Shown here piece by piece: positions 1 through 64,000 of a stretch of DNA of 64,000 nt (position 1 is the stretch's first letter; each line of letters begins with the position of its first letter). The stretch spans positions 744,001 to 808,000 of the forward strand of contig JAYXKI010000012.1 of assembly GCA_037892935.1 (NCBI GenBank). The letters are read 5' to 3'. This stretch comes from Phlebopus portentosus. Taxonomy: Eukaryota > Basidiomycota > Agaricomycetes > Boletales > Boletinellaceae. The position numbers and the translations under genes were made by a program. Under the pieces are notes generated by a model that was not told where the DNA came from, ran no database searches, and was given only the letters and a program-made list of their open reading frames with translations.

Positions 1-34
1 TATACGTAACACGTATGCTGTGCTACAGAGTCTG

Positions 35-2149
35 AGGTAGTCCTTTGCAATATTACAGCTAATTGCAAAATTGTTGGCAATTTGGAAAATCACGTGTATT
101 TTTGATGCATAGTGCATCCTGGATGAGCAAAAAAAAAAAAACGAATATCTCAGTCAATACAGCACATAAAAATCTGATATAACCATGTAAAAAACCTGCT
201 CGAAAATGCGCTCCAGTACATATAAAAATGTCTGGGTTTTGTTGAGTATGTACTTCGCTACTAAAAAGATAGCATCATTGTGCTAAATCCTTGTCATGCC
301 CTCCGTTCAGTGTAAAAATCATAGCTTGCCCAACGTCATCCGGAAAAATCTGATTCAAGTTTGATAAATCAGGCCAGCCCAGTGGGCACCTGTACGCAAC
401 TCCTCAAGGCTCCCTGACATGATTGTGGTAGTGAAACTGGGTGGTTTGTTGTCACTCCTGCTCGCAGAAATCTCCCCTACTTCATTACATCTGTCATAAC
501 TCACGCATTCGGACACCAAAAAATCTGATTGTTTCTGCTAAAAAGACAGCAGCATAGGCGCTTTCAGCCAAGACAGTAGCTGAGCTGAGTTAGGCTTGGG
601 TGTAGCTACATTACATGTACTATCTACCAATCAGACTTGAAACCACCTCGGTGACCATCCTCTGCTGAAATGTCACCCAAAATCATATCTGGGCAAGGGC
701 GAACAAGGTCAGCTCAGCCATCATGCACTCCTGCTACAACCAAACTGAGTGTGTCTGCCAGGGCCGCAGAAACATCTCTCAGAGAAACATGAGTGTACAC
801 ACACGACGGTAGTCTTTCGTATGCAGTATCTCCCTGCACAGCAGCTCTCATCACTTGTCCACAGTTCCCTCCTCATCCTCACCAATCCCTCATCACCTAC
901 AGGCATGAGGGAACCCCCAGTTGCTGGGGACGGACCATCATGAGAGATGAGGCATCACGGCAAAGAGATAGGAGCAGCGACGCATGTGAGGATGAAGGGT
1001 TAACTCACGTGTCGAGTCGCCACTTGATCTCGAGCCATCACCATCTTCACAGTCACCATCTCTACAGCTTATGTTGAGCATTCATTCATGCAACTCTGGC
1101 GATATAGCAGACAGCTGTCCAACAATTTACGGGAATGCATCATCACTATGAACAAGAAACTCAGCGCCTCTCAGATCGCAGCCTTGACCGACATACCCAA
1201 GACAACAGTTTTCCGGATAATACGAGAGTTCAAGCGCAATGGGACTGTTGCTGCGCATGAACTTGGTTTTCGTGGAAGGCCTCGAGTGCTTGATTATATC
1301 CACACTGAGGTATGCACATGTTGAAACCTGTCCTGGTAGCTGTTGGTTCACACCACGTAGTTGCTTTTCGGGTCACTAAGCAATCTCAATGACCGTTACA
1401 TCGATGAGTTGAGGCTACTGCTCCAGGAAAGATGGGAGAAGGAGGCTTTGGATGCGGCTATACGCAGGTCCTTGCTGCGTGCCAGTTTCACACTTAAGAA
1501 GGTGGCTGTCTCTGTCGCTTTGCTTCCCCACGCAGTCCACGCGAACTGAAATCGTCATGGTCTAGTTATCGAAAAGGGCTCTTGAGTGGAATGAAACTCT
1601 GCGTGCGTAGTACGTTGCACGTATTGCCTCTCAGTATACAGCAGAACAGCTATTTGTCGATGAGAGTGCTTGCGATCAGCGGGCTTTTCTTTGCAACACT
1701 GCTTAGGCCCTTGAGGGTCGCCATGCGTGTCGCAAGCAGTTTTTCAATAGGGGGAAACAGTGATTCTGTCTCTTGTGGCGCGTCACAAGCTTCTGATTCA
1801 CTCCGTTAGCTTCTCCGTCTTGCCAGCTATCAGCCTCGATGGGACAATCAACTGCACTATCGTACAGGGCGCATTCAATACCAAATTGTTCACGGAATTC
1901 ATCGCCAGCCTGTTGGACAAAATGCATCCCTTCCCCGGTAATCAATCAGTCATCGTAATGGACAACTGCCCAATACACAAGGCTCCTGAGATTCGGGAGC
2001 TCATCAAATCTTGGTCTGTCTCACTAGCAATGCAAGTCGCAGCATGTACTGACCCCTTTGCTTAGGGGTGTCAGGCTTGAATTTCTTCCTCCTTACTCAC
2101 CAGACTACAATCCTATTGAACTTGCATTCTCCGTAATCAAGTCCAGGCT
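35..2149 (+). mobile_element. Tc1/mariner-like DNA transposon, copy 1, 3'-truncated
   Basis: This stretch is nearly the reverse complement of 30420-32530. The shared part begins near position 35-50 with an AT-rich leader (TTACAGCTAATTGCAAAATT is recognisable in both) and runs through a transposase reading frame. Homology stops abruptly at about 2149, inside the codons that follow the conserved PPYSPDYNPIE block, so the 3' end is missing here. No terminal inverted repeat or TA target duplication can be set, because the 5' end lies at the window edge and the 3' end is deleted. Confidence 0.75.
1148..2149 (+). pseudogene. Tc1/mariner-type DDE transposase, copy 1, decayed
   Basis: The product would be a cut-and-paste transposase acting in the nucleus on its own element ends. 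The first exon (ATG 1148) encodes a helix-turn-helix: KKLSASQIAAL, then IPKTTVFRIIREF and the GRPR linker. It ends at a GTATGC donor at 1310-1311. Later exons carry the DDE_3 catalytic landmarks DESACD (about 1660-1680), VMDNCPIHKAP (about 1955-1985) and PPYSPDYNPIE (about 2090-2120). A 50-nt GTGATT...GTTAG intron is likely just before FSVLPAIS. Relative to copy 2 at 30299-31430, two codons have become TAG (a Gln codon near 1609 and the Trp in NTAWAL near 1705), and the C-terminus is cut off at 2149. It is therefore non-functional, although it keeps a GT donor that copy 2 has lost. Confidence 0.75.
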
Positions 2150-2189
2150 TTGTGGAATCTGACGAGTTTATTTTATTTCCTCTTGCAGG

Positions 2190-2729
2190 CAGGGATCCGT
2201 GCCTAGTTCTATAAAGTACTCAACATTTGCCATCGTCTTCGCCATAAGAACATACCGCTTTGACGGAACAACCAATGAGGATACTGGCCGAAAGTTGATT
2301 TTAACGAAATCGACACCAAGTGCATTTGGAATCACTTTTGGCCTTAAATGCTGGTACGTTGACTGTCATAGGAGTATGGCAATGCCTGACGGTTCGATAG
2401 CCATCGCATTTGATGTACAACCGGATAATAGATGCGACCCGTCAGTTCTATCTTACATGCACTTCATGAGAAATCTCGAATGTAAAATTAAGGGACAGCA
2501 CACTCCCAATGAAAGACGATCAATACTCGTTGTTCTAGTTGATGAGGGGTGCACTTTGTGCAAAATGTACATCAAACTGCAACACGACATAATGATGTGC
2601 GTCAGAACGCCACCTCGCCGTGGTTCAAGGAGGTTATCACAATGTTCCATCATGGTACCTCGACTCCAATGAAGGCCTGGGCAAACTTGTTAAAGGATAT
2701 AGCACTGATGAACACGATCAATGAATGAT
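2190..2729 (+). pseudogene. Fragment of unknown 'gene A' family, paralog of 29300-29624
   Basis: I do not recognise the family. The frame opening near 2199 runs to 2672 and contains CDPSVLSYMHFM, ERRSILVVLVDEG and a DIMMCVR segment. The minus-strand gene at 29304-29624 aligns over the same stretch (CDSSVVSYVHFM, EMRSTLVVLVDDG, IIDVRQN). After VRQN the alignment continues in another frame (SPWFKEVITMFHH, then ending MNTINE and TGA near 2729). An intron or frameshift therefore lies near 2600; the other copy has extra sequence at the same point. The upstream part (2199-2430) has no match in the second copy. The similarity is clearly lower than between the neighbouring transposases, so the two are old paralogs rather than one recent duplication. 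Confidence 0.45.
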
Positions 2730-3399
2730 AGGTGTGATTGTTTGCCTTGCCCCTTTCCTTGCATTGTGCACTTATTTGTTCTGATAGGAAGTGTTCCAAA
2801 CGCTCAGGAGACGCTTTCACCAGTGCGGCCCATGTAGCTCCAGGGAACCTCAATGCAATGCTCGCATTTTATATGTGTGAGTATAAATAGAGATCGTTGC
2901 CTGCAGAGCCAGAAACAATCAAAGAAGCTCTGATTCTTATTTATGAAGCAGCAGTCACTTTTGGTGAGTTCTTTTGAAGAGTATGCTTCTTTTTGATGAA
3001 GCATCCGTAAATATCTATTTGGTCTCACGGCATGACTTTGCTTTCCCATGAGATCGAGTCGATTGATCGATATCGATGTCTGTTCCCCTCTGACCATGAC
3101 CGACATGTCTGTCGAACGCCAGGACAGAGATTTATGTGGGTTCTCATCCTCCACTCTCCTTGACATGTTCTAAAATTGTCTTAGACTTATCCGTGCCCGA
3201 CAATGATCATAAGTATCTTCTCTTATATAGAGTTCATTCTCATTGTAATATTGGGTATAAGTGATCGCGGTGTGGTATTTTTGGTGGGTCTCTCTATCTG
3301 AAGGCACTACAGATGTCCGTCCTACTAAGGGAGCTGAATGTGTGAAGAAACCTCCAGAAATGAAGCCTCAAGCTATCAGACTCTAACCACTAACCACCT
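2730..3399. other. No gene recognised
   Basis: An open frame of 120 codons on the minus strand (2804-3166) has no recognisable motif or splice context and is probably chance. A polypyrimidine stretch followed by TGATAG near 2780-2790 could be an acceptor of the preceding gene fragment. Nothing else can be supported. Confidence 0.4.
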
Positions 3400-5020
3400 G
3401 GCAGGTGCCAAAAACCATCAGAGACGTCGGGGAGTGCCCTAGGGATGCCGAGGTATGAAAGGAATGGAGTAGTAGGTCCGCCGGACAGAAGGGGAGGTCA
3501 CAGGAGTCCGCTGGAGTAGCGCAATCTCAGTAGGGCGAAGCTAGGAACTGTATATGACGAATATGAGGCGTAATGTGCGGCGAGTAGGTGAAAAAGACGC
3601 CGAGGGGGAATACAATGGAAGGCCTGTGTCGCCGGAGGGCCGCCGAGGTCGAATAGGGGGCCGCCGGGGATGAGGGAGCTTGTGCAAATCCGCCGCGGTA
3701 GTGTAAACTAGATAAACAAAAGGGAGGGACCGTATACGATGAATATAAGGGGCAACGTGCGGCCAACAGATGAACAGGACGCCGAAGGGGAATAGGAAAG
3801 GAGGCCTGGGTCGCCGGAGGGCTGCCGAGGTCGAATAGAGGCCGCCCGACAGGTACGATGTAGTGCGGCGGACGTTTGGGGGTAGGTTCCCAGTCCTAAC
3901 TCACACACTAAATGTCAGAGGCGCCGAAGGAGAATAGAACGACGAGTCAAGGGTAGTATATAGTCAATGGGGGAGCTCAGTACATGAGGGGGAGCTCAGA
4001 GTGAGGGAATCTCGAACCCTGGCCCTTGGGTGCTGTATAAGCTCTCTATCCCATCTATCTCTCTTGTCTACTGATGAATATACACTCTATATATACTCTA
4101 CTGCTCTCGCCGATGAGTCCTACTGTCTGACAACATCTCCTGAGTCACTGGGCTCGCCAAGGGCCGCCGCCGGAGCTTCTAGGAGGCGTACGGCAGCGCC
4201 AACGTGAGGGGGCTGTCCAATAGTATGATATATTGTGTATCTGCAATAAAACGGGCATCGGCGGAGTCTGGCTTGGCGGCGGCGGTCGGTGGCTTGGCAC
4301 GCCACTGTACCACATACCTGACTGCCATATATGGTCTAGAGTCGCCCGCCGCTTGGGGGGAAGTCGGGAAACATCAGGGCCGATGTTCGGAGGCTCATAT
4401 CGCATATATGAGATAGAGGGCACATCAGTCAGGGTCTCTGGGCCGCCCAAGGCCGCCGCCGCACTCAATATATAGTGTAGGCGATCCATGGTAACTAAGG
4501 AGGGCGCCGGAGCGGCGGATCTGCAACTCGCCGCTCGATCGGCGGTGGATTCGTAAAACTGTGGCCTTTAGTGGCATATAAGCAGGGATGATACTAGATA
4601 AATCTATAGGCCTTGGGGGACTGCCTGGTAAGTTGTGGGAGGCCTCGGCGAGGGCACCTGAGGACGCCTGAGTGGCCGCCGGACCAATCTGAGGCTTGGG
4701 GGGCCGCCGCAGGGGTGTCCAAATCCACCTCAAGGCTGTACGTATGAGGAATCGTAATAACGAAGGCCTATAATGATTGGGGGACATCTCCTATGGTGTC
4801 TGGTGCTGGGTAGGAGCCTTCGGCGGATGTGTATGGGTGCCAGGGAGCCAGCGGCGGACTCGTCTGGGCTCTTGGAGGGCACCGCAGGGGGAAGCGTAGG
4901 CTAGAATCCATAGATATGTGCTCGTATGGCCTCTAGAGTGTGGTATGAGTATGCCTTGGTCCTCTGAGGTGTAGGCGGCGAAGGGATATGGTATCTGAAG
5001 TAGGGGAGAGCCATAGTATG
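3400..5020. repeat. GC-rich degenerate repeat block (GCCGCC/CGCCGGAG motifs)
   Basis: The stretch alternates GC-rich cores such as GGCCGCCGC and TCGCCGGAGGGC with short AT-rich pieces such as CATATATG and TATACGATGAATATA. Base composition differs sharply from both flanks. The open frames here are rich in Pro, Arg and Ser in every frame and look like composition artefacts. The block ends abruptly at about 5020-5045, where host-like coding begins at a TACAG acceptor-like site. This suggests that it replaced or invaded the 5' part of the next gene. Confidence 0.55.
3549..3850 (+). repeat. Two imperfect tandem units, period about 183 bp
   Basis: Unit 1 begins at 3549 with GTATATGACGAATATGAGGC and unit 2 near 3732 with GTATACGATGAATATAAGGG. 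Both continue in parallel through a GACGCCGA(A/G)GGGGAATA block and a TCGCCGGAGGG(C/T) block to GCCGAGGTCGAATAG. A third, partial unit (GGCGCCGAAGGAGAATAG) lies near 3920. Confidence 0.65.
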
Positions 5021-5044
5021 AGTGTCCTGGCACAGGACTGGCCA

Positions 5045-6252
5045 GGGCACTACAGCGGATGATTTAAAAGGCGTAATATACGAGTGGAACAAGGCTGTAC
5101 TGAAAGTTGAGGAAGCCCAGGACAGCAATGTCGGTTACATCCGGGGCTATCGGGATGCAGTTGAGCATGTAGCGCCCTGCATCCATGCACTTTTTGAGGC
5201 AAGCGTGCATGCCTCGCAGCTCGCGGATACCCTGTTCGACGAGGTGAAGGAGACCAGAGATTCGTCGAATGACTTGTCTGTCAGGATGACGGAGGTGAGT
5301 TTTAGCACTTTCTTTCAAGGACTTATAGTTGCTTATATTCTCTTAGGAGATGACAGCAGTTCTGGCCATCGGAGGAAGGCTTTCTTTTGATATCAGCTTA
5401 GAGATGTTTGGCCAAATTGGCTCAATACTTGCAGAGATCGGTAGAAAGGATGAAGGCATCCTCAACGACAGTGGCAATGATGCGAGGCTTAGGGCCTTTG
5501 TGACTTGTTTTGACCATTACGGCAAACTCAAGCCATCTACTTTCCTTTCACATTTGGCTTCCTTATTAATCGGACTCAGGGATCTTACAGTGGAGGAGGG
5601 GAAGGAACCAGAAGCAATCCTTATAATGATGGCACTTTTGAATGCCGTATCAACGCGAACCAGTCCTTTGAAGGACTCCCTCGAAACTGTGGCAATGAGC
5701 CTACGGTCATAGCGCGAAGACCAGGTATGGGCACTAGAGTGCTTCCTGCAGGCCTTCCCGCCTGTAGAAGGGTCCACACGAATTGCGGTCCTTTACTTTT
5801 TCATTAAAAAGAATCTGATTCGACAATTCGGTAACGATGCAGCGCATCCCTTGGAGATCGGGATGTCTTACTCTTCTATGGAATTTTTGGTGGAGCAGGT
5901 TGACATAAACGCGGATGATAAGGAAGTTTTGCACCAAATCTCTCACAATATAGAGAAGATTCAGGATGAGTTCAAAGGTCTCAAGTTCGGGTATGGGTTG
6001 AAGGAGCCGAAGAAAGAGAAGGAGAAGGAGAAGGAGAAGGAGAAGGAGAAGGAGAAGGAGAAGGAGAAGGGGAAGGAGAAGGGCGATGTCATTTTCAGCC
6101 TACTCGGTGACTCGAAAAAATGCTCACCCATAATCCCGACGTGGACTAGCAATACGTTTGTATCAAAGAGGCTGGTCCGCCGAGTACCTCGACCAAGCGA
6201 GCTTGAAGTGCCACTGATCGAATGGAACATAGGAGGGAGTGACAAAGTGTAG
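5045..6252 (+). pseudogene. Unknown host gene remnant with Lys-Glu repeat tail
   Basis: I do not recognise the family. The first visible exon ends at 5294 (GAG|GTGAGT); a 52-nt intron 5295-5346 (GTGAGT...TCTTAG) restores a phase-0 join to the next exon, so splicing is well supported. The second exon is open from 5347 to 6252 except for one in-frame TAG at 5710-5712, after which the same frame continues (EDQVWALECFLQAFPP). It ends with a (KE)n tract encoded by a GAGAAG microsatellite and a short basic tail. The protein looks alpha-helical with no membrane segment. The 5' end is lost in the GC-rich repeat. The internal stop and missing start argue for a pseudogene; a sequencing error at the TAG is the alternative. 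Confidence 0.5.
6012..6083 (+). repeat. GAGAAG microsatellite, about 11 units
   Basis: Near-perfect hexanucleotide repeat with one G interruption (GGGAAG) near the end. It is in frame with the preceding gene remnant and encodes alternating Lys-Glu. Such tracts change length easily. Confidence 0.9.
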
Positions 6253-6688
6253 TAGAGGGGAAAGACAAAGAGAAGGCGAGGCCGAGTACAAAGGTGTCAA
6301 GTGTAGAGGAAGAGAGGGAAGTGAAGAAGAGGAGATGATTGTGTACTTTACTTTAGTCCAAGCTCTGTGTTCTCTGCTCCAAAAAGATTCAAAGAAAGCG
6401 CACGGTACTAGGCCACACTATATAATAGAGACTAGGTCAGGCGACCTAGATGTTAGTCAGCTGAGTCTTTGTAAGATTCAGCTCATCTCCGTATATAAGG
6501 GAGCCAGGGATGAATGATCCCTAGTACCCACTTTGCCTTTTCCCACCATCATTGGTAACTCCTCCCCTTTCCTGCACAGATCTCCCCCCACTTAAACTCT
6601 GTCTGAGCAGTGTCATGCACTCCTCTCGAGCTACCGTTAGGGGCTGTGAGTATCAGCTGTTATTGTTCAAAGCACTGAAAATAACTAA
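6253..6688. other. No gene recognised
   Basis: Purine-rich sequence runs to about 6340, followed by mixed sequence with a short palindromic piece (CTAGGTCAGGCGACCTAG, near 6432-6449) and a TATATAAGG box near 6492. The latter could serve as a promoter for the gene remnant that follows. No RNA gene fold was evident. Confidence 0.3.
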
Positions 6689-7231
6689 ATGCCTCCACCT
6701 AGCCCTGAGTTCCAGAAGAATTCCCCAGCTGGAGAAAGTCAGCCTAGGTACGTTTCCTCGGTTGAATGCTGTAGTATGCACACTCTCGAACTCTTTCGAT
6801 CAGCATCTAAGATAGTAACTTCTGCAAAGTATGTATCTCCAGATGCAGAAGCAGTGAAGAAGAAGCAGGAGGAGGAGGAGGAGAAGGCGTTTGCAGATGG
6901 CATGTGCAAATGTTTTATGTCTATGCACAAGCGAATTGGATCTGGAGTTAAGGATACCGAAGAAAAATTTGCCGCCTTATGTGAGGAATTGCAAAAACAG
7001 AGAGAGCGTTTGAAGAAAGATGAGAGCTACCTCAATTCCATAGGATTCCCCTTTTTTCGGTATAATGGGAGGTTTGATATGTTATGTTTAATAGGTACTC
7101 CGGACAAAAGCAGACGAGGCAAATCTAGAACTTCTCAAGAGAGCGTTGACCATTGTGTATGATGCAGTTGCCGCTTATGTAGATAGTCTACAATTCGTGA
7201 ACCAGCAGGTTCCTGGGGGTGTCGACTGGAG
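6689..7231 (+). pseudogene. 5' part of a coiled-coil host gene split by a retrotransposon
   Basis: Reading frames from ATG 6689 carry a charged coiled-coil (poly-Glu stretch, then EEKFAALCEELQKQRERL). A second block just before the insertion (TKADEANLELL, VYDAVAAYVDSLQF) lies in another frame; an intron between them ends near 7094, but its exact phase could not be fixed. Chromovirus 1 inserted within the codons that follow GGVDW. Removing 7232-13880 (the element plus one TGGAG copy, 6,649 nt) joins this frame to 13881-14595 without a frame change, so the insertion hit a live exon. The function is unknown. Confidence 0.6.
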
Positions 7232-7689
7232 TGTAAGGACTCGAACATTTTCCTTTTCTTTTCTGACGTCATCATTTATTTTAATATTCTTTTTCTTTTC
7301 TTTTATTTTTCTTATGTGCTTATTCATCCTTTTGCCGGAACATTCCACAATGTTCTATCATGCTCACTAATCATCCCATTCCTTGTCATGTGACTTCCCA
7401 TTAGGGTAGACCTTTCCCATGCTCAAAGTCTATATAAGTAGATAGTTTGACTCTTTCGTTCCTTGTCTTTCTATTCTACTTACCTTCACTTTGACATAGG
7501 TATCTACTCTTGTATTAATAGTTTACTGAATTCTACTTACCTTCACTTTGACATAGCGTTCGACGGTCTGGACTTAAGCCTTGTCTTAGCTGTCTTGACC
7601 TGAGCGACGTGTTTGGGATTATCTCATTTGCGCTTGTTTGTTATTGTGTTGGCCTGCCTCGACTCAGTCCTTGAGCCGTCCGCCTAACA
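7232..7689 (+). repeat. 5' LTR of chromovirus 1
   Basis: 458 bp, TGTAAGG...CTAACA. Inside R/U5, a 26-27 bp direct repeat (TTCTACTTACCTTCACTTTG and following) occurs at about 7474-7499 and 7532-7558. Differences from the 3' LTR: CATGCTC for CACGCTC (twice), GTGTTTGG for GTATTTGG, and TTTGCGC for TTCGCGC. Confidence 0.95.
7431..7475 (+). promoter_or_regulatory. LTR promoter: TATA box and predicted transcript start
   Basis: TATATAA lies at 7431-7437. About 30 nt downstream, 7465-7475 (GTCTTTCTATT) is the sequence complementary to the putative primer-binding site, so the RNA is predicted to start at or near 7465. The same arrangement recurs in the 3' LTR. Confidence 0.7.
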
Positions 7690-7690
7690 T

Positions 7691-7701
7691 AATAGAAAGA
7701 C
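7691..7701 (+). other. Self-priming primer-binding site
   Basis: AATAGAAAGAC, one base after the 5' LTR, is the exact reverse complement of GTCTTTCTATT at 7465-7475, the predicted 5' end of the RNA. No TGG-starting tRNA complement is seen next to the LTR. Priming by the folded-back 5' end of the element's own RNA is known for Tf1 of fission yeast and related chromoviruses; its use here is inferred. Confidence 0.75.
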
Positions 7702-7900
7702 CTACCTCTGGCTCACACCCGATTCCGTTGTCGTCGAGCGCTCGCCTGTGACGTGTCCCCTGAAGTATATCTTCGAAGGACGACATCGAACGAAACCCGG
7801 TTCCTACCGTGCAGACAACAAACCCCTATCTTGCCCGTCGAAGTCCGATTGACTCCGACGTGACCCGATAGTACCCGAAGTATCAACCAATCACATCACC

Positions 7901-9551
7901 ATGGCGCTCCAAATCACCCTTCTCTGGAACTCCCATCAAACCTTCTCGTGGGTAACGCATAGAGTCCAGTCGTCGACAAGTATCTCCTTCATTATCTACC
8001 TTGGAGCCTTTCGTTTAGTCATCAATTTCAAAGACGAGCCGGTTATCCGAAGTCGGTCCCGCCCGAACAGCATCCCGATCCCCGTTCCACCCCCAGCCTA
8101 TCAAGGTGGAGCTAACTGACGAGCAACGAGCGGCCCTCCCTGCGAACTCTAGGTGGAGCACCTCGCGAGGACATTATATCGTCAGAGCAGGAAATCAAGT
8201 CTTCGGCGCCTGGTGGGACGAGACTGCCAAGAGGTGGTACTCCCAGAGGGAAGGAAGGTCCATCCACTGGAGAGTGAAACAAGAAGACGACGTAGACGAG
8301 CCCTCACCTCCTACTCCGACGCAACCAACGGCCCCCTTACCAGAACCATCGGGTTCGACCACTCAAGCGTTGGCCCCCACTGTCGAGCCTTCTCCGGCAT
8401 TTGGAAAGTTCCGAGAACCAGCGCCGCTTATACCGAGCGAAGAAGACAAAGAAGAAGAAGAAGAACACGAGATGTCATTGTCAAAGGAAGCAATGACTGA
8501 TCTCGCAACGGCGGTCGCACTAGCGCTCCAAGCTGCAGGCGAAGGTGCGAACCAAGGATCAAAGGTGTCGAAGAAGGTCCACGTTGCCAAACCAAGAGAC
8601 TTTGATGGTGAACACGATTATGTGGACTTCAAGCGAGAGCTGCGCCTCTACATCTACGCATCCGAGTCAGAGTTCAGGACGAACAAGAGTAAGATTATGT
8701 TCGCCCTGTCGTACATGAAGAGTGGTGCGGCGGCTCGCTGGGCAGAGAGTTACACCAGTGGAGCAGTCGATGCAGATGGCAACCTGACGTTCACGGACGC
8801 CTGGGACGCCTTCTTAAAGAAGCTGGACACTTCGTTCGACGACCCCGCCAGGTCTCAGAAAGCTTTCGAACGACTAGATGCAATGTACCAAGGAGACCTC
8901 AACGCCGACGAGTTTTTCAACAAGTTTGACATTTGTCGAGTGGATGCTGGCCTAGCAACAGAGGCACATGACGAATGGTTGATGAGTTGCCTGAAGAGGG
9001 CGCTAAACCCGAAGGTTGTGGAAGGGGTCATGAGATTGCCCAATGAACCAACGTCGTATGAAGAGTTCAAGAAAGCCGCCGTCAAGGTCGACAGGGTCGA
9101 ACGCCAAATCAGGGATCTGATGGCCGAACGTCGGCGGAAGGCGACAAACTCGACTATGACGAAGCCGGCTCCAGTACCACCACTGCGATGCCCAGTGCCG
9201 CCTCAACAAGCAGCTCGTCCCTTTGTGCCCCCCGCCCAAGATCGTCGTGATGCAACGGGAGTGACATATGGAGGCTTAGGACAGCCAATGGACGTAATGA
9301 TGAACCAGGCGCGTCGTACACATGCTTGTTACAAGTGTGGTCAGGTGGGCCACTACATCAGGGAATGCCCACGAGGCCGTGAAGCGATACGTGCCATCAT
9401 CGCAGCCTTTGTTCCAGAAGACAGAGAAGCGCTCCTCGAAGAACTCGGTCAAGCGAAGGAATCCTCCTTCGAAGAGGTTGAGGTCCGGGCAGTGCCCACT
9501 GAGCTGGAAGAGTTAGTGGACGGTGAGGGTTTTCCAGCAGACCAGGCGTAG
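7901..9551 (+). CDS. gag: Gag polyprotein of chromovirus 1, probably with one intron
   Basis: Gag forms the virus-like particle. The long frame runs from about 8019 to the TAG at 9549-9551. It contains a capsid-like helical region (DFDGEHDYVDFKREL...ADEFFNKFD) and one zinc knuckle CYKCGQVGHYIREC (CX2CX4HX4C) near 9327-9368. The first ATG of the predicted transcript is 7901, in an ideal context (CACCATGG), but in another frame. A GT-AG intron at 7952-8018 (67 nt, TGG|GTAACG to GTTTAG|) joins 17 codons in phase to 8019, giving a 527-residue protein. The intron is inferred; the alternative is a start at a later ATG (8472) or a non-AUG start near 8106. The stretch is intact. Confidence 0.85.
9527..9533 (+). 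promoter_or_regulatory. -1 ribosomal frameshift heptamer at the gag-pol junction
   Basis: GGGTTTT reads G GGT TTT in the gag frame, a canonical X XXY YYZ site, 18 nt before the end of gag. The pol frame opens exactly at 9527, straight after a TGA at 9524-9526. A -1 slip here therefore passes directly into pol. Confidence 0.7.
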
Positions 9552-12500
9552 ACGTCGGAACGACTGGTCGGTCTCCTAAAGGACTCTTTTCGTTGGACTC
9601 GTTAAAATATAATCGTCCTGTTGTACAATATCAAGATGCGAATACCAGTGACGGTTTCATCCTTCGAAAGATCCTTACCGACGTACTGCCAGATGAATCT
9701 GAAGATGACAACGATGACTTCGAAGTCTATGAAGATTTATTTGTCAGAAGAACAGATGCGCAAGCAGGCGAATTGAGAGAGGAAGAGCGGAATCAAACCG
9801 CTATAAAAAATGAGGTTGTGGCGGAAGCACCTTACCACGAGAACGTTGTTGCTCAGGCGAACGTCACTGAAGCAGTGTGGGATGTAGTAGGCAGACGCGC
9901 GGCTGAGGTATGGCGCGAGGGCATTGCGGACGCAGATCAGTTCGTGCGACGGGTGGGAGGAAAGGAGTTAGACGCCTTTGTTAGCATCGTACACCCAAAG
10001 GTAGCAGGTGATGACGAAGTAGACTTGTCGAACCCCCTACTCGAAGAGGAAAACTTCATTGATGCTCATGCACTGATCGACTCAGGGTGCACGGGCTCAT
10101 GCATCGATGAAGGTTTTGTCAAACGGTATGGTTTCCCCACCCAAAGGTACATTCGGCCTAGACCAGTCTTCAATGCTGACGGGACAAGCAACGAGGCTGG
10201 ATTGATCAAGGAATATGTAGTTGTACGAATGTTCTTTGGGAAACACGAGGAAGAGATTCGACTGGCAGTGACATCCTTAGCGTCAAGCAACATCTTCCTC
10301 GGACATGACTGGTTGACGAAGCATAATCCTGAGATTGATTGGAGGTTAGGAACAGTTAAGTTCACCCGTTGCCCTGATGAATGTGAGTCGCCACTGTCGA
10401 GCGAGGAGATAGATGAAGAGTTTGTGAGGAATGTGCGGATGAAGGAAGCGGCAAGATGGCCACCTTACCTGGAGGAATACGCCGACGTCTTTAGTGAGGA
10501 ATCGTTCGAACGCTTACCAAACCACCGAACGTGGGACCACGCTATTGACCTGAAACCGGATTTCAAACCCAGCGACTGCAAGGTTTACCCGTTATCGCCA
10601 AAAGAACAAGAAGCGATGAGGGAGTTCATTGAGGAAAACCTAGCATCAGGACGTATCCGACAGTCGAAGTCTCCAATGGCGTCACCATTCTTCTTTATCA
10701 AGAAAGAGGATGGGAGCTTACGAGCAATCCAAGACTATCGAAAGCTCAATGAAGGAATGGTCAAGAACAAATACCCGTTGCCACTGATAAATGAGCTCAT
10801 CGACAAGGTTAAGGATGCAAGGTACATCACAAAGCTCGACGTTCGTTGGGGATACTACAACATCCGGATTCGCGAGGGAGACGAGTGGAAGGCAGCGTTC
10901 CGGACAAATCTAGGCTTATTCAAACCCACAGTCATGTTCTTCGGCTTGTGTAATGCGCCAGCGACGTTCCAAGGCTTTATGAATGACATCTTTTGGGAGC
11001 TAATTCATGAGGGTATCGTCATCATTTACCTTGATGACATTCTCATCTTCTCGAATGACCTAGAAGAACACCGCAGACGCACCAAACGAGTCTTTGAGAT
11101 CCTTCGCCAAAACGGACTTTTCCTAAAGCCGCAGAAGTGCGAGTTCGAAGTTGATACAGTCAAGTACCTCGGGCACATTATTGGCAATGGCGAAGTTCGA
11201 ATGGATCCCAAGAAGACGGCGGCAGTACAGGACTGGCCAGTTCCAAGGAACGTCCACGAACTGCAACAATTCCTGGGATTAGGAAATTGGTTGCGACGTT
11301 TTGTTAAGGATTACAGTTCGGTCGTCAAACCCTTGACTACCCTAACGGGTAAGGTGGAATGGAAATGGGGCGAAGATGAGCAGGCAGCGTTCGAGGAATT
11401 GAAGCGTCGTTTGAGTAGTCCTCCCGTGTTAGCGATACCCAACAACGAGGACCCTTTCCGTGTAGAAGCAGATGCGTCGGACTTTGCGACTGGTGGAGTC
11501 CTTCTCCAGAAACAAGACGGTTAATGGAAGGTGATCGCTTATCGGTCGTCAACATTCCTAGAGGCAGAGTGAAACTATGAGATTTACGACAAGGAAATGC
11601 TCGCCATCGTTCAAGCCCTAAAGGAATGGCGACAATATCTCCAGGGAGCTAACCAACCTTTTGAGGTATGGACAGACCATGCAAATCTAACGTACTTCCG
11701 ATCGCCGCAGAAGTTAAATCGTCGACAAGCTCGTTGGCGACTCGATTTAGCCGAGTTCGATTTCACGCTAGTCCATAAACCCGGAAAGACGTTGGGAAAA
11801 GCTGATCTGTTGTCACGCCGGGCGGATTATGACAAGGGCGAGCGCGATAATGAAAATGTGATTTTCATCAAGAAGGAATGGCTGGTTAGAGGAATGGTTC
11901 AGACGTCAAGAGAAGTACTCGTTGAAAAGGTCGTGGAAGCGCAGAAACAAGAGGATGAGGGAGTGAGGCCGAAGGACGTCGAGAAGAGAGGTGACATGTA
12001 GAGAAAGGGCCACCGACTATATGTACCAGCGAGCATCAGAGAGGACGTCATGAAGGAACACCATGACTCGACCCTGGCAGGACATCCGGGAGCAACAAAG
12101 ACGATCCAGCTGATAGCACACAGGTACTGGTGGCCGAGGATGAGTGCAGATGTGCGGGTGTACGTGCGGGGGTGTGATCGTTGTCAGCGGACGAAGGCTC
12201 TAAGGACAACGAGAGCAAAGGTTTTGCACCCTAATGAGGTGCCGGAGGCGCCATGGCAGATTGTCACGGTCGACCTAATCGGAGAGTTGCCAGAATCGAA
12301 TGGGTTCAATGCGATTTGCGTAGTGGTCGACCGCTTTAGCAAACAGATCCATGCAATTCCAACAACGACAAAGTTAACGGCGGAAGGCATGGCTAGGATC
12401 TACAGAGACCACGTCTTCCGATTACATGGACTACCACGGAAGATCATTCATGACCGAGGGGTGCAATTCGACGCAAAGATGATGAAGGAGTTGTACAAGC

Positions 12501-13402
12501 TCCTCCACATTGAAGGCAACCCATCGACAGCGTATCACCCACAAACTGACGGACAGACAGAGCGGGTTAATCAGGAACTAGAACAATACCTGCGGCTATA
12601 CGTCAACCATCGGCAGTCGGACTGGGCGGACTGGCTAGCTCTCGCAGAATTCGCATACAACAATCGTGAACATTCAGCGACGAAGCTATCTCCCTTCTTC
12701 GTCAATACAGGAATGCACCCCTTAGACTTCACGGGGGTTGGAACGGCATCATCGAACCTGTCAGCAGAAGAATTTGCCAAACATGTCAAGGAGGTGCACG
12801 AACTCGCTCAAGGTAACCTAACCCAAGCAAACGAAGACATGAAGCGTTTCTACGACCGCCATGCTGGGAAGTCCATTACCTATGAGGCAGGACAGAAAGT
12901 CTTCTTAGATGGACGAAATATCAAGACGATCCGACCGATGAAGAAGATGGATGATAAATGGTTCGGTCCCTTCGAGGTAGTGGAAAAGGTTGGCGCAAGC
13001 GCATACAGACTCAAACTACCGAAGACCTGGAAGAAGGTCCATCCAGTTTTCAACGAGATCTTGCTCAAACCAGCCGTCCAACCGTCCTTCGAATCGCAGA
13101 AGAAACCACCTCCACCACCGCCAGTGATCATTGATGAGCAGAAAGAGTACGAGGTTGAAGAAATACTCGACTCGCGTCTGCATCGAGGCAAACTCCAATT
13201 CCTGGTCAAGTGGGTTGGATATGAGGAAGCGACTTGGCAGCCAGAATCCGACGTCAAGGATAATGCGCAGGAGTCAATTCAAGAATTCTACCGCAAACAT
13301 CCTGGAGCTCCAAGGAAGTTAACGATACCTCGACAAAGCCTGCGAGCGCTGTACAAGTTCACGTCCTCAGAAGGCTTATCTGGTTGGTCGGGACGCCCAA
13401 CC

Positions 13403-13417
13403 TTGAAGGGGGGGTGA
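13403..13417 (+). other. Polypurine tract of chromovirus 1
   Basis: A run of TTGAAGGGGGGGTGA directly precedes the 3' LTR at 13418 and overlaps the last codons of pol. Such purine runs prime plus-strand synthesis. Confidence 0.8.
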
Positions 13418-13875
13418 TGTAAGGACTCGAACATTTTCCTTTTCTTTTCTGACGTCATCATTTATTTTAATATTCTTTTTCTTTTCTTTTATTTTTCTTA
13501 TGTGCTTATTCATCCTTTTGCCGGAACATTCCACAATGTTCTATCACGCTCACTAATCATCCCATTCCTTGTCATGTGACTTCCCATTAGGGTAGACCTT
13601 TCCCACGCTCAAAGTCTATATAAGTAGATAGTTTGACTCTTTCGTTCCTTGTCTTTCTATTCTACTTACCTTCACTTTGACATAGGTATCTACTCTTGTA
13701 TTAATAGTTTACTGAATTCTACTTACCTTCACTTTGACATAGCGTTCGACGGTCTGGACTTAAGCCTTGTCTTAGCTGTCTTGACCTGAGCGACGTATTT
13801 GGGATTATCTCATTCGCGCTTGTTTGTTATTGTGTTGGCCTGCCTCGACTCAGTCCTTGAGCCGTCCGCCTAACA
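13418..13875 (+). repeat. 3' LTR of chromovirus 1
   Basis: 458 bp, followed by the target duplication TGGAG at 13876-13880. It keeps the CpG form at three of the four positions that differ from the 5' LTR. Confidence 0.95.
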
Positions 13876-13880
13876 TGGAG

Positions 13881-14595
13881 ACTGGAGGAAGCAAAGACTT
13901 CCGACGGACGTATTAATGCCGAGATTCTCACGCAGAAGCTCCGGGAATTCCTCAAACTCGAGCACGATCCCATTCAGAGAACAGAATTGGCATGGTTATC
14001 ACAGTGTTTCTGCCGAAAGCTGGTTGATTGGGCTAAACTTGCAGAAGATCAGCTCAAAAGTACCAAGGAGTGTGGCGCCTTCAAGCTGGATATAGATCTG
14101 GCAGAGGATCGATTTTGTCACCTAAAGCGGGCGCTTCAATGCTTTCCGAACGATAATGGCTCAATTAAGATCCTATCCTTTCTGGTTTTTGTGCCGGAGA
14201 CCTCTGGTAGTGAGACTGAACATAAAGTGGTTGCGATGAAGGATCCACATGATTCCCATCGGTACCGAGGAGATGCGCACGACTTTAAGGTGAGGCACGA
14301 TGACGAGCATGGCAATGAACTGATTGAAGTGAAGATGCGTTTTCAGTCTTTTGGTCAATCTTCAGCGTTCGCAATTCTGCAGGATCGGGTCAGGCGGGCC
14401 GAATCCGATGACCAGATATTGGACGACCGGAATCGTAGTTCTCTCATTCTCACTCAAGCGAACACGGATGGTGATTCGGATGATGGTTCTGATGGTTCTG
14501 ATGGTTCTGATGCCAAGACTTCCGACATGTATATGAGCGACGAGAGTGAATCCTCAACGTCGCACGGTTCTTCACCGGAGGCGAGCTTTGTATAA
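13881..14595 (+). pseudogene. 3' part of the split coiled-coil host gene
   Basis: Continues in frame from 7231 across the insertion (see 6689-7231). The frame is open to TAA at 14593-14595. It holds helical segments (EILTQKLREFLKLEHD, LAWLSQCFCRKLVDWAKLAEDQL), a conserved-looking middle with KVVAMKDPHDSHRYRGDAHD, and an acidic Asp/Ser tail with three GSD repeats encoded by GATGGTTCT units. No known domain was recognised. The reading frame is undamaged, so disruption by the element appears to be its only visible defect on this side. Confidence 0.6.
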
Positions 14596-14901
14596 ATTCT
14601 TAAGGTATTTGGCCTCCACACCATTTTTCATAGTCGTAACTGACATGATCTAGGTTCACTCCTTGCGTTTGGGCCTTGAGTTCGTGTAATTTTTAGAAAT
14701 TGACTTGTTCTCGTTTTGTTATGGCGGTTCGTTTGATTTGCATACCAGTTTTTCGATAGGAATTTCCGGGAACATTATTGATTTCGGATCGTCTTCAGCC
14801 AGGAGTTTGTTCCCGCTTCCTTTCTGTACCCTTATTTATTGTGCGCATGACTGTATGTAACACATATCATGTTTACTATTGAATGTGATTGTCTTTGTCG
14901 T
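14596..14901. other. Probable 3' untranslated/intergenic stretch
   Basis: AT-rich sequence between two convergent frames (the plus gene ending at 14595 and the minus frame ending at 14902). No motif supported. Confidence 0.4.
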
Positions 14902-15062
14902 TCAGCCAATGTCCTCCTGGGCATAGAAAAGCATGGCGGATGCAAGCCCGTGCGTGATGTGAACACCCGACTGTGACGCCATTGAAATCAATTCGTCGGT
15001 TGTCAACCCAAGTAGAATTAGGTTGATGCGCGGATATCCATTACATTTCAAAACATCGGGGT
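14902..15062 (-). pseudogene. C-terminal part of gene A, cut off by the solo LTR
   Basis: The minus frame from the LTR boundary to TGA at 14902 reads as ordinary protein (NLILLGLTTDELISMASQSG, ending AMLFYAQEDIG). Before the LTR insertion it lay directly downstream of 29300-29624 (target duplication GGGGT on both sides). The upstream frame and this frame differ by one position, so either an intron or an indel lies near the junction. Confidence 0.45.
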
Positions 15063-16525
15063 TGTTAGGACCGGCGTTTTCAGACGAGGTGGCTAGTCCG
15101 AGCGTACCGGAACAAGTCCCTGCTTCCTCCTTCTGACAATGTGTGATTGGAGAGTATAGTAGCAAAGGTTAGATGTACTACTTAAGAAGCGAGCTATAGG
15201 CTCAAGCTTAACTTAGCAGTAGAGCAGAGGTTCAATTAAAGGGGTACAGTTATGATTGAAGGTACAAAATAATTTTGCTGAGGGACAACACCCCGCTCAG
15301 CTGGCGCCTTAAATAAAGTTTCTACTGAATACTACCGACTACCAAATACTACCGACCCTGCCTCGCCATTGGTTAGGACAATATGTTTCAGCTGGTTTCA
15401 CCACCACTTTCTTGCGTCGGTGGTACTACTGACAACTCTGGTGGTGCTACCAAAACTCCTGGTAGCACCACCGCCTACTCCCTTCCCAATTAGGCAGGCC
15501 CTATTCTTCCTCCGTTCCGAAGAAGCTTCCCCATACTTCTATCAATCTCCATTCCTATCACATGTTAATCCTTAACGCCAATCCTCCCACGAGAGACTTC
15601 TTTCCTGTGCCGCGATCTTGCTTCGCCGGCGCTTCGTTACTCCGGCCGAGCTTCTGCCGTTAGTCTTCCATCATGGGGCTGACCGTTATTTCGGGATTCG
15701 GGATCGGCAACCCCTGCCGATCTTTGGAGATTAACCTTGGCAGCTGTGTAAACTTGGCAGATACCCTTCTATGCCTTGCTGCTATATCGATGTCGGAGAA
15801 TTGTAGTCCAGTTCCCGACGTTAACCTGTATCTTCTTCCCAGGTGATTTGTCTCATGCCATTCGTCGACTGTAATAACCCCTTCTTCCGATCGTTCCCAT
15901 GCTTCTAGCATTCGATCTGTTGCTTCATCGATAAGACTTTCGACGTCCGATGGTGCCGACCAATATATTGGCCAATCGACTTCCACTGCAGTGTTTCGAC
16001 AGAGTGTCTGGTGACGATGCTGATTGATCCAAGCTCTCACGCAGACCTTCAGTGCATAGATGTCTCTATCGGTGAGCCATACTGATACCTCATGATCGTA
16101 TGCGCTCATTCCGCGGTTCGGCATTGGTTGGTCAAACATTCGTTCCGAGGGTCCAGGCTTATGTCGAATCTTGACATCGGCTGCCTCCCTGGTTACTAAG
16201 CGCTCCACAAAGTTCTTGAGGAGCCACTCCGAAAGAACCCAACTCCTTTGGTATGCCAAATAGCAGTTTGCACAGACCAGGCCTTCGTGAACAAAGCGTC
16301 TGGTTGCTCCTCGTCGATATCGCCTCTTCTGCAGGAGTTCTACGTATCTTGCGATGTTCCGTTCTTCCATGTCCACGTAGCTTCTCTCGGGTGGAGGAGT
16401 GTGCCCGATATGCATTCTAGCTAGTCCTTCCTGCAAATCGTATGGGTCCTCCCTCTCGTCACATTCGTCTTCGTAATATCGTCGATCGGGTTCCTCTTGC
16501 ATATCTTCCACAGCGACCTCCCCAG
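15063..16525 (-). repeat. Older solo LTR of the chromovirus 2 family (larger part)
   Basis: Antisense LTR whose other end is 29153-29299; chromovirus 2 is inserted in it. Subtracting one CCCAG copy, the two parts total 1,605 bp, exactly the length of the chromovirus 2 LTRs. It is flanked by GGGGT at 15058-15062 and 29300-29304. It is clearly diverged from the young LTRs, yet its internal ORF is still open. Confidence 0.9.
15660..16525 (-). CDS. U3 ORF of the older solo LTR (5' codons lie at 29153-29275)
   Basis: Same unknown protein as 27572-28555, here in an older, diverged LTR. From GEVAVED to the stop the frame has no stop or frameshift. By hand, about 22 of some 286 residues differ from the young copy. 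In the last 164 codons I count about 23 synonymous codon changes against 10 replacements. That excess of silent change is what selection on protein sequence would leave. The CX2C pair (CANC) and the KPGPSER and YDHEVSVWL blocks are conserved. No promoter of its own is evident. Confidence 0.7.
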
Positions 16526-16549
16526 TGTTACGAAAATTGTGGATATACA

Positions 16550-17533
16550 ATGCGGCGTGGTATCAGACGCTTTACACACCGAATTATGCAGCCCAATCCA
16601 GAGCATTTCGAAAGGCTTCAAGGACAGAATAGTGGAGACGATTCTCGCCCACTAGTACAGCAAGGACCTGGGGAGGTCGCTGTGGAATATATTCAAGAGG
16701 AACCCGATCGACGATATTACGAGGACGAACGCGACGAAAGGGAGGACCCATACGATTTACAGCAAGGACTAGCTGGAATGCATATTGGACATACTCCTCC
16801 ACCTGAGCGAAGCTATGTGGACATGGAAGAACGGAACATCGCAAGATACGTGGAACTCCTGCAGAAGAGACGATATCGACATAGTACAACCAGACGCTTT
16901 GTTCATGAAAGCCTGGTCTGTACAAACTGCTATTTGGCATACCAAAGGAGTTGGGTTCTTTCGGAGTGGCTCCTCAAGAACTTCGTGGAGCGCTTAGTAA
17001 CTAGGGAAGGAGCCGATGTCAAGATTCGGCATAAACCCGGACCCTCAGAACGAACGTTTGACCAACCATTACCGAACCGCGGAATGAGCGCATACGACCA
17101 CGAGGTATCTGTATGGCTCGGCGATAGGGATATCTACGCACTGAAGGTTGGCGTGAGAGCTTGGATCAATCAGCATCGTCACCAGACCTTGTGTCGAAAC
17201 ACTGCAGTGGAAGTCGATTGGCCAATCTATTACAGGGCGCCATCGGACGTCGAAAGTCTTATCGAAGAAGCAACAGATCGAATGCTAGAAGCATGGGAAC
17301 GATCGGAAGAAGGGGTTATTACAGTCGACGAATGGCGTGGGACGAATCACCTGGGAAGAAGATACAGGTTAACGTCGGGTACCGGACTACAATTCTCCGA
17401 CATCGATATCGCGGCTAGGCACAGAAGGGTGTCTGCTAAATTTACACAGCCGCCGAGGTTAATCTCCGATGATCGGCAGGGGTTGCCGATCCCAAATCCC
17501 GAGATAACGGTCAGCCCCATGATGGAAGACTAA
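16550..17533 (+). CDS. U3-encoded ORF, 5' LTR copy (unknown protein, 327 aa)
   Basis: Identical to 27572-28555 (described there). In this LTR the frame also stays open upstream into the interrupted older LTR (to 16442), which is accidental. It lies upstream of the LTR's own TATA box (17879), so this copy is not expected in the element's genomic RNA; the 3' LTR copy is. Confidence 0.7.
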   Translation: MRRGIRRFTHRIMQPNPEHFERLQGQNSGDDSRPLVQQGPGEVAVEYIQEEPDRRYYEDERDEREDPYDLQQGLAGMHIGHTPPPERSYVDMEERNIARYVELLQKRRYRHSTTRRFVHESLVCTNCYLAYQRSWVLSEWLLKNFVERLVTREGADVKIRHKPGPSERTFDQPLPNRGMSAYDHEVSVWLGDRDIYALKVGVRAWINQHRHQTLCRNTAVEVDWPIYYRAPSDVESLIEEATDRMLEAWERSEEGVITVDEWRGTNHLGRRYRLTSGTGLQFSDIDIAARHRRVSAKFTQPPRLISDDRQGLPIPNPEITVSPMMED

Positions 17534-17878
17534 CGGCAGAAGCTCGGCCGGAGTAACGGAGCGCCGGCGAAGCGAGATCGCGGCACATGAAAGAAGTCTC
17601 TCGTGGGAGGATTGGCGTTAAGGATTAACATGTGATAGGAATGGAGATCGATAGAAGCCTGGGGAAGGCTTCTTCGGAACGGAAGGAAATTAGGGCCTGC
17701 CTAATAGGGAAGGAAGTAGTCGGTGGTGCAACCAGGAGTTTCGGTAGCACCACCAGAGTTGTCAGTGGTACTACAGACTCAAGAGAGTAGTAGTGACACC
17801 AGCTGAAACATATTGTCCTAACCAATAGCGAGGCATGGTCGGTAGTATTTGGTAGTCGGTAGTATTCAGTAGAAACTT

Positions 17879-17925
17879 TATTTAAGGCGCCAGCTGAGCG
17901 GGGTGTTGTCCCTCAGCAAAATTAT
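17879..17925 (+). promoter_or_regulatory. LTR promoter of chromovirus 2: TATA-like box and transcript start
   Basis: TATTTAA at 17879-17885. The sequence matching the primer-binding site, AGCAAAATTAT, starts at 17915, 36 nt from the first base of the box, and is the predicted RNA 5' end. The same spacing is seen in chromovirus 1. Confidence 0.65.
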
Positions 17926-18132
17926 TTTGTACTTTCAATCATAACTGTACCCCTTTGATTGAACCTCTGCTCTACTACTGGGTCAAGCTTGAGCCTATAG
18001 CTCGCTTCTTAGTAGTACATCTAACCTTCGCTACTCTACTCTCCCATTATACATTGTCAGAAGGAGGAAGCAGGGACTTGTTCCGGTACGCTCGGACTAA
18101 CCACCTCGTCCGAAAATACTGGTCCTAACATT

Positions 18133-18143
18133 ATAATTTTGCT
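18133..18143 (+). other. Self-priming primer-binding site of chromovirus 2
   Basis: ATAATTTTGCT, two bases after the 5' LTR, is the exact reverse complement of AGCAAAATTAT at 17915-17925. This is the same logic as at 7691-7701, with an unrelated sequence. Confidence 0.75.
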
Positions 18144-18199
18144 CCAATCCTGGGATAATCAATCTTGCTGTTTCATAGTGCAATACCCACTATCGATCA

Positions 18200-18253
18200 G
18201 TAAGTATTGCTCTGCCCTGGGAGGGTTTCTTCTATGCCTGTTAATACAATTAG
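18200..18253 (+). other. Candidate leader intron with a short upstream ORF
   Basis: A consensus donor GTAAGTATT at 18200 and acceptor CAATTAG at 18253 define a 54-nt intron, a typical length here. It contains the only ATG (18234, seven codons) between the predicted RNA start and the ATG at 18696. Splicing would therefore remove the upstream ORF. An alternative acceptor at 18268 also removes the TAA at 18265. Confidence 0.4.
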
Positions 18254-18267
18254 CTGATCATCGATAA

Positions 18268-19185
18268 GCGTATCGTCGACGGCTAAAGCAGGCTTACACA
18301 CTCCATCGGAGTTTTGTTAGAGCGCTCCATATATTCGAGGAAGAAGTCAATTCAGCGTTTCGCACGATAAACTTCTATCGAGGTAAGAAGCACTCAAACA
18401 CCCCTATCCTAGAACCCTACCGGTCGGTTATACTATCCGCCCTGGAGCTTCGAATCAACGCCGAAAGACACGAAAGAGTTGGGAGGAAGTTCTTGCTTGT
18501 ACACGCGGACAACCTATTGAACGGACACAGTTCTAATTGGGAGGCACTCAGAGGTCCTACGCCGGTTGAAGAAGAACTACTCGCTCTGTGTCAGGAATAT
18601 AAAGCGTTCGAATACACCTTACTCGAACATTCTCATTTCCTCCATCAAGTCCTGTTACAAGTTTATCAAGGCAACTATACTACTGCGAAACAACTATGTC
18701 ACCGATGGAACTGTGGCAAGTTGGTTGGTCTAGTCTCTGGTTTACACTCTGCATCGTCTGGTTTTCTTCCTTGGTATACGTCATTGCTCAACAACTCCGA
18801 GGTCGAATCAGCCTTCTTCGAGGCTTTAGAACGCTATGGACGTGGGTGGAACGGCAAGACAACGAAAGAAGTTCCCCATTCCGTCGTGCCGGTCGGAGAT
18901 TTCTACTCCAAACTCAACGACTGGCAGTTCCTCAACCCGGACCTGGAGAACGTATGGAATCCGCTCTGGCACGTATCAGCGAACGACTCGACAGTCTACA
19001 CGGACGCTTGGACCGAATGGTCAGTACTGACGGGCAACCCAACCAAGTTGTCTCCGCCCTGCGACACGCCGTCATCGACCTCGACAATCGACTTACTAGC
19101 GTTGATCGGTCCCTCAGAACTCTCACAGCTACTGTTGCTCGACTCTACGACATGGGCTCTCAATACTCCGAGAACCTTACCGTAG
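18268..19185 (+). CDS. Pre-gag open frame without ATG, overlapping the next ORF
   Basis: Open for 306 codons in a frame without a usable ATG. The first part (18268-18690) reads as ordinary protein: RSFVRALHIFEEEVNSAF, then ILSALELRINAER, VEEELLALCQEYKAFE and HFLHQVLLQVYQG. The last 490 nt overlap the ATG ORF at 18696 in the neighbouring (-1) frame, and there the other frame looks more credible (coiled-coil). It could be an upstream exon or a -1-shifted front end of the 18696 protein. No similarity was recognised. Its function is unknown. Confidence 0.4.
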   Translation, partial: AYRRRLKQAYTLHRSFVRALHIFEEEVNSAFRTINFYRGKKHSNTPILEPYRSVILSALELRINAERHERVGRKFLLVHADNLLNGHSSNWEALRGPTPVEEELLALCQEYKAFEYTLLEHSHFLHQVLLQVYQGNYTTAKQLCHRWNCGKLVGLVSGLHSASSGFLPWYTSLLNNSEVESAFFEALERYGRGWNGKTTKEVPHSVVPVGDFYSKLNDWQFLNPDLENVWNPLWHVSANDSTVYTDAWTEWSVLTGNPTKLSPPCDTPSSTSTIDLLALIGPSELSQLLLLDSTTWALNTPRTLP

Positions 19186-19829
19186 AAGGACAGACACTGG
19201 GGGAGTTTCTGGCACATATTCAGGGACATGTCGGGGATGCGATCGCCGAGGCAGTCATCACCAACCTCAGGCGAGAAGGTGAACAGCGAGACGTACGGAT
19301 CAACTACGCGTTCGGTATTCTTCAGGCTCGTATTCTGGGAGCGGTAACAATGGCCATTCAGGGCAGTCAGTCAGCCCTTGCTCAACAAGTGGTCAACTCC
19401 CAGCAAGAGATTATTCGGCTCACTGGTACGGACTTCCTGCAGTTACACACGCAGGCTAGCTACCTGGTCGAACAGGTTGAGGCTATTCGAGCCCGGATCA
19501 GCAATGCCGAGGAAGAACTCGTGGCCCAGTACTCGATCACGGAAGGCATTCGTCGGATTCAACAAACGATTAGGCTTCGTCAATCCTACCTGACGCAGCG
19601 AGCCAGGCGAGGAAGGGCGAGGTTGAGCCCTGACTCCCCGCTGCAAGGTAGAGGCCTAGGTCTAGCCAGCCGCTTCGAAAGCGTGAGCTCGGACTCCGAC
19701 GACGACCAGATGCCTCACCTGATCCCAGCAAGTGAACGCTTTGTGGATCAGATGGTTGAGATCATTCGCCAGAGCAGGGAACCTGAAGGAACGGACACTC
19801 GAACAGGACAACCGTCGTCGCAGTTGTGA
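18696..19829 (+). CDS. Pre-gag ORF: predicted membrane-anchored coiled-coil protein, 377 aa
   Basis: Starts at the first ATG after a leader of about 780 nt that has only one other ATG. Residues about 12-32 are strongly hydrophobic and aromatic (WSSLWFTLCIVWFSSLVYVI) and are followed by arginines, as in a signal anchor. Residues about 85-290 form heptad-rich helices (ARISERLDSLHGRLDRM, VVSALRHAVIDLDNRL, YLVEQVEAIRARISNAEEEL). The tail is basic, then acidic. The ORF stops at TGA 19827-19829, but the same frame continues open to 20603. No homolog was recognised, and standard chromoviruses have no ORF before gag. The arrangement recalls an accessory structural or membrane protein, but no role can be assigned. 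Confidence 0.6.
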   Translation: MSPMELWQVGWSSLWFTLCIVWFSSLVYVIAQQLRGRISLLRGFRTLWTWVERQDNERSSPFRRAGRRFLLQTQRLAVPQPGPGERMESALARISERLDSLHGRLDRMVSTDGQPNQVVSALRHAVIDLDNRLTSVDRSLRTLTATVARLYDMGSQYSENLTVEGQTLGEFLAHIQGHVGDAIAEAVITNLRREGEQRDVRINYAFGILQARILGAVTMAIQGSQSALAQQVVNSQQEIIRLTGTDFLQLHTQASYLVEQVEAIRARISNAEEELVAQYSITEGIRRIQQTIRLRQSYLTQRARRGRARLSPDSPLQGRGLGLASRFESVSSDSDDDQMPHLIPASERFVDQMVEIIRQSREPEGTDTRTGQPSSQL

Positions 19830-20603
19830 CAGCAGGCAGTAGAAGTTGGAAGGAACTATGTCGCTGAGGTAGTTGCGGAACGAGGGCTGGTAGCACCTAC
19901 TGTGCTCGCCCAAGAGGAACAGGAAGTCGAAGGAAGCATCGAAGTTGAAGAAGATCTCCCGGACTACGTCTCCACAGAAACGCAACCCGGAAGCCTGGAC
20001 CAGCAAGCAGAAGAACTGCTGAGGGAGGTGATTCCCGAGTCACCACAGCCCTGGCCACCCAACGACGGATGGGGACCGCCTCCCGATGCTGGGGAAGCAT
20101 GGGAGGCGGACAACACGGCGGAAACGGGTTATGGCACGGGAATCCGGGAGCTCATGTGGAATGAGCAGGGAGAACTCGTCGAGGGAGCGATTCAACGGCT
20201 GGGATGGAATGGCCACTACGTCGAAAGGAACCACATTCAATACCCGCACCAGGACTCGCCGCCAGGATCGCCTACTCCAAGTGCTCTTGAGCTTGAGGAG
20301 AGAGAAGCAAGGCTCCAGGCGGTCAGTGAGTACTCCCCAGACTCTGATTATATCTATGATCCTATCATTCGTCCTAACAGCTGCCCTATACCATCGGTCT
20401 TTCTCGACATACGAGAGGAACCACCGAGGCAGGGGGTAGCAAACATGGCGATGGTAGTTTGGGTGCGAGGTAACAATGTAGAAGAGCCAACCAGCGAGGA
20501 TCAAGAGTACTTCGATGCGAACGACGAATGGGAGACAGAAGAGGAAAGCGAGGAACACGAAAGCGGTGAGGAACGATACGAAGCTCGGGAAGAAAGGAGA
20601 TAG
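19830..20603 (+). CDS. Acidic continuation of the pre-gag ORF after a single TGA
   Basis: Same frame as 18696-19829; open from the codon after TGA to a stop at 20601-20603. There is no ATG near its start, so expression would need readthrough (the context is TGA CAG), splicing or a start further inside. It is rich in Glu, Pro and Asp (IPESPQPWPPNDGWGPP, DEWETEEESEEHESGEER) and probably disordered. Because the LTRs are identical, the TGA was probably present in the parent that transposed. CGA to TGA decay remains possible. Confidence 0.5.
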   Translation, partial: QQAVEVGRNYVAEVVAERGLVAPTVLAQEEQEVEGSIEVEEDLPDYVSTETQPGSLDQQAEELLREVIPESPQPWPPNDGWGPPPDAGEAWEADNTAETGYGTGIRELMWNEQGELVEGAIQRLGWNGHYVERNHIQYPHQDSPPGSPTPSALELEEREARLQAVSEYSPDSDYIYDPIIRPNSCPIPSVFLDIREEPPRQGVANMAMVVWVRGNNVEEPTSEDQEYFDANDEWETEEESEEHESGEERYEAREERR

Positions 20604-20800
20604 GCCCTGGTTTAGAGCTGGGAGCTTGCCAGGAGGAAGAAAGACGCCCAAGAACCGACCGGGGAGGAAGGGTAAGGTGGCTAGTTGGAAAGCGGAGGTG
20701 GTACTCGCTGGATAACTTAGCTACTAAACCATGTATTATTGTAATGCGCTGAATGAAGGTGATACTCATAAAAATGTTGGTTGAATTTGTCTAGGTCATT

Positions 20801-21823
20801 ATGTCAAACAAAGATATCATGAAGTATCCCTTGTTTAAGGGAAACCCTTATGAGTCGCTTGAGAACTTCCAGAATCAAATGATCAGCCGGTTGAATGAAA
20901 AACATCCGAGCGACCCAGTCAAGAGGGTTAAGATTATTTTGGAATGTCTGCGAGGTCAAGCTCAGACTTGGGTTAATGGCAAGTGGGCCGTGAACAGAAA
21001 TCAATTAGTCTCCACCTACAAGCGAGATGCGGATGGCAAGCTTGTTATGGACAAGAAGGGTGGATGGGACAGCGAGGACGATCTATGGAACGAATTAGCG
21101 CTCAACCACAATGGCATTTTTGGACTTCAAGAAGAAGCCGAGCGGAATATTAGGACGATTTATCAGGAACGGGCGCGGGTGAAGCAGTATAACAGGGCCT
21201 TTGACGACATTAGGATAAGGTTGCCAAAGCACTACGATCATCAGGCACTGATTTACGAGTACAAGAGAGGACTCAATCAAACCATCCTAAAAGCCCTGCT
21301 TACGAATACAGACCACCCAGAATGGGACCTGAACCAATGGAAGGAGAACGCTAGTAATCTGGAGGCCAGTCTGATGGCTGCCAAAGTGATAGGCAGCAAT
21401 AGGAAGTACACCCCTATGTTTAAAGATGGGCAGGCAGTATCGTACACGCCAGTGCCCCCAGAAGCTCGCCGTCCAGCTGAGTTTCTGGGTGAGCCTATGG
21501 ACATCGACATGTCTAGGCGCTTTACTAGGGGGTCCCGAGGAGATGCCGGGATATGCTGGGCATGCGGCAAGACAGGTCACTTCGCACGGGACTGCAATAA
21601 TGTAGGGCGAGACACACAGGGAAGCCGTGGACACCGAACCAACTACAAGAGACGGGTGCAGAAGAAACGATCTGGCAAGACTGGCCGCTTCCTAAAACGC
21701 CGGGAAGTTGGGATTAGCAGCGATTCTGAAATGGAGGAACTACTGGACAAGAAAACGAAGTTACCAAGGCGTAAGGAACGGGCTTCGTATGCCCTCGAGG
21801 AGGATTCCGAGGAGGATTTTTGA
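20801..21823 (+). CDS. gag: Gag of chromovirus 2, 340 aa
   Basis: ATG at 20801, just after an acceptor-like TTTGTCTAG, so a spliced message is possible. The N-terminal half is capsid-like (FKGNPYESLENFQNQMI, ILECLRGQAQTWVNGKW, then RTIYQERARVKQYNRAFDDI). A single zinc knuckle CWACGKTGHFARDC follows, then a basic and acidic tail. The TGA at 21821-21823 follows a -1 slip site. Gag assembles the particle and binds the genomic RNA. Its sequence is only distantly like the chromovirus 1 Gag, so the two elements belong to different lineages. Confidence 0.92.
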   Translation: MSNKDIMKYPLFKGNPYESLENFQNQMISRLNEKHPSDPVKRVKIILECLRGQAQTWVNGKWAVNRNQLVSTYKRDADGKLVMDKKGGWDSEDDLWNELALNHNGIFGLQEEAERNIRTIYQERARVKQYNRAFDDIRIRLPKHYDHQALIYEYKRGLNQTILKALLTNTDHPEWDLNQWKENASNLEASLMAAKVIGSNRKYTPMFKDGQAVSYTPVPPEARRPAEFLGEPMDIDMSRRFTRGSRGDAGICWACGKTGHFARDCNNVGRDTQGSRGHRTNYKRRVQKKRSGKTGRFLKRREVGISSDSEMEELLDKKTKLPRRKERASYALEEDSEEDF

Positions 21824-24800
21824 AGGGCCGCCAGTCAACATCGGACACTGGCGAGGGCTCGAAGGATACACAAGAGATAAAGCGCCGATGGACTATTGCT
21901 AGACCAAACTCCAACCATCCCACTATACCCATTGACGTCATTCAGGGACAGAAAAAGGTTAATCTCTCGGCTATGATTGACTCCGGATCTGCGATCACTA
22001 CTATTAGCCCCATGGTTGTACAGAGCCTAGGGCTGAGAACAGTGCCTGCAGAAGGTAATTATACCATCCGGAATGCAGATGGATCGATTAATCATGGTGG
22101 ATGGACTCGGAACGTCAGAGCAATAGTGGACACAGGGATTACAAGAGGTTTAATGGACATCGCAGTGGTGGATACACACGAGGACAAGTTTCTCATAGGA
22201 AATGATTGGCTTGAACAGCATAAGCCAACTATCGACTGGACAAAGGGGATTCTTCGCAAAGGCGGGAAGGAAATTGCATTTAATGGAACAGCACGATTGC
22301 GTTCCATACAGCTAATCCTAGCCCCAAGGAAGCTCCGGAAACGCAGAAGATGGCGAAGAATTCCAGACTACATTCCACCCGAATGGGATGCCGATGATGA
22401 AAAGGAAGAAGCTTGGGAAACTAGGGTCTATTACCACAGCGACATCGAAACAGGACAAGAAACCGAGAAGGAAGACATAGAAGAAGAACCTACGATCGTA
22501 CCACCAGACAAAGGAAAAGAAAAGGAATCAGCAGCACCGCTTGTCACGTTCGAAGAAGTCATGCACGAGCCGCCAAAACTCTCCTTCGCTAAGCAAGAAG
22601 GAAGATGGAAATTCTTTTGGTTCGGGGACAAGTGCCGAATAACGAAGGACGATCAAAACTGGCACAACTTTAACAGTCTCGAGGATGCAGATGGTGCAGT
22701 ATACCGCACCATGGTCAGAGAAATGGACAAGGGCGCCAAACATGATGAACTCCTCGATGAATATGGCGGCATGTATATGGCGCGTCTTCAGCTGATAGCA
22801 ATTCAGGGAGGCCTGGGAACAACGACCTCACCAACAACATCTGAAGACCAAGCAAGAGTGCGGGAAGAAATACAGGCACAAATGACAATCGACGCAGAAG
22901 GATCTGATACGAGTAGAAGGAAGAAGCCTAGTGTACCACCTAAAGGAGGAAAGCCTGGACACTACGCACCTGATCCTCTCAAGATGCGTCGACAGAAGAG
23001 CGGAGGAAGTGGTACGGATTCAAACCCTGTCATAAGGAGTATAAGGGTGGAGTGGACTCCTCCATCCGTGCACGAGGACCACAATGACTCAACCCTGGCA
23101 GTGCAAAAGCAGTCGGTAAGCTTCACCACACGAAGCAGAGGTACAAGCAGGAGTACTTCGGGTCGGGAGCGCCGTGGAACTAAGGCCACGAAGCGTACTA
23201 GGTTCGGCCACCTAGCGAGAACTCCTCCTACGAAAAACCGAGGAGTGACTAGACATGAGACGCCGTTCAAGGGTAGGCTAGTGTCTAGGAAAGTGGTCCA
23301 CCCCAAAGGGAGGGTAGTCCCACTCAATTGGCACAGGGCCGAAGTTAGTACGCCGCAATCATCAAGTAGGCTAGCTTCGGGAGCTCAAGTGCGCCCGCGA
23401 AGACCACGGTTTAAGAACCAAATGCAGGGCCCTGCTCCGACAGGGAAAACAAACGGTAAAGGTAACAGGTTCATTTCGAATTATGCCGTGATGGAGCAGG
23501 AGCTCTCGCAGGGGCAAAAGAGGCGCCGATGGCGCACACCTGTTGACTCGGTCATGCAGCCGCCCAAAGTGGAAAGAAAAGTGCTAGAGAGAAGAGCTGG
23601 ATCTGAGACGGAGTTCAAGGGTATCCTAGGATCGCACAAGCCTGCTACCTTAGGGGAAGCAGAGGACACCTCTCGAAGAGGAGAGCCACCCAAACCTCCT
23701 CACTGGATCCGCCGCCTAGAGCATCGACAAGTCGCATCACGGAGAGAACGCCTTCTCAAGTACAACAGCATAGCTCAAAAATATGCACAAGAGAAAGCAC
23801 TCGATGAAAGGATGGCAGGCTCTGCTGGCAACAAATCTCTCGAAGACATTCTTCCAAAACAAATATGGGAGTTCAGGGATAGGTTCGACAAGGATGCTGC
23901 TAAGCGGCTACCTAAGTCGGGACAATGGGACATGAAGATCGAGCTCCTACCAGGAGCAGAGCTCCCGAAACCTGGACCGGTATATCCACTCGCTCCTGCT
24001 GAAAAGCGAGCGGTAGAAGAATGGATTCGCGAGGACCTGAAGAAGGGATGGATTCGTGTTGTAGGAAACCGAGTACCAGCTGAAGAAAAGGCGAACACTT
24101 GCGCACCAGTATTTGTCATAGCCAAGAAGACAATAGGGAAGGATGGCAAGCCGGAGTATAGGATTGTTATCGACTATAGAGGACTGAATGCGGTGGTCAT
24201 TCCAGACCACCAACCGATGCCTCTGTTACATATGCTCCCGGACGATCTTGCGCATGCCAAATGGTTCTCGACACTGGATTTGCGAAGTGGGTATAACAAC
24301 ATTCGAATACACCCTGGGCACGAGAAGTATGCCGCCTTTAGGACTCACATGGGAGTATACCAGCCGATGGTAATGCAGTTCGGATTAATGAATGCACCTG
24401 CGGTATTCCAACGTGCAATGAACGAGCTCTTTCAGGACATGATTGGGCAGGGCATACTCATTTATCTTGATGACATTATAGTCTATGCGGAAACGGAACA
24501 GGAACATTGGGACCTGCTAGCAGAGGTATTGCGCAGGTTAAGGGAAGCAGACTTCTTCTGCAAGCCAGAGAAGTGCTACTTCGGAAAGAAGGAACTCGAC
24601 TATCTAGGATTTGTGGTTAATCAGTCGGGTATGCAGATGGATCCCTACAAGGTAAAGGCGGTTCAAGAATGGCCAGATTTGTCAAGCAAGCGAGACATTC
24701 GAAAGTTTATCGGTTTTGCAAACTTCTACCGGAAATTTATCGAAGGCTTCGCCAAGATCGCTAGGCCATTAACGGAACTTATGTCTGGCAAGAAGACATT

Positions 24801-27111
24801 TACCTGGGGAGAACGGCAACAAGAGAGCTTTAGAAAACTTAAAGAAGCTTTTACCACTGCACCAATGCTAGTACGACCGGATCACGAGAAACAATTTGTG
24901 CTGGAAACCGACGCGTCGAACTTTGCGATGGGAGCCGTGCTCTCGCAGCTTGGGAACGATGAAATTTTGCACCCTATTGGATATTGGTCAAACACCTATC
25001 GAGATGCCGAGAATAACTATCCAGTAATGGACAAGGAATTACTAGCGATTGTCAAGGCCTTGAGCAATTGGAGGCACCACTTGGAAGGAGCTAAACATGA
25101 GATTCGAGTGGTTAGCGATCAAGCTAACCTTCGATATTTTATGGGAGCTAGGAAGCTAAGTGGCCGCCAAGCAAGATGGGCGACATTTCTCAGCAGATTT
25201 CGATTTCGAATCGAGTATCGACCTGGAACCAAGAATTCACGAGCAGACGCATTATCAAGAAGGCCAGACTACGAACAGGGCCAAGAGGACCAGCCAGAAC
25301 AAGTCCTACTTCCTCCGCAATTGTTCAGAACATCGGACCTGCCTATGCGCACGGTACGGGTATTTGAGCTTACAGGGGGTCCAGAACTGGGAGAGAAGAT
25401 TCGAGACGCCTATGAACGATCCAAAGAGCCAGCAATCGGAACGTTCGAAGAAGGATATTGGTGGAAGGATGATAAATTGGTTATCCCACCGGATGAAGAA
25501 ATTAAGAAGGAAATTGTACGACAGTGCCACGACGCACCGGCGTCAGGACACCCGGGGTTACAGAAGACTATAGACAAACTGGAAAGAAGAGTTTGGTGGC
25601 CGAAGATGAGGGAATGGGTCGAAGAATACGTGCGCACATGCGACGTGTGCCAGAGGACGAAAGCGCGACGAGGAAAGACGCAACCACCGCTGCAACCATT
25701 GCAGATAGCGACAAGGCCCTACGACGAGATTACGATGGATTATGTCACCGGACTTCCAACAACGAGCAAAGGAAACAATGCGATACTAGTGGTGGTAGAC
25801 AGGTTCTCTAAGATGGGAACTTTCATACCTACTACAGTAAATGCAAACTCGAAGACCACTGCGGATTTAATGATCAATTATGTCTACAGTAAGGTCGGGA
25901 CTCCGAAGACAGTGATCAGCGACAGGGGACCTCAGTTCGCTAGCCGGTTTACAGAACAGGTGAACCAGGCCCTCGGGATCGAAACAAAGCTTAGTACGGC
26001 GTATCATCCACAAACGGATGGTCAAACGGAGCGAGTAAACCAAGAAATGGAACAGCTGTTACGTTGCTATTCCAGCTTGCAGCAGGACGACTGGGACGAA
26101 CATTTGCCTATGGCAGAATTCGCCTATAACAGTCGCTCTCACTCCAGTACAGGAAAGACGCCATTCGAATTGGTGTATGGATTTCAGCCGGAGTTAGGAT
26201 TCAAGCTTCCGATCCGAGGAACTCAAGACTATGTGGCTATGCGAAAGAAGAATCAAGAAGAAGCAACAAAGGCGCTGGAGAAGGCACGAGACGCGATGAA
26301 AAGATTTGCAGATAGACACCGAGGCCCGATGCCATCGTTCGAAATTGGCGATAAAGTTATGTTAGATGGTCGGAATCTAACCTTGCTAGTTCCTACGAGG
26401 AAGCTAGGGGATAGAAACCTGGGACCTTATCAAATTATCGCGAAGCATGGGCTAGTCAACTACGAGCTGGATCTCCCGAAGGAGTTGAGGATCCACCCGG
26501 TGTTCTACGCAGGACTATTAATTCCCTATCGAGAAAGGAAAGATCCGGCACAGAGAACAAGACCACCACCAGAAGTTATCGCTGGAGAAACCGAATACGA
26601 GGTTGAAGCGATCCGGGATATGAGGAAAAGGCACGGAAAATGGGAGTATCAGGTTAAATGGCTCGGCTACCCGGAGGAAGAGAATACCTGGGAACCTGTG
26701 GAAGGGCTGCGCAATGCCCCAGAGAAATTGCGAGAGTATCACGAGAGGAATCGTTGGCCGGACACGATAGATCTTCCCTCTAGAAAGAAGATCGCGGATA
26801 TTATAGACTCTACGCAGAGAGTAATCGACATCAAGAAAGAAGATGACGAGTTCCTGAGGACGGCACTAGGAGAGTCCGTAGCTCAGAAGGTAATCAAGAG
26901 AAGAAGATACCAGAGCAAGACAGGTATCAAGCAGCGGGATTTCGGTTATCCGGAATGGCACAAGCGTCATTGGAGAGCCGCGAAAAGGCCATTCACTCGA
27001 AACAAAGCGCTGCCGGTTCGCAGATGGGATCTGCCAGAAGAGAAAGGGGATCCTGCATACAAGGATTGGTTTTGGGCTGACTCCTCGGATAGTGAGTACA
27101 GCGAGGCTTAG
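21775..27111 (+). CDS. pol: Pol of chromovirus 2, intact, with a large protease-RT insert and chromodomain
   Basis: Open throughout. Residue numbers count from codon 21820. Protease IDSG with Asp54; RT with YRIVIDYRGLN and YLDD at 882-885; RNase H Asp1031 (ETDASN), then the DALSRR end; integrase zinc site from His1237 to CDVCQRTK; core Asp1307, Asp1368, Glu1404 (D-35-E). The chromodomain is at about 1592-1645 (EYEVEAIRDM, YQVKWLGY, NTWEP), followed by a basic tail of about 115 residues. The chromodomain normally steers integration to modified chromatin. Unusual is a stretch of about 500 residues between protease (ending near 160) and RT (starting near 679), rich in Arg, Lys, Ser and Pro and absent from chromovirus 1. 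All catalytic residues are present. Confidence 0.95.
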   Translation, partial: GTGFVCPRGGFRGGFLKGRQSTSDTGEGSKDTQEIKRRWTIARPNSNHPTIPIDVIQGQKKVNLSAMIDSGSAITTISPMVVQSLGLRTVPAEGNYTIRNADGSINHGGWTRNVRAIVDTGITRGLMDIAVVDTHEDKFLIGNDWLEQHKPTIDWTKGILRKGGKEIAFNGTARLRSIQLILAPRKLRKRRRWRRIPDYIPPEWDADDEKEEAWETRVYYHSDIETGQETEKEDIEEEPTIVPPDKGKEKESAAPLVTFEEVMHEPPKLSFAKQEGRWKFFWFGDKCRITKDDQNWHNFNSLEDADGAVYRTMVREMDKGAKHDELLDEYGGMYMARLQLIAIQGGLGTTTSPTTSEDQARVREEIQAQMTIDAEGSDTSRRKKPSVPPKGGKPGHYAPDPLKMRRQKSGGSGTDSNPVIRSIRVEWTPPSVHEDHNDSTLAVQKQSVSFTTRSRGTSRSTSGRERRGTKATKRTRFGHLARTPPTKNRGVTRHETPFKGRLVSRKVVHPKGRVVPLNWHRAEVSTPQSSSRLASGAQVRPRRPRFKNQMQGPAPTGKTNGKGNRFISNYAVMEQELSQGQKRRRWRTPVDSVMQPPKVERKVLERRAGSETEFKGILGSHKPATLGEAEDTSRRGEPPKPPHWIRRLEHRQVASRRERLLKYNSIAQKYAQEKALDERMAGSAGNKSLEDILPKQIWEFRDRFDKDAAKRLPKSGQWDMKIELLPGAELPKPGPVYPLAPAEKRAVEEWIREDLKKGWIRVVGNRVPAEEKANTCAPVFVIAKKTIGKDGKPEYRIVIDYRGLNAVVIPDHQPMPLLHMLPDDLAHAKWFSTLDLRSGYNNIRIHPGHEKYAAFRTHMGVYQPMVMQFGLMNAPAVFQRAMNELFQDMIGQGILIYLDDIIVYAETEQEHWDLLAEVLRRLREADFFCKPEKCYFGKKELDYLGFVVNQSGMQMDPYKVKAVQEWPDLSSKRDIRKFIGFANFYRKFIEGFAKIARPLTELMSGKKTFTWGERQQESFRKLKEAFTTAPMLVRPDHEKQFVLETDASNFAMGAVLSQLGNDEILHPIGYWSNTYRDAENNYPVMDKELLAIVKALSNWRHHLEGAKHEIRVVSDQANLRYFMGARKLSGRQARWATFLSRFRFRIEYRPGTKNSRADALSRRPDYEQGQEDQPEQVLLPPQLFRTSDLPMRTVRVFELTGGPELGEKIRDAYERSKEPAIGTFEEGYWWKDDKLVIPPDEEIKKEIVRQCHDAPASGHPGLQKTIDKLERRVWWPKMREWVEEYVRTCDVCQRTKARRGKTQPPLQPLQIATRPYDEITMDYVTGLPTTSKGNNAILVVVDRFSKMGTFIPTTVNANSKTTADLMINYVYSKVGTPKTVISDRGPQFASRFTEQVNQALGIETKLSTAYHPQTDGQTERVNQEMEQLLRCYSSLQQDDWDEHLPMAEFAYNSRSHSSTGKTPFELVYGFQPELGFKLPIRGTQDYVAMRKKNQEEATKALEKARDAMKRFADRHRGPMPSFEIGDKVMLDGRNLTLLVPTRKLGDRNLGPYQIIAKHGLVNYELDLPKELRIHPVFYAGLLIPYRERKDPAQRTRPPPEVIAGETEYEVEAIRDMRKRHGKWEYQVKWLGYPEEENTWEPVEGLRNAPEKLREYHERNRWPDTIDLPSRKKIADIIDSTQRVIDIKKEDDEFLRTALGESVAQKVIKRRRYQSKTGIKQRDFGYPEWHKRHWRAAKRPFTRNKALPVRRWDLPEEKGDPAYKDWFWADSSDSEYSEA
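21814..21820 (+). promoter_or_regulatory. -1 frameshift heptamer directly before the gag stop
   Basis: GGATTTT reads G GAT TTT in the gag frame and is followed at once by TGA. After a -1 slip, the pol frame (open from 21775) continues with TTG AAG. A GGAUUUA site of the same type is the established pro-pol shift site of mouse mammary tumour virus. Confidence 0.65.
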
Positions 27112-27536
27112 GAAGGCCTAGTTATTTGACCTGAATAAGTCGTTAAACTATTCCTAGCATGTTGGGAAGCATCTAGTATGTTGGAAGCCGACACTCAGCG
27201 AGGCTTTGAATTATTGAGCAAGCGTCACGTGACCGCCGCCTTTCTCTGAGAACAGGTTGAGCGTCAATCACGTGATTGCCACCCTCTCATCCAAACAGGA
27301 AGTGTTTAAGTCACATGACTGCCGCACTTTTGTTCAGACGGGTTGTGCGTCAGGTCACATGCTCAATAATGAGTGGAGGACTCTGGATGTACAGTGCTAC
27401 AGTTATTCCAGACAAGAGGAATGAGACACTAGTATACAAGAAGGATCTGGTCTAGGAAGCAACAATACGAAACAGCAAGATTATGGCTACCACAATTAAG
27501 GGATCCACACTCTCCTTGCAGTCCGAAGTGGATCTT
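27112..27536 (+). other. Spacer between pol and the 3' LTR of chromovirus 2
   Basis: About 425 nt without a credible ORF. It contains repeated TCACGTGA/TCACATGA-like E-box hexamers (CACGTG near 27226 and 27269; CACATG near 27311 and 27356). These could be chance or a regulatory cluster. Confidence 0.35.
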
Positions 27537-27547
27537 AAGGGGAGGAA
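27537..27547 (+). other. Polypurine tract of chromovirus 2
   Basis: AAGGGGAGGAA directly before the 3' LTR. Confidence 0.8.
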
Positions 27548-29152
27548 TGTTACGAAAATTGTGGATATACAATGCGGCGTGGTATCAGACGCTTTACACA
27601 CCGAATTATGCAGCCCAATCCAGAGCATTTCGAAAGGCTTCAAGGACAGAATAGTGGAGACGATTCTCGCCCACTAGTACAGCAAGGACCTGGGGAGGTC
27701 GCTGTGGAATATATTCAAGAGGAACCCGATCGACGATATTACGAGGACGAACGCGACGAAAGGGAGGACCCATACGATTTACAGCAAGGACTAGCTGGAA
27801 TGCATATTGGACATACTCCTCCACCTGAGCGAAGCTATGTGGACATGGAAGAACGGAACATCGCAAGATACGTGGAACTCCTGCAGAAGAGACGATATCG
27901 ACATAGTACAACCAGACGCTTTGTTCATGAAAGCCTGGTCTGTACAAACTGCTATTTGGCATACCAAAGGAGTTGGGTTCTTTCGGAGTGGCTCCTCAAG
28001 AACTTCGTGGAGCGCTTAGTAACTAGGGAAGGAGCCGATGTCAAGATTCGGCATAAACCCGGACCCTCAGAACGAACGTTTGACCAACCATTACCGAACC
28101 GCGGAATGAGCGCATACGACCACGAGGTATCTGTATGGCTCGGCGATAGGGATATCTACGCACTGAAGGTTGGCGTGAGAGCTTGGATCAATCAGCATCG
28201 TCACCAGACCTTGTGTCGAAACACTGCAGTGGAAGTCGATTGGCCAATCTATTACAGGGCGCCATCGGACGTCGAAAGTCTTATCGAAGAAGCAACAGAT
28301 CGAATGCTAGAAGCATGGGAACGATCGGAAGAAGGGGTTATTACAGTCGACGAATGGCGTGGGACGAATCACCTGGGAAGAAGATACAGGTTAACGTCGG
28401 GTACCGGACTACAATTCTCCGACATCGATATCGCGGCTAGGCACAGAAGGGTGTCTGCTAAATTTACACAGCCGCCGAGGTTAATCTCCGATGATCGGCA
28501 GGGGTTGCCGATCCCAAATCCCGAGATAACGGTCAGCCCCATGATGGAAGACTAACGGCAGAAGCTCGGCCGGAGTAACGGAGCGCCGGCGAAGCGAGAT
28601 CGCGGCACATGAAAGAAGTCTCTCGTGGGAGGATTGGCGTTAAGGATTAACATGTGATAGGAATGGAGATCGATAGAAGCCTGGGGAAGGCTTCTTCGGA
28701 ACGGAAGGAAATTAGGGCCTGCCTAATAGGGAAGGAAGTAGTCGGTGGTGCAACCAGGAGTTTCGGTAGCACCACCAGAGTTGTCAGTGGTACTACAGAC
28801 TCAAGAGAGTAGTAGTGACACCAGCTGAAACATATTGTCCTAACCAATAGCGAGGCATGGTCGGTAGTATTTGGTAGTCGGTAGTATTCAGTAGAAACTT
28901 TATTTAAGGCGCCAGCTGAGCGGGGTGTTGTCCCTCAGCAAAATTATTTTGTACTTTCAATCATAACTGTACCCCTTTGATTGAACCTCTGCTCTACTAC
29001 TGGGTCAAGCTTGAGCCTATAGCTCGCTTCTTAGTAGTACATCTAACCTTCGCTACTCTACTCTCCCATTATACATTGTCAGAAGGAGGAAGCAGGGACT
29101 TGTTCCGGTACGCTCGGACTAACCACCTCGTCCGAAAATACTGGTCCTAACA
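27548..29152 (+). repeat. 3' LTR of chromovirus 2
   Basis: 1,605 bp, identical by eye to 16526-18130, followed by CCCAG (29153-29157). Confidence 0.95.
27572..28555 (+). CDS. U3-encoded ORF, 3' LTR copy (unknown protein, 327 aa)
   Basis: Begins 25 bases into the LTR and fills most of U3, upstream of the TATA box. As it lies downstream of pol and inside the transcribed 3' U3, it would be a 3' accessory ORF of the genomic RNA, 460 nt after the pol stop. The protein is highly charged with no membrane segment or signal peptide. Recognisable pieces are YVDMEERNIARYVELLQKRR, a CX2C pair (LVCTNCYLAYQ), RHKPGPSER, YDHEVSVWLGDRDIYALKV and a C-terminal LISDDRQGLPIPNPEI. No family was recognised. Mouse mammary tumour virus Sag is an established example of a U3-encoded protein; that analogy concerns position only. 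Confidence 0.7.
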   Translation: MRRGIRRFTHRIMQPNPEHFERLQGQNSGDDSRPLVQQGPGEVAVEYIQEEPDRRYYEDERDEREDPYDLQQGLAGMHIGHTPPPERSYVDMEERNIARYVELLQKRRYRHSTTRRFVHESLVCTNCYLAYQRSWVLSEWLLKNFVERLVTREGADVKIRHKPGPSERTFDQPLPNRGMSAYDHEVSVWLGDRDIYALKVGVRAWINQHRHQTLCRNTAVEVDWPIYYRAPSDVESLIEEATDRMLEAWERSEEGVITVDEWRGTNHLGRRYRLTSGTGLQFSDIDIAARHRRVSAKFTQPPRLISDDRQGLPIPNPEITVSPMMED

Positions 29153-29299
29153 CCCAGGTCCTTGCTGTGCTAGTGGGCAAGAATCGCCTCCACTATTCTG
29201 TCCTTGAAGCCTTTCGAAGTGTTCCTGATTAGGCTGCATGATTCGGTGTGTAAAGTGTCTGATTCCACGCCGCATTGTATATCCACAATTTTCGTAACA
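29153..29299 (-). repeat. Older solo LTR, first 147 bp (split from 15063-16525)
   Basis: Reverse complement of the LTR start: ends CGTAACA at 29299, then target duplication GGGGT. Contains the ATG region of the older U3 ORF. Confidence 0.9.
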
Positions 29300-30177
29300 G
29301 GGGTTGAATCTTCGTCCCAATCTTCTTAAACCACGGACCGGTGTAGCCTAGTGTAACCGAGGTGGGATAGCACTGAAGAATACTTGCCACGTTCTGACGC
29401 ACATCAATTATGCTGTGTTGAGGTTCAACGTTCATTTTGCGCAAAGCCCGCCCATCGTCAACCAGAACGACAAGTGTTGATCGCATTTCTTTAGGAGCTT
29501 GCTGCTCCTCTTTTTCACATTTGAGATTTTCCATGAAATGCACGTAAGATACAACTGACGAGTCGCATCTATACTCTTGGTCCGAATTGTCAGCGTAGTC
29601 TATTAAATCATTAGAGACTGACAAACTCCTATAATGGTCTATGCACTGGCTGCAAGCAATAGATTATCAAAGTCCCAAGGATCACCAGTACCGACTCTGT
29701 TGGTATCTGACTCTTGACCCGGATCGTCATTAGCCATTCGGGCAATATCAAGTTGTGATGGTTCTTCATCATAGGGCTCTTCATATTGATACGTCAGGTC
29801 CTCGTCAGCAGCTCTCCGGCCCCTTGCTTTTGTCATGGCGGGCTCCACTTCCATGTTTTTCTGTTATGAAGTATGACTGCAATACCAGAAGACAAGACTA
29901 TCAGTACTACCATCTCTTTAACACCGTTCTTGTTGACAGCAGGCTGCTCTGCCTTCCTTGGCCGGCCTCGTTTCCATGGTCCTTCAGCAATGACATCTGC
30001 ATTTTGAGAGTTCGAATGAGGGCCATTTGCTCGCTGGGGCTCCAGGGCCGTTGCTGCTTTTTTGGGAGAGGAGTTTCTTGTGACGGCAGATGCCTGCTTC
30101 GTCCCGGCAGTCTTACGAGCTGCAGTCTTGCGAGCTGCGAGTTTTCTAGGGGTGGGACTCATGATGGTAAGAGATAA
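29300..30177 (-). pseudogene. Gene A: AT-hook protein of unknown function, truncated by the LTR
   Basis: The minus-strand frame from ATG near 30160 begins SPTPRKLAARKTAARKT and carries a classical AT-hook, PWKRGRPRKAEQ. This suggests a nuclear DNA-binding protein. A donor after VNKNG (GTGTTAAAG) and acceptors near 29880 or 29858 lead to a second block (MTKARGRRAADEDLTY, then an acidic stretch to LLLAASA, 29854-29639). A third block (29624-29304) contains SVVSYVHFMENL, STLVVLVDDG and GPWFKKIG. The joins between blocks 2 and 3, and at the LTR, are out of frame as read, so introns or indels remain unresolved. The gene was cut by the solo LTR; its tail is at 14902-15062. A diverged relative is at 2190-2729. 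Confidence 0.5.
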
Positions 30178-30298
30178 AAAAAAAGTGATGTGGCAATGAA
30201 GGTAGCTGCTTATAAACGTGTTCCCAGCTCGCTTACTAGCCCTCCGGAGATTGACGATCCAAAGTCCGCAAATATACACTATCTTCAGATTCAACAGC

Positions 30299-31430
30299 CT
30301 ATACAAGCACATCATAGCGACAGTGGCGAAAGAAGGAATAACTATCCAAAGAATTAATGGAATACACCTGCCTGCAGAGTTGCTCAACAACTGAAGTGTC
30401 ATCCTGAGGACCGGGACCCTGCCGTTTTAACCTGGACTTGATTACGGAGAATGCAAGTTCAATAGGATTGTAGTCTGGTGAGTAAGGAGGAAGAAATTCA
30501 AGCCTGACACCCCTAAGCAAAGGGGTCAGTACATGCTGCAACTTGCATTGCTAGTGAGACAGACCGAGATTCGATAAGCTCCCAAATCTTGGGAGCCTTG
30601 TGTATTGGGCAGTTGTCCATTACAATGACTGATTGATTACTGGGGAAGGGATGCATTTTGTCCAACAGGCTGGCGATGAATTCCGTGAACAATTTGATAT
30701 TGAATGCGCCCTGTACGATAGTGCAGTCGATTGTCCCATTGAGGCTGATAGCTGGCAAGACGGAGAAGCTAACGGAGTGAATCAGAAGCTTGTGACGTGC
30801 CACAAGAGGCAGAATCACCATTTCCCCCTATTGAAAAACTGCTTGCGACACGCACGGTGACCCTCAAGGGCCCAAGCAGTGTTGCGAAGAAAAGCCTGCC
30901 GATCGCAAGCACTCTCATCGATAAATAGCTATTCCGCTGTGTACTGAGAGGTAATACGTGCGACGTACTGCATACGCAGAGTTTCATTCCGCTCGAGAGC
31001 CCTTTTCGATAACTAGACCACAACGATTTCAGTTCGCGTGGACTGCGTGGGGAAGCAAAGCGACAGAGACAGCCATCTTCTTAAGTGTGAAACCAGCACA
31101 CAGCAAGGACCTGCATATAGTCACATCCGAAGCCTCCTTCTCCCATCTTTCCTGGAGCAGTAGCCTCAACTCGTCAATGTAATGGTCATTGAGATTGCTT
31201 AGTGACCCGAAAAGCAACTACGTGGTGTGAACCAACAGCTACCAGGACAGGTTTCAACATGTGCATACCTCAGTGTGGATATAATCAAGCACTCGAGGCC
31301 TTCCACGAAAACCAAGTTCATGCGCAGCAACAGTCCCATTGCGCTTGAACTCTCGTATTATCCAGAAAACTGTTGTCTTGGGTATGTAGGTCAAGGCTGC
31401 GATCTGAGAGGCGCTGAGTTTCTTGTTCAT
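30299..31430 (-). pseudogene. Tc1/mariner-type DDE transposase, copy 2, nearly intact
   Basis: Exon 1 (31430-31269) encodes the helix-turn-helix; a 51-nt intron 31268-31218 (GTATGC...GTAG) follows in phase. Exon 2 carries NLNDHYIDELRLLLQERWE. The next donor, GT in copy 1, is AT here (after FTLKK), which would impair splicing. Downstream come LFIDESACDRQAFLRNTAWAL, a 50-nt intron before FSVLPAISL, VMDNCPIH, a short intron, then LEFLPPYSPDYNPIELAFSV and a complete C-terminus ending at 30299. All three acidic positions of the DDE fold appear to be present. Function would be strand cleavage and transfer of its own ends. The donor change makes it doubtful that this copy is active. Confidence 0.7.
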
Positions 31431-32530
31431 AGTGATGATGCATTCCCGTAAATCGTTGGACAGCTGTCTGCCATGTCGCCGGGGTTGCATGAATGAATGC
31501 TCAACATAAGCTGTAGAGATGGTGACTGTGAAGATGGTGATGGCTCGAGATCAAGTGGCGACTCGACACGTGAGTTAACCCCTTCATCCTCACATGCGTC
31601 GCTGCTCCTATCTCTTTGCCGTGGTGCCTCATCTCTCATGATGGTCCGTCCCCAGCAACTGGAGGTTCCCTCATGCCTGTAGGTGATGAGGGATTGGTGA
31701 GGATGAGGAGGGAACTGTGGACAAGTGATGAGAGCTGCTGTGCAGGGAGATACTGCATACGAAAGACTACCATCGTGTGTGTACACTCATGTTTCTCTGA
31801 GAGATGTTTCTGCGGCCCTGGCAGACACACTCGGTTTGGTTGTAGCAGGAGTGCATGATGGCTGAGCTGACCTTGTTCGCCCTTGCCCAGATATGATTTT
31901 GGGTGACATTTCAGCAGAGGATGGTCACCGAGGTGGTTTCAAGTCTGATTGGTAGATAGTACATGTAATGTAGCTACACCCAAGCCTAACTCAGCTCAGC
32001 TACTGTCTTGGCTGAAAGCGCCTATGCTGCTGTCTTTTTAGCAGAAACAATCAGATTTTTTAGTGTCCGAATGCGTGAGTTATGACAGATGCAATGAAGT
32101 AGGGGAGAGTTCTGCGAGCAGGAGTGACAACAAACCACCCAGTTTCACTACCACAATCATGTCAGGGAGCCTTGAGGAGTTGCGTACAGGTGCCCACTGG
32201 GCTGGCCTGATTTATCAAACTTGAATCAGATTTTTCCGGATGACGTTGGGCAAGCTATGATTTTTACACTGAACGGAGGGCATGACAAGGATTTAGCACA
32301 ATGATGCTATCTTTTTAGTAGCGAAGTACATACTCAACAAAACCCAGACATTTTTATATGTACTGGAGCGCATTTTCGAGCAGGTTTTTTACATGGTTAT
32401 ATCAGATTTTTATGTGCTGTATTGACTGAGATATTTGCTATTTTGTTTTTTTTTGCTCATCCAGGATGCACTATGCGTCAAAAATACACGTGATTTTCCA
32501 AATTGCCAACAATTTTGCAATTAGCTGTAA
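30299..32530 (-). mobile_element. Tc1/mariner-like DNA transposon, copy 2
   Basis: Inverted relative to copy 1. The region from about 32530 (AT-rich end with AATTTTGCAATTAGCTGTAA) through the transposase matches 35-2149 closely, and this copy has the transposase 3' end. A second TTTTGCAATTAGCTGTAA lies at 32792-32809, same orientation, so the true element end may be beyond 32530. The other end was not found. Confidence 0.7.
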
Positions 32531-32682
32531 TGTGCAATATTGAGTGAGCAATTGGCCATTTTGTTCATTTTTGCCTTTCGAGAGCATGACACAAGTGAAA
32601 AATCATGTGATTTTGGCTTTTCTCATTACTTTTGCAAATGGCTATAATAAAAGCCCTTTCAAAGAGATGAATTTAGCAACTT

Positions 32683-32750
32683 AGATGATGTGAAACCGTT
32701 GAGTTTTGGGTGAGATATGATTTTATTTGTGTTTTGAGGCTCTTGTGACA
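32683..32750 (+). repeat. Dispersed repeat R3, copy 1
   Basis: About 70 bp around TTGGGTGAGATATGATTTTA and TTTGTGTTTTGAGG. Related copies lie at 45886-45970 and 52733-52815 in the same orientation. It may be a terminal part of a transposon family. Confidence 0.6.
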
Positions 32751-32848
32751 GAAGAAGTGACGAAATCACATGATTCCCAATAATTTTGCAATTAGCTGTA
32801 AATAACTGGTAAATGCCTGTAGTTCGCTGATCCTTGATCTGATTTGCG

Positions 32849-33598
32849 TTGACAGTCAGAAATGAAATTGTCCACACTGCAATCGCACAGAAGGCTTCCT
32901 CTGGCCAAAATGGAGAGAGTGCGACCACTGATGCACCTCAGAGCATCACAAGAAGGAAACAAAGATACGACTCACAGGAAGATACCGACAAGGAGATCAA
33001 GAGACTCCGACCCAGAGTTCGAGAGCTTGAAACAGAGCTCCAAACTTCTCGAGCTGCAGCAGAGGCGGCTCAAGTCCATGAGGTTCTCATGCGGCGCGAA
33101 CGTAAAAGGCTACAAATGAAGAAGAATAAGTCGCAAAAGAAGAAAAGCCATCGATTCGTATCTAAAGCCAGTGTGCTTACCTCGGAGGATGGTCTCAAGG
33201 AACGTGAAGAAAAAGGGAGGAAAAGAAGGCAAAGGAGGCGGCCGAAAAAGAGGCATACGATATGAAGGCAAAACAGAGGGACGAAGAGCGAGCCGCAACA
33301 GCAGCGATCGGTATTTTCATCGGTGCACTATCTTCAACATCCAAAGATCAGCTTGAAGATCTTTCTGTCGCACTTGAACTACCTCACTAAGGAACAAAAG
33401 TAGAACCCACCAAACGAATTAAAGACTACACCAATGACCACTCCAAACGCACCTGCTCTCCAACACCAGCAGCAACAATCACAGCAACCACAACAATCAC
33501 AACAGCTACAACCGCCGCCGCCCCTACAAGCACCACAACAGCAACAACAGATGTACGCAACTATACGTGGGGATGCTGCGCCATGTACTACTCTGTAA
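32849..33598 (+). pseudogene. Coiled-coil protein remnant followed by a Gln-rich stretch
   Basis: The frame from 32849 contains KEIKRLRPRVRELETELQTS, a good coiled-coil, then a Lys/Arg-rich stretch. Near 33215 the sensible protein continues in another frame (EAAEKEAYDMKAKQRDEERA, then IGALSSTSKDQLEDLSVALE and a stop at 33390), so a one-base frameshift is likely. Downstream, ATG 33434 opens 54 codons rich in Gln and Pro (poly-CAG/CAA) ending at 33598. No homolog recognised. It resembles in character the fragment at 46321-46908 and may be a transposon-linked second ORF. Confidence 0.35.
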
Positions 33599-33649
33599 CT
33601 CAAATTCCTTCGTTTACTGCCATCTATCCACCTGCCTTCTGAGCACACG

Positions 33650-34200
33650 TTATGAATGCCACGAGAAGATCTCGGACTTCTTCGTCCGGACGGTTGTATA
33701 CTCTGCGTTAGAGAGCATTTGCCCACGTTCATCGCGTGCGTTGTGAATCCCTGACACATCATCCCCACACAGTTGCGCTATCCGCGGCATTGAAATTGGG
33801 ATAGCGATGTTGAAGTAGTCTCCGCCATATCTGAAGTACGTAGGCACCCTTTGAGGGTAGAAGATCTCGGCTTTGTGGGTCGCCCGAAAGATTATGTACG
33901 TGTTGACGCCGATGTTTGGGTTTGAGTCTGTGTGGCATAGGCATCGTAATTAAATCCGCATAATGTCATAAACGATGTATATACCTTCTTGTTCTTGCGC
34001 TTGATCTCCTGAGCGAACTGGTTCTACGAGACGGTCACCAGAAGAGAGTCGTCTCCCTTATCGGGATCTACATCAACGCAGCATCGCCTATGAGGCGGTC
34101 AATGTGGAAGGTACGGATGCAGAAAGAAGCTCGAGACTGTACGGGCTTTTTGCGATGATCTCTACTCGGTCGTGTTGCCAGCGACATGATGGTTGTGTGA
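33650..34200 (-). pseudogene. Shuffled minus-strand fragments, two resembling HSP70
   Basis: At about 33675-33710 the minus strand reads TTVRTKKSEIFS, matching the HSP70 motif that is also present at 49700-49725 in this window. At about 33985-34035 it reads NQFAQEIKRKNKK followed by GTATAT, matching the HSP70 exon end [13 protein letters not shown] plus donor at 48445-48488. The sequence between them is not HSP70. The pieces are in normal relative order but not collinear. A short separate frame (SLATRPSRDHRKKP) near 34185 is unassigned. Confidence 0.4.
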
Positions 34201-34330
34201 CAACATCGAGTGGTGATGAGCAGAAGATATGCAGTGCATGCGCAGTGATGTCGGAGTTTTACTTGTAGCTTTATTCGAATCATGGCTGATCTCACGGTAT
34301 ACGGTGAACTGCAGTACAGCCATAGAACTA

Positions 34331-35805
34331 CTAGTACAAGTCTTTCACCCAAGGGTAGCCATGCGGTAGGATCTCGACATACACATCGTCCACAATCCTA
34401 AAGGTTTCGCGAACTATTGTTCCAGCGGTCCCAAGATCAGGAATTCCATCAAAATTGACATCCAGCCTACACAACCATTCATCCCCTGTCACAAACAAAG
34501 AATCTAACTTCGGAAGGTATCGCATCCAAAATGCACAAGCCGCCTGGCTCAAAGCAAATTAAAATTGAATCCAATAAAGCCATAACGGGGCGAACTGACC
34601 GTTTGGAGTCTCTGTTGAAATTCAATCGAGCTGCCTTCTTCAAGGCGTATAGTTAATGACTCTATGCATCGGGATCCCGCCCATTTTGTTTCTCGAGCCC
34701 CGCGAAGTAGCCTCAGGCCGATCTCTAACGGTATTTCGAGTTCTCGTATCCCAAAGGAAGATGCCACGGTGACTATGTTCTGTACGTCCGTCCCCCCTAA
34801 AAGACATGTATCATTTCGTATGCACATGCGACTGAGTGCAGGCATCTCGGCCTCGGCAGAAAACAGAACATGAAGTAGCGCCATCGGAGCCGCCAGACTT
34901 CTCAAATATACAAATTCGATATGAGACCTCATTGTTCCTTCTGGCGATCCGTACAATTTCGCGATGGCAACTGACTTCAAAATGCCCGAGTGTCTGAGAA
35001 GAAAAGACACTGCCGAGTCGAGATAAAAATGATCGTCGACTTCGAAGTGCTGTAGGTTGGGAAGAACAAGAGTACTGAATATCATGGTCAGAGCGTCTTG
35101 GTGAAGGCCGGAATTGGACAGCTTCACGCATTGAAGGAATGGACTCGTGAGTGCAGAAATACTCCATGCTTGACAGGTGCTTCTCAGTAGCCTAGAAGTT
35201 CCGAGTAAACATAGCGTCTCTATCGCCACATCAGAATGGCTTATTTTCCATTCGTCAATATCCTGCAGAGAGCGATCATGATCAGAAAGAAGAGTCGCGG
35301 CATGAGTGGCACCTACTGTTTGCCTCGGCTCATCAGGCTGGAACGAAACCGTGCCTTTGATTAATATCCTCCTACAGCCGGTTTTGATTATAGCATGGAG
35401 CAAATCTGAAACAATTTTAGAATCCGGACACTCGTGATCGTATTCGATGTGCAGTTCATCAAAAAACCTCTTTGAGGGATGGATGGCGAATAGGAACGAT
35501 GTCATTATCCTCGTCTCCAAGGTCGCCTCGTCCCGGTGGTCAACAAATTTGATTGCCAGCAAATTAATGGGCTGCATACACGCTTCGTACCAAACTGGCA
35601 AGGCCTTCACGCTGGCAGTAGTTTCGAGCCTCACGGACGTCATCAACGAAACCGGATCTCGCTCGACGCGAAGTCCTGCCTTTTTTAGATAGTGTTGAGT
35701 AGCCAGGCCACCTAAACGTCCTCCGCTCTGTACCAGAGAACGTATGTCCTCGAGGTTAACAACCCCATCAATAATGTCCAGCAGGATCTCATTAGGGCAG
35801 TTCAT
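34331..35805 (-). CDS. F-box-like / leucine-rich-repeat type protein, 472 aa, two exons
   Basis: Exon 1 is 35805-34600 and exon 2 is 34543-34331, joined in phase across a 56-nt intron (GTCAGT...GAGCCAG). The two raw frames otherwise look frameshifted; the intron restores them. The N-terminus (NCPNEILLDIIDGVVNLEDI...GGLATQHYLKKA) has the spacing of basidiomycete F-box-like domains, and the rest is leucine-rich with repeated strand-helix pieces (LVLPNLQHFEVDDHFYL, ALLHVLFSAEAEMPALSRM). The end (LPKLDSLFVTGDEWLC) is typical of that group. A role as SCF ubiquitin-ligase substrate adaptor is inferred from family only. It has no visible defect and is one of three intact genes in the window. Confidence 0.7.
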
Positions 35806-36029
35806 CTCCTTGCAATCAAATCAGAGCGAGTACGACGAGAGTAGAATCTAAAGAAATCTGATTCATGAATAGAGACTTACTTGAAGCAGTGTAAATGATA
35901 ACTGATCGTTCCAGCTACTGCCAGTCCAGAGAATGATGCAAAGTTAAACAATTAAATATATTTATACTCGCCAAAGGTCAGGATTAGGGTTTGGCAGCGC
36001 ATATTTATGGTTACAGTCTGATCATATGT

Positions 36030-36560
36030 GGGTACGCGCCGCTCTCATCAATTTTTTGTAATGAGAAACACAGCTTCCTAATGTACAGGCCGTCTCCGCA
36101 ACTGAAGATTCCCACCCGGCCCTGTGGAAGAGATCAGCACACGAATTCGGCTTCGGTGGACATAATATGCACGGAGTCATCAATACCACAAGTTTAAAGT
36201 CCGTAAATGCAAGAAATTATACAAAGAGGTATATAGACTCAAGAAATACCATCCGTCGGCATAATCAAAGCAACCGTGACCATTTACGTACGCTGCGGAA
36301 CCCTATAGCTAGTAGTTAGAATTCACAGAAGCGACCCTGAGATGAGCAGCTCCAGAAGATACGTACGCCACGAGAGACAAGCAGGATTTGGTACCGGCAG
36401 CTAGATACCACCCTGATGTTCCGACATATCGGATATCGAAGTGTCCATCTGGGCTTCCACGGGAGGTCACTCTCTGGCTGAGAATGCCGATCATCGCCCA
36501 GGGCCAGCTCCCTAGTGTATTGACTACCTTAGCACGGAAGTCACGGAAGCTGTTCGAAGG
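36030..36560. repeat. Dispersed non-coding repeat, copy A (contains an inverted R1 part)
   Basis: 36035-36235 is the reverse complement, with internal deletion, of the stretch at 42960-43165 and 51940-52135 (recognisable by CAGCTTCCTAATG and GGCCGTCTCCGCAACTG). 36385-36555 matches 42180-42345 and 52440-52530 in direct orientation (TACCACCCTGATGTTCCGAC, CTTCCACGGGAGGTC, CCTAGTGTATTGAC). No coding potential. Confidence 0.75.
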
Positions 36561-37259
36561 TCTCGTCTGGAACTCGTCTGGAACAGGACCCCGGCAATCT
36601 CACCAGATGTCTGTTTTGGAAATCGACCATTTTATCCGAGAACAGCCATCTGTTGGGCGTTGGGATTGCCGGGGCTCCTTCCGTAACTCGTCTGGAGGTG
36701 TTGTACATACGTATATACTATAATATAGTATTACGTTATACTTATAGTCGTCAGTCGTTCTCACAATTCTCCAGCAGTCAGCAGTCTTACATTACCGTCA
36801 TACTTACGAAGTATATGTCAGTCATCCCCGGGCTCCTTTGCTTTGATTTCCATTTCTCGCTTCGCTTTCTTCTCTCCCCTCAGGGCCAAGTCTACATCTC
36901 GCGCACCTACCCGACGCGCGGCCCTGTCTTGTCTAATTATTTCACGTCCTACACTTTTTCACCGGCGTGTCAAAACCGCATATGTATTAAACACCCGCAT
37001 TTTCTCACTCAATTCTGCATGTTTTCATCTCGAGCAACTCGATTATATACTGTAGTTTTCAATGCAGTAAACGTTACTAGTTGCCTCCCAGCTCGTCGAA
37101 ATCAGTCCAAACTTTTCGTATCATGCATAATTTAATTTATGCATATGTAAACTTCAATTAGGTGTTCAACACACCGGTGAAACACTAGTACTGTATTTCA
37201 TCATGAATTCTGATGCATTTCGCTAATTGCGCAGCGGGACTATTTTCTTGAAAGAAGCT
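36561..37259. other. No gene recognised
   Basis: An open plus frame of 160 codons (36653-37135) has no motif, no splice context and an atypical composition. I treat it as chance. Confidence 0.35.
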
Positions 37260-37352
37260 CACAGGGACCAAACCCCTATTTCCGAACCTGAAATTTTGAT
37301 CCGTGATTGCAATTTTTTAAGCAGGCTCAGAAACATAATTCTGCCCTCTGTG
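37260..37352 (-). mobile_element. MITE, 93 bp, internally deleted
   Basis: Begins CACAGGGACCAAACCCC and ends GGGCAGAATTATG...CTGTG on opposite strands. It matches the reverse complement of the 130-bp MITE at 55939-56068 over both ends (CCCTATTTCCGAACCTGAAA, GGCTCAGAAAC) but lacks the middle. No target duplication was seen. Confidence 0.65.
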
Positions 37353-37898
37353 TTAGGCGGACGCGTAAGTCTAGCGGGTGATGTGATTGAAGACCAGTAT
37401 CCACTCAGGATCGGGCAAAACCGCCCACTAGAGGTCTTTTGCTATTAAGCGGTGTCTGATAGCGACCGTTTTGAAATTCCGGGCACACCGTTTGAACAAC
37501 GCACGCGAGAGATCATGTCAAAGACTTAAGCGACACCTTGCCGTAACGCGGTTCTGACCTGATTGGTAATTCTTTTGTCTCCACAACCTTCAAGTCAAAA
37601 TAAAATTCTTTTCGTGATTAAAGCTCTGGTTCGAGGAAATATATACTACAAGAGCACATACTCGATGTGAATACAATAGCATGAATTTGTCAGATTATTC
37701 TCATCTCCTACTCCTTGAACGAGGAAGAGTTAGACCAGTTGATCGGCATTCCCAAAACTAGACGATGTGACTTCTGTGACAGAGCCCTTGCTCGTGGAGT
37801 TTCGACACCTGTCTGTCTCTCGTCCGTCCGATTGTGCTATATACAGTATATACAGAAGGCTATAAAAATGTCAACGTACATGCCACTCAATTCCCTCA
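37353..37898. other. Upstream region of the 8-exon gene; no other gene seen
   Basis: AT-rich and mixed sequence. A short plus frame near 37715 (CDFCDRALARG with a CX2C) is too small to call. TATATACAG near 37840 could be part of a promoter for the gene beginning at 37899. Confidence 0.3.
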
Positions 37899-40234
37899 AT
37901 GCTTCCTCGATTTTTCACCCCGGACCACACTTCCACAGTCCCAATTAAATCCGGCAATGAATCCTCACCTCTCTTTCCCGTCAACTCGACAAGATCACAC
38001 GATTGCGCAGAACCTGTACCGGGTGCATTCAGAGCTGCTAGTCTGGCAAGCGTCGTGGCATACCCCGACGAGGATGTGGATATGGCCTTGACGGTGAGTT
38101 GACCTGATTGGCTATGGTCAGCGGACCAGACGGACTGACAGACCCAAAACTTAAAAGGAGCAAGACCTCGAAATGATAGTCCCTGTGTCATCTGTTAGAC
38201 CTCGCTGTCATTCGATAAGTTCCCACATGTGCGACTGATGGGCTTTACACTTAGATGTCTCCTGGGGCGGGCGAAAGTAAGCGTATACAGTCGAATTTAC
38301 GGGACGCGAGTACAGTTTCAAAGGTGAGATTTCCATCATCTCTCGTTTCAAGCCTGGATTTATGAGAATAGCGATCAACATCGAGTAGTCCGTCTGAGTC
38401 ATCGCAGGCCATAATCAGCCGTGTCTCGCAACTGGCGATGCAGTTAGAACAACTTAGTACCAGTCAAGCACAGCTGATGGAAATCCTCCGACAGAAGGAT
38501 GTCCGAATCAATGGCCTCGAAGTTGAGCTGATGAATTTGGTACGCTTTACTTCTTTTCTTCCTGGTATTCAAGTTCTGATCCATTCTCATGCATTTATCT
38601 ATAGCGTCTCGACGGTGAGACAATGCGAACAGAGGCTTCGTGGCGACAGCGCGGTGACGACCTGCTTCTTCAAAGTCTCCCCACGTCGCTTGAGGTTGAC
38701 AAGCGCCAGTTGTTGACTCTCCCAGTTCGTCAGATACTGCTCGCTTCCGAATCATCTCCGCAGACTCTACTTGCTAACTCATCAGAAATCACGACATCAA
38801 AAGATAGAATTGACGTACGGTCGCAGAGGGGAAATGCAGCGGGGCGAACGGTGCAGACACCAACGCAGGAGAAACAAGGCGAGAGCGGTCTTAAAAACAA
38901 GGCATCAAGCCGGAGAACTGCGAAGTGCTCGGGGGTTGTGATGAGTCCGAGACACGAAACGTCGGTGAGAGGACTATTCTTTGACATATAAGTGTTGAGC
39001 TTCATTCACAAACGTTTTAGAATCAGAGATGGACAGCTGAGGAAGAGGAGGACTTCATCATGGTTGACAATAGCAACGATGATGGCTACGATGCTGACGA
39101 TCAAATAGAGCAGCACGGGGCGGAGCAAGGCGATGAAGACCACTTCGACCTCGATCAGACCGACAAAGACGAAACAGACGAAGAAAATGTCCCGAAGACA
39201 AAAGCACAGAGTCGTTGGTCCGGAAAGCGAATCAAAGACAAGAAAAATGTCAGCGCATAAAAGTTGAACCATTTTTTTTTTTGGCTGATGATCCCTCAGC
39301 GTATCATCAGAAAGGTCATAAGGGAAACTTATAATGTGACGACGGTCCTGGATTTTCTTTTCTGTGCCACTGCCGACCCCATTCTAGTCGAAACCTTCAA
39401 TCGTACCGGTGCAGGTGGTCCAGACGAGGCCCGACCCCTTGTCGACATGCGCGACACCCTTGCCTCGGAATGGAACAAAGAGGTCATCCGAATTCTGGTT
39501 GACAAAGTCATGAGGAGGGAGAAAGCGATAAAGCTAGGGGTTACGAAGTCCGATTGGGTTCGGTCTATCAAGAATAGGCTCAGGAATATCCGTGCCCAAT
39601 GGAAGAACGGACAAGCTCAGCCTAAATCCGACGGCGAGTCATTTGAAACGTCGAAGGAGGTGGACGACAGGGTGACAAAGCACTATACCGAAGGATTGAC
39701 GAGAGCTAGGCGGAACTCCAGACGACACAATGTGAGTACTGATTTTCTGGTTATTCCGATTATGTGTTAATCACCCTACAGAAATATAGGTCACGACTGC
39801 GCATCGTCGAGGCAAAAGTCAGGCAATGTGAAAGGTTGAACGATGAGGAAGAGAGCAGGAGGTGGAAGAAAACGCAGGACGTGCTCGAGAAATTGGGGCC
39901 GGCGGGTATGAGTTCTGACGAAAGTGACCCTGACGACGGATTTTCCGGTACACGAGTCAAGGCGATGCCCTGGCGGAGAAACATTCGCACTCTCTTGGTT
40001 CACATTGACTCCCATAGGTCTGACCGTACCATCTACTCCAGACGGGGAGCGAAGCCTGTATTAAGGGAAAGGCGAGGCTACAAAGAGACTTCTCGCGAGC
40101 CGGTCCTGAATCTTCCGCTCTCCTTTTATAACGACAATTGGCTCAGTGTCCAGGGTCCTGCTCAGAGGACAGTTCTTTTTCACCTCGCTGAGGAAGATTT
40201 TGATTGGTCATGCATAAATATGTGGATACAATAG
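37899..40234 (+). CDS. Unknown basidiomycete-type gene, about 637 aa, 8 exons, intact
   Basis: All joins keep phase 0: 37899-38093, 38142-38186 (least certain), 38255-38323, 38408-38539, 38605-38964, 39021-39248, 39300-39731, 39782-40234. Introns are 48-84 nt with GT-AG ends. The protein has a helical N-terminal part (MQLEQLSTSQAQLMEILRQK), a Ser/Thr-rich middle, an acidic stretch, a conserved-looking block (SEWNKEVIRILVDKVMRR, DWVRSIKNRLRNIRAQW) and a C-terminal PWRRNIRTLL...FYNDNWLSVQG region. The latter recalls a hypothetical-protein family common in Agaricomycetes, though I cannot name it. There is no membrane segment. Without splicing, the region shows only short frames and would be missed. 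Confidence 0.65.
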
Positions 40235-41820
40235 AAATGACCGGGTCTTATCAATAGAAGTATGAGCTTTGCGCGATATCTCCATCAAACTTAATGGCGG
40301 TGTCATCTCAGTACCGCCATATTGTTTTGTTGTCTGGTTGTTCTTGATGGGAAAGCAACAACGTCCGTATGCGATTAACCCCTCATATAGTCCGCAACAG
40401 CCCACGACTTGTTCTTATGCAAGATGGTGACATCGCAATTGACGGTATTGGGATGGCACTGGATATTGTTAATAAACAAATCCTTCTTGAATAGATCCAA
40501 GAAAATGTCATCTAAGTGGACGACCCGATGACTGGGTGCAAGTCCATGATAGGATCTACCTTCTTTCATGACACGGTCGATTTCACTTATCACTTAAGCC
40601 TTGCGTTCTGCCGGTAAAATTGTTCTTACAAACTCAGAGAAGCGCATTACTGCGCAATACCTACAACTATGCAGAGAGCTCTATGAGGATCAAAGTATTT
40701 CAGCGGAGAAGTTACTAAGTTGGGGGTGTCTCTTTTGCAATTACCGCGAGGCAGAGCTTTTTAGTTCTTATTTCATCTTTCTTAAAACATCCACACTTCA
40801 GCAATGCAGGTTCCTTTGACTCGCAATCTCTGGGAAATTTAAGAGGATATTAGGTGGGAATATGGTTGCACAGCCACATACAATCAACTGCGCGCGCAGT
40901 TGATTGCTTGCCTACAAGGCCGTCATTCCCATGATCAACTGGACTATGTAATTGAATCTATTTATTAATATTGTGAATATCGGATTTCTGGGTCGAACTC
41001 AAGAACATCGTGTATATGTCTTCCGCCACATTTTGTTGTAGAAAGCGGGCATGAATGGACTGTGTGATTGTTCCTACAGTGTTCCTACAGTAATTCAAAT
41101 GTGAGATATGACCTTACAGTGGCTAACAGGTGGTTCCCCTAAGTCTTCGTCACCCCCGTTTGTGGAAGGTGATCGGCACATGCCGCACCCAACTCTTACA
41201 GCGCGCGCTTTGGCATTTTCTGTTCGTTATGTATTGGATGCTTATCCGTAATATATATATAATTATAAGGGATCTGGTGCCAGCGATGGGTTGAAACTCC
41301 GCTGAATTTGCATCTGGGACAGGACCTAGCTGTTGCAGCAACTACTAGGGACAGAACCCGGACCAGTCCTAGATTTTCTGACCTAATGTGATATTGATTA
41401 CCAAATTTCTCTATGTAGAAGCATTGATCGATGTGAACAATCGATCGTGTGATCTCATTTTTCGGACATAATAGCCCATTTAAGGAAGGAGGACCCTGTT
41501 GCCTGGCGCTCGCTCTGAGTCTGGCAAGGGGGTTCCTCACTGGTCCTACCCAGATCACTCCAGTCTGGCGCCGTCTGAGGCTACCGAAAATTCGGCTCGA
41601 CCTCTCGGGCAGCGTCGGACCGGTGGTTTAGGTTTGGCACCGTCGCCAGATCCCTTACGGATAAGCGTCCAGTGTATCGGATTTGAGGTTGATCGTATGC
41701 TCATTCAGAGCCAGATGACTCTTACATTTTCAGTCCCTTGTGTAAATGTCGGCTGTATGCGATGCACTCTATCACATAGTACAGTATGTGCGTATTTGGC
41801 TTGATTCCTGTGCTTTTCAG
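40235..41820. other. No gene recognised; contains a 26-bp perfect palindrome
   Basis: AT-rich intergenic sequence. The open frames here (for example minus 40593-40375 and plus 41499-41804) lack motifs or splice support. A perfect palindrome lies at 40881-40906. Confidence 0.35.
40881..40906. repeat. Perfect 26-bp palindrome
   Basis: CAATCAACTGCGC followed by its exact reverse complement. A degenerate form (CAATCAACAGTGCGCTCAGT) lies near 53263-53290 within similar sequence, so it is probably part of a dispersed repeat. Confidence 0.8.
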
Positions 41821-41824
41821 AACG

Positions 41825-42480
41825 TAGTGTAAAAGTAATAGGCAAGCGTCGCTAGATAGAGAAGTGAAATTTTACTGTCTCAGAGATTAACGACGGGCTG
41901 GCCAATCTGCAGGATTCTTCGCACTATCCCCTTGAATTCTGTCGAACACGGAAGATGAGTCCGTCTGGTACCGGGTAAGAGCACTACTCTCCCACCCGAT
42001 GCTGCATAAGGCTAGTCTGCCAACTTTCTCCTTGGCGGGATACACGAAGAGACTTCTTCTTGATGTCTGACAGTCAGTAAACTGCCGTTGCCTGTTTGCA
42101 AGTCGAGAGAACAATTAGAAACTCGCAGGAGCCCACGACAAATTGAAAATGCACGCCATTTGGCAAATACCGCACTGTAGGGTACCGACAGCCAGACACC
42201 ACCCTGATGTTCCGATATATCGGATATTGGCGTGTCCTTCTGGACTTCCACGGGAGATCAGCAAGTTCTCCCCGGTTGAGAATGCTGGTCATCGCCCAGG
42301 TTCAGTTTCCTAGTGTATTGACCATCTCAGCACTGAAGCTATTCGAAGCTCTCGTCTGGAGTGAATTTAGTGTTGTATGTTATAGTCCGTGAATGCAAGA
42401 AACTTTACAAACAGGAATGGGCTGGCATAACATACGATCCGTCAGAAAAAAAAGCATAGATTTGACTCGCAACCATTTAC
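41825..42480 (+). repeat. Dispersed non-coding repeat, copy B
   Basis: Matches copy C (51674-51830 and 52255-52545): GCAAGCGTCGCTAGATAG, ATCCCCTTGAATTCTGT, ACACGAAGAGACTTCT, ACAATTAGAAACTCG, CCACCCTGATGTTCCGA. Its last part (GTCCGTGAATGCAAGAAAC) is inverted relative to copy C. No coding potential. Confidence 0.75.
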
Positions 42481-42959
42481 ACTACGCCGCACAACCCTTA
42501 GGGAGAGTGTGAGCAACCCTGAGCGCACTTTACGCATCCCATGAACGTCTTCAAATTCAACGGCTCCGCGCTGTACGAAGGAACTAATCCTGCTGAAATC
42601 GGATCTGCGTCAATGATCTGACTCCGCATTAACCGGCTCAGACAGAAACATCCGTCGCTAACACGCCGGCTGTATTAAAGAGAACGAGAAGTAGCCGAAG
42701 GGACATCAAATTAAGGGTGTCAGAGCATCGTGTCAGGTAGGTGTACGCGATGTTGCGAACGGACTTGGCGAGAAGGTGGGGAGAAACGGACATCAAATCC
42801 AAGGAATCGTGTCGGGTAGTCGTACGCGATGAAGGCTTGACCTTGAGGGGACGAGAAGAAAACGGGAAATGGAAATCAAAGGAAAGGAATCCGTCGACGG
42901 ATGATATTGTAAGACGATCATGTGACTGACATCTACCAGTATCGGTATTATCTTTCAGC

Positions 42960-43170
42960 TTTGTATTGGATGACTCTGTGCATATTTGTCCACCAGAACC
43001 GAATTTGAGATATCAGGTGAGGACAAGCACATTGTGAAGTGTGCTGATCTCTTCCACACGGCCGGGTGGGTATGGTCATATTTGCCCCATTCAGTTGCGG
43101 AGACGGCCCGTGCATTAGGAAGCTGTGTTTCTCATTGCAAAGAACTTGAAACGAAAGTGGCGTGTACACG
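42960..43170 (+). repeat. Dispersed repeat R1, copy D
   Basis: About 200 bp highly similar to 51940-52135 (GTCCACCAGAACCGAATTTG, ATCAGGTGAGGACAAGCAC, CCCATTCAGTTGCGGAGAC) and inverted at 36035-36235. Confidence 0.8.
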
Positions 43171-43329
43171 TGTACAGACAACCCGTAACCGTACTTTGCT
43201 TAGAACGCTACTTTCCATAGCCTCCGACGTTTCTGGTTTGTTTCTAATTGATCGATATATCCGATTAGTTAAATAGATCTGTATCGCTTTGTTGGATTCC
43301 TAAAATTCGTCGTACTCATCCAGTGCAGT

Positions 43330-44760
43330 ATGGTGTTCTTCTGGAGCAGACCGCACTTTGTTCTCGTTGGCCGCCTTTACGGACACTCAGAGGGAATTAA
43401 TTCCCTCTCTATATCAAACGACGGCACAGTCCTCGCTAGCGGGGGTACGTTTCCTCCGTCTGGAACTGAGTCCACTGAGAACAGTTTTTATAGGCTCGGA
43501 TACACTGCGTCTGTGGGACATAGTAGCCTGTAAAGAACTGTGACCACCATTTCGTCCGGACCACAGGGTTAATGTCCGTGGCCAAGTCACTTGCACCTCG
43601 TGGCTACCCACCAGTGACTGGAGAAAAACCCTGATTTTTGCGACCTCCGTTGGCTACCTAATCGTTTGGAAAGAATCCGAGTCGGTGAGATATCCCTCGT
43701 ATTTCCTTAGCTTGCGCTGACCTACTGCCAGGGAGCTTTTAAGGAGCTGTCCGCACACCGCGTTGGAACCCCCGAGCAAGTGATCAGCCTCTCCGTCTCG
43801 AAACCGGACACCAAGTCCTTCCGTGTTGCGCTCGGCACGTACGAACGCTGGGTCCGCGTCTTTATGTACGATGACGAAATTCCTGGGACTCCCACAGCTG
43901 TCTTTTCGGTACAGCTCGCTGGAACGATTCCGAAGTCCATTGCCTTTGCCGATAACGTGAGAGCCGACCTCATTATATTTGGGATGATGGACGGGCGAAT
44001 GTAACAGTTCCGCGCTTCTTAAACTTTCTTTAAGTAATGACCAGAATTACCCAGCCTTACTGTTCACGGGCAGAGGGGTAACATTCTAAGGTCAACAAAT
44101 GCCTTCTCGCAAATTTGGTGAGACCTTCGGCATAGTCTGCGACTGTTTCATTGACTCAATGGCGATGCAGTGGCTACGCAGCATTTTGTCCTGGTCGCAG
44201 GTTAGCGGTCATTGATAATTCCGAGGATGGCTTTAGCGTCATCGATGTCGCTACGGGTAGCTTGGTCCGCGCTCTGCCTTGTCCTGTAAATAAGACCGTG
44301 CCCAAGCAAGTAGCTTGGGCTCACCACCAGAAGCTAATAATTGGAGGGTCCGATCATGGAATGCTTTACGTCTACAATGCGGAGACGGGGCAAGTCACTC
44401 AGAAGCTGCAGCATGAGAGTTCTGGTTTCGTCCAGACGGTGGCCGTGCGCATCAATATGCTCAAAACTATCAAAGCTGAAATATTCTTCTTCAGAGTTTC
44501 GACGGGTCGACAGAAACGCTCGTCATGGGTGGTTCATCAACGAACTACGGGTCTTCAAAACCGTACATTTCATTCTGGCGGATGACACACTCGAGAAAGT
44601 ATCCGCGAACCTCTTGGGGTTGGCTTGATATCCTTACTCTTGCGCATGCAGCATTCGTCCTCGCATTCTTAGTGGCATTGTTACAGCCTCATGTCTCTCG
44701 AGTAAGAACCACTTGTCGCGTTTTAATTCTAAGCGCCTTGCAGGATGACTGACGATACAC
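43330..44760 (+). pseudogene. WD40-repeat protein with C-terminal membrane segment, decayed
   Basis: Exon 1 from ATG 43330 (LYGHSEGINSLSISNDGTVL) joins across a 49-nt intron (43446-43494) to SDTLRLWDIVACKEL, a clear WD40 blade. The frame then meets TGA at 43541-43543 but continues (PPFRPDHRVNVRGQVTCTSW...VGYLIVWKESES), consistent with CGA to TGA. Later exons give EQVISLSVSKPDTKSFRVAL, IAFADNVRADLIIFGMMDG, the LAVIDNSEDGFSVIDV stretch and IIGGSDHGMLYVYN. The end has a hydrophobic segment (LTLAHAAFVLAFLVALL, near 44640-44690). The order matches a WD40 family expanded in basidiomycetes. It is non-functional if the TGA is real. Confidence 0.65.
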
Positions 44761-44764
44761 CTGT

Positions 44765-45885
44765 AGCGCTTAGGCTTATTGCTTTCGAGTAGTCTTACGA
44801 ATATCGACGATTCTGGCGACTCTACTCCAAATGCTCAACACGAGCTTCGTGCGGTACGTGCGGAACTCGAGCAAATGAGACATTTAGTAGACGGCATGCC
44901 CAGGGGCGGTAGATAGGAAGGAGGCTCGGATGAAGCATATTACCGTGATAGCTTCGGTTTTCTTCAGAAGTCTTGAGACACGATACATTCCCAATTTCGG
45001 CCCCTGTGCCTCAAATCACGAAATATAAGTCATATCCCGATGAACAGTGCACTTGCCCGTTTTGTGTGATCTAGCCTTCTCTTCATGAGTCCTGCGACGC
45101 ATGACATTTTGCCCAAATCCGTGGCACAACTCACAAGGAGCAATCGTCGGCCGCAAGATAACTCTCGAAATCCATGGAGGTTTTAAATCTCGTCGAATAC
45201 GCAGGAACGTATTCAAAGTAAGCTCCTTAGTTCCCTCTCTCCTTTCGTCCCATCTTTTTCCCAATGTTGCATATTTTCATGTCACCTTTCCGCACCCTGC
45301 TTTTTTCCTTTCATTCCGTCTTGTGATCACTATCATTCCATCATTTGGCGCCTTTTATTTGTGTCATCACTGAAGCCCTCGCCGCCTCTAGATCTGGCCA
45401 AGCCAGAGTCACAACCTGTGTAGTCTTCAATCATTTGACTCTATAAAAGCAATGCGGACTTCAACATCTGAGGCATATAGCAGCATCCCAGTCAGCATCT
45501 TCCCAGCTCACCAGCTGAGTCTGGAGCCCTGAACGATGCTCATATATAATCTAGTGCAATTATCATGATTTTATGTGTATGAATCTGGCCAGGAAACTGC
45601 TTCTCTTGGTCCAGGGAGCTTAGGGGGGAGATGTGCAGTTTTCAGCAACTCAGGCATGCCACAGGCTGACAATTCCAGTACACATTTCAGCTCAAACTCA
45701 ATATTTAAACTCATAATAAAGTCATATTATCATTTAGGACTGGTCTGGGGAGCTGTACAGCCAGGTTTGAGGTCAGGAAATTTTGAGAAAGTCAGGGTTG
45801 TATGCAAAATTGACAGTTTGCAACGTTTTGGGGTCAATTTTGCACCAATTTCCCTTGCTCAAGTTTTAATATGAAACCCACAATC
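44765..45885. other. No gene recognised
   Basis: Mixed sequence with pyrimidine-rich pieces (45230-45340) and CCAGCTCACCAGCTGAGTCTGG near 45505-45530, a short inverted repeat. Nothing codes convincingly. Confidence 0.35.
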
Positions 45886-45970
45886 AATGATGAATTTAAA
45901 AACTTAGATCATGCAAAACGGTTAAGTGTTGGGTGAGATATGATTTATTTTGTGTTTTGAGGTGTAGGAG
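45886..45970 (+). repeat. Dispersed repeat R3, copy 2
   Basis: TTGGGTGAGATATGATTTAT and TTTGTGTTTTGAGGTG, matching 32683-32750 and 52733-52815. Confidence 0.6.
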
Positions 45971-46320
45971 GGCCAAAATATGTCACATGTCTAAATTACT
46001 AGTGTATTATGGAATGCCCTAGAAATCAGGCCACGCTTAGAGCAGGTGAGACTATACTCAGCTAGGATCTATCAAAGGTACTTACTTGAGTCTCGAACAT
46101 CTACACAGGTCAAGCAACACTTGCAGAAATTGATCTGCTCATCACAGCTCATCATTTCATCACAGGCAAAGCCTCATGAGGCCACCCTGGATGGAAATAA
46201 GAATTGGAATTGCCCCAATGCAATTGAAGCTATTTAAACCCTTATTACTGAAAAGAGGCTGCTAGAACTAGAGGCCCTTTTCAGGGCCTTCTTGACTGTG
46301 CACTATCTACCTGGGAGTGC

Positions 46321-46908
46321 TTTTCATCAGAATTTAATGATGATGAAGCAATTGTAGCACTTACTGAAGCAGAGAAGGAGCAGGCTTGGATGCCTGCAAC
46401 AAATGATGCAAATGAGGGAGCACTTGGCTCCCTCAGGCTTTTTGCCTGCAAAAATCCAAGCAGATCTTTGTGACTATTCAATTCAGTATTTAGATATCGA
46501 CACAACGACATAGAAGAATTTATTGAAACTGTACTCACCAGTGAAGAAGACCAAAAGTTTTTGCGTGTGCAGGCACGTGCCGAGGATTCAAGCGGCCTGG
46601 AGAGGAAATGGCAGCATGAAGTTACTGCAAAAAAGGATCAGGAACATGCTGCAAAAAAACTGAAGACCGACCTACTTATGCAGAAGAAGAAGGACTGAGA
46701 TGAACACATTGAATTGGTCTCTATGGAGCAGGACAGTTCCACTGTCGAGCGAATGACCATCCCTATAATGAAAATTCAGCTTGTGAAATTAAAAAAAATT
46801 TATCCAGCTGACGTGCCTGCTGAGAAGACAATGTCAAAGAAAGCTGAAAAGCAAGCAATTTTGCTTGCTTTAGTTGCCAGGTACAATGTGGAACATCAAG
46901 AAGAATAA
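46321..46908 (+). pseudogene. Unidentified coiled-coil ORF remnant, transposon-like
   Basis: One frame reads as protein over 46321-46908 except for TGA at about 46471 and 46696: SSEFNDDEAIVALTEAEKEQ, IEEFIETVLTSEEDQKF, a charged coiled-coil (ERKWQHEVTAKKDQEHAAKK), and a C-terminal KIYPADVPAEKTMSKKAEKQ stretch ending at TAA. It lies just downstream of repeat R3, as does the coiled-coil remnant at 32849-33598. A common transposon origin is therefore possible. The family is unknown. Confidence 0.4.
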
Positions 46909-47740
46909 CGATTCATTGTATATTTTTGTACTCCATACAAATTTGCTAGCGGATGATGATCTTGTTTGTCTCATTCCAGTGAACATCAAATGTGTCCATA
47001 TCTCTGTACAAACACCAAACCTGAAGCTACAAGACTATGCACTCACCTTGATCTGCAGCAGTATGAAACTGGTGAAGCTTGCATCTGTCGCAGACAAAAA
47101 GGACAAAATCAAAGGATAATATATGCACAATGAACTGGGCTGCTTCATGTCACTTTCCATGTTCAGAGAGGCTTGGAGCTGTTGTCTTTTGGGCTTGCAT
47201 GTATGCATATAGAGCTAATGTGATAAATTTATTCTTGTCCACAGTTCAAATTAAGTGGCGTACGTACTTTGGGAGAGTAGCGTCTAAGGTATCTACATGC
47301 CACAGCCTTGATTCAGATGATAAGAGGAAGAGGATTCCATTTGTCTTAGGATCTTTGTAGTAATTTGTCTGCATTCGTTTTCAGAGAGTGGACATTGCAG
47401 TGGACTGCTGTATCATTTGGCGGGCCTCGGTAATTTTTTGATGCAATAAACTTTCCTGTTCAAGGTTGGATGATCATCTTAGAACTTAGAAGGTCAAACA
47501 TAAGATTTGCGTGTGTTGCGAGGCACTCCACAAGTATCCGAGGCCGACCGAACAAGATCTAGCAGATAGATTCCAGAAGCAACGTGTAAGTGTGTGTGAA
47601 GTAAAAGTGAGACATTGTGATCGACGCTAACTACTACAACAGGCAGGTATTTGAACTCCGACAGAAAAAAAACGTGTACGCGGCAACCTTCGGGATTGCC
47701 AGTCCGTAACACATACCTGTGTAGCCGTACGTACCTAAGA
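46909..47740. other. No gene recognised
   Basis: AT-rich. Small frames with Cys/His scattered, no motif. Ends where CTACACAGA-type motifs begin. Confidence 0.35.
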
Positions 47741-48127
47741 TAAAAAAATCTACGCAAAAATCTGTCTCACATCACACAGAAAATTTGTGTAGAACAAGAT
47801 ACATTAGGAACACAGATATACGCATTTCTGTGTAGATCACGCAACACAAAAGTCTGTATAGTTTTGTCTAGCTGACGTGGTGCTTGATTAGATTTTGAGA
47901 GTTGATATATAAGAACTAGACTAGATTTGTATAATCGAACTATGTAAATCTACACAGAATCTACACAGATCTCTACGCGTGCGAGTGACGAGTGTCAGAC
48001 GAACTTAGATGCATTTTGACGTGTCGTCCTCTTTGTCTCTTGCCACCACTAGTACTGTCATGCCACTCTATCCACCCCCAGCACCTACAAATCATCTCCG
48101 TCCCTGCTTCATCCACCTCATTCATGA

Positions 48128-48897
<770 letters not shown>

Positions 48898-49565
48898 GGA
48901 CGTCTACGTGGTAACTTGATGGGGAAACGTGTCGATTTCTCGGCACATACTGTCATCACCGGAGACCAAAACCTAGAACTTGACGAAGTTGGCGCGCCGA
49001 AGGGCATCGCCATGCCTCTCACGTGCCAAGAAAGAGGTTAGTAGGAAGAGCATCTTGGCTGACGTGTGTTATAAATTGTTTGACCGTACAATATCGCGTA
49101 CTTACAAGAGCTCGTGCCGAATGGATCGAAAGAATACCCTCGAGCGCGATATGTGATTCGAGATACCGGGGAGCGTAAAGTTCTTCGGTACAATAAGCGT
49201 ACGGACATCTTTCCCCAGTATTAACGCAGTTATGTACTTACTCTTTAACCGACAGCGATCGTGGCACAAGGTGTCTATGATGTGTCTCAGGGTCCCACTA
49301 ATGCCCTATTTGAGTGCGTGCCCGACCTATATGTTCATGTCTGAACTCTGACCAATTTTATGTAGGCTTTCGTCTCAATCTTTCCGTTACTCCTCTGTAC
49401 AATGCCGACTTCCATGGTGATGAATTGAACATGCGGTATGTTGTATCACTTCCGCTTTGAGTTATTGTTTCTGATCTCCATGTAGCGTTCCCCAAAGCGA
49501 GGAGACTGGTCAAATAGCGTGGGTCCAAAGGCAGATCATTTCGTTCCAAGCAAACAAGACCGTTG
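48898..49565 (+). pseudogene. RNA polymerase II largest subunit (RPB1) fragment inside HSP70
   Basis: Collinear with the RPB1 catalytic region: [34 protein letters not shown], an intron-like gap, [35 protein letters not shown], another gap, WHKVSMMCLRVPLMPY, a gap, FRLNLSVTPLYNADFHGDEL, a 48-nt-type intron (GTATGT...TGTAG), [19 protein letters not shown] and QANKTV. The metal-binding NADFDGD motif is altered to NADFHGD, and one segment runs into a stop. Retained introns show that the source was genomic DNA rather than mRNA. It starts and ends abruptly within the HSP70 frame. Confidence 0.85.
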
Positions 49566-50040
49566 GCTGCTATCCTCAAGGGTGACACCTCGGAGAAGAC
49601 CCAAGACCTCCTCTTGCTTGATGTCGTTCCTCTGTCGCTCAGTATCGAGACTGCTGGTGGTGTCATGACCGCGCTGATCAAGCGTAACATGACTGTCTCG
49701 ATGAAGAAGTCCGAAATCTTCTCGACGTACGCTGACGACCAGCCCGGTGTGCTTATCCAGGCCTATAGGGATGAGCGTGCGCGTACAAAGGACAACAACT
49801 TGCTCGGCAAGTTTGAGCTGTATCCCGCCTGCATCTCGTGGTGTTCCGCAAGTTGAAGTCACGTTCGATATCGATGCTAACGGTATTCTCAACGTCTCTG
49901 CTTCGGACAAGACGAAGGCAACTCGAACCGTATAACCGTCACCAATGACAAGGGCCATCTGCTGTCGAGGAGGCTAACGAACGCATGGTCAAGGATGTCG
50001 ATCAATTCAAGACTGAAGATGAGGCTGATGCCGCGCAGTG
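49566..50040 (+). pseudogene. HSP70 fragment, substrate-binding part
   Basis: Resumes HSP70 just past the point where it was left: [73 protein letters not shown], then after a frameshift [20 protein letters not shown]. Weaker matches continue to about 50040. Only about seven codons of HSP70 are missing between the two halves. The frameshift and stops make it a pseudogene. Confidence 0.88.
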
Positions 50041-50296
50041 CCGATCGCTTAGCTCATCGGTCTCTCGCCACGATCTAAGTGTTGCGTTGTCTGTACAATG
50101 ACAAGATGGCCTTCAAAGAATGTTTTCGATAATTGCCTAATAAAGCTATAAATTTGCACAAATAGAAATCGGATTTTTGAATACTGTGCTAGAGCATGAA
50201 TACACAGGAAATATAAGACAAACTACGCAGAACTACACAGTGATGTACACGAAACTACACAGATGGTCTTTTTAGTAGAGCTATAACGGTCCGTGT

Positions 50297-50465
50297 TATT
50301 GTAGTATACCCTGATTTGGTAGAGTTACGGAACCTTCGTATACGCCGTATTCCCGTAAACGGGTGTTCCGTATCCGTATGAGACCTTGACCACCATATAC
50401 GGTCGTATCCGTGTAAAGCTCGAGTTATACGGCCGGATCCGTATACGATACGGTCGGTACCTAGA
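50297..50465. repeat. CCGTATAC-type repeat cluster 1
   Basis: Many overlapping copies of CCGTATAC, CGTATACGG, TATACGG and CCGTATCCGTAT in both orientations within about 170 bp. The same kind of cluster fills 63830-64000. Confidence 0.7.
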
Positions 50466-50593
50466 CTGAAAAGTACACATTTTAGACAATTTATGCTGTA
50501 ACCTCCATCAATTCATTTGATTTTTTTTCTGCTGTAACATCATGATGATAGGTACGTGTCTAATGTGTTTTTCGCATTGAAAATGTAAATGTG

Positions 50594-51596
50594 CTACATA
50601 TTTGGTGGGGTGGCGCAAGGACCGGTCCATGACTGTACTAGAGGAGCAAAAAAGGACCGGAGAAAGTTCCATAGACCAAGGGACTCTCCACCATTCTCCA
50701 TCCTAGGCGCAGACTGTTCCAAGCGGTCAGACTCGTCCAGAAGGAAGGACGACGTGCGTCTGACAGAAATAACTTGTTCAGGCCGCTCGTCGGGCCAGTT
50801 TACTTCATGGTCATGTGTAAGAGGGATGAGTTGCACTGCGCTAGCCGTCGATAAAGCCTGCGACTCGCGGTTTCGCTGCCTAAGGGGCAGAACGGGTAGT
50901 CCGTTGCGCACGTCCGAGGCGATGGAGGCCATTGCGGTGTATGAAGGAGGTGGCTCCGTCTGAAGCTGAAGGCTCAACCGCTGGTCTGACCTTCTTGAAT
51001 CCACGACAGGCGAAGGATTGTAGATCTTTGACAATAATCTGTGAACTTATGAATACTACTGTGGAAATGCTACTCACCTCCCGGTGAGGCTGCGCCGCTT
51101 CACCTGTCGACCGAGAAAATTGCTCAAGTAAGCAAGCTAATCTTGCTGGAGCCACGCCCGGCGCATACCAGGCCACGCTTCTCGGATCCTCGACTTCAGT
51201 TGCGTCGAAAGCGAGGATGATGACCTGCACTGCTTCTCGATTTTTGAGCGTCTCGGCCTGAGAATGATGAATGTGTTGGCACGAAGCGGAAGACAGTATT
51301 AAATTATGACTTACGAGACCGATGAGAGCCTTGAGGAGAGTGACTCGGCTCGAGTTGAAGATCTCGCTCAATGTGAGTCGCGATCCTACCACGCTCGATG
51401 AGAGAGCTTTTGCTCGATTGAAGGCACATAGTAGATAGCCAAGGAAACCATGGTCTTCCTCAGGATTGAGAGGCGGCATGCGTGGTGCATGGACTACCCT
51501 GTGGTCATAGCCCAAGTCTTCGATCATGTCCACTGCATGCGGGAAGGACTTGTAACCATAAGGATGAGGCGGTGTGCTTGACGTGGCTGAGTCCAT
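50594..51596 (-). CDS. Hypothetical protein gene, three exons
   Basis: Exon 1 is 51596-51315 (ATG, 94 codons, HPYGYKSFPHAVDMIEDLGY, HGFLGYLLCAFNRAKALSSS); a 57-nt intron 51314-51258 (GTAAGT...CTCAG) leads in phase to exon 2, 51257-51078 (EAVQVIILAFDATEVEDP, LACLLEQFSRSTGEAAQP). A second intron (GTGAGT, 51077-51039) is short at 39 nt. After it the in-phase frame stops at 50880, while another frame (EPPPSYTAMASIASDVRNGL, ending at 50594) looks more like protein, so the last join is uncertain. Family unknown. Exons 1 and 2 look undamaged. Confidence 0.5.
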
Positions 51597-51673
51597 CTTG
51601 GGGGAGGGAAGGACACTTTTGAACTACTTTTATGCCATATAGACGATGCGGGCCACGTCAGCTGTGCTTTTAG

Positions 51674-52545
51674 AACGCCGTACAAATGCAACAAGCAAGC
51701 ATCGCTAGATAGTGGAGTGAAAATCCACTGTTTCAGAGATTTACGGCAGTTCGAGTAGTCTGCAGGGTCCGCTTCCCATTATCCCCTTGAATTCTGTTTA
51801 ACATTGAAGTAAGATTCTGGAACATACGTAAACTTGAATGATCACGAGTGAAATTTATGCTTCGACTATGCTGATGGAGCGCACTTTTTTGAGCCCATAT
51901 TCCTGTTCGTATAATTTCTTGCATTTTTGGACTGTAAGTTTATGGTACTGATGACTCTGTACATGTTGTGTCCACCAGAACCGAATTTGAGATATCAGGT
52001 GAGGACAAGCACATTGTGAAGTGTGCTGATCTCTTCCACACGGCCAGGTGGGTATGGTCATATTTGCCCCATTCAGTTGCGGAGACGGCCCGTGCTTTGA
52101 GAAGCTGTGTTTCTTTTTGCAAAAACTTGATGCGAAAGCGGCGCGTATCCACATACGAATGGTCCATGACCGTGGCTTAATGCATTGCGGGACCCTACAC
52201 GGAAGATCTCGCCTGCCCGATGTTTCTGCGGGTGAAGATTAATCCTCCAAATAATCATTGCGTAATGCTAGTCTGCCCATCTTTCTCCTCGGAGAAGGTA
52301 CACGAAGAGACTTCTCCTTGATGTCGGACAATCAGTTACAAACTGCCATAGCCTGTTGCAAGTCGAGAGAACAATTAGAAACTCGTAGGAGCCCACGACA
52401 AATTGAAAATGCGCGCCATTTGGCAAACACCGCTCCATAGGGTACCGACAGCCAGATACCACCCTGATGTTCCGACATATCGGATATTGCGTGTCCTTCT
52501 GGACTTCCACGGGAGGTCGGCAATTAGCATGGAAGCTGTCCGGAG
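51674..52545 (+). repeat. Dispersed non-coding repeat, copy C (longest)
   Basis: Combines the parts seen separately elsewhere: 51674-51830 and 52255-52545 match copy B, and 51940-52135 matches copies D and (inverted) A. No credible ORF. Confidence 0.75.
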
Positions 52546-53840
52546 CTCTTGTCCAGAGCGAAAATTTGAAGCACTGTACGTTATAGTTGTTAGTTTGAAA
52601 CAGATGAACAGTAGTAGCTTCTCCGTCAGTCTCACCTGGTCGCAACTCGCCGTCCGAGTCACGTTTTTTTTTGCAATATTATTCCCGGTCCAGCGCGCCA
52701 TTTACTCTTATTCAAGCTGAAATATGATCAAAGCATGATTTTAACACTATGACCACGCAGAACGGGCGAGTATTCTTTGAGAGATGATTTATTTTGCGTT
52801 CTGAGGTGCTTCAGGTGGCTAAAACAACCCAATCACGCAATGCCAATACATAGAGAAGACTGGCGCTATATACTGTAAACATTGAGCGTGCTCATATCTC
52901 GCGTGTTAATCACAAACACTCACAACAAAGTGAGCCTGAAGACGCAGACGCAATGTTCTCGAGCTAGACCTAGAAATCCTTGCCAACGTTCCAAATCTAT
53001 CTACTAAATTAAGTACATACTATTACGTGGGTACAAAAAGTATTCACCCCCCCCCCCCCCCCCCCCTACTATTTTCATGCTTTATAAGGATTGGATACAA
53101 CTTCGCCAACTTGCTCATGTCGGCAAAGACGGGAGATGCCCTTGATTCAAGTTGTTTCCCAAGAAAAGACATGCAATCCATCTTCCAAATTCGGGTGTGG
53201 AACACTTTATATCCGACTGTATTTCCGACTGAGGATCATGTGGGATAGTCACAGTCACATGCAATCAACAGTGCGCTCAGTTGACTGCCTGCGGCTGTGC
53301 AGCCATCAGAAAAAAATGGAAGGCCAGAATACATTGAATTACATGTAGTTCCACTGTAATTTGACAGAATTCAGAAGTTTCCAGGGATCTTCCATTACAA
53401 CTAGATTCATTATGACCGGTTCGCAGTTTGAAGGGATTTGGGAAATTACAAGAGGATTCAGAGAGAGATTTGACCGCATTCAATACCTTCATTTTAGGCT
53501 TTTACTTTGCACAAGTATATACACTTGCAATGACCCATGCATATCAGTTCCAAGATCACTTTATATTATATAGCTATGAAAAACATCACAAAACAATGCA
53601 CGGGCAGCAATGGCAGAGGTAGCTGTGTGGGAATAGAAATTGATGCTGAAGAGATCGACGCCAAATGGACACTTGCTGCGGTTCCAAGTGAACCTGCAAC
53701 TGTAGGCTTCACGCGTCGTTGCCCGCGATCACGATCACAAATCTTGGGAACGCGCCGGGCGACGAACTAGGTGACTTGTTCACACGGTCGCGAAGATCCT
53801 GCACGACTGGATCTATGTTGCTGTTGCACAAATGGAGGCG
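52546..53840. other. No gene recognised; R3 repeat and poly-C tract
   Basis: 52733-52815 is a degenerate copy of repeat R3. 53047-53066 is a run of 20 C. 53235-53300 holds a degenerate form of the palindrome at 40881. Nothing else is supported. Confidence 0.5.
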
Positions 53841-55160
53841 TCAGGTAGGTACGGCTCGTCTCATTGCGTGTCCGTTTACCAATGACAGACAGCGTCGGCT
53901 CAGCAGCAGAATGCAAGTAGCTATTTGGCAAATGGAGAAGCCAAGTTTGCTGAGATACTGGCGCTGAGCCTCAAGTTCGAATGCTAGCGTAGTCAGGGTG
54001 CTATCGCTCAACACCATACAACTACCGTCTGCATACCAGCTAAGGTCCATAATCCGTCTCCCAAAGACCTCCTTTGCAACACTGATCGGTCGCGTGCTTC
54101 TCGTCCGCCAGAAGTTGATGGAGCGGCCGTCTGAGCCCAGAGCGACGACGCCGCATACGTTGGATGTTACGACCGGCATCTGCGGATCGCGCAGGAAGAT
54201 GTGCGGGTTGTAGCAAGCGACCTCGACAGTATTCTCATGACCGACAAGACTAATGTCGGGCGTCCGTGTATTGTGAGAGCTGACGGCTGCAGTGAACCCG
54301 TATCCATTGTTGTTTGTTGCGTTCGACGCTTTTATGTGCGCACCATCGGGACCAGCTGAAGCAAATCCTATGAGCTGGAAATTGAGAATATGATAAATGT
54401 AGACGCACCTCAGCCGACGGAAGGACGTGCCACCGGGCGAACGTTAAAGAGGTTCTGTGACTGTCGCCTCCAGACACTAGTTAGTGATCCTCTACATGTG
54501 CACAGTGCGGTCGTCAGACTGGCTAGGGAGGAATTCGCCCACAGGGTCCCGGCACACATCCTTTACGAAACCCTGGTGCATGTCGAGTTTGGTGAGTTGT
54601 TCCAAGTTGTAACCGCACCAGATCATGATTTAAGAATAAAGACCAGTCGAGGCAAGGAAACGGTCCTCAGGAGCCCAAGCGAGATCTGTTACATCTAATA
54701 AATCGATAAAGGCAATGAAAATAATGTTGAGCATGATTATAATTCATACCACTTTCATGGCCTGGGAGACGCTTGGGAGGCTTCCATCCTTCAGCGTTGA
54801 CTCCGTCCGAGCTCCAAACCTTTCTAGAACCTGTTCTGGCACCATCCATGAGCGCGGAATTCGTTCTAATGCGAAAGCAGAAAAAAATATCCCACGGACG
54901 GGTCGAGATCCCGGATCATGATAATCTCGTCGTCGCTGCGACTTGAAAGCCAGCGCTCTGAGTATGCCCAATGGACAGCAAGAACGGGGCCAGTGTGCAC
55001 TGTGAGCGTACAGAGCGACTTAGGCGGCCTGTTCACTGCATCGGCTGCCTCGTTGAGAAGAGGTTTCGTGATCCATATGTAGATCTTCGCGTCGAGTCCG
55101 CATGTAGCTATGCGGGAGCCGTCTGGGTAGACGTGGACCGAGAATATCGATAGCTGTCTG
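53841..55160 (-). pseudogene. HIR1/HIRA histone-chaperone gene fragment (WD40 part), decayed
   Basis: The minus strand is collinear with the N-terminal WD40 propeller of Hir1: LSIFSVHVYPDGSRIATCGL, DAKIYIWITKPLLNEAAD, KSLCTLTVHTGPVLAVHW, then VWSSDGVNAEGWKPPKRLPG, DLAWAPEDRFLAST, LDMHQGFVKDVCRDPVGEFL, SSHNTRTPDISLVGHENTVE, YNPHIFLRDPQMPVVTSNVC and EVFGRRIMDLSWYADGS. Introns appear to be retained. Several in-frame stops (three within about 40 codons near 54430-54500) and shifts, plus the missing C-terminal half, make it a pseudogene. The intact protein would deposit H3-H4 outside replication. Confidence 0.8.
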
Positions 55161-55938
55161 CACAAAATATTAGAACACACACTGGTTGCTTGTGCGTACG
55201 GACACGAGCCTTGATGCATCACCCAGGATAGCTTTATGAACTTTATCTAATCGCACCTGCTTGAGAGCAATGGCACCAACAACGATAAAATACAAGCCAG
55301 AAACTGAGGAAAATACGTCGAAGGTGCTTTATCTTTGTCAGCGAACGACAGATGAAAATATTAAAAAAAATACGCACGGCGTAAAGAAAACATGATCACA
55401 CCTGACACTGCTCAGTTCAGGTATCCGTCCGCGTCCTGGTCAAGGCATAATGGGCATCTGTAATCGCTGTCATCTCGCTTAGGTAGGGTGGGTCGATTGT
55501 CAGGATCTGGTTCGCTGGTAAGAGTGTCGGAGAAAGAGGATTGCAATTGAATAACGCTCCGGATGCGAATGTGGACGTTTGTTGCCGAGAGACCGAGTCA
55601 TGGGACGAACTCGATCATAGTCGATGATCTGGACAGGTACGCTGGGAATGATGTCGACTAGCGAAGACTCGGAATCGATGTCCGTGCCAGTAGTTTTCGT
55701 TTGGGTTGCTTGATCTGCGGGTTTTCGTAGGCTCACGTGCTTGTATTTGAACAAAGTGATGTCATAGATGTTGAGGGTAACAAAGAAACAGGGACACTTG
55801 AGCGACTACGGCCAGTGCATGGGACTCGACCGAGAACTTGTGTGTGTGCGTGTGGGGACTGGCAAAGGCGGAGCTCAAATTGTTGCTTTTTTTGGATAAC
55901 TCACGCCGATCTCACTGTGTCACTTCTCAATTTACCAC
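55161..55938. other. No gene recognised
   Basis: Short frames only. The stretch separates the HIR1 remnant from a MITE. Confidence 0.35.
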
Positions 55939-56068
55939 CACAGGGGACAAAATTACGTTTCTGAGCCGCTTATATAGGAAACAGAATTGGAAAGCTCGCC
56001 TCTGATTGGCTGGATTTCAGTTCCGGATCAAAATTTTCAGGTTCGGAAATAGGGTTTTGCCCCCTGTG
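55939..56068 (+). mobile_element. MITE, 130 bp
   Basis: Ends CACAGGGGACAAAA and, reversed, CACAGGGGGCAAAA: 14-bp inverted termini with one mismatch. Related to 37260-37352 (inverted there). The termini resemble those of the SMC1-carrying element at 57384-60820 (CACAGC(A/G)GGCAAAAACC). Target duplication not evident. No coding capacity. Confidence 0.75.
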
Positions 56069-57383
56069 CACAATAAAAGAAATTTAAAGCAAATAGTCAT
56101 GTATAATAGTTGTGTGTGGCTGTATATTATCATACTATATGTATTTAATGAAGTTTTTCTGTCTTGAATTATTATTGTTTGTTGAGTGCTTCTTCATTCT
56201 TTATAGCATATATCTAACATCTCTTCAGTATGCATATTGCAGTACTAGTTATCCTCAACACCAAAAGTTGATTACATGCAAATGGGTCTGAAGACTTCCT
56301 GTGACAGAAATGATGTCTTTGTAGAGAAGTCAGTGGTATTGGTGCCCATTTGAGGGAGATATATTGAAACAGAGCATTCCCAGACTCTTTTTAAGTTCTT
56401 AAACTTCAGGCCTTCCACATTTACAAATTTCTTCTATATAAAGTGCACAATATGTATTTTTACATGATTTCTTCAATTGTATTAAAAACTATTTTTATTG
56501 GTCATTGCCAACAAGATTTTGTTATATTTTGACCAATTTTCTATAGAAATTTTCAAAAAGCAGATAACAAGTTCATACAAGTAAGATTACATATACTTAA
56601 CACTTTCCTACTATATTTTATGTGATGTGGGTGACTTGACAGCCAGTTAAAAAGGATTCAAAGTGACTCAAGCCTACATTAATCACTGGCATGACATGGC
56701 ATGGCTTGTAGGAATGCATGCGATGGCACTACCAATGTTGCAAGACCTTATAGTTAACATCTGCACATGACTTGCAGCCAGAGATCAAAAATGTGCCCAT
56801 ATATAGAAAGTCACTTAGGAATAATGTACACTACTTCACTCTCAACTACAATCTTGTGCATGCTCTCTCAATGAAACTCTGGACTTGTTTTTATAGGAAT
56901 TTGAATCTGTTTGAGTCCATTCTGATATAATCTTTAGAAAAGAATTACTTTTTTGAATAATAAGCTTTGTTTTTACACTCAGTGCCATGAAAAGCTAGTC
57001 TTCTGCCATCTGAGATGGCAGATATCTACTCCACAACAGCACAAAAATTTGTCATTCTTGTTGCAGTAGCAAGGGTTTTGGATGCAAATGATTCATTCTC
57101 TGGATTTATAATTTCAAGTTTTGTACTCAATCCTAAGATATGCACACTGTAATCTTTTAAATCAGCTATATAAATTCTAAATTCAAGTTGTTTGAAAAAA
57201 TAAATCTGCAGCCATACAGGAATGAATATAGATATACTATTTTACAAGTTTCTTTTGTTGATATCAAGTTGTGCAATGCAGGGATAGAGGTTAAAGAAAC
57301 TGGTATAAAGTGCATTCAATCTCCAACATTTCATGAGGCTAACTGAGAGTGTGGGAATGAATGCACGCAAATCACAAACCACA
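56069..57383. other. AT-rich intergenic sequence
   Basis: About 1.3 kb, strongly AT-rich, no open frame of interest, no repeat recognised. Confidence 0.5.
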
Positions 57384-57836
57384 CACAGCAGGCAAAAACC
57401 AGTTTCGGCAGTGCTGCAATAACGGTCGAAAGTAGGAATGAAATTAATAATTGCATCAATGATTGTGTCAGGGTTGTGACTTATTATGGCAATGTGCCTC
57501 TCGACTTTGTTGAGACAATAAATTGTGTAACCAGTTGCGAAAGGGGTTTCAACCCATCTGAGATTACAAATAGCAATGTGTTTGTCACAGAAAGGGAAAT
57601 TTGAAATCTCGGCAAGGTCACGATTTGTTATGTCACACACAATTTCCCTCTTTGTGAGATTTCAAATGTCACAACTGACGCAATTAGTAATTTCGCTACT
57701 GGTTGCACTCGGGTGAGCGATCAGTGGCTGCTCAGCGGGCTATTCAGCGGGCAATCACTGCATTTGGTGGGTGATCTGTGGGCGATCCATGGGCTGTTCA
57801 GTGGGCGATCAGTGTGAGTGAGCGGGCAATGAGTGG
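57384..57836 (+). repeat. Left terminal inverted repeat of the SMC1 element
   Basis: 453 bp. The inner 130 bp repeat a GGGCGATCAGTG-like motif (GCGATCAGTGGC, GGGCGATCC, GGGCGATCAGTGTG), possibly protein-binding sites. Confidence 0.85.
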
Positions 57837-58139
57837 AAAGAATTTTATTACATATAATCTCATCTCAACTTCTTTCATCGACGGTCATTTTTGTGCTAGG
57901 TATTTCCTTTGCCCTTCGCTGTCTTCTCTTCTATTTGCCGTTCGCGTTCGCATTGCATTGATCATCACATTCACTCCGTATGCCCATTTTATGTTGTGGA
58001 ATTCGTACAAGCTACATATTGTTATTACATTTATGATTATGACAGCGAGGGTTGATATAATAAATAGAGTGCGTGGTGATACAGCTGAGTTCGCGGCAAT
58101 CAATCTTCATATTGCGTGAGCTGAGAGAGAAACTCTTCG

Positions 58140-60288
58140 TTAGTTTTGCGAGTGGTACGATAGAAAGTCACTTACGTCTAATGTTAAGGAGCTAGAGTTA
58201 TTCACCTCCTGATCACGGTAGATACCTACCAATGAGTTACCTCCTCCGCACAGAGAATTCTTCAAGCTAACGACCACAAACTGGAACTCGCCAGACGCTC
58301 GAGAACGGATGTAATTAGCAATCTTGGCGACATTCGTATTGGCGAGTGCTGCATCAACCTCATCAAGAACGAAGAAAGATATACCTGTGAATAGCGAAAA
58401 GCAATGCGAGAGCAGCGACAGTCTTCTCTCCTCCCGGGAGCTGCTCCATATCTCTAAATCGCTTCATCGTAGGCTTCGTATGGTATTTGATGCCAGCAGC
58501 AAATGATTCCTGCATGAAAAGCTTAGCAAATATCTCTTTCTGATACAAAACTTATCGACTAACCCCACTGTCTTCCAGGCTCAGATACGCAACACCACCC
58601 ATTGGCGCAGCCTTCCCTTTCGTAAGGTCTTTGTAGATCTGGTCAATGCGCTCCGAAATATGAGTGAAAGCTTTGTTGAAAAGATCGCATCTGCAGAATC
58701 AGGTCATCATAAGCAAGATTAAGCTTCGCCACGTCACAATATTTACCTTCGCTTTCTCATTTCGTTAAATTCGTCTCGAGCGCGTTTCGATTCTTTGCGG
58801 GCTTTCTCAGCCTCTTTCTCCATGTCCAGCAGCTTGGTTTGAACATCGTCCAGTCTACATCCGGATGTTAATGAATGTTCTTAATTAAGAACCAGATTTA
58901 TCTGACCTCTCCATCGCCTTCATGTTCGGTGCCATGCGCTCAATCTCTGTATTAAGCTTGGTGATGGACGAATCGTACGTTGATCCCATCTCTGCTGATC
59001 CATCCTGAACGATTTCCGTCAGTGTCACTGTTCATACACGAAAAGGACTTGACAGTACTGACTTCTCGCTCCTCGTCGTCCAGTAAGTCAAACTCGACCT
59101 CAATACCATAATCAGGGACACGTCGAGGCCTCTGTGTACCGTCTTCGTCGTCAATGTCCATTGCCACCTCTTCTCGAAGATTCTGCATTGAAGTGAGTGA
59201 CATAAAGCAGTGAGAACTGATTGTACGACGGGAAATCGAGCCAAAGCTCACCTCTTCAATCGGAACGTTCTTTAAGCTGCATGATCTGAGAGGAAGTTTG
59301 ATCCCTTCCAACCGACACCTTCGATAGATGGACGATCTTTCCAGAGCAAGTTTTTCAATCTCGTCATTCTATATCCACATGATTAGATGATGTTATAGGA
59401 AACGGATGCTTATTCAATTTCCTTTAGGGCATGGTCAAGGACTTTTGACGCTCTAGCGGTGTTCTTCTTGACGGCATCAAGTTCCTTCGTCTTAGTCTCT
59501 AAAACCTCGTTGAGTTCCTTGAGCTCCTCTTGAAGCTCGAGGATAGACCCTTGAAGTTGATCAATTTCTTCCTGGTCTGCTTGCTTTTCGGCTTCATGCT
59601 TCTTAATAGCTGCGCGCTCGGTATTTATAGCGGTGTCAAGCATTGCAAGGCACTCCTGCAGCGTTGCCAGTTGCTGTTCCTCGAATTGCGATCTGGGGGC
59701 GTTGCTCAATGCGTCTGATCTTCACGGCGAACTGTAAAAAAAAGGAACTTACTGATGGGTAAGACGTGCAATTTGTGTCTCGAAACGCCTACGGGCTGCG
59801 GCCTCCTCGCTCGCGGCTTTCAGCTGCCGCGATTCGTATTCCCGAATGTTTTCCACGCCGATTTGTGCGCAGAATCGTGCGAATATTCCATCCTCCTCTT
59901 CGTTGACGACTGCTGACAGAGCTTCTATCCTTTCGACCAGAGCAGCGTGATTCGCTTTGGCCTGTAAATTCTGTTTCAATACCTCCAAAATGGCATTGTG
60001 TCACAAGGCGCGAACCTGCTTCAATTCTGGCGTCTACTTTTTCATTTCGCTCTTGATGTGTCGCAGCTCATCCTGCTTGCCTTTAAGACTTGAGGTTAAA
60101 GCAGCCTGTGATATAAATAGTCACTCCTTAGTACCCTGACAAAAGAGCCGACTTAAGCATACCAAGTCATCTTTCGCTAGAGTCAGGGACGATTCTATGC
60201 GTGTGATCTCGGCCACTAGATTCTCATCTGCTGTACTTCGTGGCCTTGATTTGTTCAGGTCGCGCAGTTGCTTAATGTTGCGGACCAT
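58140..60288 (-). pseudogene. SMC1 cohesin subunit, C-terminal third, captured and decayed
   Basis: The minus strand is collinear with SMC1 from after the hinge to the natural C-terminus: NKSRPRSTADENLVAEITRI, NHAALVERIEALSAVVNEEE, GIFARFCAQIGVENIREYES, a coiled-coil (LQGSILELQEELKELNEVLE), [66 protein letters not shown], the ABC signature as LPGGEKT (normally LSGGEKT), Walker [12 protein letters not shown] and a stop at 58140. Introns are retained. Defects: an in-frame TAG after EMKK, loss of a few codons after LFAIH, and Ser to Pro in the signature. The N-terminal ATPase half and hinge are absent. The fragment begins about 75 bp inside the right TIR. Confidence 0.9.
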
Positions 60289-60363
60289 TAAAGTAAGCAG
60301 GGACAATGAAAGAAGACAGGGTGGAGGATGATGGTGGCAAGAAGACAAGAAGTTGACGCATCC

Positions 60364-60820
60364 CACCCATCGCCCGCTCACTCACACTGATCGCCCACTG
60401 AACAGCCCACTGCACAGATCGCCCGCAGATCACCCACCAAATGCAGTGATCGCCCGCTGAACGGCCCGCTGAGCAGCCACTGATCGCTCACCCGAGTGCA
60501 ACCGGTAGCAAAATTACTAATTGCGTCAGTTGTGACATTTGAAATCTCACAAAGAGGGAAATCGTGTGTGACATAATAAATCGCGACCTTGCCGAGATTT
60601 CAAATTTCCCTTTCTGTGGCAAACACGTTACTATTTGTAATCTCAGATGGGTCGAAACCCCTTTCGCAACTGGTTACGCAATTTATTGTCTCAACAAAGT
60701 CGAGAGGCACGTTGCCATAATAAGTCACGACGCTGACGCAATCATTGACGCGATTATTAATTTCATTCCTACTTTCGACCGTTATCGCAGCACTGCCGAA
60801 ACCGGTTTTTGCCCGCTGTG
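60364..60820 (-). repeat. Right terminal inverted repeat of the SMC1 element
   Basis: 457 bp, roughly 90 percent identical by eye to the reverse complement of 57384-57836, including the clustered CACTGATCGCCC motifs at its inner end. Confidence 0.85.
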
Positions 60821-61113
60821 ACAATACCATTGCCGACCACCACCACCAATATGCGTTCCAGAGTTCCTCAGTCAATCTGTTCCAGCAATATACCCGCCTT
60901 ATCACTCGCCGTCCCCCGCGCCGGCTTTCGGGATACATCTACGGTGACCTTGTAGCGCTCTCGTATCGATCGGCTTGCTGATGTCTACGAGAGGTGGCCC
61001 GAATTGTATGTAAGCTCTTGCGCTGCGCAGTACGGGTATGTGATGATCTACTATATAAACCCGGTCCTGTGTCTTTTCATTTCTGTTCCTATTTTGCCCT
61101 TGATCTATCGCAA

Positions 61114-62564
61114 ATGAACTTTGATGAAGGCGCAGACGCCTTCTCCACGGGCTTGCCAACGATTGCCGATGAATGGCCAGGGCAGACGTTCGATCCTCAG
61201 GCTGTGGGTAAGCATTGACTATCGTCGCGACGCGGACTTGCCCTGAGCTGACTCACCCGTCCGTGTATATGATTTCCGTCAGATGCCAGTGAAGATTCTA
61301 TGCTCAACGCTCAGTGTATGAGGCCTTTCAAGGATTGGCTGCCGCCGCTGCCAGAATGTATGTTCATTGGCATACGGTGTTAGTCGACCATTAACGCGTT
61401 ATGCATGCAGCACTTGGACTCAGTTTTGCGAATGGTTCGTTCGTATACAGCTCGCGCTTGCTTGAATCCTCTCTTTATCATCATCTACTATTAGAGGAGG
61501 CAATTGCGCAAAACGATTCTGGGGTCGATTTCTTTGCCCAATACGTGGACCTTGATGGAAGTACGCTACAGGGTTCGTCCAACAGAAATTATCCTCACTG
61601 GGCAACACTGATTACCTCTTTTATCGTTTCCGGCGTTGTTAGATACATCAAATGGATGCTCTGGCGAAGGAACTGGTGAGACTGCTGGTGAGAAAGGCGC
61701 CACCAGTCGTCAATACCGCGAATACGAGGAAGTCACGGTCGAAGCATCTGCCGATCCCGCTGCTGAAAATGAAAGCACCGTAGGACGTCGTTCTCGTGAG
61801 TATTTCGTATCGACTTTCTGTCACGATGTGTCTGATCCTTATCATCGCATACGGAACGCCAGTTGCTTTCGAAGAACCGATGGCGATTCCGGGACCCTAT
61901 AAATACAGAGAAGAAGAGATCTTGTCACGGATCGCCGAAATTACTAAGAAGGATAGATATCAACATGATATCTACAAACAAAGTCTCGCTCATATGCCCG
62001 GACGTAAAATGACTATGACGTTATGGAGCGCGATCGCCAAGGAAGAACCCATCTGTCACTGCTGCACCGCCCACAAAAAAACTGATACGGGGAGAGACGT
62101 CGCCTGCGGATGGGCATACATGACCTGCAAAACATGCAAGAGACATTACTGCGCGGAATTTTTCCACCGTTGGTATGTCCGTCTCGTTTATTTGTTTGAC
62201 GGGTCATTTTTCTCCTTCTCACGCCTCTGATAGGAAGTTCGCCTCGTGCAGAAAAGTCATATTCAAGGATGTCGACGGTAAGGAACCACCTCGTAAAAAA
62301 CGTTACTCGACGCCTCGATCTTCCTTCACATTCCGTCATGGAGAAAGCTTCGTATGCAGTCTGTGTGACACTAAGCGTTGTTCCTGCCGAGAGTGCCCTG
62401 GAAAGGAAGAATCGACTAAAGCTGGCCCTAGAGACTTACCATGCTCTCCGAAGTGGATCGAGATGTCCGACTACGTCTTCTATGTGTACGGCCACCACGC
62501 AGTGAAGTTCCTTTTTGATTATCTCGCGCTGTCTCTTTTTACGTACTGCGTATTCTGGAAATAA
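61114..62564 (+). CDS. Zinc-finger protein of the 4CXXC_R1 type, 370 aa, six exons, intact
   Basis: Exons 61114-61207, 61283-61357, 61411-61560, 61643-61795, 61863-62172 and 62234-62564 join with consistent phase (371 codons including the stop), using GT-AG introns of 53-82 nt. The C-terminal half has a Cys-rich module: EEPICHCCTAHKK, WAYMTCKTCKRHYCAEFFHR, then FVCSLCDTKRCSCRECPGK. This spacing fits the zf-4CXXC_R1 domain (as in CDCA7 and the monoamine oxidase A repressor R1), whose members bind DNA or chromatin; the assignment rests on Cys spacing only. The N-terminal part is unremarkable and acidic. It starts about 300 bp beyond the right TIR of the SMC1 element and shows no damage. Confidence 0.7.
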
Positions 62565-63829
62565 TACGCCACAATTTGTGTATGGCGACGAACAGATGAA
62601 ACAAAGTCTTTACAGTAAGATTACATTTGTCCTGCTTACTATTTGGTTTATCTTCGATATTACCAGTCTTCTTGTTATTGTTTATGTGTAGTCATCTTGG
62701 CAATTTGTTGCTACTGTTGCTCTTCTTCTCTTCCCTCCTCATATATCGCCTCCTTTCAGTTTCCGCCATTGCCAACGCGGTCATTGCTTCTTACCTCTAT
62801 GCCTGCCCTCCAGTAGGTGAGGCGACAGTTCACTTAACATGTCACCCGCAGGTTCCTTTATAATACGGCCTTTACTTCATCCCTTCCGGTATCTTGCTCA
62901 GCTGTAGTCCGAGCATTTCAATGATCAACCGCATGCAGAAGAATGGCAGGATCTCACCGAAGTTTATGCTGAATACGCCAGGACCCAAGGTGAATTGGAA
63001 ATCTTGATTGTGCTCTTGCTGGAGTTCTTGCTGAACTTGAAGATATAATTTTGGCGTTGTCCAATTTGAACGCCAGCCCTCGCGCATCAAAAAGCAAACC
63101 GAGCGAGTTCAAGCCTACTGATCAGTTCGCAACTCAGCTTTCCAAATCACTTACCAAATGTGACGTTCCCCTAGTCGAGCCTAAAAAGACGAAGAATGTC
63201 GAAGCGAACCTGAAGGAAGAGAACGCCTTACAAAAGCGGTATTCGGCCTGCAATCAAGGGTATCTGAACTGAGTCAATTACAGGAGACAGCGCTACCTCC
63301 AGATGAAGATCTACAGGCCATTCAACTGACGTCAACAGTATTATAAGCAATCTTATCTTCTTATAGTCGAATTCGGAGCCATAGAAGAACATGACTCTAT
63401 TAGATCCGGTCCGTGAGATACCAGCAAGTATCGAAAATGCCGAGCGAGAGTGCAGGGTACGAACGCAGAACGGGTCTATTCGAGGGGCACGTGAGGCAAT
63501 CACGACGATCCAGGATCCATTCGAGAGCACCTAGCCAACCATCAGCTGACGATCCAGGTTTATATCAAAGATATGGATACACCTGATCGTGATGAAAGGG
63601 GCGAACTTCCGGGAAGCATTGCTGCTAGTGCGAGGCAAACGGGCCAGTCAACGCCATAGATCAACGACATTGTTCGGGTGCCAATCAACCAGGGAAGGCA
63701 TGAGGAAGTCTGAAGCAATCTCGAGGCATGCTCTATGAGCGTTGATATCGTTCCTGGGTCGCGCATGCTGATGCTTGAGATGGTGAGCTTGATTTGATAA
63801 ACAAGCAAAGAGAATCATCTCACTATTAG
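62565..63829. other. No confident gene; one possible coding fragment
   Basis: The plus frame at 63051-63272 (NASPRASKSKPSEFKPTDQF, NVEANLKEENALQKRYSACN) reads like protein and is followed by a small GTATCT...TACAG intron-like gap. It has no recognisable domain and no clear start. The remaining frames are unconvincing. Confidence 0.3.
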
Positions 63830-64000
63830 GAGCCGGCTCTGGCCGTATGCGTATAATCCGTATACGGGCTGTCCGTATACGGATGGGGCCGTATCCGTAT
63901 GATCCAATAAGAGCAAAATATACGGGTCGTATATATACGCCCGTATCCGTATACAAAGGTCTGAAATTTTGACGTTTACGGCTTATACGCCATATACGGA
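63830..64000. repeat. CCGTATAC-type repeat cluster 2, running off the window
   Basis: Dense copies of CCGTATAC, CCGTATCCGTAT and TATACGG on both strands, as at 50297-50465. It reaches the window edge, so its extent is unknown. Confidence 0.7.

Follow-up and report, generated by a model that had tools for sequence, protein, structure and literature searches.

Retrotransposon long terminal repeats (LTRs) are treated as non-coding: insertions are dated from them on the assumption of neutral evolution, and annotation masks or skips them. In the consulted passages of a survey of retroviral LTRs, mouse mammary tumor virus (MMTV) sag, lentiviral nef and an antisense HML8 ORF stand out as clearly beyond chance (PMC2664473). 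The MMTV U3 ORF, which encodes Sag and Naf, has a separate promoter, P2, that is used in B cells (PMC9412291). Among plant and fungal LTR retrotransposons, the accessible part of one account describes additional ORFs (aORFs) in Athila, Bagy2, Grande, Retand and Boty; these extra conserved genes beyond gag-pol are internal to the elements, in most cases located between pol and the 3′ LTR, and none is described there in an LTR (PMC7264820). The accessory gene of maize Grande is antisense, has its own promoter, and encodes a nuclear protein (PMC7264820). Retrosat2, RIRE3, and RIRE8 have long LTRs and an additional ORF0 ahead of gag-pol, with no mention of an LTR ORF in the consulted portion of the source (PMC3485330). 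In Tj1-type self-priming, the primer binding site (PBS) anneals to the start of the RNA made by the element itself; the sections consulted mention no U3 ORF for the fungal elements Tf1 and Tj1 (PMC4600332). In the literature searched, which covered few subscription papers, we found no Ty3/Gypsy or Copia element with a protein encoded in its LTR. Apparent mentions of LTR coding proved, in the records seen, to be non-LTR ORFs or whole elements, and the Sanghuangporus genome literature contains no mention of a U3 gene at the level of its listings.

We analyzed a 64-kb stretch of fungal DNA (the window), in which a full-length element spans positions 16526-29152 (Table 1). The element is a Ty3/Gypsy chromovirus, with the order reverse transcriptase (RT), RNase H, integrase, a chromodomain, and a zinc knuckle in gag. 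The Pfam families above cut-off in pol were RVT_1, RT_RNaseH_2, Integrase_H2C2, rve, and Chromo. A 5-bp target-site duplication, CCCAG, flanks this young element, which interrupts an older, minus-strand solo LTR of its own family. The older LTR has a 5-bp duplication of its own, GGGGT, and 0 stops across the 327 codons, in line with the first-pass annotation, which had described it as independently inserted with its frame open. The window also holds a second Ty3/Gypsy-like element (7232-13876), with gag and pol frames recognized by eye and 459-bp LTRs (7232-7690 and 13418-13876) that are 99% identical. A 2.1-kb inverted repeat (52-2147 and 30431-32531, 97% identical), whose first arm is without an ORF of at least 150 codons, brackets both retrotransposons.

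Table 1. Positions in the window of the features of the element and of the older solo LTR
Feature	Position	Strand	Remarks
Older solo LTR, LTR bases 143-1605	15063-16525	-	U3 frame open
5′ LTR	16526-18130	+	Identical to 3′ LTR over 1,605 bp
U3 ORF copy in 5′ LTR	16550-17533	+	Identical; upstream of the element's promoter
Self-primer copy in 5′ LTR	17915-17925		
Primer binding site ATAATTTTGCT	18133-18143	+	Exact complement of the predicted RNA 5′ end
Donor-like GTAAGT in leader	18200-18205	+	Unchanged in 12/12 elements; putative splice site
Second donor-like site GAG/GTAAGA	18383-18388	+	Unchanged in 12/12 elements; putative splice site
Leader ORF upstream of gag	18696-20603	+	635 codons in relatives
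gag	20801-21823	+	Zinc knuckle (zf-CCHC); Retrotrans_gag slightly below cut-off
pol	21820-27111	+	RT, RNase H, integrase, Tf2-1-like SH3, chromodomain
Four TCACRTG boxes	27225, 27268, 27311, 27355 (27225-27361)	+	Spacing 43, 43, 44 bp; candidate internal promoter/enhancer
Acceptor-like CTCTCCTTGCAG	27510-27521	+	Putative splice site
Polypurine tract AAGGGGAGGAA	27537-27547	+	
3′ LTR, TGTTA...TAACA	27548-29152	+	1,605 bp
U3 ORF in 3′ LTR	27572-28555	+	LTR bases 25-1008; 327 codons + TAA
TATA-like box TTTATTTAAGG	28899-28909	+	LTR 1352-1362; by eye; downstream of U3 ORF
Predicted 5′ end of R, self-primer AGCAAAATTAT	28937-28947	+	LTR 1390-1400; 11-nt PBS complement
Older solo LTR, LTR bases 1-147	29153-29299	-	Separated from the rest by the young insertion

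By eye, no tRNA-type primer binding site adjoins the 5′ LTR. The PBS is complementary to 11 nt at the predicted 5′ end of the element's own RNA, so the element appears to be self-priming and Tf1-like, and it shares this complementarity with Tf1 and Tj1 (consulted sections of PMC4600332). The match places the probable RNA start at LTR base 1390, about 30 nt downstream of the TATA-like box, and thus U3 at LTR bases 1-1389. TTTATTTAA of the TATA-like box was present in all 83 LTR copies that we compared, the self-primer was exact in 81, with its last base altered in the other two, and the PBS was unchanged in the 12 aligned elements.

With R starting at about base 1390, the U3 ORF, which starts 24 bp into the LTR, would lie wholly within U3; it does not occupy the position between pol and the 3′ LTR of plant-type 3′ aORFs and env-like ORFs. 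The first-pass annotation had reported identical LTRs, each with this 327-codon frame upstream of a TATA-like box, and both observations held. A second in-frame ATG stands at codon 13 (27608), and a start there gives 315 codons. Both ATGs have an A at -3, and both, together with the TAA, are kept in 83/83 copies. Among 35 copies, the ORF showed just two indels, one element having lost 9 bp and the stop-codon region having gained 1 bp; the 621 bp of non-coding LTR had 12 indel events, none a multiple of three. ORF indels do occur, since two of 40 full-length matches in a DNA-ranked list were 989 and 985 bases long.

These copies came from a genome of 38.4 Mb in 23 contigs, in which our protein searches scored 122 and 129 places from 242 and 235 first-look candidates. 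The 83 analyzed LTR copies fall into 60 groups, of which 23 are pairs at element spacing. Most copies came from the protein-ranked search, which biases the set towards intact frames, and 46 of the 98 listed copies, mainly lower-ranked, fell outside the analysis. Duplicate loci (L001-L008 and L039-L045) and L098, which contains N bases, were dropped before counting, as was a 13,594-codon "open frame" at C14:909997, a stretch beside N bases. Within-pair counts used 15 of the 27 same-strand pairs at 8-14 kb: five were identical and added nothing, L031/L032, L031/L034, L035/L046, and L049/L067 were not at element spacing, and L019/L053, L025/L052, and L049/L066 were excluded despite element spacing because their differences resembled those of separate elements and likely reflect exchanges. 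Two family LTRs, L034 (C13:1005842), which is without its last ~150 bp, and L024 (C13:1007298), lie head to tail, perhaps as a recombination product.

To see how the frame has changed, we sorted variants in the 83 copies by the number of elements sharing them. Variants in at least four elements comprised 75 silent, 36 replacement, and one stop change, with substitutions at codon positions 1, 2, and 3 numbering 18/14/85. Single-copy variants comprised 31 silent, 76 replacement, and four stop changes (codon positions 49/35/42). The silent:replacement/stop ratio thus differed between shared and singleton variants (75:37 versus 31:80; Fisher p = 5.6e-9), and variants in two or three elements were intermediate (62 silent, 57 replacement, three stop). 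In the DNA-ranked subset of 39 copies, the contrast persisted in weaker form, at 48:15 for variants shared by at least two elements (one stop omitted) versus 60:52 for single ones (p = 0.0035); the lone old LTR in this subset accounts for part of the weakening. As shared changes are mostly silent and singletons are not, the U3 frame has the marks of a real gene, held by purifying selection as long as the element replicates and subject to near-neutral decay once inserted.

We derived a neutral spectrum from non-coding LTR changes, within pairs and among singletons. CpG transitions exceeded other transitions about 10-fold per site, and the CpG-aware neutral expectation was 2.16 replacement/stop changes per silent change. 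Observed/expected ratios were 0.14-0.32 for the window copy versus 11 others, 0.74 within the 15 element pairs (48 silent:77 replacement), and 1.20 for singletons. Over LTR bases 25-1008 of further copies, omega between elements is therefore about 0.14-0.32 and not about 1. With the three excluded pairs included, the within-pair counts become 81:90 instead of 48:77, a ratio of about 0.5 relative to neutrality, and some within-element pairs, such as L011/L023 (6:2), do not look neutral. The IQ-TREE GY codon model gave an omega of 0.258 for 24 stop-free copies. NG86 values ranged from 0.06 to 0.17 when the window copy was compared with 13 others; for eight pairs the range was 0.09-0.84, a ninth being undefined for want of silent changes. 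RT pieces of three other elements had silent:replacement/stop counts of 26:7, 41:4, and 38:6; the U3 gene is clearly constrained, although less so than RT. Where the two LTRs of an element differ, the change is mostly a CpG transition (103/129 in the ORF and 32/47 outside), which suggests methylation-linked decay.

The window copy and the older solo LTR differ by 48 silent and 27 replacement changes over the whole frame. Our recount matched the earlier figure of about 22 replacements over some 286 residues (22 over 286 codons) and, for the last 164 codons, gave 25 silent:11 replacement where about 23:10 had been counted. The main frame did better than both other frames in every ORF segment tested. 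Its first 35 codons (LTR 25-129) are weakly constrained, with 11 silent and 10 replacement changes. Two upstream ATGs were considered. The frame of ATG 27483 reaches the same stop uninterrupted in 80 of the 83 copies, but given its shared changes over LTR 25-129 (3 silent:18 replacement) we do not regard it as coding; the frame of ATG 27547 stops at differing positions.

Among 5.8 billion proteins, single-sequence and profile searches with the U3 protein matched only three proteins, all from Sanghuangporus: a hypothetical protein of S. sanghuang (97% identical) and two of S. vaninii (65% and 63%). The profile search, a check suggested in the first-pass annotation, scored the 7,993 candidates sharing most words and added nothing beyond these three. 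The S. sanghuang protein differs from the closest analyzed copy at 7 of 315 residues. In S. vaninii, identity is 29/30 over residues 121-150 and 32/90 over the N-terminal 90 residues, the first 12 being absent there. The S. vaninii tags ACEPAH_3246 (P0004, a relative of the U3 protein) and ACEPAH_3244 (P0006, a relative of the leader protein) are near-adjacent. From these tag numbers we infer the leader, gag-pol, and U3 ORF of one element, so the S. vaninii relatives probably sit in an element of the same layout. Together with these second-species relatives, the shared/singleton and between/within-element contrasts and the maximum-likelihood omega of 0.26 strongly support the purifying selection on the U3 protein that had been proposed.

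By eye, the U3 protein has an arginine-rich KRRYRHSxTRR, a CxNC (CxxC) at residues 124-127, and an HRHQTLC (HxHxxxC) at 209-215, motifs that would suit a nucleic-acid- or metal-binding regulator. A sequence search of the PDB gave no match at E <= 10. The best Pfam match was DUF7419 (E = 0.1); that of P0003 was DUF1570, below cut-off. The AlphaFold2 models were poor (mean pLDDT 37 and 47), and Foldseek, queried with a poor model, returned 0 matches in the PDB at E <= 0.001, so we assign no fold. No homolog of known function was found in Pfam, the PDB, or the 5.8 billion proteins.

Compared with the described systems, the U3 gene resembles MMTV Sag/Naf in being a sense ORF in U3, likewise placed in the 5′ third of the LTR, and differs from the antisense HML ORFs, which are without a start methionine (both comparisons with the consulted passages of PMC2664473). 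Like the aORFs, it is an extra conserved gene beyond gag-pol, and the promoter of its own that we propose below would be a further likeness to Grande (PMC7264820, accessible part). The leader ORF recalls the extra ORF before gag-pol of Retrosat2, RIRE3, and RIRE8 (PMC3485330, consulted portion). The U3 gene shares with lentiviral Nef that a 3′ accessory protein is coded at least partly in U3. The start of Nef precedes the LTR; here, the whole sense gene is inside it. No relation of the protein to Sag was found by sequence or, with the poor model, by fold, and its bearer is a fungal chromovirus rather than a retrovirus. Superantigen activity would not be expected in a fungus. What appears to be new is that U3 coding, known in retroviruses, now extends to a fungal Ty3/Gypsy chromovirus, although absence from the literature is not proof of novelty.

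Very probably, the U3 of this family carries a genuine gene of 327 (or 315) codons, selected and then decaying; expression from the 3′ LTR, action in trans, and a promoter in the gap between pol and the LTR would complete this reading. Could the frame instead have arisen by chance in a non-coding LTR and be open because the copies are young? Many copies match the LTR of the window element at 97-100% identity, and although 68 of the 83 are stop-free in this frame, the other 15 contain TGA or TAG, the four more diverged copies L092-L095 among them; many lower-ranked copies outside the set have one to several stops, some of them TAA. However, three copies about 8% diverged (L089, L090, and the solo LTR) are stop-free, as are the others of L087-L091 and L096. 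In a first-order Markov simulation of 5,000 LTRs, the longest ATG-initiated ORF in six frames had a median of 79 and a maximum of 233 codons, and none reached 327. The frame also has 65% identical relatives in S. vaninii, and 85 of 117 shared substitutions fall at third positions. In our view, this codon-position pattern refutes a chance frame, to which we give almost no credence. It is also very unlikely that the gene serves the host, as a captured or domesticated gene that spread in LTRs and whose host copies are selected. Solo copies may be common, as 37 of the 83 copies have no partner LTR within the set, but the three Sanghuangporus proteins are the only relatives in the search, inserted copies decay near-neutrally, and selection is visible on the shared changes of replicating lineages.

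How would a gene in U3 be expressed? The copy in the 5′ LTR lies upstream of the promoter, whereas that in the 3′ LTR is within the transcribed unit. The four TCACRTG boxes in the 436-bp gap between pol and the LTR were all kept in 12 of 13 aligned elements, the second box being altered in L021; over the whole window, TCACRTGA occurred 10 times versus 5.7 expected, which is no excess, as 13 of 100 shuffles reached 10. By eye, no TATA box was seen in the gap. The segment just before the LTR is conserved among the 13 elements: one of 38 columns varied in 27510-27547, and four of the last 65 columns varied, versus 30/83 and 31/81 in the two preceding stretches. Our best guess is an internal promoter in this gap, marked by the spaced boxes; MMTV with its P2 and maize Grande are earlier examples of accessory genes driven by promoters of their own (PMC9412291, PMC7264820).

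A spliced subgenomic mRNA, joining a leader donor (18200 or 18383) to the acceptor at 27521 in the manner of env, nef, and sag of complex retroviruses, would also reach the frame. Both donors are unchanged across the aligned elements, and so is the acceptor-like sequence in 13/13, within the conserved segment before the LTR. That conservation may, however, stem from the needs of the polypurine tract, the donors could belong to short introns, and no clear branch site was seen by eye beside the acceptor. An intron as long as 9 kb would be most unusual for a fungus, and we consider this route rather unlikely. A short intron ending at 27521 was rejected, as no conserved donor was seen by eye within the gap. 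The first-pass annotation had favored the genomic RNA, or a transcript started outside the element, as the source of the protein. The 3′ U3 is necessarily within the genomic RNA, and the A at -3 of both ATGs would suit readthrough or internal initiation there, or translation of an RNA from a flanking promoter. However, more than 9 kb of the genomic RNA, including the leader ORF, gag, and pol, comes before the frame, and initiation from the 5′ end would presumably miss it; we consider this unlikely. Plain genomic RNA and an outside-started transcript are no more plausible than an internal promoter in the gap or splicing onto a site just before the LTR.

With an internal promoter as the likeliest route, a short mRNA would be transcribed from the gap that holds the TCACRTG boxes; its first long reading frame would be the U3 ORF, and its 3′ end would fall in R of the 3′ LTR. 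The source of the protein would be the ORF copy in the 3′ LTR, which belongs to the transcribed part of the element, and the protein may act in trans for the element. Its role is a guess; one speculation is a small regulatory protein that acts on its own LTR or on host silencing.

The U3 protein had been proposed as a third protein of the element. An accessory protein from U3 stands, but its rank does not: the leader ORF also looks coding, making it at least the fourth. In the window copy, the leader ORF has a single in-frame stop (19827-19829); it is open in an element on contig C19, from which it differs by 42 silent and 33 replacement codon changes, a coding pattern. A possible membrane segment was seen by eye at its start, and in one search, relatives of the leader protein were found only in Sanghuangporus. 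Tentatively, and with the odds against it, one might suppose that this metavirid lineage independently evolved a retrovirus-like complex genome, with a leader gene and a U3-encoded trans-regulator that targets its own LTR or counters CpG methylation by the host. If so, an intact solo LTR would be a complete mobile gene acting on the family in trans.

A selected 327-codon gene in the U3 of a high-copy fungal element means that the LTR itself can be a gene and that solo LTRs can be gene copies. Where dating between elements relies on coding LTRs, silent and replacement sites need separate treatment. A fungus is now at hand in which the function of a U3-encoded protein can be tested.
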